A stretch of DNA of 64,000 nt, taken from assembly GCA_030710605.1 (NCBI GenBank), contig CP092880.1:11263639-11327638 (forward strand), read 5' to 3'. This document shows, one piece after another, positions 1-64,000 of this stretch (position 1 is the stretch's first letter; the number at the start of each line of letters is the position of its first letter). The stretch is from Cordylochernes scorpioides (Eukaryota; Arthropoda; Arachnida; Pseudoscorpiones; Chernetidae). The notes beneath the pieces are model-generated. The model was not told the DNA's origin. It did no database searches and saw nothing but the letters and a program-made list of their open reading frames with translations. Made by a program: the position numbers and the translations under genes.

Positions 1-361
1 CAACCATCATGATTGGGTGAAGTAGAATGCGTCTGCCTTTGTCATCAAGACTGGGAGCACTACTCAGTGGCAGGCCACTGACTTAGCTCCAAAAGAAATG
101 CCGCCTCTGACATGAGGAACAGACTCATGTGCAGCCGCTCCTAACATGGAGTACAAACTCTGCTCATCCTGTATCCCTGGATTAGGAGCCCTTACAAGGT
201 GCTATCAGCCGGGCCAGCTGAGCCCAGGTTTTTTTAGTGAGCTTGTTACTGCTCCCCCTCCTCCTTTTTCATCCTGGCTTGGGACCGGCGAAGGCGGAGT
301 TTTTTTTCTTTCAGGTGAGAAACTTTAGGCATTGGTGAAAAGTGTAAATATATATTTTGGA
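1..361. other. Unassigned sequence
   Basis: I see no gene, RNA or recognised repeat here. The stretch is less AT-rich than what follows. The small open frames have no recognisable domain. Confidence 0.4.
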
Positions 362-378
362 AATGAAAAAAAAAAGGA

Positions 379-930
379 TAAAATAAATCAGAATATAAAT
401 TTACAAACTATATTTCAGAGGAGACGATTTATAATAGGAATTCATTTAAATGACCTCATTAAAAACTACATTTTATATATACTTGGGTTCAACTTTACAT
501 GCATGCTATCCAAAGTTCGCACACTTGAAAAAGTCACATAAAGTCGTCTGTGCGTAAACACAGGCTCTTGTAGCAAAGGTTTGGCCTTGAGCCCTCTTTA
601 TATTCATAGCAAAAGCCAACCTTAGTGAAACATAAAGCCTCTCTAGAATGAAGCGAAAGTTGGTATCCGAAGGGGACAAAGATATTTCAGACATTATACA
701 GTGTGTTCAACTTTGGGCACTGTCAGTATATGTGCTTCAAGGACATGAGAGATATAAGAAAATAAATTAGAATATAAATTTACAAACTATATTTCAGAGG
801 AGACAAATATATTTGAAAGGGAAAAAAAAGCAAATTGCAAACAACACAACTATATTGCAGATATGACAACATATTAAAGGAATAAATTCATTTAAAAGAC
901 CTCATTAAAAACAACAAATCTATATTTTTA
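379..930. repeat. Pair of AT-rich direct repeats
   Basis: A segment around 379-475 recurs at about 760-930. Both copies share an AATATAAATTTACAAAC block, a TTTCAGAGGAGA block and a block reading GACCTCATTAAAAAC. The copies are diverged and differently spaced, so this looks like an old local duplication rather than a defined element. Confidence 0.5.
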
Positions 931-1236
931 TATATACAATATAATCTAATTAATTCAACACACGATAATTCGACCATTTTTGATGTCTCGACCTACGGCC
1001 TATCATATGACAAACTAATTCGACACTTTCGATAATTCAACTATTTTGAAATTCAAATTTCAACAGTTGATATTTGTCTAAAACCCCTATTATTAACAAC
1101 ATATTAGACTGCAGAGTGCAAAAATGTAGAAAATTGTATGTATATAATTGTATGCATATATTTGTATGTATATAATTGTATGCAAATAATTGTATGTATA
1201 GATCAATGAGTAAAATAATTTTTTTTTTGCTTATCC

Positions 1237-1533
1237 CTAGTACACGTGGTACAGGCCTTGATAATCATGGTGGGTAGAGTAGGCGACTGCTTTTACTGTA
1301 AGTACACCACATGTCTAAACATGTGAAAAGCAGTTCGACTTTGCATTTATAAATGTGCCAGAGCCCCGTTTGATTACTTGCGTTTGCTGGTGGGGTTGGA
1401 CTTTTGCAAGAATCGGAAGCCATTGGAGCATTTTTTTTATTTTTTCAGAAAAAAGTGCCCAATGCGGGAATCGAACCCGGGTCGTAGCGGTCGAAAACCA
1501 ACGGCTTAGACCATCCTTCCACCAACCCCCAGT
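1237..1533 (-). mobile_element. tRNA-derived SINE (family S1), copy 1
   Basis: On the minus strand this starts with a tRNA-like head (about 1456-1530) containing GGGTTCGATTCCC, the T-arm/B-box of a Pol III internal promoter. The head continues into a non-tRNA body of about 200 bp. The acceptor arms do not pair well, so this is a SINE head and not a working tRNA. The same head and body occur on the plus strand at 18247-18552. Diverged copies lie at 42203-42575, 63184-63410 and 63612-63845, which defines a dispersed family within this window alone. Confidence 0.75.
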
Positions 1534-1839
1534 AAAATAAGTAAATAAAAAGAAGACCAAAAATAATTGATAATAGTTTATTGAATAACAAATAAAATCT
1601 TTCAGGCGAAAAATTATAGGCATTGGTAAAAAAGTAAACAAGAGAAATAGCAATTGGGGTTTTGTTCCTGCGGCGAGTCATATTAGCACGCCTAGCGGTT
1701 AGGGGAGTGAGTCTTCCACGGCCTTTTCGAGGCATGACAGAAGACGCTGAAAAAAAAAGGTAAAATAAGAACCAAGCAGAGGAAAACTATAAAACTGAAT
1801 GCCAGGACAGGCATAAAAAGAAAATTCCAAGCATGTGAG

Positions 1840-2680
1840 GAAACAATTGATGAAAAAAAAAAGGATTCCAAAAAAATACTGCAAAAAAGAAACCAGACAC
1901 AAAAAGCAACAATTGATTACACAAATACCGCCTCAGCCTATTTATGAGAAGAAAAAAAAATGATAGACACAAAAATGGAGCTAAATTCAAATGAAAAACT
2001 ATAACAGATCAAGTAATCAAATCAGGCATTATGAAAGATACTGCAAAAAAGAAAATCAGACACAAAAAAATGGAGCTAAATTCAAATGAAAACTATAACA
2101 GATCAAGTAATGAAATTAGGCATTATGAAAGATACTGCAAAAAAGAAAATCAGACACAAAAATGGAGCTAAATTCAAATGAAAACTATAACAAATTAATA
2201 CAAGAAAATAAGACCTAATCCAAATAATTTAATAGTGTGTGATGTTTTGGCAACAGCAATGTCACCATCATCAGACAAAAGAATAAATGAGATTTTATTC
2301 TTTAGTTCATTTATTCTTTTGTCTGATGCTGTTGCTGAAACGTCACACACTATTAAATTATTCGGATTAGGTCTTATTAATGAGAAAAAAAAAGATGCCA
2401 AAGAGAGATGAAAAAATGCCAAAAAAGATAACCAGATACAAAAATTGTGCTAAATTCAAATGAAAAACTATAACAAACACTTACAAAATATAATTATTAT
2501 AGAATAAAAGTAATAATTCAATCTACAATTCGAAAAATAATATAACCTCAGCCTATTTATGAGAAAAAAAATGTTGCCAAAGACATTAGGAAAGATACTG
2601 AAAATAGAAAACATACACAAAAATTGAGCTATATTTAAATGAAAAACTATAACAAAGTGCTTACAAATTATAATTATAAT
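1840..2680. repeat. Degenerate A-rich tandem repeat of about 90 bp
   Basis: The block GAGCTAAATTCAAATGAAAA followed by CTATAACA recurs about every 90 bp (around 1980, 2075, 2165, 2445 and 2620), together with GATACTGCAAAAAAGAAAA. A foldback at 2209-2382 interrupts the array. No coding potential is visible. Confidence 0.6.
2209..2382. mobile_element. Foldback element F5 with hammerhead-like core
   Basis: Two inverted arms of about 75 bp (AAGACCTAATCCAAATAATT and its complement near 2365-2382) meet at about 2295. The left arm read on the minus strand has an exact CTGATGA (complement of 2268-2274), a 6-bp stem GGTGAC/GTTGCC, then AAAACATC. The right arm on the plus strand keeps GAAACGTC (2337-2344). 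Together they resemble a type-I hammerhead split between two decayed arms. The function is inferred from the motif order only. Confidence 0.55.
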
Positions 2681-3134
2681 CAAATGAATCAGAAATACGA
2701 CATATATATTATAAATTAGTAAAAGGTAATAAGACAAAAGAACGCATTTCAAAACAAAGGAATTGATGATGATAAATGCAAAAAATCTACGATTGTAAAA
2801 TAGATTAAATTAAAAAATAAAAATAACTGTTAACATTAGGAAAATAAAAACAGAACTATCATACGAAGAAAAAAATAACGAAAATTTTGGTATATAGATT
2901 GTTATGTGTAGTTCAGAATCTTCGGAGGAGATAGCTTAGGACTTTACAATGGAAAACTCTGTTACGGTATTATCTATATAGACTATAAACAGATCTATGT
3001 ATTATGAAATCGCATTTGTATTTTGTTTACACTGTGTGACTTCACTGCTCTCTTTGATGTGAGAAATAAATAAAGAATTCTGGAGGCTACTTAAAGTAGA
3101 GTTATCTCATTATTTCCTTATATAAATTTGTAGA

Positions 3135-3338
3135 ATGGTTGAAACACGCTCTGGTAAGATACAAGACCCGGTACAGGAGAGAATCAAGGTTGAAGAGTCT
3201 GCCAAGCCGCAACCTGATGCAACTATATATATATCTTATATAAAGAAAAAATATATTCTGCTTGTATTTAGAATTGTTGAGATTATCTTAATTTTGGTTA
3301 TCTTGAGGATTAAGCTATGGCGGTGCAGTCGTGGTTGA
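3135..3338 (+). pseudogene. Possible gag N-terminal remnant
   Basis: The 67-residue frame begins MVETRSGK and is followed by a charged, glutamine- and lysine-rich stretch. LTR-retrotransposon gag proteins often begin this way. After about residue 35 it becomes hydrophobic, low-complexity sequence, so the similarity is short. No LTR, zinc knuckle or pol sequence is recognised around it. It could equally be a chance frame in AT-rich DNA. Confidence 0.2.
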
Positions 3339-3758
3339 ATAATCTTGAAATAAAAATAATAATATGGTTTTGATCAGTAATTGCTTTAATTGTGATAAAG
3401 GAATATATAAAAGAACATAATTTGATAAAAGTAATGCCTGGCTTAAGGCGTAAGAATAAAAAAAAATGAAAAGCTTATTTACATAATGTACAAAAGTTTT
3501 AGCCGGCCAACGGGGAACAACAACAATGAGTTTTTTTATATGCAAAGCGTGACCTCTGGCGGTCGATTTAACAGAATATTTGTATCTATGAAATATATTT
3601 TTAAATAAAATAATATTTTAATATAACATTTTAAATACCTTTATATAACATTTCCCCCCTGTGAAGAGAATAATATGGGTAGAGAGAAAAGTGAAAAAAA
3701 TATAGTTAAAAAAAAAAAAAGATAAAATGATGATAGAAAGAAAAGGTGAGGTGATATT

Positions 3759-4090
3759 TACTTATCATATTGGTTTTTGGATGGTAACCAATAGACAGGA
3801 AAGTACAAAGTGATGCATAGTGTGGATGATAATACAATGATTGTTAATTGAGTGAAAAATGTGGTAAAGAGAGAAAAAAATTGGTGTTCCCTCATCGTAT
3901 TGGCTTGTTGTGAACCAATAGGTAGGGAAGATACATGAGAAAATTGACACATTATAAGAATGAAGAAATAAAATAAAATGCATGACTATTAAAAGTTAGA
4001 AATAAAAGGATGATATCCCTTGATCATATTGACTTGTTGTGAGCTAATAGATTGGGAAAAACATGAGATAATGATACACATATATTATTA
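3759..4090. repeat. Degenerate tandem repeat, about 130 bp x 3
   Basis: Three diverged units each contain CATATTGG or a variant, then TTGTTGTGA, then a block like CAATAGGTAGGGAA followed by ACATGAGA. They start near 3763, 3893 and 4023. No coding potential. Confidence 0.5.
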
Positions 4091-4171
4091 ATGAGGAATA
4101 AAAATAAAATGCAGAATTAGAAAAAGAAACAAGTTGAGACAAAGTTTATGTACAAAATGAAAAATGAAAAC

Positions 4172-4661
4172 ACGAAATATCGGAAATAAAACTTTATGAT
4201 CCAAAATAGGCATTTTTAAATAATATATATATATATTATAAAACTATTTTAGAGGCGTAATATTCTTTTTAAAATAAAACAATTTCTACTGTCCTTACTG
4301 CGATGGAAAAATTAAAGGGAGGGCCTGGCTCATCAGTGGTGAACCCTCCCAGCGGTTTCGCCAGTTTAATCTACCATTTTAAATTTTTAAATGGTAGATT
4401 AAACTGGCGAAACCGCTGGGAGGGTTCACCACTGATGAGCCAGGCCCTCCCTTTAATTTTTCCATCGCAGTAAGGACAGTAGAAATTGTTTTATTTTAAA
4501 AAGAATATCACGCCTCTAAAATAGTTTTATAATTTGATAACAGATGGCGCTCTAGTACATCGTAATATATATATATATGTTTGAAAATAGAGCAATCCAT
4601 ATATTATATTATTTAAAAATGCCTATTTTGGATCATAAAGTTTTATTTCCGATATTTCGTG
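4172..4661. mobile_element. Outer foldback of M2 type, interrupted by foldback F1
   Basis: Arms at 4172-4227 and 4603-4661 are inverted copies of one another (CACGAAATATCGGAAATAAA on the left, the complement on the right). The arm resembles the M2 foldback family (GGCATATATTGGATC ... CCAATATTTC). A complete F1 foldback lies between the arms, so this is a foldback inserted in a foldback. Confidence 0.6.
4236..4561. mobile_element. Foldback F1, near-perfect copy
   Basis: The inverted arms are 4236-4381 and 4389-4533, about 145 bp each and nearly perfectly complementary around a short AT spacer. Only the right side continues into an unpaired extension of about 28 bp (AACAGATGGCGCTCTAGTAC). The arm includes GGCGAAACCGCTGGG ... 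CACCACTGATGAGCC. The same asymmetric architecture recurs at 9966-10282, 21077-21288 and 33678-34022. Confidence 0.75.
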
Positions 4662-4859
4662 TGGCAACTCGCCAAACTTCTTCGGGGAAACAAGATTGTT
4701 TTGATAAGCTCGCGTATCAATTCACGAGTATGTACAACTGCTATAAAAAAAAAATTTAATATCTAAAATCTACAATATGTATGTTTATAAATATAATTAA
4801 TAATAATAAAATAATATTTTAATATAACATTTTAAATACCTTTATATAACATATATATA

Positions 4860-5860
4860 TCTCATTTATAAAAATAAAATCCAATGTATCTATCTATTTT
4901 CCCGGCTCTGCTCGTCTCCTAAATATGTAACTAATCTGGCTGATATTTTAACTGGATATAGAGTTAAATATGAAAGAGTTTTATTTTGCATTTTACACCA
5001 AGAAATATTAAAATTACTAAAATAATCAACACACAAAACGCGATATCCCAGCTAGGGATAATTGTGTCGATTTACCTTATTTCAAAACAGAAACAGTTAT
5101 AAACATATTATACAAGAAAAAAGTAATCAAAAATAAGAAAGAGAGAAACAATAATATATATTAGGAACCTGAACCTTTCAGGTTAGAAAGATTATCATAA
5201 ATATATTTATAAGTACTGGGCGAGAAGAATTATTTTTAGCCAGAAAATGATGATGACAATATTTCTGTATCATGTTTTATTGACCGAAACAAAATTCCTT
5301 CGTGGGATTTTTAATAAAGTGAACATAGCCGAAGCTCTATCATCATTTTTAGTAAGCAGGAACAAAACAATATATAGAGTTGAATCTGAAAAAAACTTAT
5401 AGTCAAATATCAGGTCTCTATCTTGAATATCCTTTGAGTAATTTACAAATTTGCCAATTTCACTCGCAACCAGCTCCCCACTGCGGTAACTGAAAGAATT
5501 ACGTCAAGGACGTGTGCAATGACCGAAGTTGGAGATAGGTTTCGGTTTTGGCAGGAAGTCTGCTGCACCTTTAATACAATAGGATTTTGTAATACAATTT
5601 TCAAATATCGTTGTAAAACTTTACATTTATATTTTATATTCAAGGCAAAATATGAAGTTTACTAAAATTGTTTTACAGTACATGGTTTAAAAGTTTACTA
5701 TCGATTATTTTAAAAGATATTTTGATAGATAATTCTATTTCAAATTTTTTTGTCAAATTCTAAAATGTATTTCGATATCTTAGAATACTTGACATTTTGT
5801 TTGTATTATATATCATAATGTGTTTTATTTCAAGAATTATTCGTAGGGCAAATATTAACC
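4860..5860. other. Unassigned AT-rich sequence
   Basis: I see no recognisable gene or repeat. One 66-codon minus-strand frame (5443-5643) has no domain I can name. Confidence 0.35.
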
Positions 5861-6005
5861 TGGGGAAGTTCTGGGTGAAGCGCCGGGTCCTAATTTATAA
5901 TTGTAAAACGAACAGTATTTGAATAAAAACAACTTTTTTATACATACGCACTCGAAGAAAGAACTCTCGGGGAAAACCCGGGCGTTGCTCGGTTCATTCG
6001 GCTAT
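5860..6005 (+). mobile_element. Helitron 3' end (degenerate)
   Basis: The segment contains TTATAATTGTAAAACGAACA, then ACCCGGGCGTTGCTCGG, a decayed terminal hairpin, then TTCATTCGGCTAT. In intact family members (33628-33656) the hairpin is CCCGGGCGTTGCCCGGG, followed by TCATTCGTCTAG. CTAT replaces the canonical CTAG here, so the end is mutated. The 5' end of the element is not recognised. Confidence 0.6.
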
Positions 6006-6456
6006 TATGGAATGAACATACAAACACCTTTCATCTTTATTAGAAAGAAGGATTGATATTTATTTAGGACAATATCAAAAAATTAATTTTATATTATTCT
6101 TTCTTATCCTATGTGTATTTTATGTCCAAATATCGTGGGTTCGCGAATCCATATGTGTAGGTTGTATACCAGTTAAGTTAGTCTTCTGGTTTTATCCAGT
6201 GTTTTCTTTCTCTCTCTTGGTCTTGTATAACGCTAGCCATCACATCAACCTGCCCACTCTGTGGGAAATAACTCTCGCAGTCCATCGGTGGCGGAGTCTT
6301 TCCCGCGTTGGGCGCCACCAATGAAGACCTTGTATATATTTTATATATATGTATATTTATCAATTATTCTATATATTTATTTATTCATATATTTATAATT
6401 ATATAATGAATTTTTTTAAATATTTATATTATGTATTTAATCTAAAATAATCTTAT

Positions 6457-7052
6457 ATGGACATTATATCCTGTGCTACAGGTGCGCCCATCGGGTTTAT
6501 AAAACAATTAAGCAATTTACTCAATAATAACGGATACTCGTGGCTTACTTATTGTAATGATCCTGATTCATTAAGGAATGCTATCCCAGGAATATTAAGA
6601 ACTACGATAGAGCAAACAATACAAAATGACTTAACAAGAATAACCCAATCAAAGTTATATTCCCACTATAGAGATATATATATACAACGTTTACCACCGA
6701 AGAATATTTCGTAAGTGAACTCCCTTTTCCTGTCATCAGATTAATCGCGCAATTTAGAACCCTTTCAATATTTTTCAGAGAACACCATCTGATTTTAATG
6801 AGGCGTGAAGGCCTGAAATGCACTTTCTGTGGATCAGGAATAACAACGGAGATGTTGCACTACTTATTTGACTGTGCTGCTCTGTCTAAGGAAAGACGAA
6901 AACTAAATGATAAAACGGGGCAACTTTGTCCTTCATTTCCAGCACTATTTTATCAAATATCAAAGAATATGTATATAGCGATGGCGATATTTGGATTCCA
7001 CAAGACTATATCACGGAAAAAGGCCAAACAGTGTTCTCCCCATCCCTTGTGA
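6457..7052 (+). pseudogene. LINE-A ORF2 C-terminal fragment
   Basis: Two overlapping frames (6457-6714 and 6798-7052), separated by a frameshift zone, carry the end of a non-LTR retrotransposon ORF2. The second frame has a cysteine/histidine module: CTFCGSG, about 13 residues, then HYLFDC. This C-x2-C ... H-x4-C arrangement is typical of the C-terminal nucleic-acid-binding knuckle of jockey/CR1/I-type LINEs. The reverse-transcriptase core is absent because of 5' truncation. The product cannot be functional. Confidence 0.65.
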
Positions 7053-7107
7053 ACTGGCGAATCCTGTATAGGGCGAGAGGCCCTAAATAAAGGCTTTGTT
7101 GTTGTTG
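6466..7107 (+). mobile_element. 5'-truncated LINE-A with 13-bp target duplication
   Basis: TTATATGGACATT at 6453-6465 is repeated exactly at 7108-7120, marking a clean retrotransposition. The element encodes the C-terminal part of a reverse-transcriptase polyprotein and ends with AGGCCCTAAATAAAGGC and a (GTT)n tail. A second, shorter copy lies at 20238-20697 with its own target duplication, and both share the same 3' end. Such 5' truncation is standard for target-primed reverse transcription. Confidence 0.85.
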
Positions 7108-7379
7108 TTATATGGACATTGTAATAAATCGGTTTCAATCTCTCCCTCTCTCTCTCTTCAGGTGGAGGTATAATTTAATGTTGACTATTTGGAAATCAAA
7201 CTCGTTATTGCTGAACAATCCAAAACTTTTGTTATATAGAGCTTTTTTCAATGAGAGGGGATTGTAACTTTTGTAAAATGGTTGTTTATCTGACATAGCT
7301 CTTCAAGAGGTATAGTCACAAAGAGTTGTTTAACTATATCTAAATGTACATTTATGACCCATTTATTCCAGAAATTATA

Positions 7380-7870
7380 GATACCTTTCTCAAATCAAGA
7401 ATGAATCTTCTGAAAAACGAAGCAAATAATACTTTCTTAAGCTTTTTTCCCCCAAGAAATCTCTAAATACTTTCGTCCAAATTGTTATAATACACAATTT
7501 GTTACAAACCACGAATATTTCAAAAGTTTTTTTAAATAGAATAAAGACAGTGGAGGATTCAAGTTGCTTTTGTGGTATTGAGGAACAAACCTCAAGACAT
7601 CTACTGATCGAATGCCCAGCATTTCAAGATTATAGAATGAAGAATGAACTAGTTGTTTGTGAACTTAACGATTTGATTTCCGATAAAAATCATATTTAAA
7701 ATTTAATTCATTTTGTAAATACATTTTAAACTTTCTACAATATCTGGATCTCTAGTGTTTTCATGCGTTGAATAATGTAGATAACTTATGTAAATAAACT
7801 TTTCTCCTTGTTTGGCGCAAATATCCTTTGCGGGATATAGCGCTTTGGAAATAAAATAATTGATAATTAA
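7380..7870 (+). pseudogene. Second LINE ORF2 tail (different family)
   Basis: The frame at 7499-7699 contains CFCGIEEQTSRHLLIECP, the C-x-C ... H-x4-C C-terminal knuckle of a non-LTR polyprotein. About 165 bp of decayed 3' UTR follows, ending near GGAAATAAAATAATTGAT. Upstream sequence is disrupted. The 3' end differs from LINE-A, and the fragment at 23341-23640 resembles it in protein motif only. Confidence 0.55.
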
Positions 7871-7984
7871 ATGATACTTAATGGTAGATCTAGATGTTCA
7901 TTGTTGAGGAATGTGTTCCAATTACATTAGACGTTACTCGTGTATCATTCTCTGACTCACTTGAAATCAAATAAAGTAAAACAT

Positions 7985-8790
7985 GAAGGAAGATGAGTTT
8001 CTTTTTTAATAAACGCGAGCGGGCCTTCGGGCCACACGCCCTTCTACTGGCTAAGAGATTCCAAAAGATACAAGGCTATTTATACTATGGTAGGCGAAAT
8101 TTGAGCATATTTATATTTTTTCTTATAGACAGAGAAACAAATACAAGTATGATTACAATTAAGATATGCAAAAATTTGCAAAAATATAGGGAAAAGACAA
8201 TGAGGCAAATTCTAAATCTAACGCATCAGGGGAGAACCGGGATATCACTATGAAGGGAGGACAGTAAAACATCAGGATAAGAATACTTAATAAATATCTG
8301 GTATGTCTATTTTCTTATCAAAACTATTCAGCTTGACAGAGGTTATAGCTTCCAACACCAATCTTTGGTGTTGGTTTGGAACACGTGATGTTAGTGGATG
8401 GTCGGCTGGCTGAGGTTGAATGTGTGGCCTGTGGAAGACATGTGTTGGTAGATTAAGGAGCGAGGGTTACTGTTTTTAAAATTCCTTGTGTGTTCTGACA
8501 TTCTAAGAGCCACGTTTCTACCTGTGTCACCCACATATGTGGCAGCACATTGCGCGCATGAGACAGAGTAGACCGCGCTGGTACTATGGAGAAGATCAGG
8601 GGGCGAGTCTGATCTGGTAATGGGATATCTAAGGTGTGTGGATAAATTTGGGTATTGCTGAAATATGTATGGATGCCATATGTTTTAAGGATTCTTGAGG
8701 TGTTAACTGTGTGGGAGGAAAAGGGTAAAACACATGTCGATCTGTAGACTGTTGAGCCTGTAAGTGTGTCTATTAATAAAAGGGAGTGGG
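7985..8790 (-). mobile_element. Penelope-like element, 3' part with GIY-YIG domain
   Basis: Read on the minus strand, 8580-8391 translates to a segment with VSCAQCAATYVGDTGRN followed by ALRMSEH and TGH. This matches the core of the GIY-YIG endonuclease of Penelope-like retroelements: Y-x-G-x-TGR, then an R ... EH segment. The frame stops at 8391-8393. Upstream (8780-8580) the reading is consistent with the RT thumb and linker. Downstream, about 8005-8056 on the minus strand carries AGAAGGGC ... GCCCGAAGG, similar to the hammerhead-bearing ends of Penelope elements. Sequence at 18085-18160 resembles this end. Confidence 0.6.
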
Positions 8791-8819
8791 AAATCTGCTA
8801 AGGTGAGATTCGAGATAAT

Positions 8820-8975
8820 CAAACACACACAAAGCTTTATTAAGATCACCGGTATTATATAGATTCACCACATGAAGAAAGAAAGCATAGATGAAGCTCC
8901 TATACTCCAGGCAGCGTAGCACCCAGCAACAGCCTCCAGGTCCCGACGCATTTCCAGTGGCCACACCGTACATAC
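8820..8975. repeat. Copy of the 90-bp-array parent repeat
   Basis: The sequence AGCTTTATTAAGATCACCGG ... CTCCAGGCAGCGTAG ... CAGTGGCCACA aligns with 24312-24440. On the minus strand it reads as a hairpin followed by AATAAAGC and a (TG)n run, which suggests the 3' end of a retroelement. Confidence 0.55.
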
Positions 8976-8979
8976 GTCA

Positions 8980-9960
8980 AAGTTAGCGTATCACTGAAAA
9001 GGCGAGTGTAGAATCAGCCGCGTTCTAGTCTTTGCTTTCCTCATCCAAATCTAAAAATGTTTTATTCAATTTATTAGTTGTCTACATCTATCCAATCTGT
9101 AATCCAAACATGATCGTCATTTCATCAGTGGGAGCACGTGCATAATTTGTTATGTGTTAATACGCATTTCATCCAAACCTCGACTTAATTAGGTTACTGG
9201 CAATTCCTATGATGGTCCAGTGTCATTCGCATTCTAATTTGGGTGCTTGTCGGGTAGGGGACGGGGTGGAGACAATGGGTGTGGGTGGATAGGACACGCT
9301 TCCTTTGTCCCCGAACAAAGGGGCAAATTTTGCAAGAGGACCGGGGGGATGAGTCAGTCCGGGTTTCAAGCGACTTCCACCAGGATCACACATATCTCTG
9401 CTCCACTGCCGATCCATTAATCCTGGGTTATCTTGGCTCTTTAGCTCTCCCGGGATTGGTGTGACTCGTTATGACGTGACGTCCATCTGCCATTATTCGA
9501 TTAGAAATGCTCTTAGCTTTAAATCCCATTCATCTTGTAAACTCTCTTATCGTTCGTTTGATAATACTTGACGTCATCTGTCCACTGAACCGACAGTTTG
9601 GAAAAAAATGATTATTGGATATGAAGAAATATTGGAGTAAAGTGAGTGATGATTGGGCATCTTTTTTTAATCGTTCCTATGGTTCCTTTCTCATTAAACT
9701 ACAGGTTTGCCATGCTATATACTATGGGTGAACTCAGTAAAATGACTTTGCACTTACAATATCTCAAACCACCGTGTGATTACTTGCATATACTGTCGGA
9801 ATATATTGTATCACCGAGGCACGCGCACTGGATAAATTAAATATTACAATATTTATATATTTCGATCGAGAAGCCATTAGCTATTTGTCAGATTGGTGGG
9901 GCTTCATAGGAATAAGAAACACAACTTTGAAGAAAATGAAAAATAAGAAAATTGAACTAT
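8980..9960. other. Unassigned sequence
   Basis: No gene, RNA or repeat is recognised. A GC-richer patch at 9220-9480 has short overlapping open frames on both strands and no recognisable domain. Confidence 0.35.
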
Positions 9961-9965
9961 TTTTG

Positions 9966-10282
9966 ACGTGTATAATTATTTTTAAAATAAATCAATTTTC
10001 TACTGCTCTTAATGCAATCATAAAATAATGCAAGAGCCTGGCTCATCAGTGGTGAACCCTCCCAGCGATTTCGCCAGTTTAATCTACAATACCGCTGTTA
10101 TATTGAATTTCTCGGTTTACCTTTTATAGTGATACTGAATGGGTATTTTAGATAAACTATGGACATGAGCTTTGAGGACAGTAGAAATTCATACAATGAT
10201 AAATATATATATATATATTTAAAGAATCATACTCGTTAAAAATAGTTAAAATTTCTAATAACAGATGGCGCGCTAATGCATC
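9966..10282. mobile_element. Foldback F1, degenerate copy
   Basis: It shares CTGGCTCATCAGTGGTGAAC and CGCCAGTTTAATCTAC with the copy at 4236-4561, plus the one-sided extension AACAGATGGCGCGCTAATGC at the right end. About 110 bp of unrelated sequence replaces the inner part of the right arm, so the palindrome is broken. Confidence 0.6.
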
Positions 10283-10653
10283 TTCTTAAAAATCAAAAAT
10301 AATCAACAACATAAAAAAGAGAGGGCTAAACGTTTATGTTCATCCTTTGCTAGAATATCATAACAAAACTACCCTTTATTGTCGAATATATAAGAATATA
10401 TAATGCTATATAATCTCTTTATTACCTTTTCATATGTTTTAATTTGATGAGGAAGGTCTTGCGCCCGAAAGCTTCTTTTATAATTTAATAAATAGAGTTG
10501 CGGTTTATTATGACTTTTTTTTTGGTAATTTGTTGAAAACCACAAACCTGTGATGATAAATAAAAAGAATCGTTCAATAAGGTAATAGAGATATATAAAA
10601 CTGTCTGGTTTATTGAATCGGCTAAAATGCTGGGAAATATACGATATTAGCAA

Positions 10654-13393
10654 GTCTTAGGAAGTTGTTGTTGTCGTGTCCAATGAAGATCCTCAGATGT
10701 CTCCATACATCTCTATCACAGCAGTCGCAATGTCCACTATCTTGGGTTTGTAAAGCTACTGTTCTGGGTCCATGTCAATATTCTGTTGTTGTTGTCGTGT
10801 CCAATGAAGATCCTCAGATGTCTCCATACATCTCTATCACAGCAGTCGCAATGTCCACTATCTTGGGTTTGTAAAGCTACTGTTCTGGGTCCATGTCAAT
10901 ATTCTGTTGTTGTTGTCGTGTCCAATGAAGATCCTCAGATGTCTCCATACATCTCTATTACAGCAGTCGCAATGTCCACTATCTTGTATGTGTAAAGATG
11001 CTGTTCTGGGTCTATGTCAATTTTCTGTTGTTGTTGTCGTGTCCAATGAAGATCCTCAGATGTCTCCATACATCTCTATCACAGCAGTCGTAATGTTCAC
11101 TATCTTGGGTGTGTAAAGCTGCTGCTCTGGCCCCATGCCAATTTTCTGTTGTTGTTATCGTGTCCAATGAAGAGCCTCAGATGTCTCCATACATCTCTAT
11201 CACAGCAGTCGCAATGTCCACTATCTTGGGTGTGTAAAGCTGCTGTTCTGGGCTCATGTCAATTTTCTGTTGTTGTTGTCGTGTCCAATGAAGATCCTCA
11301 GATGTCTCCATACATCTATATCACAGCAGTCGTAATGTCCACTTTCTTGGGTGTGTAAAGCTGCTGTTCTGGGCTCATGTCAATTTTCTGTTGTTGTTGT
11401 CGTGTCCAATGAAGATCCTCAGATGTCTCCATACATCTATATCACAGCAGTCGTAATGTCCACTATCTTGGGTGTGTAAAGCTGCTGTTCTGGGCTCATG
11501 TCAATTTTCTGTTGTTGTTGTCGTGTCCAATAAAGATCCTCAGATGTCTCCATACATCTCTATCACAGCAGTCGTAATGTCCACTATCTTGGGTGTGTAA
11601 AGCTACTGTTCTGGGTCCGTGTCAATATTCTGTTGTTGTTGTCGTGTCCAATGAAGAGCCTCAGATGTCTCCATACATCTCTATCACAGCAGTCGTAATG
11701 TCCACTATCTTGGGTTTGTAAAGCTACTGTTCTGGGTCCATGTCAATATTCTGTTGTTGTTGTCGTGTCCAATGAAGATCCTCAGATGTCTCCATACATC
11801 TCTATCACAGCAGTCGTAATGTCCACTATCTTGGGTGTGTAAAGCTGCTGTTCTGGGCTCATGTCAATTTTCTGTTGTTGTTGTCGTGTCCAATGAAGAT
11901 CCTCAGATGTCTCCATACATCTCTATCACAGCAGTCGTAATGTCCACTATCTTGGGTGTGTAAAGCTGCTGTTCTGGGCTCATGTCAATTTTCTGTTGTT
12001 GTTGTCGTGTCCAATGAAGATCCTCAGATGTCTCCATACATCTATATCACAGCAGTCGTAATGTCCACTATCTTGGGTGTGTAAAGCTGCTGTTCTGGGC
12101 TCATGTCAATTTTCTGTTGTTGTTGTCGTGTCCAATGAAGATCCTCAGATGTCTCCATACATCTATATCACAGCAGTCGTAATGTCCACTATCTTGGGTG
12201 TGTAAAGCTGCTGTTCTGGGCTCATGTCAATTTTCTGTTGTTGTTGTCGTGTCCAATAAAGATCCTCAGATGTCTCCATACATCTCTATCACAGCAGTCG
12301 TAATGTCCACTATCTTGGGTGTGTAAAGCTACTGTTCTGGGTCCGTGTCAATATTCTGTTGTTGTTGTCGTGTCCAATGAAGAGCCTCAGATGTCTCCAT
12401 ACATCTCTATCACAGCAGTCGTAATGTCCCCTATCTTGGGTTTGTAAAGCTACTGTTCTGGGTCCATGTCAATATTCTGTTGTTGTTGTCGTGTCCAATG
12501 AAGATCCTCAGATGTCTCCATACATCTCTATCACAGCAGTCGTAATGTCCACTATCTTGGGTGTGTAAAGCTGCTGTTCTGGGCTCATGTCAATTTTCTG
12601 TTGTTGTTGTCGTGTCCAATGAAGATCCTCAGATGTCTCCATACATCTCTATCACAGCAGTCGTAATGTCCACTATCTTGTGTGTGTAAATCTGTGCTCT
12701 GGGTCCATTTAAATTTTCTGTTGTTGTTCTCGTGTCCAATTAAGATCCTCAGATGTCTCCATACATCTCTATCACAGCAGTCGTAATGTCCACTATCTTG
12801 GGTGTGTAAAGCTGCTGTTCTGGGCTCATGTCAATTTTCTGTTGTTGTTGTCGTGTCCAATGAAGATCCTCAGATGTCTCCATACATCTCTATCACAGCA
12901 GTCGTAATGTCCACTATCTTGGGTGTGTAAAGCTGCTGTTCTGGGCTCATGTCAATTTTCTGTTGTTGTTGTCGTGTCCAATGAAGATCCTCAGATGTCT
13001 CCATACATCTCTATCACAGCAGTCGTAATGTCCTTTATCTTGGGTTTGTAAAGCTGCTGTTCTGGGTCCATGTCAATTTTCTGTTGTTGTTGTCGTGTCC
13101 AATGAAGATCTTCAGATGTCTCCATGCATCTCTATCACCTCAGTCGCAATGTCCTCTATCTTGGGTGTGTAAAGCTGCTGTTCTGGGTCCAAATCAATTT
13201 TCTGTTGTTGTTGTTGTGTCCAATGAAGAGCCTCAGATGTCTCCATGCATTTCTATTGCAGCAGTTGCTCTTCATTGGAAAATAGGTACCGTTGCCACGT
13301 TAGTTACCTTGGACCAGAATTAGGTCAAATATTCCAAGGGTTCATGAGGAACTGGTGTGGTCAGACTTCTCCCACCCCCCGTCTTAGGAAGTT
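10654..13393 (-). mobile_element. LINE-B derivative whose tail became a satellite
   Basis: GTCTTAGGAAGTT at 10654-10666 is repeated exactly at 13381-13393 and frames the whole block. On the minus strand the insert starts (13380 downward) with the LINE-B 5' head, including the blocks GTTGCCACGTTAGT and GGTCAAATATTCC when read on the plus strand. It then passes into the LINE-B 3' tail, which is repeated about 21 times. The likely history is one retroposed, internally deleted LINE-B copy followed by in-place tandem expansion of its tail. Confidence 0.75.
10661..13240. repeat. 121-bp satellite array, about 21 units
   Basis: Each unit carries (GTT)3-4, CGTGTCCAATGAAGATCCTC, then AGATGTCTCCATACATCT, CACAGCAGTCGTAATGTCC, GGTGTGTAAAGCTGCTG and TTCTGGGCTCATGTCAATTT. 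Spacing is 121 bp (for example 10665, 10786 and 10907). The unit matches the LINE-B 3' end at 22415-22545. Variant units repeat with a 726-bp super-period. Short open frames of 69 codons recur only because the period keeps them open. They are not genes. Confidence 0.95.
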
Positions 13394-13507
13394 AGTTTCA
13401 CCAAAGACTGACATCTCGAGAAGTCATGTTTATCCATAGATAGCGAGGTAATATCCAGCATTCAATAAAATTTTCTATCAAACAAAGGATTCAAGTTTCT
13501 ATGAAAA

Positions 13508-13661
13508 ATTGAAAAATAGACACTTCGGCCAGTTAGAGTTTTTTTTATTTTCTCAACGTTTCGACAAAAATATTTTTTCTTCGTCAGGAGAAACTTTTGT
13601 CGAAACGTTGAGAAAATAAAAAACTCTAACTGGCCGAAGTGTCTATTTTTCATAGAAATAT
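13508..13661. mobile_element. Foldback F3 with hammerhead-like core
   Basis: Inverted arms (AGACACTTCGGCCAGTTAGA and its complement) flank a short unpaired centre. On the minus strand the left arm and centre read CTGACGA (complement of 13581-13587), an A/T hairpin, then CGAAACGTTGAG (13551-13563). CUGANGA and GAAA are both exact hammerhead consensus. The right arm repeats CGAAACGTTGAG but lacks CUGANGA. Confidence 0.65.
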
Positions 13662-14002
13662 GAATGCTGGCCAGACAACCTTTATATTCAAGATAAAGGA
13701 TTCAAGATACATCTGTGATCAATAATAACTACATATGTAGAAATAGTTCTATATTGCATATACAAAGTGTAAAGCCACGGTTGGTTATTTGACGGTGGAG
13801 TTGGACAACTTGTGCTAGAATCTGAAGCCCTACGAAAACTTATTTATTTCAAAACTTTCCCTCGTTGCAAGGAAAATAATATGTTTACGCTGATAATCTC
13901 CATAACTATGCTGAGAGTAAGCTCCTTCTACGCTTTCATCCTGTGATGAATCTGTATAACACCGATGGTGTTAATAAATCTGTATATATGTGCAAGCTTT
14001 CG

Positions 14003-14115
14003 AACTTTGCAGTTCTTCCACAGGCATGGATAGCACAGAAATACTCTCTAGGGTAGTATTTCTGTGCTATCCATGCCTGTGGAAGAACTGCAAAGTTCGA
14101 AAGCTCGAATAATAT
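14003..14115. mobile_element. Foldback F4
   Basis: Two arms of about 50 bp (CTTTCGAACTTTGCAGTTCT and its complement) surround a TCTCTAGGG spacer at about 14058-14066. The arms read outwards as CTGTGGAAGAACTGCAAAGT then TCGAAAGCTC, again a hairpin followed by GAAA as in Penelope-like ends. The upstream sequence at 13941-14000 resembles the hairpin plus AATAAA part of the 90-bp repeat at 24 kb. Confidence 0.6.
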
Positions 14116-14649
14116 CCTTCTTCAAATTAATTAATGTGAGTATATATATTAGATATTTAAAAATTATATATTACTTCAAGGAATTATTACTCGAATATTA
14201 CTATGTTTGTGTGTGATTCATGAGAAAAATTGGAGAAAAATGAGGAAATTTTACTCCCGATGATATGACTCTGAACGTTTTCATCCAACATTTTGGAATA
14301 AATTAAATCGATATTTAGTTGTTATTCCGATAGATGGCACAAACCATCATCAATGTTAATTGGTCTGATTAGAAGATGACTTTTTCTTATTTATTAAAAT
14401 TTGTTAGTAGATTTTTCATTTTCTAAATAAAGATATAATTTGAGAATAAAAATAGTATTTTCTATTTCTCTATGATATGCGTAAATTTTTAAAATTTTTA
14501 TTATGAATTGATATATATTGATAATAATAATATTATTATTAATATTATCGAAGAACGATATATTAAATTATATTTTAAATCTCCATAGAATGAATAAAAT
14601 TCTTATTTGATGTGCGGATATTTTAATAAAATTAAAAAAAAAACAGACA

Positions 14650-14827
14650 TATTGCCACGTGGAAAATTAGGGAAGACAAAAACTTCAGGATGAGACAACA
14701 ATTTATTTCAGGCAAGAACAAACTATGAGTGATAAACAAAAGATAAGCAAAAGAGGGAAGTGTACAGAGTATAGCAAAATATAAACATAAAAATAATACT
14801 CTGCTAATAAAATAATAAATACTTTGT
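14650..14827 (-). mobile_element. Solo LTR of the TRIM family
   Basis: The minus-strand reading matches the LTRs at 21052-21450 and 21786-21960. Shared blocks are CAAAGTATTTATTATTTTAT, CTCTTTTGCTTATCTTTTGT, GAAATAAATTGTTGTCTCAT and TAATTTTCCACGTGGCA. No internal region or second LTR adjoins it, so it is a solo LTR, presumably left by recombination. Confidence 0.7.
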
Positions 14828-14829
14828 TA

Positions 14830-15770
14830 CAATATAACTCGGATACTAACCATCTTCAAAAAAGAACAGAGATCTTCTTGTTTTTTGACGATTTTTCTAA
14901 AAACATCCTACCGTATTCAAACAATTCTACTTTGGCAATTAAAAAGGTGTAGTATGAAAGTGTATTTATATAAATAATATTTCAAATATTAATAATATTC
15001 ATTGAAAAATTACGATTACAATTCTTATAATTGTTCTATGGAAAATTTCAAAAGAAAATTTGTGAAAGTTCTAAAGAGTGTGAAACACGTCAATCTTAAT
15101 TCTCTTTTATCATCTGTTGTTTTAACACTTTGTTTTTCTTTAAGTACCAAGCAGCCTCTTCACACCCTTTCACAAGCGACGTTCTAATATATTGTTGTAA
15201 TTTTATGGAAATTGGCATTTTCCCGATTTTATGAGGGTCATAAATATGGGATTTGGGGAGTCCTCTAAAAGCAATCTTAACGCTGCAATAAAACAGTAGC
15301 TTCTTCGAGGTCAGATAAATTCTGACTTTAATTCCAACAACTTTTATGGAAGCTTTTCTTGTTTCAGAGCTCTTCCTCCAATCCCTGGCTCCACAAATTA
15401 ACTCTTTCCTGATCAAACAAGAATTCTTTTACGCAATCTAATTATGTGTTTTTTAGGATTTTTTTTTCAAACTTCTCTCATCAGGAATTTCCTTTTTCAT
15501 TTTATTTTCTATTTTTAAACTTCGAAAAAAAGGTGAGTTTTTTGTTCTTTTCACAGATAGGGAATCGATTAGGTATTCATAAAAAATTTAATTAACAAAA
15601 TAAAATGAAAATTTACGTTCAAACTAAAAATATAACGTCATCAATATTTTGTGTATTGAATTGTTTAGTGTTAATTTTCAAATAAAATCGAACATGGATG
15701 TATTTCATTGAATAGCTATATGAAACCATACGAAAAGAGACAGAAAGAGTGAAATTAAAATTAAAATATA
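14830..15770. other. Unassigned AT-rich sequence
   Basis: I recognise no element. One minus-strand frame of 106 codons (15096-15416) is lysine-rich and has no motif I can name. I do not call it a gene. Confidence 0.35.
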
Positions 15771-15865
15771 GTTATCAGCGTCATAATCAATTCTTTCTTA
15801 ATCAATTCTGTCACCGTTTGCTTTTGTTAATGGAATAAATACCCAAATATGGCCACTTCTCAAAA

Positions 15866-15936
15866 CCATCGGTAGTTCAGTGGTAGAATGCTCGCCTGCC
15901 ACGCGGGCAGCCCGGTTTCGATTCCCGGCCGATGCA
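15866..15936 (+). tRNA. tRNA-Gly(GCC)-like pseudogene
   Basis: These 71 nt have the full Gly-GCC outline, with anticodon loop CTGCCAC. Position 1 is C where pairing needs G. The T-stem reads CCGGT against CCCGG, losing the conserved 53-61 pair. It ends in a run of about 14 T. Related tRNA-Gly units at 41078-41148 and 43925-43995 share the T run and AT-rich tail, so it is carried by a repeat rather than being a normal gene. The Helitron 3' end follows about 125 bp downstream. Confidence 0.7.
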
Positions 15937-16063
15937 TTTTTTTTTTTTTTTACAATTTTCAAAACTCATTTATATATTATACAAGAATGACATCCACGGC
16001 GCCAATTTATAATTGTAACGAATAGTATTTGAATAAAAGCATTTAATCGGGTCATTCGGCTAG
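15937..16063 (+). mobile_element. Helitron 3' end next to the tRNA-Gly-like unit
   Basis: After the T run come ACAATTTTCAAAACTCATTT, GACATCCACGGCGCC, TTGTAACGAATAGTATTTG and finally ATCGGGTCATTCGGCTAG, with CTAG at 16060-16063 followed by T. CTAG and an A/T insertion site are Helitron hallmarks. The 5' half of the terminal hairpin has been lost in this copy. Confidence 0.65.
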
Positions 16064-16084
16064 TATGATTCTAAGAATAAGCTA

Positions 16085-16290
16085 TTTAGAAAAAAGGACA
16101 ACTTTGTAAGAGAAAGTGTTTATCTTATCAACGTTTTGGCAAAATTATTTTGCCGTCTTTAGAAAAAATCAAAAATCAACATTTGGCAAGGCTTTAAGAA
16201 ACGTTATTTCTTAATCTCAGCCAAATATATTCAATTTGAATTTGACTATGACAAAGTATTTTTGCCGAAATGTTGATAAAAACATCTATG
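16085..16290. mobile_element. Degenerate foldback of F3 type
   Basis: The left part has TTATCAACGTTTTGGCAAAA and the right part has TTTTTGCCGAAATGTTGATA, an inverted pair resembling F3 arms. The hammerhead-like core is damaged: CTAAAGA and AAAA stand where CUGANGA and GAAA would be expected. Confidence 0.45.
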
Positions 16291-16385
16291 ACTCAAGTAA
16301 TTTTATTCAAAGAAACTATGTATGTCATATAGGCAGCTTCAATGAAATATTAAAGATTGTTATAGAATTGTGAACGATGAGAGCA

Positions 16386-17072
16386 TTTACCCTCATAGAC
16401 AAAACTTAAGGAAGTTGTACATTTTAGCATGTATATCGGGATTAAGACAATAACTCTGAAAGATACACTCATGGACAAAACTTAAGGAAGTTGTACCTTT
16501 TAGCATGTATATCGGGATTAAGACAATAACTCTGAAAGATACCCTCATAGACAAAACTTAAGGAAGTTGTACCTTTTAGCATGTATATCGGGATTAAGAC
16601 AATAATTCTGAAAGATACCCTCATAGACAAAACTTAAAGAAGTTGTACCTTTTAGCATGTATATCGGGATTGAGACAATAACTCTGAAAGATACATTCAT
16701 TGTCAAAACATAAGGAAGTTGTACCTTTTAACACGTATATCGGGATTCATACAATAACTCTGAAAGATACACTCATTGAAAAAACATAAGGACGTTGTAC
16801 CTTTTAGCATGTATATCGGGATTCAGACAATAACTCTGAAAGATACACTTATGTAAAAAACTTGAGGAAGTTGTACCTTTTAGCATGTATATCGGGATTC
16901 AGACAATAACTCTGAAAGATACACTCATTGAAAAAACATAAGGAAGTTGTACCTTTTATCACGTATATCGGGATTTAGACAATAACTCTGAAAGATACAT
17001 TCATTAAAAAAACATAAGGAAGTTGTACTTTTTAGCCTGTATATCGGAATTCAGACAATAACTCTGAAATAT
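16386..17072. repeat. 77-bp minisatellite, about 9 units
   Basis: The unit contains AAACTTAAGGAAGTTGTACC, TTTTAGCATGTATATCGGG and CAGACAATAACTCTGAAAGA. Successive TATATCGGG blocks are 74-78 bp apart between about 16432 and 17041. Edge units are more diverged. I see no relation to the transposons in the window. Confidence 0.9.
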
Positions 17073-17609
17073 ATTACAGTGACCTTTTTTGAAGACACCC
17101 GAGATAACCAAGTTTGAACAGCTTCTGTCTCTTAAAAATATATATATATATATAGATGACTGTCGATAGAAAAAGACTTTCCACTAAGTTTTATCCTTGA
17201 GTTTAAATGCTCTCTAACATATTAAAACTATATTCTTAATCTAAAAAGATACTTGTAAATTTGTTATAAAAAGTAAAATGATGAATTGGAATGAGCTGTT
17301 TTGTTAAATATTCAGCCATCTTTCGATTGTTAACTCTCCATAGGTCTACTGTATCAGTGAATAACGATACTTTAAAGACATCCGAGTTGATTAACATTTT
17401 TTAGAAATTTAAATATATCACCATTTAAAAAATTATACCAATTTCTGAATTATTATATATTGCGAATATAGTTACATCGTACCCAGACGCTATTCGTGTA
17501 CTTTGTCTACTCAGGATGCCCCAAAGATACACATGTGAGTTCGAAGGGATTGCAGCTAAAGTTAGCGCTTTATTGTATCTCACTTAACAGAAGGAATACA
17601 ACAGTGGGA

Positions 17610-17830
17610 CTTGTCTTCAACCCTCCCCGTCAGAAGAATCCTTGGCGTCGTGGATGTCACTCTTGTTAAACGTTCCGCTCCACACTATACACGTGCAGTA
17701 TGGACTACACCGCCTTGTAGGTCGCTCCGATGTCAGTCTCTCCTGGCACCGCCTTGTAGGATCATCCACACGCCCCGGAGGTAACTCGCCGCCGTCTTCT
17801 ACTTTCCGCAGATTTCGATGTCACCAGACG
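17610..17830. repeat. GC-rich dispersed repeat shared with 61088-61310
   Basis: GTCAGAAGAATCCTTGGCG, the sequence around GTGGATGTCACTCTTGT, GCCTTGTAG and GGATCATCCACACGCCC all recur at 61088-61310. Part of it (GGCGCCGTGGATGTC) also occurs inside Helitron ends at 43400-43465 and 43860. Open frames of 88-140 codons here are products of high GC and show no domain. The sequence may be Helitron-borne. Confidence 0.5.
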
Positions 17831-18246
17831 ACTTCTCCCGACACTGTGATGTCCTCCGGGTGCATCAACCCCCTTCAGGCCGACCGCTCTCTCGGTTACT
17901 TCTTTTACGACCGCACCAGCTGGACTGTCTGTCTGCGGCCCCTTCCTCTGGAATCTGTCAATCAACACTTCATTGTGGAGGGGGCCCTGCATACATTGTT
18001 TACTGGCTTGCCCACTTATTCTCTTCATCTTCTTTGCTGCACCGCTTCAATATTAATCAAATAATGCAACAGAGGTTTCTGGAGATGAGTTTCTTTTCAT
18101 TTTTATTAACGCAAATTCGAGCTTTCGGGCATAATCTGTCATTCTACAGGAGTATATAAAAGGACATCCCTAACATGGAGAACAGACATTTTTACTTTAG
18201 ATAATAACATGGATTTACAGACGCAGCTGTATGGGGTATTTAGTTT

Positions 18247-18552
18247 TATTGTGGGGGGTCGGTGGAAGGATGGTCTAAACCGTTTGTTTTCGACCTCTAC
18301 GACCCGGTTTCGATTCCCGCATTGGGCACTTTTTTCTGATATGAAAAAAATGCTCCAATGGCCCCCGATTATTGCAAAAGTCCAACCCTACCAGCGAGTG
18401 TAAGTAACCAAACGGGGCTCTGGTACATTTTTAAGTGCAACGTCGAACTGATTTTCATATGTGTAGACATGTGGTGTACTTACAGTAAAAGCAGTCGCCC
18501 ACTTCTACCCACTATAATTATCATGGCCTGTACCACGTGTACTAGGGATAAA
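18247..18552 (+). mobile_element. tRNA-derived SINE (family S1), copy 2
   Basis: The tRNA-like head occupies about 18252-18326 (TGGTCTAAACCG ... TTCGATTCCCGCATTGGGC). The body is shared with copy 1: GCAAAAGTCCAACCC, AAACGGGGCTCTGG, then TGTGGTGTACTTACAG and CCTGTACCACGTGTACTAGG. It is the inverse of 1237-1533 and retains the B box with one change. Confidence 0.75.
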
Positions 18553-18599
18553 CAAAAATGAGTCTTTTTGTTGGCATGGCATTATATAATTTATCCCCC

Positions 18600-19970
18600 A
18601 GTATCGTCATTGAGGTGTGGCTTAACATAGGTGCAGCTCCACTCCACAATTAGTTTCACGTTCCGGATATGCCTTTTTATTTATTTATATATCCGTCATG
18701 GAATCTACCTCAATGAAGTTAGCTCTCCCTTCTGGCCTTAATCCTTGTTTCATGATTATTCAGGATGCCTTAAAAATCAGTTTTTTGGTTGATGGTTGTT
18801 GCCATAGAAGTGTTATATACGCACCTATCCCTCATATGTGATATCATTCCTCTATTCTTCCCTGGGGACTCTCTTGGTAGGCATTAGCATTCACCAGCTT
18901 TATTACATCTAGCATTAATGAGTATATATATAGATGTCAGCCATTCTATAGGAGAAATACCTGTTTGTCTATTTGGGAGTATTTGGGAGCCCTGAAATAC
19001 AGAACTGAATCTTCGGGTATGGCCTGAATGGTAACACCATCCTGACATCTACCAAGACACACATCTATAGGTACTTCTTCGGCGTGGAACTGAGGAAGGT
19101 ACAAAAAGCCCTTGTCTGGGGGAGAACTCTCTCAATGTGGGGAAGCCTCCATTGCTGAAAAATATGTACATTTGGTAATTTAAACCAACAACCCCAAATT
19201 GTATATAACTTATAATAAGATTTTAATGTTGTATAATAGAAACACATCTGTTAATGATTATACGTATTATTGACATGTGTCTTTACATCATCATATGTAA
19301 TGCAATTTGTACAAACAGGATAAATAAATAAAAATCTGTAATAGATTTAAGAGTTGAGCTAAGCAAGAGATGGAAGTCATAACGTCAAAATCGAGATAGA
19401 TTTAGAATGCCCACAACAAGGTCTAAAAATGGACCAGACCACCCACACTGTTCACATGTGGTGGAATGCAGAGCCCCCTCTCACACCTGGTGACATGCAA
19501 AGCCCCCTTTCTCAGAAACGGCCCCCTGTCACATAAGGCCCCCCCCGTCTTTAACCTATAAATACAATCACTTTACAGTCATTTTGACAGTTAGTTCACC
19601 CTCAGTGCAAGCCCGCGTCGGTCGTACCTCATGTCGATCTCATCTAACATGTAGTTAGTAAGAACTCTTCTATCTCCATCTTTCGCTCCTATCTCAACTT
19701 TTATCTGTTAACGGAACTTTCTTAGTGCAACTGTGTCTTCGTTTTTTGTGTGGACATTCCCAAGCTTTCCACTCTGCCTCGACCACGACTGCCTGTACTC
19801 TGTGAGAACTTTTAAGGGACTTACAAGGTGCAGAGAGGTACTGTAAAACTCCCCATCCTGACTGTTCCTCTTGGTCAACACAGTATAGCGAGAGTCAACA
19901 GGACATCATCTTATTACATACACATATACAACTATGGAAAAACAATAGAAAAAAAATATAAGGATCAGGT
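18600..19970. other. Mostly unassigned; one TATA-containing GC patch
   Basis: No coding sequence is recognised. At 19435-19660 a GC-richer, CCCC-rich patch is followed by TATAAATA (19557-19564) and a TCATTT initiator-like hexamer about 20 bp downstream. This could be a promoter or LTR fragment, but spacing is not ideal and no transcript unit follows. Confidence 0.3.
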
Positions 19971-19976
19971 GTTGAT

Positions 19977-20211
19977 ATTAAAAATAAAAACGCATATCCT
20001 AACCAGGAGCACATGTGCTTTTTAGATGGCAGAGCGCCATCTAGTGGAACAGAAATCAACTAAACATTAATTTAACCTCTTCCCTGATATTTGGACAACC
20101 CAATATCTTGATAAATCACTGTTTAGTTGATTTATGTTCAACTAGATGGCGCTATGCTATCTAAAAAGCACATGTGCTCCAGGTCAGGATATGCCTTCTT
20201 TATTTTTAATA
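19977..20211. mobile_element. MITE M1, complete copy
   Basis: The long inverted repeats begin near the AAAAACGCATATCCTAACCA block and end with CAGGATATGCCTTCTTTATT. Each arm includes AGCACATGTGCTTTTTAGAT and a GCGCCATCTAGTGGAAC block. Other copies in the window: 21972-22104, 32843-33046, 34726-34931, 36393-36546, 40622-40853 and 41790-42115. No coding capacity. Confidence 0.8.
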
Positions 20212-20237
20212 TACAACTATATATATTTCCCTACATT

Positions 20238-20697
20238 GTTATATTCCCACTATAGAGACATTTACACAACGTTTACCACCGAAGAATATTTCTTAAGTTA
20301 ACTCCCTTTTCCTATCATCAGATTAATTGCGCAATTTAGAACCCTTTTAATCTTTTTCAGAGAACACCATCGGATTTTAATGAGGGGGAAGACCTGATAT
20401 GTTTTTTTTCTGTGGATCAGGAATAACAATGGAGATGTTGCACTACTTATTTGATTGTACTGCTCTGTCTGAGGAAAGACGAAAACTAAACGATAAAACG
20501 GGGCAACTTTGTCCTTCATTTCCGGCACTAATTAATGAAATATCAAAGAATAGGTATATAGCGGTGGCGATATTTGGATTCCACAGCATTATATCACGGA
20601 AAAAGGCCACACAGTGTTCTCTCCATCCATTGTGAACTGGCGAATCCTGTATAGGGCGAGAGGCCCTAAATAAAGGCTTTGTTGTTGTTGTTTGTTG
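20238..20697 (+). mobile_element. 5'-truncated LINE-A, copy 2
   Basis: TATTTCCCTACATT flanks the insert exactly (20224-20237 and 20698-20711). The insert aligns with 6653-7107, keeps the ORF2 C-terminal knuckle in a frame at 20399-20635, and ends with the same AATAAAGGC(GTT)n tail. It is shorter at the 5' end than copy 1, as expected for independent truncated insertions. Confidence 0.85.
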
Positions 20698-21051
20698 TAT
20701 TTCCCTACATTTTATTTACCCTTTATTCACTCCTTTATTATATATTACATTTCTATTTTATTTTTTTCTGTAACAATTGATTAGTAGATTGATTATAGTT
20801 GTTTAAATTGTCCCTTGTCTAGTTGGGAGTATATATCTTGTACAATAGAAGTCTGTGGAATCTCTAAACAACTAGAGAAAGAGCTGTGGGTAATTTCATT
20901 GAGGTAAGGTCTGTCAATGATAATTTCTTATTCTGTCGAGTTGAACTATTACTTTAAGGCATTTTATGGATATTATGGTTGTGTGAATTGAAACTATGTT
21001 GTTGTTTATGAATCAATACTGGACTACTTGCTATATGACAGAAGAAATCCT

Positions 21052-21960
21052 TATAACAAAATATTTATTATTTTACGATGCACTAGCGCGCCATCTGTTA
21101 TCAAATTACAAAACTATTTTAGAGGCGTAATATTCTTTTTAAAATAAAACAATTTCAATTGTCCTTACTGCAATGGAAAAATTAAAGGGAGGGCCAGGCC
21201 CTTCCTTTAATTTTTCCATTGCAGTAAGGACAGTAGAAATTGTTTTATTTTAAAAAGAATATTACGCCTCTAAAATAGTTTTGTAATTTAATATTTTATT
21301 AGCAGAATGTCCTTTTTTTAGGTTTATATTTTGATATTCTGTAAACTTCCCTCTTTGCTTTTCTTTTGTTTATAATTCGTAGATTGTTCTTGCCTGAAAT
21401 AAATTGCTGTCTCATCCCAAAGTTGGTCTTCCCTAATTTTCAACGTGGCATTTTGGTGGAGATGCTAGGTAGGTTAGAGAAAAAAAGACTGAAGATCGCC
21501 GAGAAGACCTAGAGGTCATGAGTACTGTGATCTACATTTTCAGAGACTGGCTCCAGGATTCCACCGCCGTGTCAAAGCCAAGACTTCCTTCCAAGATGAC
21601 GATGTCCCTATAGACGACGATACCACGACAAAGCCGCTCTTCACGCCGCAAGAAAAAGGACGCAAAGGTACTAGGGACAATGTTCCAAGACGTCGATGGA
21701 ATCCTTGGCAGAAGCACGTCAGATCCATGTCAGTAACTACAATAATTGCAAGCTGTGGGTCCCAGCTCCCATAGGAAAGGAGCTATGTGAAAAAGTATTT
21801 ATTATTTTATCAACAGAATGTCAATTTTTATATTTATATTTTGCTACTCTGTAAACGTCTCTCTTTGCTTATCTTTTGTTTATCCTTCATAGTTTGTTCT
21901 TGTCTGAAATAAATTGCTGTCTCATCCCAAAGTTGGTCTTTCCTAATTTTCCACGTGACA
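21052..21960 (+). mobile_element. Miniature LTR retrotransposon (TRIM) with nested foldback
   Basis: The 5' LTR (about 21052-21450, interrupted by a foldback at 21077-21288) and 3' LTR (21786-21960) share the CTCTTTGCTT, TTTTGTTTAT and CATCCCAAAGTTGGTCTT blocks and end in GTG(G/A)CA. The 335-bp interior starts TTTTGGTGGAGATGC, a plausible primer site with TGG, and ends in a purine tract, AGGAAAGGAG, just before the 3' LTR. There is no gag or pol, so it must use proteins from another element. A solo LTR lies at 14650-14827. Confidence 0.75.
21077..21288. mobile_element. Foldback F1 inside the TRIM 5' LTR
   Basis: The arms ATTTTAGAGGCGTAATATTC ... and complement are almost perfectly inverted around AGGGCCAGGCCC. 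The one-sided extension (CGATGCACTAGCGCGCCATC) is on the left here. The LTR sequence ATTATTTTA is duplicated with one change on the two sides, implying a target duplication of about 9 bp. Confidence 0.75.
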
Positions 21961-21971
21961 ATATATCCCAT

Positions 21972-22104
21972 TGGGTTGGTCAAATATCAGGTATCAGGCT
22001 AAATCAACGTTTAGTTGATTTCTGTTCCACTAGATGGCGCTCTGCCATCTAAAAAGATCATGTGCTCATGGTCAGGATATACCTTTTTTGATTTTAATAT
22101 TCCA
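21972..22104. mobile_element. MITE M1, half copy
   Basis: Only the right half is present, from GGGTTGGTCAAATATCAG to CAGGATATACC. It contains an exact CCACTAGATGGCGC at 22027-22040. Confidence 0.7.
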
Positions 22105-22344
22105 TTCAGTACACTCTAAATTCTATCGTCTCTAAAGACGCTGACCATACAGACACCCAAGTTTGAGCATCTAAGAGCAATGTTTTCAAGATCCAACTGT
22201 ATATATCAACTTAAAGGTGAACGTTTTAAACAACACTATCTAAAATGACGCCAACTCGTAGTTAGTTATGTTTGATTTTCAGTTTATCTTCCGTTACTGA
22301 TATACTCATTGAACGTGTGTCTTAGGCTAACTCTTAAATTTCAT

Positions 22345-22690
22345 TACAAAAACAACAAAAGTCTTTATTAAGGACAATCGTCCCATATAGGATTCTCCCA
22401 AATGGGTAAACACAAGTTGTTGTTGTTGTCGTGTCCAATGAAGAACCTCAGATGTCTCCATGCATCTCTATAACAGCAGTTGCAATGTCCTCTATCTTGG
22501 GTGTGTAAAGCTGCTGCTCTGGGTCTATGTCAATTTTATGCAAGGCTGCGGCCATTGCTGGACATAAGAATATATTAGTAGGTGTTAGTTCCACATCAGG
22601 ACAGTTGTTGCATGTCCTATAGGTTTTTGTGCCATCTGGATGTATTGTCATTTTTTTATAGTAAACAGAAGTAAACATAACAGTAATCTA
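22345..22690 (-). mobile_element. LINE-B 3' end, with a short LINE-A-like tail beside it
   Basis: On the minus strand, 22690-22413 is the terminal part of LINE-B. It encodes a C-terminal frame (22448-22678) with CNNCPDVELTPTNIFLCP, again a C-x2-C ... C pattern, and ends in TTGGACACGAC(AAC)n. This is the parent sequence of the 121-bp satellite unit. At 22345-22412 there is a (CAA)-rich tail with CCCATATAGGATTC, resembling a LINE-A 3' end in the same orientation. Confidence 0.7.
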
Positions 22691-22699
22691 CAGAAAGTA

Positions 22700-23330
22700 G
22701 AATTTAAGATCAACCTTTTTCTTCAAGTTGGATCTATCATATGTATTACGTCTATTGTCTGTGCTATTTTCCAGAATTTGTGAGAAGCTAAGACATTGTG
22801 CTTGGTTTTTGCTACTATCATAAATGTAAAAATCATATATGTCGAACATAACGTAAGACCAGGTCTGATAATTGCAATTTTGTCACCGTTATAAAGGGAA
22901 ATATAAACAAGAAGAGATTGTTGCTGGCTTATATATCTGGCTATATTCAAGATAACAATATTTTATAACAGCTATAACAATGTTTTTCTCTATTCGATAA
23001 CATTTATTTTGTCAACAAATGAAACATTTTTCTATATCTGGTTCAAGATACCTGGATTCCGAACGAAACTATGAACAATTATGTACAGTCGAAGACACTT
23101 CTCCAACGTCTAAGAGTCCAGATAGAATTAGTTCTCAATATAAAGAGAGACAACGGCCTAGAATTTTTTAAAATAAAATAAAAACATTTTATGGCTGAGA
23201 AGTGTCTCTTAATTTTAAGAGCTATGAATGCCGTCCAAGAATATCTTAAAGATATTTTATAGTCACTCAATTTGTCACATCACACGGAAAATTCCAGAAA
23301 TACCTACATACAAGTAACTTACATACAAGT
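22700..23330. other. Unassigned AT-rich sequence
   Basis: No recognisable gene, RNA or repeat. Small minus-strand frames (22723-22950, 23079-23270) lack known motifs. Confidence 0.35.
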
Positions 23331-23340
23331 ACCTACATAC

Positions 23341-23640
23341 TTGTAAAAAAAATCTATCAGAAACGCTAAATTGTTTCTGCGGAGAAACTGAACAAACTGC
23401 TCTTCACCTTATCTATGACTGTCCGAACTTTACAGAAGTGAGACATCGTTTGTTCCCTGATTTAAATGATCTAACTCTTTCACCTCAGCCACTTTGTCTA
23501 TATAAATTTTATGAACTCTGTCGATTAATACATGTAAATTTGTAAATATTTAATTCTAAGTTCTAATTTGTTTGTTTCCTTTGTAATAGGAGTAAATATT
23601 TCAATATCACGGCTGGTTGACTAATAAAAAAAAATTATAA
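23341..23640 (+). pseudogene. LINE ORF2 C-terminal relic
   Basis: Translation of about 23369-23540 gives CFCGETEQTALHLIYDCP followed by a leucine-rich tail. The C-x-C ... H-x4-C pattern matches the 7499-7699 relic. A stop follows at about 23541. The 3' region ends ACTAATAAAAAAAAATT. No frame is longer than this tail. Confidence 0.55.
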
Positions 23641-24034
23641 GATATAAATAGGTCTTATCTAAGTTAAAGTTGAATAAAGAGGTGTAATTCTAGAAGTTGA
23701 CATAATTCAGGGGTGTGTAGTTATTACAGCACGTGGTGGAAGGTTGACAAATACATGTGTGTCGCAGTGTTATCTCGCACCACCATTCTGTCACCAGGGT
23801 CGTGTGTCAATCTGTCAGCGGCCCCTGCATCCATCAAGCCTTCCGTTCTCAGGGGCTTCCTTCTCACTGGATGAGCTATTTGGGGAATTTACGATACCGG
23901 CTGTGGTCGTGGTACAGCCTATATTACAATCTCGATCCAAACTAATTGTTGAAACCTTTGCCATATTTTTTGTTAATCTCCTTTATATCTATTCATATCT
24001 AACCTTATATATTTTCAATAATTCTTATATTTAC

Positions 24035-24445
24035 ATATACAGCTTTATTAAGTCCACCAGTCTTATACAGATTCACAACAGGCAGGAAGCATAGATGGAG
24101 CTCCTGTTGTTAAATGGAGTCACACACACAGCTTTATTAAAACCACCGGTCTTATACAGATTCACAACAGGAAGAAAGGAAGCATAGATGGAGCTCCTGT
24201 TGTTAAATGGAGTCACACACACAGCTTTATTAAGACCACCGGTCTTATACAGATTCACAACAAGCAGGAAGCATAGATGGAGCTCCTGTTGTTAAATGGA
24301 GTCACACACACAGCTTTATTAAGACCAACGGTCTTATACAGATTCACCACAGGCAGGAAGCATAAATATAGTTTTTATACTCCAGGCAGCGTCGAACCCA
24401 ACAACAGCCTCCAGGTCCGAAGTATTTCCAGTGGCCACAGAATAA
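24035..24445. repeat. Four-unit array of an 89-93-bp retroelement end
   Basis: AGCTTTATTA starts near 24041, 24130, 24223 and 24312. Each unit has a CACCGGTCTTATACAGATTC block, GCATAGATGGAGCTCCTGTT and a (CA)n run. On the minus strand it reads as a hairpin AAGACCGGTGGTCTT followed by AATAAA and (TG)n, like a retroelement 3' end. The last unit continues into the non-repeated region also found at 8880-8970. Confidence 0.85.
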
Positions 24446-24751
24446 TTTTTATAATCATCAGTATAATTTAAGTAACCAAGTTAGCTAATTCAACAATTGA
24501 GTATGTTAGAAATAGGAAGAAAAAAGGGAAAGGATAACATAAAGTAAAAATAATGGAAATTTATTAAATAATTTGATTTTTTTTAGAAAACAGTACAAGG
24601 TTGATGCAAAAGCTTCGGCTGTTACACGTCATATATGCGGAATATAAGGAATAAAAAAAAAGAAGAGGTGAAGAGAGTTAGAGTATAAAAATAACTCTCC
24701 AGAATATACTAATAATGAACTTTTTAAATACCTCACTGTAATATATAATAT

Positions 24752-25004
24752 TGTGACGAAAAAATATTTTATTATTTAATTTAATATTATTCAATGAAAA
24801 TATATTCAACAGATTACACAAATATATATTAATCTGTATTTGTGAAATCATCTTTAAAATATTTCTTTGCTTGCTTGCTTAAGATTCTCTAGCTGTAAAT
24901 AGTTTTGGGCTGACCTGTTAATAATTGTCGACTCGTCGCTGTGACGTCATCAATAAATACTTTCACATCCCCAGATATACAAAGACTTAATTTTCTACGC
25001 TACA
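24752..25004 (+). mobile_element. Solo LTR, family V
   Basis: The 253-bp sequence begins TGTGACGAA and ends CTACGCTACA. It contains TGACGTCA and an AATAAATA polyadenylation-like block. ATAT flanks both sides (24748-24751, 25005-25008). A 246-bp homologue at 60505-60750 has the same ends and the same ATAT flanks. No internal region is attached, so both appear to be solo LTRs of a gypsy-type element. A SINE is less likely, given the TG...CA ends. Confidence 0.6.
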
Positions 25005-25099
25005 ATATGTATATATGGTTTTGACCGAGGACTTGGTTCTTGTTGTGTGATGTAATCAATATATGGCGTGATATATTCATGTTTTTAGTTCTTATGATA

Positions 25100-25240
25100 A
25101 TTCTGTAATAATAAAATATGCCAATATATAACTTTTCACTAGAATACAATCTCTTTTAATGAAAACTACACTACCTTAGATTATTGAATATTAGCTAGAC
25201 GAGTACATAACAGTGGCGACGAGGATTAAAAGTATTTTAA
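25100..25240 (+). mobile_element. LTR-retrotransposon primer-binding site, stranded
   Basis: TGGCGACGAGGAT at 25214-25226 follows ...CATAACAG and is the same primer site as in the gypsy at 49315. It complements the 3' end of eukaryotic tRNA-Ser(GCT). The preceding sequence is presumably the end of a 5' LTR, but I cannot find the LTR start or any gag-pol downstream, so only the 5' edge of an element remains. Confidence 0.5.
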
Positions 25241-26510
25241 TTATATAAATAATAATTTGTGTTTTTAGAAGAGGACTTTTGAATTTGTTTTCAAATAATT
25301 TTAAACGCAATTTTTAGCATAGTTTTTCTGATATTTAGAACACACACACACACCTAATCATTCTATATATTCTGAGATTTAGCAAATCATTTAATATAAA
25401 TAGAATTATATAATCATAAGAATATATTGATTTTGAAATAAAAGGTGTTTTGATTCATGAGGTTAATATTATAAAGTTTTTGAAATTTCAATTTGAAAAA
25501 AGAAATTATATTTTTGAATTAGATTTATCCCCCCCATCTCCCATACACACAATATATATAAGCATATAAGTTAGATTATGAATAAAAGACAATTTTTGCT
25601 AGGAAAAAAGAGTTTATTTTATTTTATAATTTTACCGAAGGAATTATAGAATTCAAACGTTAGATTCTATATATCAAGTTAAAATCAATGTGAAACATTT
25701 CAAATAATTTTTAAAGCAACAGATAACTATAAAAGATATTTTTTCTCTGAGATCTAAAAAAATATCAGACGAAAAAAAGATAAAAAAAATATATCAAACG
25801 AAAATTTTAAAAATAAATATCACTCGTATTTTTTTCCAATTTACTTTTTTCTCTAATGGGTATATTTTTTATATAAAAAGTATTTTTAACAATAATAAAA
25901 ACGATCAAAAACGAGATTTCAACACTAAAATAAGTTAAAATACGAAGTAAAATATTCGTCTAATTACTATAGAGTTTTAATGTTACCCAAGTTGTTCCCG
26001 CTTCTCCTTAATTTTAATTTGCTAGGATCTTCTGTTTTATGTCATCCCCCTTCACGTAATTACCCTACTACTTTAGGTGTCAATGGGTGAAAAATCGGCC
26101 ATCTTGATTCTCGTCTGATTTATTAACAGACCTTCTATTCTCTTCTACAGAGAGATGCTCTCTCATTTCCACTTTTAATTAAGAATCCTGATTGCAGGAT
26201 TTATACTAATGGTACCATTATACTTTTTTTATAAGATTTTTGATAAGTTTTTTTAATTAAAATTTTTATTTTGTATTTATATAATGAAAAATAAGAAAAA
26301 GTATTTTTAAATTATGAAAGCATATGAAATATTATATTTCTACCCCTATACTTGGTTATCATTATATATATTTTTGTTCACAGTTTGAATAATAAAAATA
26401 AAGAATTCTTACCCAAATTAGAGCTCAGTCGTTAGCTCGAAAAAGAAAACTATATATATTTAATTTATTACCAATCTCTGTGTGTTTTAAAAAATTTATA
26501 AAAACATAAG
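25240..26510. other. Very AT-rich unassigned sequence
   Basis: I see only A/T homopolymers and short (CA)n or (AT)n runs. No frame, hairpin or repeat that I can name. Confidence 0.4.
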
Positions 26511-26519
26511 ACTATTATA

Positions 26520-26727
26520 TGTTGTAAGATTTAGGTACTTACAGCTTGTAGGAAGGCATGAGGACGTTGAGGATTATATGATAATAATCTTTATTATCCA
26601 TTTAGTAAGAAAGGCAAAGTTATGGTAGCGAACAGTTATAGAAATATAGAGAAGAAGGTAAACAAACAGTTGTAATGATGATAGGTCCAGTGTGGCGCTA
26701 GCTGTCGTAGCATTCAGTTATCCAACA
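26520..26727 (-). repeat. Copia 3' LTR
   Basis: 208 bp, in the minus-strand sense from TGTTGGATAA to CTTACAACA. It overlaps the last codons of gag-pol. It differs from the other LTR at one position that I can see (26674). Confidence 0.95.
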
Positions 26728-29700
26728 AATCCCCGGCATGAATGTGGAGACATCACGAGGTTGTAGCGTAACTTCTCAAATGTCGGCCTTGGTAGCGGCT
26801 TGGTCAGAATGTCCGCCTTCATGTCGCCAGTTGGGCAGTAGACCATTTTTATCACTGTCTTCTTCTGAAGATCCTTCAGGTGATGGATCTTGGTTGCGAT
26901 GTGCTTGGTTCTAGAAGACACTTTTTCGGATGAACATATCTTGAGACATGATTGATTGTCTTGGTGGAAGTAGATTGGAGCTTTCTGTTCCAGTTCGAGA
27001 TCCTTTAGCAAGTCGAGAAGCCATAACAGTTCTTGTGAGGCTTCAGCTGCGGAGATTAGTTCCGCTTCGGTGGATGAGAGAGATACGCAACCTTGTTTCC
27101 CAGTCATCCATGAGATGGGGTTTGATCCCAGTAGGAACAAGTTTCCGCTTAGTGATTTTCTGTCGGTGTTGTCGCTTGCCCATGTGGCATCACTGTATGC
27201 TTCCAGCGTGGGAGGTTTTTGGTTAGATATGCGTAGCTCGAGTTCTTTAATAGTTTTTAGATATCTTACGATTCTTTTTGCTGCATTCCAGTCACAATTT
27301 CTAGGATTCTGGTTTCTGCTGCTAAGTATGCAGACTGGAGCTGCGATATCTGGTCTGGATACTACGCTTAGGTACAATAGTGAGCCTATCAGTTGTTGAT
27401 ATTGGACGTTGTTTGGTAGAAGTTTTTCATCAGATATACCGGGGTATCCGCTTTCCATGGGAGTGAAAGTAGGTTTCGCTTCTTGGAGATTGTACCTTTC
27501 AACTAATTCTTGGATTTTATTCTTTTGGCTCAGAAGGAGTTCACCTTCTCTGTTCCTTGAGATTTCTATACCAATGAATTGAGTGGGGTCTCCAAGGTTC
27601 TTTATTTCGAATTCTTTTTCGAGAGTTTTTACAGTGTTTTGGATGATTATCTCGGAATCGCTTGCGAGGAGCATGTCATCCACATATAGAATCAAGTAGA
27701 TGGAATGGTTTTCTTCATTCTTGGTGAATAGGCATGGGTCTACAGTGCTCTGTTTGAAGTTATTTTTAATTAGAGTGCTTGCAATTTTTGTGTTCCAAGA
27801 TCTTCCAGCTTGTTTTAGACCGTAAATTGCCTTCTTTAGTTTGCAGACTTTGTTTGTTTGTTTTGTATGGAGTCCTTCTGGGAGTTCCATGTAGAGTTCT
27901 TTATCTAGGTCGCCGTGTAGGAACGCTGTCTTGACATCGAGGTGGTTCACTTTCATCCCTTTGTATACTGATGCAGCTAGGAAGGCTCTAATTGTAGAAT
28001 GCTTCACAATTGGTGCAAAGGTTTCCTCGTAGTCTCGGCCAAATTTCTGATTGAACCCTTTTGCTACGAGTCTGGCTTTGTACCTCTCTATTTCTCCTTT
28101 GGAATTGAGTTTTTGTTTATAGGTCCATTTACATCCTATGGTCTTTTTGTCCTTAGGTAGAGGGGTTAGTTCCCAGACATGGTTCTTCTCAAGAGAATTT
28201 AGTTCTTCGTTCATTGCTTGTAGCCATTTTTCTCTTTCTATTTTTGGTAATTGTAGGACTTCCGAGTAGTTGGTGGGTGTCTGAATGTCTTGAGCTTCAG
28301 TTTTGTACAGCATGTAGTCATTTCTTATGGGAGGTATTCCCTTTGTTGGTCTCGTGGATCTTCTTTGTGTGACCACTTGTGTTCCTGTGCTTGTACCGGG
28401 TTGAAGGTAATCCTCGGTTTCTGAGTCCTCAAGGTTTTCGGATTGTGTTCCTGGTTCCTGACTTTCCTCTGCATTACCAATATGATTGGAGGAAATTAGA
28501 TCTGTACTTAGTACTTGTGGTGAAGTTGTTTTTGTGGAAGCGAGGTGAAACCCATTTTCTTTTTCTATAAATTTTACGGATCTGCTGATTGTGATGTTGT
28601 CTGTGTCGTGCAGGATTCTGTATCCTTTGCTTCGATCATCGTATCCAAGAAAGATCCCTTCGATAACTTTGCTATCCAACTTGTTTCTTTTTATCTTGGG
28701 AATATAGGCGAAGGCTTTACATCCGAATCTTTTTAGATGCTTCAGACTGGGCTTCCTGTTGGTCCATAGTTCAAATGGAGTCTTGTCTGTAGCTTTCGAG
28801 GGTATTCGGTTGTGTAGGTAATTAGCTGTGGTAACCGCTTCCGCCCATAGAGACTGTGGGAGTCCTGAGTCAAACAGCATGCATCTTGTCATCTCCATTA
28901 GTGATCGATTTTTCCTTTCTGCTACTCCGTTCTGGGCTGGTGAGTAGGGGACTGTTAGCTGATGTTTGATTCCGCTTTGGTTCAGGAAATCTTCGACTTG
29001 TCGGTTTACGTACTCACGACCGTTGTCTGTCCGTATGGTTTGGATATTTTTTCCAAATTCCGTGTGTGCTGAGATGACGTAGTCTTTTATTTTTTCATAG
29101 GCTTCGTCTTTTCCTTTCAGGAGGTAGACCTTCGTGTATCTGCTGTAGTCATCAGTGAAGGTGATGAAGTATCTCTTACCGCTGAGAGAGTTAGTTGGTA
29201 ATGGACCGCAGATATCACTGTGGACAAGTTGAAGCGTTTCAGTTGCTCTGTACTCTGTCTTCTTTGGAAATGGGGTTTCGGTGAGTTTTCCTTGAATGCA
29301 CTGAACGCAGTCTGTGCTGTGCGAACAGTTATTTAGACTTAGTCCTCTTGCTAGGTTCTCATTTCGAATCTTCTTAATTGATTCTATATTTCTGTGTCCT
29401 AGTCTGTCGTGCCAGAGCATGAGGCAATTTTTGTTCTTGCAGTGGTTTTGTTTTGCAACATTTGCTTTGAATGTGCGAGTTTGGGGGTTGTCATCCAGGT
29501 GGAGTCGGTACATTCCATTGTCAAGTATACCGTTCGCGAGGGCTGTGTTGTCTCTTTCGATGGTACACCAATCTCTGTTGAACGTTACTTTACATCCGTT
29601 GGAGGTGGACGCACTCACTGACAGAAGGTTGTCTGTTAGTTCCGGGATGTAGAGAACTTTTGTGAGAAGTAAGGTGTCAGTCTTTCCTTGGGGTGTGATG

Positions 29701-30725
29701 ACTTTTATTTCTCCTTGTCCTATCCCTTTGACCTGCAGCTTATTGCCATTAGCAACCACAACATTTTGTGTTTGTTCTCTGTTAAGTTCAGTGAAGAAGC
29801 TTTCATCGTACGCCATATGAGATGTGGCTCCAGAGTCGACGAACCAGTTGTGTACACTTGCTTCTCGTTGAGTGCAATTGAGAGCTTTTGGGTAAGGTCC
29901 TTTTGTTGTTCTCTGATTTGTTGATTGTTCTTGGGTGACACTCGACTGATTTGTGTACTTTGGTACGTTTCCTCTTCTGAAGTTTTCATATTTGTACTCT
30001 TTGTTGCTGTTGTTTCGCTTTTGATAGTGCCAACATTCTTCTTTGGAGTGGTTTGGTTTGTGGCAGAAAGAACAGGATTTCTTCTCTTTTTCTCTTCTTT
30101 GGCTTGAAGCTCTGTGGAGGCTTTTTAAGGCTTTGGATTCAGTGCTTTCGTCTTTCGAGCTTTCTACTCTGCGTGTGTGTTCATCAAGGAGTTTGTTCTT
30201 GGTAAATTCAAGCGTTAGCTCGTCATCAGGCCTTGATTCCAACATCGTGATGAGATTGGAGTAGCTCTTTGGAAGCGAGCAAAGCAGTATAGCCGTGATG
30301 TGAGAGTCCTTTAGTGTTTCGCCAATGGTTCGCAGTTTGTCAACTAGTTCCATCATGGTAGTGATGTGCTGCTGCATGTTTTTGTCTTCTTCGAGTTTTA
30401 AGCTGTATAGTTTCCTTAGCAAATAAATTTTTCCTGAGAGTGTTTTTCTTTCATAGATATTTTTAAGAGTGTCCCAGGTAGCTTTGGCTGTTAGTAGGTT
30501 TTTGACATGCACTATTTGTGAGTCGGCGATGCTTAGATTAATGATAGCTCTAGCTTTTGAGTCTTTCTTTTTCCATTCGATTTTAGGTTCATCTGGAATA
30601 TTTTCGGTGACAACTTCCCAAAGATCTTCCTTTTGCAAGAGCATTTCAATTTTGAAAGACCATAGTGAGTAGTTATAGCCGTCGAGCTTATCTAGGGTTA
30701 CATCGTGGCTCGGGAGTGACGCCAT
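26718..30725 (-). CDS. Copia gag-pol polyprotein, 1335 aa
   Basis: One frame encodes all functions needed for retrotransposition. Order: an N-terminal gag domain of the UBN2/DUF4219 type (about 1-200); a CCHC knuckle CSFCHKPNHSKEEC (218-231); aspartic protease with DSGATSH (297-303). Integrase has its zinc site H439, H444, C473, C476 and catalytic D504, D567, E603 (D-x35-E spacing). Reverse transcriptase includes D930 and YVDD (1014-1017). RNase H follows with D1179, E1220 and D1256. Integrase before RT is the copia order. All catalytic residues are present and there is no stop or frameshift. The stop codon lies inside the 3' LTR. Gag and pol share one frame, so a fixed ratio would need processing or splicing. 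Confidence 0.97.
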   Translation of the reverse strand: MASLPSHDVTLDKLDGYNYSLWSFKIEMLLQKEDLWEVVTENIPDEPKIEWKKKDSKARAIINLSIADSQIVHVKNLLTAKATWDTLKNIYERKTLSGKIYLLRKLYSLKLEEDKNMQQHITTMMELVDKLRTIGETLKDSHITAILLCSLPKSYSNLITMLESRPDDELTLEFTKNKLLDEHTRRVESSKDESTESKALKSLHRASSQRREKEKKSCSFCHKPNHSKEECWHYQKRNNSNKEYKYENFRRGNVPKYTNQSSVTQEQSTNQRTTKGPYPKALNCTQREASVHNWFVDSGATSHMAYDESFFTELNREQTQNVVVANGNKLQVKGIGQGEIKVITPQGKTDTLLLTKVLYIPELTDNLLSVSASTSNGCKVTFNRDWCTIERDNTALANGILDNGMYRLHLDDNPQTRTFKANVAKQNHCKNKNCLMLWHDRLGHRNIESIKKIRNENLARGLSLNNCSHSTDCVQCIQGKLTETPFPKKTEYRATETLQLVHSDICGPLPTNSLSGKRYFITFTDDYSRYTKVYLLKGKDEAYEKIKDYVISAHTEFGKNIQTIRTDNGREYVNRQVEDFLNQSGIKHQLTVPYSPAQNGVAERKNRSLMEMTRCMLFDSGLPQSLWAEAVTTANYLHNRIPSKATDKTPFELWTNRKPSLKHLKRFGCKAFAYIPKIKRNKLDSKVIEGIFLGYDDRSKGYRILHDTDNITISRSVKFIEKENGFHLASTKTTSPQVLSTDLISSNHIGNAEESQEPGTQSENLEDSETEDYLQPGTSTGTQVVTQRRSTRPTKGIPPIRNDYMLYKTEAQDIQTPTNYSEVLQLPKIEREKWLQAMNEELNSLEKNHVWELTPLPKDKKTIGCKWTYKQKLNSKGEIERYKARLVAKGFNQKFGRDYEETFAPIVKHSTIRAFLAASVYKGMKVNHLDVKTAFLHGDLDKELYMELPEGLHTKQTNKVCKLKKAIYGLKQAGRSWNTKIASTLIKNNFKQSTVDPCLFTKNEENHSIYLILYVDDMLLASDSEIIIQNTVKTLEKEFEIKNLGDPTQFIGIEISRNREGELLLSQKNKIQELVERYNLQEAKPTFTPMESGYPGISDEKLLPNNVQYQQLIGSLLYLSVVSRPDIAAPVCILSSRNQNPRNCDWNAAKRIVRYLKTIKELELRISNQKPPTLEAYSDATWASDNTDRKSLSGNLFLLGSNPISWMTGKQGCVSLSSTEAELISAAEASQELLWLLDLLKDLELEQKAPIYFHQDNQSCLKICSSEKVSSRTKHIATKIHHLKDLQKKTVIKMVYCPTGDMKADILTKPLPRPTFEKLRYNLVMSPHSCRGFVG

Positions 30726-30799
30726 TTTTGCTAAGCCTTTTTTCTTTGTCTTAACTCGTTAGTTGAATTTCATGCAATACCTCAGTCTCATAATCTAAT

Positions 30800-31007
30800 T
30801 GTTGTAAGATTTAGGTACTTACAGCTTGTAGGAAGGCATGAGGACGTTGAGGATTATATGATAATAATCTTTATTATCCATTTAGTAAGAAAGGCAAAGT
30901 TATGGTAGCGAACAGTTATAGAAATATAGAGAAGAAGGTAAACAAACAGTTGTGATGATGATAGGTCCAGTGTGGCGCTAGCTGTCGTAGCATTCAGTTA
31001 TCCAACA
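30800..31007 (-). repeat. Copia 5' LTR
   Basis: 208 bp, same boundaries as the 3' LTR. The tRNA-Met-like primer site starts three bases inside the element, at 30796 and downward. Confidence 0.95.
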
Positions 31008-31012
31008 TTATA

Positions 31013-31528
31013 TATATATATAAAAAGCTTTAAATATTGCACATACATAATTAATTGTTTAATTTATATAAAATATGAATATATATTCTATATAATGGTA
31101 TATAATTATATATAAATTAGCTTCTCCATAATTAAATCTATTTTTTCTTCTGAAAAAATTCACATCTATTTACATTGAAATTCTCTCATCAACGGCGTAT
31201 CAGAAATATTTATAAAACCTATGTTGAAAATATAATAATTTTTATATGAATTAAATTGAAACAAAGTCTACACCAGTGTTCAAAAGTTAGGTAATAAACA
31301 TTTAAAAAATGCTTTATTTTAAATTAAATGAATAAAATTTAATTTGTGTATACATATTATATATTGACGTATTAATATGTAAACATATAATATATAAAAT
31401 ACGACGCTCAAGTTTATGTTAAATGATAAATTTTTTTTCAATCATGCATAAATGTGACTCACTAAAAACATTCATAAAAAAAGACATATACTTATTAGCA
31501 TTGATATATTTAGTTCAATATATTTATA
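31013..31528. other. AT-rich unassigned sequence
   Basis: An (AT)n run next to the copia 5' LTR, then A/T-rich DNA with no gene or repeat I can name. Confidence 0.4.
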
Positions 31529-31530
31529 TA

Positions 31531-32836
31531 CAAGGTATGTCCCATAAGTTCCCGGACTGGGTCCATAAAAAAATAAATAAATGAAAAATGTAAATAAATT
31601 TGACAGTTTATTATAGAAAAAATATCTGGCAACACGGTGGTACCAATATCGAGGCGGTACGTGCGCGTGCGCCAAAGTTATTCTAATTTATTTAAAGGTT
31701 ACACCTTGCGCTGCGGCGATTTTACGATGGAACAAAAATTGAAGCAGAGGATTTGCATAGAAATTTGTGTGAAACTTCAAATATCAGCAACCGAAACTTT
31801 TAAAATGCCTAATAAAGCATTCCCCAATGACCCCCCAAAAAGAACAACTGTTTTTGAATGACATTCTAGATTTAAAGCTGGCAGAATTTCTATTGAAGAT
31901 GATCCTCGGCAAGAACGCCCAAAATGTGCAAAAAAAATCACCGATTTGATAAAATAAAATCCTCGAACCACTCTGCTGGAGCTAGAGCAAGACACAGGCA
32001 TCTCTAAAACAACGATTGGAAGGATCGTAACCAAAGATTTGAAGCTCAAAAAGACTCCTGCAAAATTCATCCCAAGATTCCTCACTAATGAGCAAAAACT
32101 GTGTCGGCTTGCAACCTGTGAGAACATGTTGGAAATGACAAGAACGGATCCGGAATGGAAAGACAAGATAATCACAGGCGACGAGACATGGGTCTATGAC
32201 TATGACCCTGAAACCAAGCGTCAATATGCCGAGTGGAGAGGTCAGGGTGAGCCCAGACAAAAAAAATCCAGGATATTGAAATCCAGAAACAAGGTGTTGC
32301 TGGTCGCTTTTTTGGATAACAAGGGCATTGTTCATCACGAGTATCTTCCTGCAGGCCAAACGGTTATTAAGGAAATGTATTTGGACATTCTTCGCCATCT
32401 AAGGGAAGCGATTCGAAAAAAAAAGTCAGAAAAATGGCCTAATGGTGACTGGATCCTACACCATAACAATGCCCGCCCTCACACAGCGCACTTGGTGACG
32501 AGTTTTTTTGGCTAAAAACGGGACAGAAATCCTACCTCAACCACCCTATTCCCCAGACATCGCACCAAATGACTTTTTCCTGTTCCCCAAACTTAAAGCA
32601 GTTCTAAAAGGAAGACATTTTGACATCAGGGATGACATAATAGAAAAATCGCTGTTGGCATTGAAGAGCATTCCAAAAGAGCTCTATAAAAACTGTTTCG
32701 ACAATTTGGGGAAACGATGGCGCTGGTGCGTTGAAGCAAGGGGGGATTACTTTAAAAAGTTTTAATAATTTTTTAAAAAAATATCTTACCTTTTTTTTTT
32801 ATGGACCCAGTCCGGGGACTTATGGGACACACCTTG
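31531..32836 (+). mobile_element. Mariner element A, inactive
   Basis: TIRs of about 36 bp (CAAGGTATGTCCCATAAGTT ... at 31531-31566 and the complement at 32801-32836) with two or three mismatches are flanked by the TA duplication (31529-31530, 32837-32838). Total 1306 bp, the normal mariner size. The single transposase gene inside is disrupted. Confidence 0.93.
31727..32765 (+). pseudogene. Mariner A transposase, broken
   Basis: The start ATG is at 31727. An N-terminal helix-turn-helix region is followed by in-frame stops at 31859-31861 and 31955-31957. The frame then runs open from 32039 to 32515 with TGDETWVYDYD (first catalytic Asp). A frameshift at a T7 run near 32507 leads to the last segment with YSPDIAPNDFFLF (third Asp). 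The second catalytic position reads HHNN instead of HHDN, so even without the breaks the D-D34-D triad would be incomplete. Confidence 0.9.
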
Positions 32837-32842
32837 TATATT

Positions 32843-33046
32843 AAAAATAAAGAAGAAGGCATATCCTGACCAAAAGTACATGTGCTTTTTAGATGGCAGA
32901 GCACCATCTAGTGGAACAGAAATCAACTAACGTTGATTTAACCTGTTCCTGATATTTGGCCAACACATTTTTTTGATAAATCAAGAAAAGCCATCCACGA
33001 ACGCGTTTCGTGTTGTTGGCGTGGAGGAGGCTGTACCACTTTGACC
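32843..33046. mobile_element. MITE M1, left half copy
   Basis: It begins just after the mariner A right TIR (AAAAATAAAGAAGAAGGCAT) and runs through AGATGGCAGAGCACCATCT and the GATAAATCAAGAAAAGCC centre found at 41960. The right arm is missing. Confidence 0.65.
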
Positions 33047-33146
33047 AAAAATATTTTTGGTATTATTTATTTTTTCTATTGTTTTCTCATATTTATATAA
33101 TCATTTTTCCTTTAACTTTAGCACTTCAGAGTGCGCATATAAAATA

Positions 33147-33656
33147 TCTATATATATAAAAATGAATGTTTGTATGTTTGTCTGTTTGTTGGTCTGTATG
33201 CCCGGTATACAAATTCGCAGTCGTTCACTAATTCAAACCAAAATTTCCATACATAGGTAAAAAATAACGGAGATGACGATAGGCTATTTTAAAAAATATA
33301 TAAATCAATTATTAAAACTATATATTCAAATTATTCTACTTAGCTCACGAGCAGCGCCCTCTAGAACGCGGGCGATCTGCCGGCGGCGCGCGCCCGTTGG
33401 CTGCCGGCGAGCACGTGACTTCCCTGCCCCCTGCCCCCCCCCCGTCGAGAAAATGTAATCGTCCGGCTGCCGGCCGGTTGGCCAGTCCAAGTTCCCACCG
33501 ACCAATCAGAGGGATCAAGAGGTCCTGGCGCGCGGGGGCAGAGCTGGTGACACAGAAAAAAGCCTCGCGGGTGACCTCCGGGAACTACGTCCATCTTCCA
33601 TATGTAATATACATTTAATCGTGTAAACCCGGGCGTTGCCCGGGTCATTCGTCTAG
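33147..33656 (+). mobile_element. Non-autonomous Helitron with CpG-rich cargo
   Basis: The 5' end is TCTATATATATAAAAATGAA (33147 onward), preceded by A. The 3' end is a perfect 7-bp hairpin CCCGGGC-GTT-GCCCGGG (33628-33644), then TCATTCGT and CTAG (33653-33656), followed by T. TC start, CTRR end, a hairpin about 10 bp upstream and an A/T insertion site are the Helitron rules. About 33345-33600 is strongly GC- and CpG-rich, quite unlike the AT-rich ends. It is probably captured sequence. The open frames in it overlap on both strands and show no domain. Confidence 0.88.
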
Positions 33657-33677
33657 TATATAATATAGGTAAGGTAT

Positions 33678-34022
33678 TATGATGCATCAGCGCGCCATCT
33701 GTTATGAAAATTCGAAACTATTATAGACGCGTATGATTCTTTTTTTACATTGTAGTAAAGGCAGTAGATATTGTTTAAATAAAAAAAAATCATACGTGTC
33801 TATAACAACAACAAACAACAAAAAGCCTTTATATTTAGGGTAACTTACCCTATACAGGATTCACCAGAGGTATGCATAAGAACAAAGCATTGAGACAAAG
33901 GAAACAACGATATAGACAGAACAAAAAGAAAAAAAAAGAAAAAAAAACAAGAAAGAGAAAGAGGGAAGCAAGAAAAACAACACAAAAAGAATCATACGTG
34001 TCTATAATAGTTTCGAATTTTC
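33678..34022. mobile_element. Foldback F1 with a retroposon in its right arm
   Basis: The 13-bp repeat ATAGGTAAGGTAT frames it (33665-33677, 34023-34035). The left side carries the extension GATGCATCAGCGCGCCATCT. The arms share GAATCATACGTGTCTATAA or a close variant and GTTTCGAATTTTCAT. The right arm is split by an insertion at 33806-33989. Confidence 0.75.
33806..33989 (-). mobile_element. Short retroposon with LINE-A-like tail
   Basis: AATCATACGTGTCTATAA is duplicated on both sides (33788-33805 and 33990-34007, 18 bp). On the minus strand a purine-poor, T-rich region is followed by GTGAATCCTGTATAGGGTAA and a (GTT)n tail resembling the LINE-A 3' end. It is probably a 5'-truncated or SINE-like passenger of LINE-A. 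Confidence 0.75.
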
Positions 34023-34450
34023 ATAGGTAAGGTATATATGTTTACCAAAAGATCCACCTCTTCTTTTAAATACGCATTAAAACAATGTCTTTTGTTAACC
34101 ACCCCAATACAGAACGTAAATATTGTAATGAAGAATGAGACACAACGCCAGTTCAGGAAAATCCAGACAAAGGCCAACCTGTATACCATTGTTTCAAGCT
34201 TTAGCCCTTATCATTACAGGGGAAGTTTCGATTTCATAACATTATATAGAAGGATTAATGTAAACGGTGAATTTTACAAAAATGTGTTTAAGCTGGTGAA
34301 TTGGCAATAGCCGATTTCCAGGTTTTTATATAACATAGAGTTGCGGGAGGGTAATATTCATGTATCAAAAGAGTCTCTACTTTTTCTTTTTTTGGGACAT
34401 GAATACCATCCTCCCAAAACTCATGCTTAAACTATATATATGTGTGTGTG

Positions 34451-34672
34451 TTGGGGGGGAGAAGTCCGACCACATCTCCCTGCGGTCCCCCCTGGACCCT
34501 TGGAATATTCGACCAAATTCTGGTTCGTTTCCAAGGTGACTAACGTGGCAACGGCACCCATTTTCCAATGAGAGCAAAATAGTGGATATTGCTGCTGCTG
34601 TTGTAGAGATGTATGGAGACATCTGAGGCTCTTTTTTGGACACGACAACAACAACAACAACAACAACAACAT
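34451..34672 (+). mobile_element. Internally deleted LINE-B derivative
   Basis: The first 130 bp (GAAGTCCGACCACATCTCCC ... CGGCACCCATTTTCCAATGA) match the LINE-B 5' head at 47005-47125. The last 60 bp (GTATGGAGACATCTGAGGCT ... ACGACAACAACAAC) match the LINE-B 3' end. Everything between is missing. It sits in a (TG)n run that appears on both sides. Two ends without a coding region make it a SINE-like passenger of LINE-B. Confidence 0.75.
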
Positions 34673-34725
34673 GTGTGTGTGTTCAAAAATAATAGAAAAA
34701 ATAAAATAATATCAGGTTTTGATAT

Positions 34726-34931
34726 TAAAATTAAAGAAGGCATATCCTGACCAGAAGCACATGTGCTTTTCGTGGATGACTTTTCTTGATTTATCAAGAA
34801 ATTGGGTTGGCCAAATAACAGGGAACAGGTTAAATCAATGTTTAGTCGATTTCTGTTCAACTAGTTGAAGCTCTGCCATCTAAAAAGTACTTGTGCTGCT
34901 AGTTAAGATATGCCTTCTTTAAATTTAATAT
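34726..34931. mobile_element. MITE M1, shortened copy
   Basis: Both ends are present (AAAGAAGGCATATCCTGACC and its complement), but the left arm is cut after ACATGTGCTTTTCGTGG and joins the centre directly. Mariner B begins four bases after its right end. Confidence 0.7.
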
Positions 34932-34934
34932 ATA

Positions 34935-36255
34935 CGAGGTGTGTTCAAAAAGTATCGCGACCTTTGTGTTTTTTAAAAATAGATTTATTTATTCATGAAT
35001 ACCTATTTTGTCCCCTTCAAAGTAATCCCCATGAGATATTATACACTTGTGCCAACGGTTTTTCCAATCTTCGAAGCACTTCAAAAAATCATTTTTAAAA
35101 ATATTTTTCAGCTCCTCCTTCGATGCCGTCTTTATCTCGTCAAGCGTAGCGTAACGTCGTCCTTTCATGGGCCTCTTCAGTTTAGGGAACAAGAAAAAGT
35201 CACAGGGGGCCAGATCTGGAGAATACGGTGGCTGCGGCATTATTAGTGTGTTGTTTTTGGCCAAAAGGTCGCGCACAAGCAACGATGTGTGAGCAGGGGC
35301 GTTATCGTGGTGCAAAAGCCAATTTTTGTTCTTCCACAAATCCGGGCGTTTCTGGCGGATTTCTTCGCGCAAATTGCGCATAACTTGCAGGTAATATTCC
35401 TTATTGACCCTTCTACCCTGTTGCAAAAACTCATGATGCACCACGCCCCTGCAATCGAAGAAAACTGTCAGCAAAACTTTCACATTCGACCGAACTTGGC
35501 GCGCTTTTTTCGGTCTTGGTTCGTGCGGCAGCTTCCATTAAGATGATTGAGCTTTGGTTTCCACGTCATAACCATAAACCCACGCTTCGTCACCAGTTAT
35601 GACCCTCTGGAGCAAATTTGGGTCGTCGCGGACAGAGTCCAACATCTCATTAGCAATGTTCATGCGATGCTGTTTTTGGTCGCAATTGAGCAATTTTGGT
35701 ACGAATTTTGCGGCGACCCGTCTCATGCCCAAATCATTGATAAAAATCGAATGGCACGAGCCAATCGATATGTTTAGGTCCTCAGCAACTTCTCTAACGG
35801 TGATTCGACGATTGGCCAATATAATCTTCTCCACTTCATTAATTTTTTCGTCTGTTGTTGAAGTGCTCGTGCGTCCGGCACGCTCTTCGTCGTTCACATC
35901 TTCTCGGCCTTCTGAGAACATTTTGTACCACCGATAAACGTTGCTTCGGTCCTAGGTAGCTTCTCCGTATGCCACAGTCAACATTCGGAATGTATCCGCG
36001 CACTTAATTTCGTTTTTCACACAAAATTTGATACAGGTTCTTTGATCCATTTTTTTTAATAGGTAAAAATCGAAGACGATCCAAAACACCTGAAAACAAA
36101 GCAGCTGTCAACAATTAAGTGAACATTCAAAATGGCCGAGCTTGTCGGCATAAGTGAGAGACATGATTACCAACATAAAGCCACAAAAAGATCGAAATTC
36201 GAATATATGTAACCCGGGAAAATTCAAAAGTCGCGATACTTTTTGAACATGTGTG
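34935..36255 (-). mobile_element. Mariner element B, nearly intact
   Basis: The ends share TGTTCAAAAAGTATCGCGAC in inverted orientation (34942-34961 and 36229-36248), with the outermost bases diverged. TA flanks at 34933-34934 and 36256-36257. Total 1321 bp. The transposase frame on the minus strand is interrupted only by two nonsense codons. Confidence 0.93.
34989..36050 (-). pseudogene. Mariner B transposase with two nonsense codons
   Basis: Reading from ATG at 36050 to the stop at 34989 gives 353 codons, the usual mariner length. Two in-frame stops interrupt it: TAG (complement of 35952-35954) in the first helix-turn-helix domain and TAA (complement of 35538-35540) after the first catalytic motif. 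I find no frameshift. The D-D34-D triad is complete: TGDEAWVYGYD, LHHDNAPAHTS and YSPDLAPCDFFLF. As it stands it encodes no full transposase. Confidence 0.93.
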
Positions 36256-36392
36256 TATTTATATTTATATGTTAAATAACTAGAAAAAAAGAAAGATTTG
36301 GAACAAGCTAAATCAACTGAATATGTGACGTATATGTTATTGAAAATAGAAATACAAGTAAAAGATAGAAAAAGATCAGTTCCTACATTTTC

Positions 36393-36546
36393 TAAGTAGG
36401 CATATCCTAACCAATCTAATGAACTTTTCAAATGGCAAAGTGCCATCTATTGTTGACACACCAGGGTTGATTTAGACGTTTTCCAGTTTATTGTCCAAAC
36501 CATTTTGTCAATTAATACCGAGGGGACATGTCTTTGATATCAATTT
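36393..36546. mobile_element. MITE M1, diverged copy
   Basis: AGGCATATCCTAACCA, AAATGGCAAAGTGCCATCTA and the GTTGATTTAGACGTTTTCC centre resemble M1, but both arms are heavily mutated and the right end is not clear. Confidence 0.5.
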
Positions 36547-36559
36547 AATATACAAATTC

Positions 36560-37900
36560 TTTTTATTCTTAAATTCTTGAAAATACTAATAAAACAATTG
36601 AATTCAGACGATATCATGGGAGTTGAAAAGAACATTTTTTTGTTCTAAGGCGATTCTTACTAATGTTATCGAAAAGAACTACTTAACATTATTATTTTTT
36701 AAATAATTTCAAAATAATAAATATGAGTTTGTAAAAAAGGGATTACCGTATCCTTTTATAGATTATATTTATATTAAAAATAAATTTTAAAGAATTTATT
36801 AATATTTTACTTTTATAATTACACTGGCCAAAAAAAAAAATGTTTTTGTTTGTTGCCGGTAAAGAAACATCTGTTCTAGAGTTTTTCGATGTGCTGATGC
36901 CAAATCTGAAAACCTTTTCTTTCTATCAGCTCTTAGCTTAGAAGTGTATTGTTGGCAACTCATATATTGAAGACATTTTATTCCTTTTGGTCATGTTTCT
37001 ATTCCAATGGTACAGAGTCTCAATCTATTTGAAAATCAGCCAATGCAGTGAAGAAGACGCTGTGTTATGTGGCGATAGCTGAGTCAGGTACATTCTTTTA
37101 ATAAAAGAAGCAAAATGTGAACATTATTTATTTAATTCTGTATGTAACACAGATTATATAGATTTCTATGATTTTATCATCGTATAATTTAATAGTCTTT
37201 TAAATTTTATTCATTTATATATATATATATTACAAAAGACACGCTATGTCCTATGTGGATATTTGCATGTAAATGTTTAATCTATTTTATGTACATAGTT
37301 TTTAAATATATATATACAAATTATTTATAGTTTTTAAGAGAGAGAGTGAAAGTTATTTGAATTTACATTTTAGAACAATAAATTATACAAGAAATAAAGG
37401 TTATTTACACACATATTATCAAAATTCCAATATATATTTAAAATTAAAACCACTAAACCAATGGCACAAATATAGAACATTCCAAAACAATAACAGCAAT
37501 AAAAAGCTACACTAGTTAAAACTATAAATTTCAATTCTTAATGTAATTCAGGTTCACGGCATTTGAGATAGAGTCTACAGAATTTGTTGAATTATCTATA
37601 TTATTCTTTACTACAATATAATGCGGCTTGTGATTGTAAAACGACATTTGAAAATTATCCCGCATATGTTTCTTTTGAACGAAAAATCTAAATTTATTTT
37701 GAGGAGAAATAACGATTATTTCTAACCTTAGGGATGAGGCATGAAAGAATTAATTGTGAAGAGTAATGATAAACGGAAAACGGAAATTCTTCTTTATTGG
37801 AAACCATTTGGTTTAAGCTAGAACTGTTCATTTGACATTGTACTCTCAAATCTGCAACAAGTGACCGGATCGTTGCTTGCCCCACCTGTAAAAATTAATT
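36560..37900. other. AT-rich unassigned sequence
   Basis: No gene or named repeat. Short (AT)n and (GA)n runs lie at about 37218 and 37335. A 63-codon minus-strand frame (37694-37885) has no recognisable motif. Confidence 0.35.
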
Positions 37901-37914
37901 CTCTCTAGTCGACA

Positions 37915-39440
37915 ATAAAAATGGAGTCTACTAGCAGAAAGTTCTGCCATCCCAATATGTTTTGGTACATATGTGGTGAGTAAACAATGCAAGATTTCGG
38001 AAAACCCATTTCCGACTTCGTTAAAAAGCCTACCTCGCTTACTTTGGAGTTAAACTAGGAGACCAAGATACAACATGAGCTCCACATTGTGTTTATAAAA
38101 TTGTATTGAATATTTTCGCCAGTGGACGAATGGTAAAAGAAGTCTCAAATTCGGAGTATCGATGATTTGGAAAGAGCCAAGAGACCACGCCAAGATTGTT
38201 ATTTCTACACCGTCAGCATTGTTGATATCAACCGAAACAATCGCCACAAGTGGACTAACCTACCTTCTGTAATACTTCCACTTCCTCATTCAGAAGACGT
38301 ACCTATCCCAACTTGTCATGGCCTTCCACATCTCTTTGAAGATACATTTGTTACAAGTCATAATACAGAGAGAATGAAAATAGTGATTATATTGGTTATT
38401 CTTGGAGTCCTAAAATATTTGACTAAAAGGAACTAAATGATTTCATTAGGGCCTTGAGCCTCTCTTTTTTTGAGGTACTTGCTTCTCGATAGACTGAAAA
38501 AAATCTAAACGCCTCAGGAAAAAAATATTTTAACGTAAGCGTGTAAAGGATTTGTTGCGTTCTTCTCTCACGAGAACAATCTTGTTTATTTCCAAGATTT
38601 TGGAAGTCTATTGATGAAAATAGGTCTTCCTATGTATTTACCAGGTGATTGGCGTCTCTTAAATGACAGTTTTAAACGGAGTTTAAAGTGTGCGCTCTTT
38701 CACAATGGCAATAAGTGGGGTCAATTCCACTCGCGCATTCGACAAAATGAAAGAAATGTACGAGACAATTGCGTTTGTCATTGAAAAAATGAAGTTCAAC
38801 GACCATCAGTGGACAGGTTTGTGCTGATATCAAAATGCTGAATTTACTTCCTGACCAGCAAGGTAGCTACACGAAGTCCCCATGTTTCTTGTGTCTCTGG
38901 GATAGCAGAGCTAAACATGATCACTGGATAAGAAGAGCCTGGTTATGAGAGAGAACATGGATTCTGGATAAAGAAACATCATTCATACATCTCTCTCATT
39001 TTCGAGAAAAAATCCTTTCCGTCTCCACTACATTTAAAATATGGGTTGATGAAAGAGCTTGTTAAAGCCTTTAAGCATGATGGGACCCGTTTTAAAAACA
39101 TAGAGAGCAAATTTCCTGGACTCAGTAACGAAAACCTGTATTTTCGATGGCGTAGAATAAATTTGAATCCAGTGCTTGGAGCTTGGTAATTCGATTTTTT
39201 TAAACTACAAAGCTGGGGCACATAATACCCAGATGTGATTTGTATTTTTTTCTTGCGTAGAATCGGTTCAACGAAGAGGCACCAGCTTTGGCAAATTTAT
39301 AAAAAGCGAACAACACCATGGATGCAGACTATGGCTCCCATTATACAGGGTCATCTACAATTTGATAACATGCAACGTTACCATTTATGTAGTTTGATAA
39401 GTCTGCAAAAATATTGTCGATTCTGGTGAAGTAATAATAG
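37915..39440 (+). pseudogene. Decayed multicopy arthropod repeat protein
   Basis: Several frames in series carry a conserved pattern that I recall from large uncharacterised protein families in arthropods and cnidarians. In order: a frame at 38167-38436; FSHENNLVYFQDFGSLL (about 38560-38615); GDWRLLNDSFKRSLKCALFH and NGNKWG (38645-38720); a CFLCLWDSRA motif (38882-38911); PSPLHLKYGLMKELVKAFK (39020-39078); FKNIESKFPGLSNE (39093-39134). Stops and frameshifts separate the blocks, so no full product is possible. I do not know the function. Its dispersal suggests a transposon origin, but I see no ends. Confidence 0.55.
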
Positions 39441-39856
39441 CCGAAAAACCAAATTCAAACATGGCTCAGATGATTATCACCATAATGCTTAACATTTCTG
39501 TTGATGCCATACGGATTTCTTGACGGCAGAGCGTTAACTATGAGTTACTGATGGTTAGGTTTAACATGAGTGCAATGTATTGTATGTATGGCACCTATAT
39601 TCCTAATTTGTTTTAAAATGGAAGATCTTTCCTTTTGTTTCTAATATCGCAAGCGTGTTTGGAAAGACAGGAACTCAATGGTAACATTCTTCTTGTAAGA
39701 ACTGTGGTATGAAACTTATGCTATATTGTTTCAATTATTTTCCACCAAACCTACAATGAATATATCTACATACTCATAAAGTGCCCGTTTAACAATTAAG
39801 GTTTCAGTCAATGACCCAATCTGAACCAAATTTTACATATAAACATTTATTTAATT

Positions 39857-40046
39857 AAAAAGGCATATATTGGATCAAAATATCATTTATTTTACCAATA
39901 TTTCAGTTGGCTGAACGCCAACCTTTATCAAGGTGTTATAACATTTTAAACATTTTATAACACCTTGATAAAGGTTGGCGTTCAGCCAACTGAAATATTG
40001 GTAAAATAAATGATATTTTGATCCAATATATGCCTTTTTAATTAAA
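39857..40046. mobile_element. Foldback M2, near-perfect palindrome
   Basis: The arms begin AAAAAGGCATATATTGGATC and meet near 39952. The right arm contains CTTGATAAAGGTTGGCGTTC, then AGCCAACTGAAATATTGG: a 7-bp hairpin GGTTGGC/GCCAACT followed by GAAA. It is a hammerhead-like layout with a decayed CUGANGA. Related copies: 55861-56029, 62925-63166, and the outer arms at 4172-4661. Confidence 0.8.
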
Positions 40047-40194
40047 TATTTATTTATGGATTGCTCTTTTTTCAAAATAACCATTTATCAACTTGAAAAA
40101 GTCAAAGAGAGTGAACTCAAAAATAGGGGCTATACACATACAGGCTACTATACAAGAAACTAGAAAATAATATATTTAGAAATAGTAGACAAAC

Positions 40195-40575
40195 GTTAGA
40201 AATAGTAAATATTTCTCTTTAAAATGAATATTGATTTTTCATAGAAAAGAAACTTATGCGGTATAATTTTAAGTATTGTTTATAATCACACGCCGCAGTC
40301 CTTTATAATGTATTATAAGTTACTTTAAGTATTATTTACGAACGGAGAAATAACGTCCAGGGTAGCCTAGTGGACATGGCACCTGCCCGGTAGCAGAAGG
40401 TTGTGGGTTCGATTCCCGCCCCTGGACACTTTTATTTTTTCCGTTCGCCATTACTCTTCATATTTTCACCCTCTCATACTTCATTCAAAAAAGTTAGAAA
40501 TAGTAAATATTTCTCTTAAAAATAAATATTGATTTTTCATAGAAAAGAAACTTATGCGGTATAATTTTAAGTATT

Positions 40576-40581
<6 letters not shown>
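40195..40581. repeat. 89-bp direct repeats flanking a tRNA-like unit
   Basis: 40195-40283 recurs at 40493-40581 with few changes (GTTAGAAATAGTAAATATTT ... GGTATAATTTTAAGTATTGT). Between the copies lie about 210 bp with a tRNA-like sequence. The right copy runs into an (AT)n microsatellite (40581-40618). Confidence 0.8.
40355..40428 (+). tRNA. tRNA-like sequence, probably a pseudogene or SINE head
   Basis: The acceptor ends GTCCAGG/CCTGGAC pair perfectly. An A-box-like TAGCCTAGTGGACATGG and a B box GGGTTCGATTCCC are present. The anticodon stem CTGC/GCAG encloses only six bases (CCGGTA), so no normal seven-base loop forms and the identity is unclear. A T-rich run follows. A real tRNA gene is unlikely, but Pol III promoter elements are intact. 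Confidence 0.5.
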
Positions 40582-40620
<39 letters not shown>

Positions 40621-40621
40621 A

Positions 40622-40853
40622 ATTAAAAATAAAGAAGGCATCTCCTGACCACGAGCACATGTGCTTTTTTAGATGGCAGAGCGCCATCTAATGAATGACG
40701 CTCCTGATCATTGAATCAAGAAATTGGGTTGGCCAAATATCACGGAGTAAGCTAAATAAACGTTTAGTTTATTCTTGCTCCACTAGATGACGCTCTGCCA
40801 TCTAAAAAGCACATGTGCTCGTGGTCAGGAGATGCCTTCTTTATTTTTAATAC
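40622..40853. mobile_element. MITE M1, complete copy
   Basis: Both ends (AAAGAAGGCATCTCCTGACC and the complement) and both CACATGTGC ... GATGGC arm modules are present. It abuts the (AT)n run at 40581-40618. Confidence 0.75.
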
Positions 40854-41077
40854 CAACACCTGACCCACTTATCTTTCTATTGTTTTTTCATACATGTAAA
40901 TATCTACATAATTAGAATTTTTTTAATGAAATGAATGATTATTATTGAAGGACGTCATAGTCTGAAAGATAGCCAAGATAATTAAAATATACAAGTATCA
41001 GAGTCATCAACAATCAATTCTGTCATCGTTTGCTTTTGTGAATGGAATAAATACCCAAATATGGCCATTTCTTATAA

Positions 41078-41148
41078 GCATCGGTGGTTCAGTGGTAGAA
41101 TGCTCGCCTGCTACGCGGGCGGCCCGGGTTCGATTCTCGGCCGATGCA
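41078..41148 (+). tRNA. tRNA-Gly body with a GCT anticodon
   Basis: The 71-nt cloverleaf is otherwise that of tRNA-Gly: acceptor GCATCGG/CCGATGC is fully paired, and the T-stem CCGGG/CTCGG has one G-U. The anticodon loop reads CTGCTAC, giving GCT (a serine AGC/AGT anticodon) in place of GCC. The element is flanked upstream by sequence shared with 15790-15865 and downstream by the same T run. If transcribed and charged as glycine it would mistranslate. A hitchhiking pseudogene is more likely. Confidence 0.6.
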
Positions 41149-41333
41149 TTTTTTTTTTTTTTTACAATTTTTAAAACTCATTTATATATATATAATGTGT
41201 CTCTCTGTACTAGATAGATTCATAAACCATACATCCATTCACCGTCAAAATGTTCTAAAATCGTTTTAACAAATGTTCATTAGACAAACATTTACTAAGG
41301 TAAAAACCGGGCGAAGTCGGGTACATTCGCTAG
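41149..41333 (+). mobile_element. Helitron 3' end
   Basis: After the T run and ACAATTTTTAAAACTCATTT comes about 120 bp, then ACCGGGCGAAGTCGGGT, a mutated terminal hairpin, and ACATTCG with CTAG at 41330-41333 followed by T. It has the same layout as 15937-16063. Confidence 0.65.
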
Positions 41334-41789
41334 TACAGCATAAATAAAAAAAATTCGTCGTCGTTAGTTTTGAATTCTTATTCGAAATGATGTTTAACGA
41401 TTAGTTCTCTTGTAATACTTAAATTTCTACACCACATATGTGATGTGTTATTGTTTTAGTTAACAACAAAAACAAACAACAAAATCAGAAGAACAAAAAC
41501 CTAAGTAACGAGGGATTTTCAACATCTATCAACGAAGACACATAATGAGATTTTAAAAGATAATTTTCCGGTCGTGGGGTTGGTTCAAATTTAATTTGCA
41601 TATTAGGTTTCAGATTAAGGCAGGTGTGTTTTAATTATTTCTTTTGGTATTTAATTGTATCGTGCTTGAATTCTCTATCTAGGGAGAGATGGGTTTATTG
41701 AATTAGCGCTTATCTAGATAGCTATTTATGGATGAAGTACCTTTTATTACTCTCTATATGTTCTCAATATTTACACATGTGTTCATATC

Positions 41790-42115
41790 AAAAATAAAAA
41801 TGGCATATCCTGACCAGGATCACATGTGCTTTACAGAAGGCAGAGCGCCATCTGGTGGAACAGAAATCAACTAAACATTGATTTAGCCTGTTCCCTGACG
41901 GTGGTACTGCCTACTCCACGCCGACGAGCGCCAAAAGCGCGAAACGCGTTCGTGGATGGCTTTTCTTGATTTATCAAGAAATTGGGTTGGTCAAATATCA
42001 GGGAACAGGTTAAATCAATGTTTAGTTGATTTCTGTTTCACCAGATGGCGCTCTGCCTTCTGTAAAACACATGTGCTCCTGGTCAGGATATGCCATTTTT
42101 GTTTTTGATTTCAAC
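41790..42115. mobile_element. MITE M1, longest copy
   Basis: A full 325-bp element. The centre, missing from other copies, contains GTGGTACTGCCTACTCCACG and GCGAAACGCGTTCGTGGATG. The left arm has GCGCCATCTGGTGG (41845-41858). Confidence 0.8.
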
Positions 42116-42202
42116 ACCTGATCTTGTAATGTTTTATTTTTTCCTTTCATTTTTTTCATGTGTTTATATATTTTATTATTCCTAATAGTATACAATTGGA
42201 AT

Positions 42203-42575
42203 AGGCCATGATAATCATGGTGGGTAGTTGACGATTGCTTTTACAGTAAGTACACCAAATGTCTACACATTGTATGAATCAGTTCGGCTTTAGAAACTTA
42301 CAAGTGTGTCTGAGCCTCGATTAGTTACTTGCATTCACTAGTGGGGCTCTACTCTTCCCCGGCAGATACCATCAAAAGTTTCAAGCTTTACAAGCTTGAT
42401 ACCTTAGTGTGTTTGAGTGAAGATAAGAAAGAAGAAGATTGGTGGGGTTAATATTGGCAAAAATTGGGTGCCATTGAATCACCTTTCCTTCAGTAAAAAG
42501 TTCTCTATGTGAGATTCGATTCCGCATCGTGGCTATAGGAATTCGACAGGTTTAAACCATTTCTAAACCTATGGG
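42203..42575 (-). mobile_element. SINE S1, diverged and interrupted copy
   Basis: CATGATAATCATGGTGGGTA, AAGTACACCAAATGTCTAC and a degenerate B box near 42510 match S1. About 90 bp of unrelated sequence (about 42350-42440) splits the body. Confidence 0.6.
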
Positions 42576-42619
42576 TTAAATAAGGATTCAATTTATCACT
42601 TTTTTAGCGCCCTCTATCG

Positions 42620-43320
42620 CCAAAAATACATCAATATAAACGCTAATTTTCAATAATTTAAACCTCTTTTTTATATAAAAATAGCTTTAAATATTTGTGT
42701 CAATTTTTAGCGATAGTAGGAGCTATGTTGTTGATGATCATATTTGACATGTTGTCCAGCAGGCTTGTTTCGTGACAAGAACATTGTAAGATGCATGTAA
42801 TACTAATTCTGCGCTATCTTTTTTTATAGTCTAAAAAAGCTTATATATGTAGTCTCCTCAAACACAATTTTTTACATTTCTTAACAAATGCAGAGAAACT
42901 ATGTAAGAAATATAGGAAATCAGTTTAACCCATTAGTAGAATGATCTGACAATTTTGATAATTAAAAATGGTTTATTGACATCTAGTCAATGGTCAAGAG
43001 AGAGTTTACAGAGTTTAAAATAGTAGAGAAAATATATACACCAGACGAGGCCTTCTCCGAAGGTACGTCTGGATCCTAACAGGAGCTTAGAATCGTCTTG
43101 AGTTCAGACAGGTCCTTGCGAGTTTGCCAATTTATGGCAAAACAGTTGAGAGGGGTTTGCACTGATGAGCCCTTCCCATTTTAAAATTAGCAATATATAA
43201 GTTTATATTATAGTTTTTATAATTATATATAAATGTAGTTTTGAAAAATTTCATGCATTTTAAAAGGGTAGAAATGTAGAAAAAAGTCAATATTTTCTAC
43301 ATTTTATATCTTTTATAATA
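42620..43320. other. Mostly unassigned; contains an F1-like fragment
   Basis: At 43106-43186 GGCAAAACAGTTGAGAGGGG followed by TTTGCACTGATGAGCCC resembles the F1 inner arm. A small hairpin, CCAGACGAGGCC ... GTACGTCTGG, lies at 43042-43073. No gene recognised. Confidence 0.4.
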
Positions 43321-43322
43321 TA

Positions 43323-43475
43323 CTAGACGAATGGCCCGGGCAACGCCCGGGTTTTACCCGAGTGCGTATATATTTTAAAAACGTTTTAATTCAAATACTA
43401 TTCGTTACAATTATAAATTGGCGCCGTGGATGTCTCTCTTGTGAAACGTCCCGCCCCAAACTGTGTGTGTCTTGA
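43323..43475 (-). mobile_element. Helitron 3' end
   Basis: On the plus strand CTAG (43324-43327) is followed by ACGAATGG and the hairpin CCCGGGCAACGCCCGGG, then TTTTACCCGAG. Inward lie TTACAATTATAAATTGGCGC and CGTGGATGTCTCTCTTGTG, shared with the ends at 15960-16030 and 43800-43880. Confidence 0.75.
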
Positions 43476-43782
43476 AAATATAAAAATAAAAATGTGAATT
43501 TTCATAAAGATTTCATCATGTCGATTTTTTTTTTTTGCATTTCACCTACTAAATCGATAGAGATAATTACATTTGCAACATGAACTTAGGTATATTGACT
43601 AAATAGAAAACTGCATAGTAATAAAGATCATTTTTTAAAGGCACCATATCGTTTTTTTTTAATAAAATCGAAACAAAAATTAACGATAAATAACGATAAT
43701 TGCCCTAAAAAGAAATTGCCTTAAAAAAAAAGAAACATTCGCGGTGATTTTGTCTTGCATTCGTTTATACAATTATTATATA

Positions 43783-43995
43783 TGAATGACCCGGGCAACG
43801 CCCGGGTTTTACCCGATTAAATGCTTTTATTCAAATACTATTCGTTACAATTATAAATTGGCGCCGTGGATGTCATTCTTGTATATTATATAAATGAGTT
43901 TTAAAAATTGTAAAAAAAAAAAAATGCATCGGCCGGGAATCGAACCCGGGCCGCCCGCGTGGCAGGCGAGCATTCTACCAGTGAACCACCGATGG
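43783..43995 (-). mobile_element. Helitron 3' end carrying a tRNA-Gly-like unit
   Basis: The hairpin CCCGGGCAACGCCCGGG lies at 43791-43807, but the CTAG end is lost. Inward come the shared TTATAAATTGGCGCCGTGG block, CATTTATATAATATACAAGA on the complement, a T run and the tRNA-Gly-like unit. This arrangement equals 15866-16063 in inverted orientation. Confidence 0.65.
43925..43995 (-). tRNA. tRNA-Gly(GCC)-like, near-canonical
   Basis: It is the best of the three glycine units. Anticodon GCC, T-stem CCGGG/CCCGG and discriminator A are correct. Two departures are C for G at position 1, so the first acceptor pair is lost, and a G to C change in the D-loop (TTCACTGG). It shares the position-1 change with 15866-15936. 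It could still be transcribed, but the repeat context argues for a pseudogene. Confidence 0.65.
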
Positions 43996-44375
43996 TTATG
44001 AAAAATCCCATCCGTGAGCTTCAAACAGACAGAATAAGGCAAATATATAAGTAGATACCATCTAAAGCTCTTGCAAATTTCATGGAACTTTGATTCTTCA
44101 ACGAGCCAAAGATGTAACTAAAAGATTGAACAATGTAGATGGGAGTATATAGTATAAAATATATGCATCATATTGCCACAGTTTCAAATTAGAATTTTAT
44201 TAATCAATTGAAACCCTTTGTGAGTGATATTTTCCTCACAACAAAACTAGAAAAAATGAAAAATCAGTTATAGAATTTACATACCTTCCTTATATAACAT
44301 TGAACATAAAGGTTTTTACATATTTACTAATAGTTTTGAAAATAGAGCAATCCATATTTAATTCATTATTAAAAA

Positions 44376-44777
44376 TGGCATATCCTGACCACTGACCAAT
44401 ATTGGCAAAATGAATCTTTTATTCAATCCAATATATGCCTTGTTTTATTATCTAATATTTACTAATAGAGACATTTGATTTACATGTTCTATAAACAAAT
44501 TTCGTGAAAATATATTCAAAAATATTCACTTATTTCACCAAGACTTTATAAAATTCTGATATTCTTGAATAGCTTTTTAAATTTTTTTTCCCCTTTTATT
44601 CTATGTTTTATATATATATGTTTTAACTTTTAATTAGACAATTTTAATTTATATTTGGACTTTTTCCGTTTTAATTTAGACACATGGACTTTTTATTGAA
44701 GAATCCATGTGTCTAAATAAAAATGAAAAAAAAAAGTCTAAATATAAATTAAAATTGTCTAATTAAAAGTTAAAAAC
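44376..44777. repeat. MITE fragments and an AT-rich foldback
   Basis: At 44376-44455 an M1 end (GGCATATCCTGACCA) is fused to an M2 arm (CCAATATTGG ... CAATATATGCC). At 44624-44777 two arms of about 70 bp (TTTTAACTTTTAATTAGACA ... ATGGA and the complement) form a separate foldback that ends seven bases before the large Tc1-type element. Confidence 0.65.
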
Positions 44778-45829
44778 CTATATACAGGGTGATCCAAAAG
44801 TCCCGCACAACTTTAAAAATTAATAACTCCGCGAATATTTGCGCTAAAGAAATGCGGTAAACACCATTGTGTTCAGGATGCAATGGATTTTTTATGGCAA
44901 ATAATGAAAAATTCGAAATTGATTTTAGTTACAACTTTATTCACTAGATGGCGCTCTACCAGAATCAGAGATTCAGCGGCCAAATTGTTTGATAAATTGA
45001 AAAATATAACTGAACGACACGTATTTTTCCTTTTTGAATACCAGGAAAGAACCCTAATAATATCAAATGATAAATTAATAAAACACCATTTCGCCAAAAG
45101 TTAGAAGAATTGGTTGACGATTTTTAAATACAATCTGAGATATGTAAAATAGGTATATGCAAATTAAAACATGTAGCAAAAAATATTTATATTTTAGATG
45201 GAGTTTTGTGAAATAAATTGAAGGTTTGAAAATAACTACTGATATCAATACACGATTTTTGAAATGTTAATATAGTACCAAAAATTATGATGGCACTACA
45301 AATAGGATTTCGTGCTATAAGGAATGTATAGTTTCTTGACTAATTGTCGACATTTGATTATTTAACTGGATATTTGTCATGATCCAAAAATGAAATATAG
45401 AGGGGAGTGGCAAAATATATTTGTCGTACTTTATTCCAAATATCCTATGGGTTTGTCAAATGTTATCATTGTTTATTATACTGTACATAATTTTGAAAAT
45501 GTATCCCCTCAAAAAAATCTTTTTTAAATCGACCTTTTACGTTGAAAAACGTGATAGTAAAATCATTTTGTATTATTTTTTGCGCAAAACATCTAAATTT
45601 GGGGGGGGGGGGGGGTACAGAAATTATTCCTTATGCTATTTCTTCTAATGAGCGAAACGCGATAAACTAAACATAAGGGGTAAAATTGTGTATACCAGTG
45701 TTATTCGAGAAGTTATAACACTTTGGCCTGCACGACATAATATAAAATGTGGGCAAATGACAAACAAAAAAATTACTGTTTACAGAAAAAAAAAGAGTCA
45801 AGATGTGAGGACAGCATTTATTATTCCCA

Positions 45830-46995
45830 TAACCCAAAACAAAGAGCTGCAAAATATAACACATGAGGTAACTGCCTTCTCTCTTGTATTAGGTCACAAT
45901 CCTTGCTCAATGTGGCGCCCTTCATTCTCAAACACCGCCTGCAGACGATAGATGACAGAATGGTCACAATTAAATAGTTGAAATTTATAAAACGTGCCAT
46001 CTGATAGAAGCATTCAACATGGCCAATGTGGTAGGCCGGCATCGATAAAAACGCGACTTAATGTACCCCCATAACCGAAATTGTAAGGCGTCAAGTCTGG
46101 TGATATTGGGGGCCACTGGTATATAAAGTGGCGACTTATCAACGAATTCCACCGAACGTATCCTTCAGCAATTGTTTGGCACCGCGGGAGATATGAGGAG
46201 GTCCTCCATCTTGCAAGAATGTTATTTCGCTTAGTACTTGTCTGTCCTGCAATATGGGAATAACCTTTTCTCTCAAAAGTTGAACATAACGTTCACCAGT
46301 TACAAAAACGGTGTTAAAAGTTCTTCCATTGATTTTTTCAAAGAAAAATGGCCCAATAATAAAAGAAGAAGTAACCCACACAAAACTGTAACTCTGTGCT
46401 GATGAAGTGGTATTTCTGTAAAAATCCTAGGGTTTTCTGTTGCCAAAATGAGGCAGTTTTGAATGTTAAATTCTCCCATTAGATAAAAGTGAGCATCATC
46501 TGTTCTTAGAACATTTGACAGCCAGTTTTCATCAATATCAATTTGCCGGAAAACCCATGCAGCGAATTCTTGACGCTTCTCAAAATCGCTGACTTTCAAC
46601 TCGTGGAAACTTTGAATTTTGTTAGGATATTTTTATAGAAAAATTCTAAATGTGTGTTCTCTCCAAACTGTTCAATACGAAATTCCCGTTTGTCGAGAAA
46701 CTTGTCTAGCACTTACTTCTCCATACGTGGATAACGTTTCAATAGCTTCAGCATTCTGCAAAACCGTAACAGCCACTGACTTGCATGTCGATGGTCTTCC
46801 ACTCCGAGGTTTTGCTTCCAGAGATCCAGTTTCCTCAAAACTTTTAAACAATCGTTTTAGAGAATAGCAACTCATTGGTCCTTTACCGCTTCGAATATCT
46901 TTAAAGGAACGAAACGCTCGTAAAGCTTCAGTGGCAGATTTTGAATCACAATTAAAACAATTCACCAAGAGTGCTTTATCCTGTAGTGACGGCAT
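45830..46995 (-). pseudogene. Transposase of element E, copy C1
   Basis: From ATG at 46995 it has an N-terminal helix-turn-helix region (ETGSLEAKPRSGRPST, then SARQVSRQTGISYGTVWR), as in IS630/Tc1-type transposases. An in-frame TAA follows RIFL near 46635. The catalytic part has RTDDAHF (first Asp) and FLQDGGPPHIS (second Asp). A frameshift near 46375 separates them. At the third position PDLTPYNFGYG has N where D or E is expected. The copy cannot make an active enzyme. Confidence 0.8.
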
Positions 46996-47130
46996 TCCAG
47001 GGGGAAGGGGAGAAGTTCGACCACACCTCCTTGCGGTCCCCCCTGGACCCTTGGAATATTTGACCAAATTCTGGTTCGTTTCCAAGATGACTAACGTTGC
47101 AACGGCACCCATTTTCAAATGAAGAGCAAA

Positions 47131-49170
47131 ACTGATATCTCCAGTAATGCTACCGCGTCCGGGGTAACCGCCGCGTCAGAAGCTGCAGCTCGAGCTCATG
47201 ATGAGAAATCTACTACGAGGACACAATTCAATCTACTACAACTCAATATAAATGGTACCAAGAGGAAAATAAAGAGCTGACTTGTCTTCTCTGTGACAAC
47301 AATGTACATATTAATTGTCCTCAGGAGACAAAATTGAATCAGAATCTGAGATTCAATATCAAAGATTATACAACACTACGAATGGACAGACCGGAAAAAT
47401 TCGGAGGAGGACTTGCCGTTTTGATAAAACTCTAGAAATCAAATTTAAGGAAATCGCCTATAATCAGAGTAAGCCTAGAGAAAGCACGACAGAAGCTCAG
47501 GCAATAGAAATCTATCTTACAGATAAAACAATTCCAATCATAAATGTTTATCACCACGATAATACTAGCATCAATGCAGGCCTGATAGAGACATTAAGTG
47601 AAGCGTCTTCGGATATCGCAATCATACTTGGTGATTTTAACGCCGAAAGACCAACTTGGGGATCACCTGTCCAGGATAACAAAGGTCAGCAGGTTGAGGA
47701 CATGCTAACCGACCTCGACCTTACGCCGTTAAATAACGAAAAGAACACCTATATATCCAAGTCCACAGGCACAGAATCCGCAATAGACATCACAGCGATA
47801 AATTACAACATCGCTCCCACAACACAATGGAAAATTCTGAAAAGTGCAATCAGTGACCACAGACCAATTTTAACAACCCTAAAATTCAAATTTGAGATGT
47901 TTCAACAGAATAAAAGAACACTGGAAAAAAATTTACAGAAAAGCTTGAAGAACTGTGCAACGAAGAAACAAATCACAGAACGATTGACAAAAACTTGGTA
48001 AAATTCTTTTTGAACATATCCAAAGCTGCAAAAGTATCGATACCTATAGGTAGACATAAAGACCTGTGAATACTTTACTGGAAGGACCACAATATCGAGG
48101 CAATGATTGCAGAGAGAGACAATAAAAATGAACTTCTTAAAACAAATAAAACAGAAGAAATCATAAAGGAACTCATTGAAATTAGTCACAAAATAAGAAC
48201 AAGAAATTTGGATATTCAAACAAGAAAAATGGGCAGAATTCTGCAAAGAAAATGGATCCAAAAAAGGAAAGCCATCACTGGAATATAATTAGTGTTATAA
48301 AACTCAAAACCAACACTAATCATCCAATACTCTAACCGATATGAACAGCGAGAACGAACAAACAGATGGCTGACATAATTTCTGAATATCTTTCAAGCAC
48401 TTCCAGACTCAGCTATACGAATGAAGGCAGGACTCTAAAAATTAATATAAACAAGTTAGTTAAACACAAGCAAGAAATTACCATCAACAAGATATTTACT
48501 CGAGAGACTTCACACTGAATGAGCTAAACTCATAAAAATAGGAAAGTTAAATCCAAGATGTCACCTGGAGATGCTCTAATCTTTGGTTAAATGATTAGGC
48601 ACTTTGGAGACGAAGCTAAAAATCAACTCCTATGAATACTGAACATTTCATGGCAAACTCGTAAACTACCAAAGAATTGGAAGATATCAATTATAGTGCC
48701 AATACTGAAACCAAACAAAGATGCTAAGGAATGCAAGAACTATCGGCCAATTGCTCTTACAAGCATACTTTGTAAAATAACAGAATGAATTATCCACTCT
48801 AGGCTTATAGTCTGGCTCACTAACAATAATAAAATAAACTTCTACCAAACTGCCTAAAGATCCAGACACTGTACAACTGATAAACTGTTCTACTTCTGTC
48901 AATCAATAATAGATTTCTAGGAAAAACCGCCAAAGAAGACAACGGCCGTATTCCTGGATATGACCTCAGCTTTTGTTCGAGTGTAGAAATTATTTGAAAG
49001 GCTGCACAACATCGGAGTAAGAGGAAAAACTCAATCTGAATTGCAGACTTCTTAAGGGGAAGAAGGACAAAGGTTCGGGTCAATGGAACATTTTCCAAGG
49101 ACCGAAGAACATGGGCTGGTGTACCTCAGGGATCTGTGCTCAGTCCTCTACTCTTCTCGCTATATATTAA
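47131..49170 (+). pseudogene. LINE-B endonuclease and reverse transcriptase, decayed
   Basis: The open segment 47315-48001 has IILGDFNAERPTWGS and SDHRPI, two signature motifs of the exonuclease-endonuclease-phosphatase domain of apurinic-type LINEs. Broken RT blocks follow: VPILKPNKDAKECKNYRPIA (about 48697-48756), VFLDMTSAF (about 48940), and GVPQGSVLSPLLFSLYIN (49114-49170), which is RT block 4/5. Multiple stops and frameshifts separate them. The YxDD block is absent because the gypsy inserted here. Jockey/CR1-like. Confidence 0.8.
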
Positions 49171-49691
49171 CTGTTGTTTATGTAAATAGATGAATATTAT
49201 TTGTATTATTTAAAGCCTCATTATGTAAAAATATATGTATATATAAATTGGACATTTGTTGTTGGCCATGGTCAAGTTTGAGCTCTTGTACGTCTAATTA
49301 CGACACAACAAAAGTGGCGACGAGGATGCGCGATCTACAGAGCCAGTAAAAAGCTGAGGAAAACGGCGTCTATGCAAGTATAACAACTACAACTTTTAAA
49401 CAAATCTGACTCTCGGATTATGGAGAGGAAAAATAAGAAAATGGGTTAAGATTACATCTTTTAAACTATCTGAATCAAGAAAACAAAGGAGTAGAAAAGA
49501 TCAGCATGACAAGTTCAAAGTTAATAATACCTTTTAGATGCTATAGCCCAGTGGAGGACACTTCGATCTTTTTGTACAAAAATTTGAGGCTTTCTTTTTG
49601 GCATCTGAAGAAGGAGATTAAATGCTGATTTTTACCTCGCTACCAGATTCTGAAACTTTGAAGCAGGGAAACAACATTTTCTTCTGGTCCA

Positions 49692-50063
49692 ATGAATGAT
49701 CAACCCTATGATACTATCTTTCGAAGAATTAAGCTGCATTTGGATCCAAAGAAGAAAGTGATACCACAGCTATGCAGATTTTTAAAGAGAATTCAACAGG
49801 AAGGAGAATCAATTTCGGAATATCTTAGAGAATTGAAACATTTGGCAATAAATTGTAATTTCGTCGATATGTTGGGAACCATGATGCGAGACCGTTTTGT
49901 GGCTGGAATCAAGTCGGAAATCCTGCAAAAGAAGCTACTACAAGAGGACGACGATGTCACCCTGGATAAAGTTTTTGCAGTGGCGATCTCTTTCGAATTG
50001 GCGGAGATAAATACAAGAGAATTACAAGATAAATTAGTGGTCAAGATATCCCCTGTGAATTGA
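49692..50063 (+). pseudogene. Gypsy gag fragment
   Basis: The frame includes FRRIKLHLDPKKKVIPQLC and FLKRIQQEGESISEYLREL. The helical Q-x-x-ES-x-x-EY/F-L-x-x-L signature is typical of Ty3/gypsy gag (retrotrans_gag). Stops precede it (49430-49690) and follow it. A CCHC knuckle is partly visible downstream: CYRCGERHSH near 50140, and CNKLGHLSRVC in the next frame. Confidence 0.75.
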
Positions 50064-50151
50064 AAGGATAAAAAGGGCGACTACAATAATAGTACGGCGC
50101 AGTATAGGCCTTTCAGGCAAAGTGGCAAAGGCAAAATAGTGTGTTATAGAT

Positions 50152-50504
50152 GTGGTGAAAGACATTCACACGTGGCATCTGTTTTATCTCATAGAACAAA
50201 GACTTGTTTTAAAATGTAATAAACTGGGTCATTTAAGTAGGGTCTGCAAAGCTAGTAAAAGAATGTGGGGATGTAAATTTGTACAAGAGGACTCTATACA
50301 TTCTGTACAGGGCGAAACTGATGCCACAATAAATTTAACAGTAGATGATTATTATTTGTGCTTTACAATAGATACAGGAAGTCCAGTTACGTTAATACCT
50401 AAAGATATTTATAAGAATTATTGGCAAGGTAAAATAATATTTCCAACAAATTTAAGATTAAAATCCTTTTGTGGTAAATCAATAGAGATTATAGATCAAA
50501 GAAA
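50152..50504 (+). pseudogene. Gypsy zinc knuckle and protease, interrupted
   Basis: CNKLGHLSRVC (50212-50244) precedes FTIDTGSPVTLIPKDIY, the aspartic-protease active site with DTG. The frame runs into the TA where element E copy C2 has inserted (50505-50506). It resumes after C2 at 55681 with a frame that reaches ILLGREWLKQF, the C-terminal protease motif. Removing C2 and one TA restores a continuous reading, which dates C2 after the gypsy. Confidence 0.85.
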
Positions 50505-51549
50505 TACAGGGTGATCCAAAAGTCCCGCACAACTTTAAAAATTAATAACTCCGCGAATATTTGCGCTAGAGAAATGCGGTAAACACCATTGTGTTCAGGA
50601 TGCAATGGGAATTTTTATGGCAAATAATGAAAAATTCGAAATTGATTTTAGTTACAACTTTATTCGCTAGATGGCGCTCTACCAGAATCAGAGATTCAGC
50701 GGCCAAATTGTTTGATAAATTGAAAAATATAACTGAACGACACGTATTTTTCCTTTTTGAATACCAGGAAAGAACCCTAATAATATCAAATGATAAATTA
50801 ATAAAACACCATTTCGCCAAAAGTTAGAAGAATTGGTTGACGATTTTTAAATACAATCTGAGATATGTAAAATAGGTATATGCAAATTAAAACATGTAGC
50901 AAAAAAATATTTATATTTTAGATGGAGTTTTGTGAAATAAATTGAATATTTTAAAATAACTACTGATATCAATACACGATTTTTGAAATGTTAATATAGT
51001 ACCAAAAATTATGATGGCACTACTAATAGGATTTCGTGCTATAAGGAATGTATAGTTTCTTGACTAATTGGCGACACTTGACTATTTAACTGGATATTTG
51101 TCATGATCCAAAAATGAAATATAGAGGGGAGTGACAAAATATATTTGTCGTACTTTATTCCAAATATCCTATGGGTTTGTCAAATGTTATCATTGTTTAT
51201 TATACTGTACATAATTTTGAAAATGTATCCCCTCAAAAAAAATCACTTTTAAATCGACCTTTTGCTTTGAAAAACGTGGCAGTAAAATCATTTTGTATTA
51301 TTTTTTGCGCAAAACATCTAAAGTTGGGGGGGGGGGGGGGGGGTAACAGAGATTATTCCTTATGCTATTTCTTCTAATGAGCGAAAAGCGATAAACTAAA
51401 CATAAGGGGTAAAATTGTGTATACCAGTGTTATTCGAGAAGTTATAACACTTTGGCCTGCACGACATAATATAAAATTGTGGGCAAATGACAAACAAAAA
51501 AATTACCGACTACAGAAAAAAAAAAGAGTCAAGATGTGAGGACAGCATT

Positions 51550-52660
51550 TATTATTCCCATAACCCAAAACAAAGAGCTGCAAAATATAACACATGAGGT
51601 AACTGCATTCTCTCTTGTATTAGGTCACAATCCTTGCTCAATGTGGCGCCCATCATTCTCAAACACCGCCTGCAGACGATAGATGACAGAATGGTCACAA
51701 TTAAATAGTTGAAATTTATAAAACGTGCCATCTGATAGAAGCCTTCAACATGGCCAATGTGGTAGGCAGGCATCGATAAAAACGCGACTTAATGTACCCC
51801 CATAACCGAAATTGTAAGGCGTCAAGTCTGGTGATATTGGGGGCCACTGGTATATTAAAGTGGCGATTTATCACCGAATTCCACTGAACGTTTCCTTCAG
51901 CAATTGTTTGGCACCGCGGGAGATATGAGGAGGTCCTCCATCTTGCAAGAATGTTATTTCGCTTAGTACTTGTCTCAAAAGTTGAACATAACGTTCACCA
52001 GTTACAAAAACGGTTTTAAAAGTTCTTACATTGATTTTTTCAAAGAAAAATGGCCCAATAATAAAAGAAGAAGTGAACCCACACAAAACTGTAACTCTGT
52101 GCTGATGAAGTGGTATTTCTGTAAAATTCCTAGGGTTTTCTGTTGCCAAAATGAGGCAGTTTTGAATGTTAAATTCTCCCTTTAGATGAAAGTGAGCATC
52201 ATCTGTTCTTAGAACATTTGACAGCCAGTTTTCATCAATATCAATTTGCCGGAAAACCCATGCAGCGAATTCTTGACGCTTCTCAAAATCGCTGACTTTC
52301 AACTCGTGGAAACTTTGAATTTTGTTAGGGTATTTTTATAGAAAAATTCTAAATGTGTGTTCTCTCCAAACTGTTCCATACGAAATCCCCGTTTGTCGAG
52401 AAACTTGTCTAGCACTTACTTCTCCATACGTGGATAACGTTTCAATAGCTTCAGCATTCTGCAAAACCGTAACAGCCACTGACTTGCATGTCGATGGTCT
52501 TCCACTCCGAGGTTTTGCTTCCAGAGATCCAGTTTCCTCAAAACTTTTAATCAATCGCTTTAGAGAGTAGCAACTCATTGGTCCTTTACCGCTTCGAATA
52601 TCTTTAAAGGAACGAAACGCTCGTAATGATTCAGTGGCAGATTCTGAATCACAATTAAAA
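51550..52660 (-). pseudogene. Transposase of element E, copy C2
   Basis: Collinear with the C1 transposase. It shares the TAA after RIFL and the N at the third catalytic position (PYNFGYG). It lacks the C1 frameshift, so 51871-52302 is open, but has a 30-bp in-frame deletion after RYVQLLR. The N-terminal 12 or so codons are separated by the Helentron insert and lie at 54338-54375. Confidence 0.8.
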
Positions 52661-52668
52661 AAAACAAT

Positions 52669-54335
52669 GGTTGCCTGTAAAGTCGGTTTTACGGGCGAAG
52701 ATTTTACGTGACAACGGTAGAATATTTATTGATATGAATATAATTAAATTGCACAATAGGAACAAGGAATTGAATGAAAATAAGAATTGCACAAATTTTA
52801 ACTATAGAAATATATTTTGTTTACTAAAACATTGTACATGTAAACTTAAACTTAACTAATTCCTATTTGAGTGATTTTGTTGAGGATAGGACGATGATAG
52901 GACTTGCATAAATGGAAGGCGCGGTGAGACCAAACGTTCACTGATAGGATCCAGAGGCGGTAGACCTGGAGGTATGTCAGGATATGAGAAGCCGTTGACC
53001 TTTGCGAGAGTAGGAAGCTTACGCTTATTCAGTGATTGTCTACAGGTGTTGCAAGACTTTGTATAATCCTCCTTGCGTAGCTGCCGATTTTCCTTAACGT
53101 ACCAATCCGAGATTACCTTCAGTTGTAGTGCAGTGATGGTTTTAAGGTCATTCTTGAACCACAATCTGTCACAAACCGAGCAAGCATGGCCAAAATCGTT
53201 GTCCAGGAAAGTAGATTGAAATCTCCGTATTGACGATGACCATTTGGTATACCAGGTGGATTGTTCCAGTTGTATTGCTGTTTGGCTTGAAGAAGTAGTC
53301 GGTTGTACATCAGTCCGAGAAGATGCTGCTCTACGTTGTCGGAATGCACGTTGCCGTTGGAGCGTTAGTTAGGGGAACGCTCGTTCTCTCCGCCACGACA
53401 GGAACGCTTGTTCTCTCCACCACAGAACAAGACGTTGAAGCAGGTGACTCTGACGTACCGCTGGTGAGGGCTATGTTAGCAGATTTACGTAGCTTGAACC
53501 TGCGTTGCCTCTCCGCAGCCGCTTTTGCAAAGGCTCTTACTTGTTCAGGAGTTCTGGTCAATGCTTTTCGTAGTCTGTACTCACGTTGTCGCTGAGCATT
53601 CGTTCTGGCGGTAGAGGTGGTGTGTGGAACAACGAAAGGTACTGCAGACGTTGACGGCACGATATCCTCCGTCTCCATTGAAGTACTGGAAGTTGAAGGC
53701 ACCGTTTCCATTGTTTTGAGAGTGGTGATTCCTGTTGAACATTTGAAATTGAATGGATGAATTTTTAATTTAAAGAATCAATTTGAAAATCAAAACACTT
53801 ATTCAGATCGAAGGTTCAAATTTTTGCTAAATAAATTTGAAACTATTTAAAATTTGTAAAATAATAATTAATTAATTAATTAATTTTAAACTAATAATTT
53901 ACTTAACACTATCAACATTTATCAATAGTATGACATAACCTATAAACTCAGTTTCTCAACTTTTGTGTCAATCTAACAATTAATCAATCAATCATAGTTT
54001 ACGATAATGAAATATGAGTGTACAATTATTTACCTTTATTGTTGTAGTTGTTGTAAATGATGAATCTAAGCACTCCACATTTTCACTACAGACACAGCTG
54101 ACGATACTTTAACCACACGTGTGAACTTGTATTATGACGCTTTCTTGTTTTTCCAACGCCAAGAACGTTCGAGAAAGACAAAGACAGAGACAAGCATGCG
54201 CCGATTCAATGCGCCTAATTCTCTAGCGCTGCGCGCGCAGCACTCTCGTTCGGTGACTCATCGTAACGTTACCGGGCGTTACACTTTTTCATAAGTGACT
54301 CCCAGCCGCAACCTAATTTAAGACGTTGTCACGTC
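52669..54335 (-). mobile_element. Helentron/Helitron2-like fragment in C2
   Basis: The sequence interrupts the C2 transposase between CACAATTAAAA and CAATTCACCAAG, positions that are contiguous in C1. AACAAT lies on both sides (52663-52668, 54336-54341). Subterminal inverted repeats of 11 bp (ACGTGACAACG at 52706-52716, CGTTGTCACGT at 54324-54334) and GC-rich terminal stems resemble Helentron ends. It encodes the N-terminal part of a Helitron protein but lacks the Rep and helicase domains, so it is non-autonomous. Confidence 0.65.
52856..53711 (-). pseudogene. Helitron-type protein, N-terminal part only
   Basis: Three overlapping minus-strand frames run in sequence. 53711-53331 has a RQREYRLRK motif and serine/threonine-rich flanks. 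53349-53119 continues, and after a frameshift ACSVCDRLWFKNDLK can be read. 53164-52856 contains CNTCRQSLNKRKLPTLA, GLPPLDPISERLVSPRLPFM. These blocks match the conserved domain upstream of the HUH nuclease in animal Helitrons (DUF6570-like). Nothing of the nuclease or helicase follows. Confidence 0.7.
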
Positions 54336-54380
54336 AACAATTCACCAAGATTGCTTTATCCTGTAGTGACGGCATTCCAG

Positions 54381-55103
54381 AGGGAAGGGAGAAGTTCGAC
54401 CACACCTCCTTGCGGTCCCCCCTGGACCCTTGGAATATTTGACCAAATTCTGGTTCGTTTCCAAGATGACTAACATTGCAACGGCACACATTTTCAAATG
54501 AAGAGCAAAACTGATATCTCCAGTAATGCTACCGCGTCCGGGGTAACCGCCGCGTCAGGAGCTGCAGCTCGAGCTCATGACGAGAAATCTACTACGAAGA
54601 CACAATTCAATCTACTACAACTCAATATAAATGGTACCCAGAGGAAAATAAAGAGCTGACTTGTCTTCCCTGTGACAACAATGTACATAATAATTGTCCT
54701 CAGGAGACAAAATTGAATCAGAATCTGAGATTCAATATCAAAGATTATACAAAACTACGAATGGACAGACCGGGAAGGAGACTGCTTCTGTGCACGTACC
54801 CTCTTGCACTCCTATACCAGGGCCTGTTGCTGTGCACGTGCCCTCTTGCACTCCTAAACCGGAGCCTGCCGCTGTGCAAGTGCCCGTCCGCAGTCCTAGA
54901 CCTCAGAGAGCCAGGAAACCCCTAGCCCGACTGGAGTATTATTAAGGGGGGAGATGTGTTGTGTATGTAAATAGATGAAGATTATTTGCATTCTTTAAAG
55001 TCTCATTATGTAAGAATATATGTGTATATAAAAATTGGCCATTTTTTTGTCGGCCAAACGAAAAGAATCTGAGGCTCTTTATTGGACACTACAAAAACAA
55101 CAA
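54381..55103 (+). mobile_element. LINE-B/gypsy deletion remnant inside C2
   Basis: 54381-54775 equals the LINE-B 5' region (47001-47392). At about 54775 it switches to the gypsy C-terminal and 3' region (58640-58926), including the polypurine tract and an LTR start at 54957. The LINE-B 3' tail follows, including its CACTACAAAAACAACAA end. The truncated-LTR junction with the LINE tail is shared with C1, so that deletion is older than C2. Confidence 0.85.
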
Positions 55104-55860
55104 CGGCATTCCAGAGTAAAATAAATCATCAGAGATAGATAAATATTTTTCAAATGAATTAAAATAAATATAATCGATACTGAGAGAGAGTTGAATTTAA
55201 AAAAAAATAGAGAATTATTATTTTCGAAATATAAATAGCTGAGAGTATTCCAGCAAACCGCATCTAAAATATCAGTTTTTTTTTTGCTACATGTTTTAAT
55301 TTGCATATACCTATTTTACATATCTCAGATTGTATTTAAAAATCGTTAACCCTTTCTTCTAACTTTTGGCGAATGGTGTTTTATTAATTTATCATTTGAT
55401 ATTATTAGGGTTCTTTCCTGGTATTCAAAAAGGAAAAATATGTGTCGTTCAGTTATATTTTTCAATTTATCAAACAATTTGGCCGCTGAATCTCTGATTC
55501 TGGTAGGGCGCCATCTAGCGAATAAAGTTGTAACTAAAATCAATTTCGAATTTTTCATTATCTGCCATAAAAAATCCCATTGCATCCTGAACACAATGGT
55601 GTTTACCGCATTGCTCTAGCGCAAATATTCGCGGAGTTATTAATTTTTAAAGTTGTGCGGGACTTTTGGATCACCCTGTATTTTTGTAAAAGAAGCCAAC
55701 CAATATTTACGATTAATAGTTGTAAATGAAAAAATCCAGGTAATTTTATTAGGAAGAGAATGGCTTAAACAGTTTGAAACTTGATTATTCTATATTATTT
55801 AGCATTAAAATTTTAAATAATGAATATAATACGATAATAACAAGAATATATATTAGATAA

Positions 55861-56029
55861 TAAAAAGGCATATATTGGATTTAATAAAATATTTATTTTG
55901 CCAATATTTCGGCTGGCTGAACGCCAACCTTTATTTTCAGCCAGCCGAAATATTGGCAAAATAAATATTTTATTAAATCCAATATATGCCTTTTTATTAT
56001 CTAATGAATTAAATATGGATTGCTCTATT
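55861..56029. mobile_element. Foldback M2 inside the gypsy
   Basis: The arms AAAAAGGCATATATTGGATT ... and complement meet near 55938. The arm contains GGCTGGCTGAACGCCAACCT and CAGCCAGCCGAAATATTGG. It lies in the gypsy between protease and RT. Confidence 0.8.
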
Positions 56030-56119
56030 TTCAAAAAGAATATATATATAGAAATATATTTAAATATATAAAAATTTGATGGATAGGTATGCAGATTTGT
56101 TTAACAAAGATTTGGGCTG

Positions 56120-56900
56120 TCTCTAAAGGACGTTAGCATAATTTTTAATTTAAAAAAGGATGTGACTCCTGTGTTTTGTAAGGCCAGAAGTTTACCTTTA
56201 TCTCCAAAAAACAAAGTAGAGAATGAAATTGATCGTTTAGTGATTTCTTGCATTTTATAACCTATAGTTCATGCATATTGGACCGCTCCAATAGTACCGG
56301 CATCAAAAAAGGATGTTAGTGTAAGGATATGTGGTGATTTTAGATGTACAGCTAATAAAGCAATAGAATTAGATAGGTATCCCATTCGATCGATCGATGA
56401 GATCTTTTCAAAATTATCTACAAGCACCGTACTTTCGACTCTAGACCTATCACAGGCTTACTTACAAGTAATGTTAGCGGAAGAAGCCAAAGCTGTTGTT
56501 GATATAAACACAACAAAGAGGTTGTTTTCTTATAAAAGACTACCATATGACGTAGCGGTAGCACCAAATAAATTTCAGAGGATTATGGAAGGCCTATTTT
56601 CTGATTTGCCAGGTGTGGCCTGCTATATAGATAATATTTTGGTTGCAGGAAAAGACTTTAAAGATCATGAACAAAAGTTGGATCTAGTGTTTAGATGATT
56701 GCTAGAAAAAGGTTTAAAGTTAAACAGATATAAATGTAAATTTAAAAAGAAATCAGTGGAATTTTTAGGGTTTAAAATGGATAAATATGGACTGCATCCC
56801 TTAGAAAATAAAATTAAAGCAGTGATAGAGGCGCCTGAACCTAAAGAATGTTTCGCAATTGAGATCTTTCATAGGACTCTTAATTTATTATTATAGATTC
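56120..56900 (+). pseudogene. Gypsy reverse transcriptase, broken
   Basis: Blocks in order: SASKKDV-type entry (TAPIVPASKKDVSVRICGDF, about 56281-56340), STLDLSQAYLQV (block with the first catalytic Asp, about 56433-56470), YKRLPYDVAVAPNKFQRIME, and CYIDNILVAG (about 56621-56650). The last has N at the second Asp of the YxDD box. A TGA at 56696-56698 and stops near 56255 and 56895 break the frame. Confidence 0.85.
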
Positions 56901-56959
56901 ATAAATAATATAGCAAACATTTTAGCGCTATTCTATCAACTTTTGAATAAAAATTGTAG

Positions 56960-57580
56960 ATGGAATTGAACGAAAAATATCGAATGTTATTTAAAAAATA
57001 TAAATCATTATTAATGGACTATGGACTAGGCGTAATTCTGAGTCATAGAAATGATAGAAAGGAAGAATGCCCTATAGCTTTTGCTTCTAGAACATTAACT
57101 GAAGCGGAAAAACGGTACTCTCAACTAGAAAAGGAAGCGTTGAGCATAACTTATGGCGATGAGAAATCAAGACAATACTTACTGGGACGAAAAATCGTAT
57201 TAGTCACAGACAACCGACCCTTAATTCATATATTTTCACCTCAGAAACCAATTCCCATATGTGCAGCATCCAGAATTAAAAGATGGTCCTTAAAATTAGC
57301 TGCATTTAATTATACTGAGGAGTTTCGAAAAAGTAGTGATAATTCCAATGTTGACGCATTGTCACGTCTTCCTTTAGAATCGAGTGTCAGGGAGTTTCTT
57401 GATGAAGACCAGGTACTTCTTCTCAGGAAGTTGAATGAGGTACCGTTCTCTTTTAGGGAGGTGGCATATGAGACGTCCCGAGATAAAATACTGTCTATAG
57501 TATTAAGGAATGTTAGAGAAGGCAACTGTGTGAAAATTCACAAGGGTACTGAGGGAAAACCCACTAGCTCCTTATTATAA
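56960..57580 (+). pseudogene. Gypsy RNase H segment, open frame
   Basis: The 206-codon frame has DYGLGVILSH, PIAFASRTLTEAEKRYSQLE, KEALSI, FLVTDNRPL-like LVTDNRPLIHIF and NVDALSRLP. These are the RNase H and connection motifs of Ty3/gypsy pol in normal order. It is the longest surviving part of this pol. The segment before it, with the end of RT, is truncated. Confidence 0.88.
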
Positions 57581-57599
57581 GATCAATGAGGAATTAAGT

Positions 57600-58432
57600 T
57601 TGGAGTTTGATTGTTTTCAATGGCGTGAAAGAGTGGTAATTCCCCAAAAATTAATATCTTTAATTTTAAATGACTTGCATGAAATACACATGGGGATTGT
57701 TAAAATGAAGATGATTGCCAGACGGTATTTTCTGGTGGCCAGGCATAGACAGTAACATCAAAGAGTTAACTAGAGAATGTAGAGTATGCCAAGAATCGGC
57801 AAGCATGCCCCCGGCTACCATCTCGGAATGGACTTGGCCCGAAAAACCGTGGCATCGACTTCATCTTGATCTAGCGGGTCTGTTCATGCGAAGAATGTTT
57901 TTGGTTCTCGTGGACGCATACTCAAAGTGGATAGAAATTTTTATCATCAAAGATATTACCAGAAAAACGATTATAAGTCATCTTAGAGAAATTCTCGCCA
58001 GAATTGGATTGCCCTAATATTTTGTTACAGATAACGGAAGACAGTTTGTCCTCCGATGAATTCGAGCAATTTACCAAAATGAATGGTATACGGCACACTA
58101 AGACCAGTCCGTATAATCCTAGTACAAATGGTTTAGCTGAGAGATATGTAAGAGAGTTTAAAAACCTTTTGAGAAAGAATAATGGGAAGGATGATATAGA
58201 GACGAAACTACAAAGTTTCCTATTTGCTCATAGAGCATTCCCCCAAACTGTAATAAAGGAATTCCCCGGCGGAACTGCTAATGAAGAGAAGTTTAAGATC
58301 AAGATTCTCGAATTTAATACCAAGATGAGAAATCCGCGAGAGGTATTTCATGAGGCCGTAAGAAGGCAGGAGCAGTTTACTACAGGTTGCGAGGTTTATT
58401 TCCGCAACTATGCAACTGGACCTAAACGGTAA
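57600..58432 (+). pseudogene. Gypsy integrase, frameshifted
   Basis: Zinc-site remnants (LHEIHMGIVKM, about 57678-57710) precede 57715-58017 with CRVCQESAS and HLDLAGLF (first catalytic Asp). A shift near 58004-58030 damages the TDNG block (reads ITEDSLSSDEF). The second part (58004-58432) has NGLAERYVREFKNLL with the catalytic Glu. The C-terminal extension to about 58790 is proline-rich and not conserved. Confidence 0.85.
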
Positions 58433-59146
58433 AAAGGTACCATTTTGGAATTATTGAGCTACCGTCACTACCTTATAAGTTGCGAGGGCGTTGTGTATAA
58501 GAGGCATATCAATCAATTGCGACCTGTGAGAAAGAAACAAGTGGAGACAAGAAATTTGATACTTCCTCGAACATTAGGAGAGAAGCCTGTAGGTGGAAGT
58601 CAGAAATAAAGTGAAGAGGAGGTTCCAGAGGTTACATCAGGAAACAAGGAGGAGACTGCTTCTGTGCACGTACCCTCTTGCACTCCTATACCAGGGCCTG
58701 CTGCTGTGCACGTGCCCTCTTGCACTCCTAAACCGGAGGCTGCCGCTGTGCAAGTGCCCGTCCGCAGTCCTAGACCTCAGAGAGCCAGGAAACCCTAGAC
58801 CGACTGGAGTATTATTAAGGGGGGAGATGTGTTGTGTATGTAAATAGATTAAGATTATTTGCATTCTTTAAAGTCTCATTATGTAAGAATATATGTGTAT
58901 ATAAATTGGACATTTTTTGTTGGCCAAACGAAAAGAATCTGAGGCTCTTTATTGGACACGACAAAAACAACAACGGCATTCCAGAGTAAAATAAATCATC
59001 AGAGATAGATAAATATTTTTCAAATGAATTAAAATAAATATAATCGATACTGAGAGAGAGTTGAATTTTAAAAAATAGAAAATTATTATTTTCGAAATAT
59101 AAATAGCTGAGAGGATTCCAGCAAACCGCATCTAAAATATCAGGTT

Positions 59147-59548
59147 TTTTTTTTTGCTACATGTTTTAATTTGCATATACCTATTTTACATATCTCAGAT
59201 TGTATTTAAAAATCGTTAACCATTTCTTCTAACTTTTGGCGAAATGGTGTTTTATTAATTTATCATTTGATATTATTAGGGTTCTTTCCTGGTATTCAAA
59301 AAGTAAAAATACGTGTCGTTCAGTTATATTTTTCAATTTATCAAACAATTTGGCCGCTGAATCGCTGATTCTGGTAGGGCGCCATCTAGTGAATAAAGTT
59401 GTAACTAAATCAATTTCGAATTTTTCATTATTTGCCATAAAAAATCCCATTGCATCCTGAACACAATGGTGTTTACCGCATTTCTTTAGCGCAAATATTC
59501 GCGGAGTTATTAATTTTTAAAGTTGTGCGGGACTTTTGGATCACCCTG
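59147..59548. repeat. Right TIR of element E copy C1
   Basis: The complement of 44785-45190. It includes TTAATAACTCCGCGAATATT and AGATGGCGC on the complement. TIRs of this length let single strands snap back over 400 bp. Confidence 0.85.
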
Positions 59549-59550
59549 TA

Positions 59551-60500
59551 TGTTAAACCATGCTTCTTAGTTAAATCTTTGGCTAGTGAAAGTACGGAAG
59601 TACAAAACCTAGTCGTGATTCAATATGAGAAATGTTATGCGATAAAATTGTTTTTAAATAATCTCAAATTGCCATTATCGAATGGAGATAGGGCAAATAA
59701 TTTTAGAATTCAACAACGAAACATATATTTCGCTAGCAAGCAAATTTCCTATTTAGGATAGCTGATAGACAGGAATGAAATCATCTCAATCAGAAAGACA
59801 CAAATCCCAAGAAGTCTTCTAGCCAGGAGACCAGATTGAGGTAGCCAGGTCCATTTAAAATATTGGACCTTAATCTGTGAAAGATGGATCTCTCCACCCC
59901 GCTAATCTGCTGAGTTACTCGCCCGCTGATTGGACGACACGTATGTTTATCCTACGGGACTCGTGCCCTTCGTCTGCTTACTGTAAACGGCACCTTTCTG
60001 TCGAAATATCCGTTTTTCAACTGTAGCTTTGAGTAAAAAAAGCTTTGAGTAGCCTATATATGCAAAATTTATCAATGGTTATGTTGAAGAAGAGTAAAAA
60101 ACGAACAATTTATCCTGACAATTATGGATTCAGTATGGAGTGGAAGATAGCCCCAAGAAAATTGTTTATTAAATGTTCGTTTGGCAAGCTTTCACTATAG
60201 TAATACAAACCGGTCGAAGCCAGGTTTATTCTCTCGTTTATAATAAAAACATCATTTGCCACAAACATTAAGTATAATACATATATAGTAAGAGAATTAA
60301 TAATTTATTTTCAACTAAAGCAACTTTCAACTGTCTATACTCTCTTGTCAGGACAATACAGGGAGGACAATTGCTCATCAGTGGTAAACCCTCTCAGGGA
60401 TTTCCTCAGTTTGATTATCAGACCTTTCTTAATAAGTTTAGGCTGTTCTGCTTCTATAACTAGATTCGCCCGTTACGCGTCATGAGCAATATATATATAT
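59551..60500. other. Unassigned, with an F1-like fragment and possible Helitron end
   Basis: A frame at 59570-59761 has no domain I recognise. At 60208-60240 ACCGGTCGAAGCCAGGT resembles a decayed Helitron hairpin. At 60354-60420 GAGGACAATTGCTCATCAGT ... resembles the F1 inner arm. Confidence 0.35.
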
Positions 60501-60504
60501 ATAT

Positions 60505-60750
60505 TGTGGCGAAGAAATTATTTAATTTAATTTAATATTATTCAATGAAAATATACAACAGATTATAAAAATATATATTACTCTGTATTTGTAAAATCAT
60601 CTTTAAAATGTTTATTTGCTTGCTTGTTCAAGATTCTCTAGCAGTAGATAGTTTGGTTAATTTGTTAATAATTGTCGACTGGCCGTGGTGACGTCATCAA
60701 TAAATACTTTCACATCTCCAGATATATAAAGATTTGATTTCTACGCTACA
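60505..60750 (+). mobile_element. Solo LTR, family V, copy 2
   Basis: Begins TGTGGCGAAG, ends CTACGCTACA, and is flanked by ATAT in an (AT)n run. Aligns along its length with 24752-25004, including the GACGTCATCAATAAATACTT block. Confidence 0.6.
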
Positions 60751-61087
60751 ATATATATATATATTGAAAGTGTTTTAGAATAATTATTTGGAAATATTCA
60801 GCGAATATATACCGAATATGTAAAACCCGCTGTTTTATAAGCATTAAATGGACACAGAAATTATATTTCAAAATAAAAAATAAATGTATGAATTTGTTTT
60901 AAATATATTAATGAAAATCATGAAAACTTTTATCCCAAAGTTTAAAAGCAAAAGCAAAGGTTTTTCGGTGTGTAAATTAATCTCGGGTTTCAGAATGAGA
61001 ACGTTATATCAGAAAGGTATCAAGAAATGTAAGACTGTGATGTCTCCAGATAACAACAGTAGGGAGGAACCTACCTGTATTGTAGTC

Positions 61088-61310
61088 CACTGTAGACCGC
61101 CCTTCAACTTCCTCGTCAGAAGAATCCTTGGCGCCGTGGATAACACTCTTGTGAAGCGTGTAGCTCCCACACTACAAGTCCAGCCAGAACTAAACCATCT
61201 TGTAGACCGCTCCAATGTCCAGGCTCTCCTTACAGGATCATCCACACGCCCGGAGGCAAATCGCCACGTCTTCTCCTCCTCCGGACCTCCATCCCGAAGC
61301 AATAAAACTA
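61088..61310. repeat. GC-rich dispersed repeat, copy 2
   Basis: Matches 17610-17830 (GTCAGAAGAATCCTTGGCG, CTCTTGTGAAGCGT, GGATCATCCACACGCCC). A 160-codon frame (60884-61366) spans it but starts in AT-rich low-complexity sequence and shows no domain, so I do not call a gene. Confidence 0.5.
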
Positions 61311-61364
61311 ACAAGTGTGGCGAAGGCTACCATCTACAAGTACCATCTTGGTCTCGAGTTGGGT

Positions 61365-61610
61365 AATGCCATCCATAACATCGACCTGCCCACTCTGTGG
61401 GAAAGAACTCTCGCAGTCCATCGGTGGCGGAGTCTTTCCCGCGGTGGGCACCACCAATGAAGACCTTGTATATATATGTATATTTATCAATTATTTATAT
61501 CTATTTGTTCATATATTTATGATTATATAATCATATTTATATTTATTCTGTATTTAACCTTATATAATCTTATATGGACTTTAAAATAAAGTAGTTTCAA
61601 TCTTAATCTC
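61365..61610. repeat. Dispersed repeat R, uninterrupted copy
   Basis: This is the empty-site counterpart of 6233-7170. CTTATATGGACTTTAAAATA at 61569-61588 is contiguous where the other copy holds LINE-A. Confidence 0.65.
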
Positions 61611-61619
61611 CTCCCCGCA

Positions 61620-62570
61620 CCAGACTCCCGGTCAGTCCATACGGCCACACACCAGGAGCCCACTTCCCGTAGCCAATTCGCCACGTCTACAGTCACCGCA
61701 GATCTGTCTGATATATACCACCAGTAATATTGTATTATATATAAATACAAGTGAATGTACCTAGCCTCGCCCGGTATTAACCTGAGTGAAAGTTTTCCTT
61801 AAAACATTATACAAACGGATCGTATCAGTAGTATTCAATATATATTCATCAATAAATCATTATTACTTTCTATCACAAAATATGTAAATTAGTTAATTTG
61901 TTTTAACTTGAATAGGCTTTGGAATGTCAATATTGTTTAAACTTCATCTAGCAAAATTTAAGGACTTTATTGTTATTAGCGGTGGTGTTTTGTCCATGGA
62001 GCAGATCAGATCGGTCCGTGCACCCAGATCATGATACCGGCCAACCGAGGTACCTTGTCTGTATTTTTATTGGTATTTTATTGTAGTTTCATTGAAAATG
62101 TTAAAGTGGCCTATGAACCTTCCTTATTTACATATATAAGATTCTTTCAGCGAACATTCACTCGGGCAGAACACAGAGGAATATATATATGTCGGGAGGA
62201 TATTGATTTGTAATTTGGACGCAGATAATGCCATCTATAGACCATTTCTGTAAACTACCGGAATGCCTGACACAACAGCTTTAGCTTCTAGGGTATAATA
62301 GAACCGATGGTCTTGGTTGAAATAATCCCTAGTGGCCTTCCCTATTTATTGCAGGAGTTGTGGCTGGAAGGAACATAGGATCGACAGGTGGATTATGGAG
62401 GATTAAGCCTTGGTTCTCTCTTCCCTTCAGTCCTTTCTTCTATGGAGACATGTCTTTTCATTCCCTTCAATATATTAGCATCCTATTGTTGAATGAGATT
62501 ACGACTCATATCACATATATTGTGTCACATGCAGGATCATTTTATATGAAAAATATTTTTAATAACATCA
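61620..62570. other. Unassigned sequence
   Basis: No gene is recognised. CCTAGCCTCGCCCGGTATT at 61759-61777 may be a decayed Helitron end on the minus strand. Confidence 0.3.
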
Positions 62571-62583
62571 TGTGTTTTTTTAC

Positions 62584-62640
62584 CTGAAGAAGGTGGCAGG
62601 TAATCGCTGAAATGTTGGAAAAATATAAAATGTTAAAAAA
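62584..62640 (+). other. Hammerhead-like motif
   Basis: CTGAAGA (62584-62590), a weakly paired 18-nt segment, then GAAATGTTGG (62609 onward). CUGANGA and GAAA are exact, but the intervening stem is poor. It resembles the terminal motifs of the foldbacks and Penelope-like ends elsewhere in the window. Confidence 0.4.
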
Positions 62641-62924
62641 ACAATCGCTGCTATCTCTATATTTCTTCAAATAGGTTTGTTTAATTAGAGATTTGTAGGA
62701 TCACATTTTTGATTTTTTTTTAAATTTTGTAATCCTAATTGTATGAATGTGATGCAATTTCTTTATAAATAATATTTGAACTATAGTTGAGGTGATATTT
62801 ATATTAATTCATTATATTATTTAATATATATTATAGTATATAACCCGATAGAAATAAATATTCTATATTTGTTTATTGTTCTGAAAATAGAACAATCAAT
62901 ATTTAAATATTTATATTATTATTG

Positions 62925-63166
62925 GATTGTATAAAATATTTATTTGCCAATATTTCGGTTGGCTGAACGTCAACCTTTATCAAGTCATTACAATTTTGTA
63001 TAAACAAACTCAGCGCCGCATAGTGTTATGCTCCAGCCACATTATACGGCGCTGATTTTCTTTATACAAAAATGTAATGCCTTGATAAAGGTTGGCGTTC
63101 AGCCAACCGAAATATTGGCGAATAAATATTTTATTCAATCCAATATATGCCTTTTTATTATCTAAA
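62925..63166. mobile_element. Foldback M2 with a long centre
   Basis: The arms have CCAATATTTCGGTTGGCTGA and the complement. The centre contains CAGCGCCGCATAGTG and a second, inner inverted pair (CAGCGCCG ... CGGCGCTG), absent from other M2 copies. Confidence 0.75.
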
Positions 63167-63183
63167 GATTTGTTGAATCATCC

Positions 63184-63845
63184 TAAGTACATGATTATCA
63201 GGATAAGTAGTTAGCAACTGCTCTAAGTGCACCATAAATCTATATACATTTAGAAGGAATTTCGACTTATTCACTTACAAGGAGCCAGTAGATATACGTT
63301 TGGCTACTTGAACTCTTTTGTAGTTCGAACAACTGCAAGAATAGGTGGCCATTGAAGCATAAACGTGCTCAATGCTGGATTTGATCCCTGGTGATGATTG
63401 ACGAAAGTCAAAGGTGTATAATCCTGTATTATAAAATGTTTTTGTGTCATTTGTGTTCTATGTAAGCTCGCTATAATTTCTTTTATAATAATATTTGGAC
63501 TATAATTGAGGCCATATATTGCTATTAATTCGCTATATTGTGTTATATATATCTTGATATATAACTCAATAGAATTGTGAATATTCTATATTTCCTCTTT
63601 TATATCCCAAGTAAACATGATTATCAGACTGGGTAGTTAGCAACTGCTCTAAGTGCACCATAAATCTCTATACATTTAGAAGGAAATTCGACTTATTCAC
63701 TTACAAGGAGCCGGCAGATATATGTGTTTGGCTACTTGAACTCTTTTGTAGTTCGAACTTGTGCAAGAATAGGTGGCCATTGAAGCATAAACGTGCTAAA
63801 TGCGGAAATCGATCCCTAGTCATGGTTGACGAAAGTCAAAGATGT
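63184..63845 (-). mobile_element. Two diverged SINE S1 copies (63184-63410, 63612-63845)
   Basis: Both have AACTGCTCTAAGTGCACCAT, TTCGACTTATTCACTTACAA, GCAAGAATAGGTGGCCATTG and a decayed B box. They are part of the tandem duplication and are clearly older than copies 1 and 2. Confidence 0.6.
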
Positions 63846-63965
63846 ATAATCCTGTATTATAAAATGTTTTTGTGTCACTTATGTTCTATGTAAGTTTGCT
63901 ATATTTTGGTATTTCACAAATACTATTGTTAAAACGATTGTCTTAAAAGCAATTTATATTATCTC

Positions 63966-64000
63966 ATATCAAAATTCGAAACTATTTTAAACGCGTAAGA
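63966..64000. mobile_element. Foldback F1 arm cut by the window end
   Basis: ATCAAAATTCGAAACTATTT followed by TAAACGCGTAAGA matches the outer arm of F1 (33700-33735). The rest lies outside the window. Confidence 0.5.

Follow-up and report, generated by a model that had tools for sequence, protein, structure and literature searches.

A Tc1/mariner-type element amplified together with LINE and gypsy cargo, and one copy lying inside another, in the pseudoscorpion Cordylochernes scorpioides

The window analysed is a stretch of 64,000 nucleotides from the C. scorpioides genome (contig CP092880.1), and all coordinates are window positions. Self-comparison of 43500–61000 identified two copies, C1 and C2, of a single TA-flanked element, E, with terminal inverted repeats (TIRs) of about 400 bp. 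C1 (44785–59548; TA at 44783–4 and 59549–50) is a composite in which Tc1/mariner-type E carries LINE and gypsy cargo and is interrupted by C2. Its left TIR (44785–45214, plus strand; about 400–430 bp by self-comparison) and right TIR (59115–59548, minus strand) are 95.7% identical over 438 alignment columns. A remnant of the E transposase (45950–46999, minus strand) has a stop and frameshifts that are mostly common to siblings, and its start codon falls within an 11-bp target sequence, ACGGCATTCCA, that is duplicated on both sides of the cargo (46989–46999 and 58973–58983). Between the duplications, on the plus strand, are the LINE 5' part (47000–49171) with an endonuclease domain and, by eye, the start of a reverse transcriptase; within the LINE, the gypsy 5' LTR, gag and beginning of pol to the left of C2 (49172–50504); gypsy pol to its right, with reverse transcriptase, RNase H and integrase pieces (55681–58829); the truncated gypsy 3' LTR (58830–58926); and the LINE 3' tail adjoining the right duplication (58939–58972). 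The gypsy of C1 also contains a palindromic insert of about 195 bp (55832–56026), which is missing in five of the six siblings read at this point, while L027, the remaining one, has different sequence at this point.

C2 (50507–55678; TA at 50505–6 and 55679–80) is located in the gypsy of C1 and aligns collinearly to C1 over three blocks, all of which have a self-comparison E-value reported as 0.0: C2 50504–52663 with C1 44782–46960 (96% identity), 54336–54776 with 46956–47397 (97%) and 54776–55684 with 58650–59554 (97%). It is a deletion derivative of a composite, C1 position 47397 being joined to 58650 at 54776. C2 retains both cargo boundaries, with the 11-mer at both corresponding places and the same arrangement of truncated 3' LTR followed by LINE tail. 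It contains in addition a 1.67-kb foreign insert (52664–54335, minus strand) with a match to DUF6570 (PF20209). A sequence-only reading had proposed this nest, together with the flanks and LTR/LINE junction that C2 shares with C1; the nest is borne out by the self-comparison and both shared features were present on realignment.

The TA target-site duplication, a Tc1/mariner trait, was found in C1, C2, all 12 complete composites described below and the cargo-free copies L040 and L042; the ends of L039 and one side of L041, also cargo-free, were not found with the pattern used. The TIRs, a further trait of the superfamily, have arms of about 400–430 bp ending CAGGGTG. DDE/D transposase homology was detected on a relative, L045, whose DNA is 88% identical to the composite E-left and whose frame matches the Sleeping Beauty transposase (5cr4, E=1.9e-8) and SETMAR (3k9j, E=0.038); 37 residues separate its second and third D, judged by eye at positions presumed catalytic. 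PDB searches with the C2 transposase pieces and with a piece from L042 gave no match, and transposase Pfam matches were below cut-offs, except DUF4817 in L045. The LINE was assigned on its endonuclease (PF14529, E=2.7e-20), with a reverse transcriptase recognised only in part and by eye, and on its 11-bp target duplication, verified by empty sites; its 3' tail is common to other elements of the window, with 2–3 mismatches. The gypsy 3' LTR was considered as the right end of the cargo and ruled out, as the last 34 bp are this LINE tail. The LTR pair starting at 49172 and 58830 (90.7% over 97 bp) and the order PF00078, PF17917, PF17921 (reverse transcriptase, RNase H, integrase), in interrupted frames, identify a Ty3/gypsy element. 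A composite transposon of the bacterial style, with two whole insertion sequences around a cargo, was also ruled out; the flanks of C1 are the two termini of one E, with the cargo inserted inside it.

The composite forms a mobile family in its own right. Genome searches allowing up to three mismatches returned 2,584 matches to the left E/LINE boundary and 3,849 to the right LINE-tail/E boundary, with none for either reversed control; the excess of right boundaries suggests many partial copies. Twenty loci were fetched, and since these came from the best matches of a separate search the sample favours well-kept copies: 12 were complete composites, eight were incomplete in the fetched stretch and two of the 20 contained Ns. 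All 12 complete copies have TA on both sides and an identical left boundary, and the LINE/gypsy boundary and the right boundary were each found in 11; comparison of 200-bp flanks from different loci found no similarity. Mean pairwise divergence between copies was 2.3% for E-left, 2.0% for E-right, 2.4% for the LINE and 1.8% and 2.1% for the two gypsy pieces, with changes mostly singletons, and this equal divergence of about 2% indicates that E, LINE and gypsy were amplified together. The prediction that E moved after gaining both retrotransposons was therefore upheld, and we consider it very likely that E acquired the LINE and gypsy and then spread with both as a unit. On the contig labelled C1 (not to be confused with copy C1), at least 20 of the 48 exact left boundaries listed have an exact right partner within 20 kb among the 100 right boundaries listed, and 14 of these 20 pairs are 6.38–6.75 kb apart. 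All 40 scored matches to the LINE were 98–100% identical, so that among them no LINE copy outside the composite was seen; on this similarity they are probably composites.

Cargo-free E was recovered with the joined E flanks as query, 37 of 40 scored matches spanning the empty site at 83–94% identity. In all four cargo-free copies read, the 11-mer is single and uninterrupted, in agreement with the 11-bp target duplication noted earlier for the LINE. The cargo-free site had 1,007 genome matches by pattern; cargo-bearing boundary patterns match more often, although the real ratio may differ, since a three-mismatch pattern undercounts the older, cargo-free copies and a loose first transposase search gave 21,067 candidates. 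The composite transposase is broken, by lesions mostly common to the copies. With a 144-amino-acid transposase piece, 149 of 150 scored matches had no internal stop, and about 50 of the 150, by eye, lie within an open frame of 420–421 amino acids. Over 400 bp, L044 and L045 have TIRs with 94.5% identity to the composite right TIR; for E-left, identity between this intact lineage and the composite is only 88%. Both relatives with long open transposase frames that were fetched carry a LINE different from that of the composite, and the LINE junction of the open-frame lineage has 448 genome matches. Given these relatives and their different LINE, a helper acting in trans and repeated capture of cargo are plausible. 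We would only tentatively extend this to the suggestion, which we regard as rather doubtful, that in the E clade retrotransposon cargo is no handicap and may even help, with at least two origins of cargo-bearing forms; benefits may include added promoters, escape from silencing aimed at the parent, or long TIRs that make length unimportant.

At diagnostic sites C1 has subfamily A variants at 43 of 44 positions (only six of the 44 lying to the right of C2) and B variants at none, whereas in C2 14 of 18 positions are of the B type and three of the A type. C2 is therefore a member of another subfamily than C1. Of the two hosts that had been suggested for C2, a sibling composite fits these variants, and descent of C2 from C1 itself by deletion does not. 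In complete siblings the C2 insertion site reads TG instead of TA in all 11 that were readable (of 12), and the TA form is a minority genome-wide, with 13 exact TA matches and a few with another mismatch in a total of 686 matches at up to one mismatch.

A family with thousands of near-identical copies is a setting where assemblies can fail, and the nest might be a misassembly of separate copies. This is highly improbable: A variants lie on either side of a mainly B-type C2, siblings are continuous across the C2 site and both C2 ends have exact TA flanks, and on the subfamily markers and these flanks we rejected it. Spread of the composite by segmental duplication or ectopic gene conversion instead of transposition has some local support, in that the transposase tract of L019 differs from that of its siblings and looks converted, and four exact C2-site matches lie about 13.3 kb apart on contig C19, suggesting local tandem duplication. 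Gene conversion, judging from L019, probably plays a part in the family; as a general account, however, this mode of spread is very unlikely, given that each of the 12 complete copies stops at its TIRs and is bracketed by TA, and that the flanks of different copies lack detectable similarity. Some LINEs are site-selective and the target sequence here is short, so the shared LINE boundary could be read as repeated insertion at one hot spot; we give this hardly any credence, as complete copies also share the gypsy insertion point (11/12) and the LINE-tail/E boundary (11/12) and divergence is similar in all segments.

The timing of the C2 deletion is evenly balanced. It had been proposed that C2 lost its middle before landing; the loss itself stands, but C2 could equally have arrived as a complete composite and been deleted in place. 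The deletion junction has a single match in the genome, that of C2 itself, with agreement among the 40 scored matches, and no more than about 2 bp is shared at the joint, which is the pattern expected of end joining. Against this, a deleted donor may have disappeared, or may have left no copy behind when it moved by cut and paste. L025 and L028 also have internal deletions, which says nothing about the order. The search for further C2-type copies that had been suggested, made with this junction, returned only C2. Two composites 30 kb apart on the contig labelled C1 have boundaries about 5.17 kb wider than usual, near the length of C2; one of them, L043, was rejected as a second C2-type copy, since the part fetched has a different insert in the LINE and its spacing is coincidental, and the other is a candidate.

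The self-nest had also been considered rare, a view that did not survive: with 2,584 left junctions, a unit of about 9.4 kb and a genome of 2.62 Gb, and assuming random insertion and full length throughout, about 12 composite-in-composite events are expected by chance, and in L030 another E starts at a TA within the composite's own TIR. The nest is therefore unremarkable, and the copy inside itself is one ordinary collision between family members.

The following history, as a whole, is one in which we have high confidence. E belongs to the Tc1/mariner superfamily and is about 2.8 kb long; into one copy of it a LINE would have inserted at the transposase start codon by target-primed reverse transcription, giving the 11-bp duplication seen in the structure. 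A gypsy would then have inserted into that LINE, and a later deletion, inferred from the closeness of the truncated LTR to the LINE tail, would have taken the LTR end and most of the LINE 3' half. With the TIRs untouched, the composite of about 9.4 kb would still be a cut-and-paste substrate, and appears to have multiplied to thousands of copies, consistent with its observed boundaries, TA flanks and equal divergence. Because its transposase is broken, mostly by shared lesions, intact relatives elsewhere in the genome probably supplied the enzyme in trans. Finally, a composite of subfamily B, C2, would have inserted into the gypsy of the subfamily-A composite C1 at a TA; the large deletion inside C2 is private to that copy. 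We infer the order of the early steps, the supply in trans and the identity of the helper; the empty sites, subfamilies, shared lesions and open-frame relatives were observed.

Non-autonomous bursts normally involve short derivatives. For the bird mariner galluhop, non-autonomous copies are reported in the thousands, and a coding copy was not found (PMC5556988). Galluhop was amplified mainly as deletion derivatives of 500–600 bp, whereas the composite exceeds cargo-free E more than threefold in length. E resembles Sleeping Beauty and other Tc1/mariner elements in its TA target duplication, its TIRs and the L045 open frame that matches 5cr4. Sleeping Beauty vectors have a cargo capacity of about 10 kb according to a review table (PMC3878927); here, by contrast, the element is natural, carries retrotransposon cargo of about 6.6 kb and has reached thousands of copies. 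Teratorn of medaka, a piggyBac element joined to a herpesvirus, is likewise a DNA transposon that transports a second mobile element, the two forming one unit (PMC6431247, PMC5601938, PMC10175614). It differs in belonging to another superfamily and in its cargo, a many-gene virus (41–182 kb), whereas the composite carries LINE and gypsy fragments and has a broken transposase. KolobokP, a DNA transposon of eukaryotes that has been described as composite-like (PMC9587614), has long terminal direct repeats, each with its own TIRs, whereas the composite holds its retrotransposon cargo inside one element. Among the matches listed in a search of the open-access literature (titles and abstract openings), we found no Tc1/mariner element with LINE and gypsy as an amplified unit.

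The efficiency of cut-and-paste elements is usually said to fall as they become longer. In one review, DNA transposition is stated to drop significantly above 6 kb of cargo, although artificial constructs have moved 100–200 kb (PMC6431247). A 9.4-kb non-autonomous Tc1/mariner composite that reached thousands of copies, taking broken LINE and gypsy sequence along, offers a naturally occurring test of how far size limits transposition. The composite shows that, with no reverse transcription involved, one class of element can spread pieces of another; in such a genome LINE and gypsy copy counts partly reflect DNA transposition.

Self-comparison of the region reproduced the copy-in-copy structure described in the sequence-only reading. 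Copy C1 (44785-59548) of the transposon E encloses a second copy, C2 (50507-55678), and both have TA on either side. The element's termini are CAGGGTGATCCAAAAGTCCC and its reverse complement, and its inverted repeats are approximately 400-430 bp long with arms 94-96% alike. E is classed as a Tc1/mariner element by its TA flanks and terminal inverted repeats (TIRs) and by the homology that its relatives show. C2 aligned with C1 in three collinear blocks of 96-97% identity (reported E-values 0.0), and the length of these matches is far above chance expectation. The 11-bp sequence ACGGCATTCCA lies at 46989-46999 and 58973-58983 in C1, and is present at both corresponding places in C2, as the earlier reading had stated. 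An imperfect palindrome of approximately 172 bp (44613-44784) extends precisely to the TA that marks the start of C1, and a 1.67-kb insert within C2 (52664-54335) matches DUF6570, a domain known from Helitron proteins.

The part of E to the left of the cargo (E-left) carries, on the minus strand, the remnant of a transposase gene whose start codon falls within the 11-bp target. From 47000 a LINE runs on the plus strand; it encodes an endonuclease domain (PF14529, E = 2.7e-20) and breaks off in a presumed reverse transcriptase recognised by eye. A gypsy LTR starts at 49172 and is followed by gag (weak match) and then by RT, RNase H and integrase pieces, which is the Ty3/gypsy order; the match to the 3' LTR is truncated at 58926. 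Immediately ahead of the right 11-mer, the cargo ends in 34 bp of LINE tail. A near-identical version (2 mismatches) closes a short LINE-like element (34455-34671), and a tandem array (10664-13265) repeats the tail with 2-3 mismatches; shuffled sequences gave no matches. Because these 34 bp are LINE tail recurring elsewhere in the window, the outer insertion is a LINE, complete with 3' end and target duplication of its own, and the gypsy is nested within it. The simplest reading of the LTR/LINE-tail junction, in agreement with the earlier one, is that a deletion placed the gypsy's truncated LTR beside the LINE tail.

The tandem array comprises 21.5 copies of a 121-bp unit that includes the LINE 3' tail, and the array adjoins the LINE's 5' start at 13265-13373; the two together (10664-13373) are read as a satellite-like expansion within a short LINE derivative. 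The element at 34455-34671, made up of the LINE's first ~125 bp and 3' tail with an AAC-repeat end, resembles a minimal LINE derivative. The gypsy of C1 also carries a palindromic insert (55832-56026) with perfect arms of 70 bp, missing in five of six sibling copies read and with relatives at 39856-40077 and 62852-63171.

The unit of E, LINE and gypsy (the composite, ~9.4 kb) is an amplified family. At up to three mismatches, genome matches number 2,584 for the E/LINE boundary and 3,849 for the LINE-tail/E boundary, and neither reversed control has any; on contig C1 (a contig handle, distinct from copy C1) there are 48 exact left and at least 100 exact right boundaries and, among the matches listed, 20 same-strand boundary pairs no more than 20 kb apart; in 14 the spacing is 6.38-6.75 kb. 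Twenty loci, all drawn from the best matches of a genome search, were examined: 12 hold complete composites (11 of 8.5-9.7 kb, one shortened to 6.6 kb) and eight are incomplete within the stretch read, two of these containing N. All 12 have TA on both sides and an identical left boundary, and the LINE/gypsy and right boundaries were each found in 11; the 200-bp flanks, those in the window included, gave no match between loci at E 1e-5. Mean pairwise differences are 2.3% for E-left (n=14), 2.4% for the LINE (n=10), 1.8% (n=11) and 2.1% (n=12) for two gypsy pieces and 2.0% for E-right, beyond the cargo (n=14), and variable sites are mainly singletons (249 versus 35 shared in E-left). The parts thus moved together, and the excess of singletons is the pattern of a single burst once the composite had been assembled. 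Were all 2,584 copies full length, they would occupy ~24 Mb, or ~0.9% of the 2.62-Gb genome, an upper-end figure. The earlier reading considered such a nest rare, a view that was not supported: if 2,584 copies of 9.4 kb had inserted at random into 2.62 Gb, ~12 composite-in-composite events would be expected (N squared x L / 2G, assuming full-length copies), and at position 9474 of composite locus L030 a second E copy starts at a TA inside the composite's own TIR. The C1/C2 nest by itself is unremarkable.

In a tree of 20 E-left sequences C2 groups with L022, L023, L024, L025, L028, L030, L031 and L032 (support 0.98), with C1 separate. At sites diagnostic of composite subfamilies A and B, C1 has the A variant at 43 of 44 and B at none, and C2 has B at 14 of 18 and A at 3; the groups were defined on E-left, making its 13 sites partly circular, L029, which lies between the groups in the tree, was scored as A, and of the 44 sites no more than 6 are on the right side of C2. 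On these grounds, C1 is a single coherent copy and C2 derives from a different subfamily. Of the proposal that C2 lost its middle and then landed, the loss stands; it is private to C2 and may predate or postdate landing, since the deletion junction matches once in the genome, with the same result among 40 scored matches. The landing site reads TG in all 11 readable siblings versus TA in C1; the uninterrupted site has 686 genome matches at up to one mismatch, of which 13 are exact with TA, and a few further matches have TA and another mismatch. Most likely, C1 belonged to this TA minority before C2 landed. On contig C19 (31243708-31283621) four exact uninterrupted-site matches lie on one strand ~13.3 kb apart, a cluster that suggests tandem duplication including a composite.

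When the two E flanks were joined without cargo as a query, 37 of 40 scored matches crossed the joint at 83-94% identity and three matched one side only; this empty-site pattern has 1,007 genome matches at up to three mismatches. All four cargo-free loci read (L039-L042) are uninterrupted through one 11-mer; L040 (2,772 bp) and L042 (2.9 kb) are complete E copies with TA on both sides, and the end pattern used found neither end of L039 and one end of L041. The single 11-mer in all four copies and the 1,007 matches establish cargo-free E as a genuine family, one that has diverged further than the composite.

No full-length transposase frame was found in the 12 complete composites or in copy C1, the longest pieces being ~220 aa. 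A stop and frameshifts are common to most composite copies, with local lesion differences in L026, L036, L023 and L019, the last having a transposase tract of converted look. The genome was searched with a 144-aa piece of the L042 transposase and the best 150 of 21,067 candidates were scored: 149 have no internal stop in the match and ~50, counted by eye, sit in an open frame of 420-421 aa. The frame of one such relative, L045, gave matches to the Sleeping Beauty transposase, at E = 1.9e-8, and to SETMAR, at E = 0.038. Over 400 bp, the TIRs of L044 and L045 share 94.5% identity with the right TIR of the composite; for E-left as a whole, identity to that of the composite is 88%. These open-frame relatives and the TIR identity make it plausible that transposase is supplied to the composite in trans.

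L044 and L045 combine a long open transposase frame with a single, slightly altered target site of the first cargo, and both switch, at the point in E that corresponds to 59049, to a different LINE with gag-like and endonuclease-like frames (by eye); they lie on two contigs and are 97.7% identical over ~6.2 kb, up to the end of the sequence read. This junction has 448 genome matches, exact among those listed, and on contig C1 11 of 18 transposase matches have a listed junction no more than 1.5 kb away (by eye). The 11-kb side (L046 and L044) also holds an inverted E piece, and no right TIR was found within the sequence read. L044-L047 represent an E lineage that has a long open transposase frame and the other LINE joined in its right part, a candidate composite.

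In a limited open-access set, our literature search found no amplified Tc1/mariner element with LINE and gypsy cargo. Teratorn (PMC6431247) is a transposon carrying another element, as here, and galluhop (PMC5556988) is likewise a burst of non-autonomous mariners, although one of short forms, unlike this cargo-bearing composite. A single nest is ordinary; the interest lies in the cargo-bearing family behind it.
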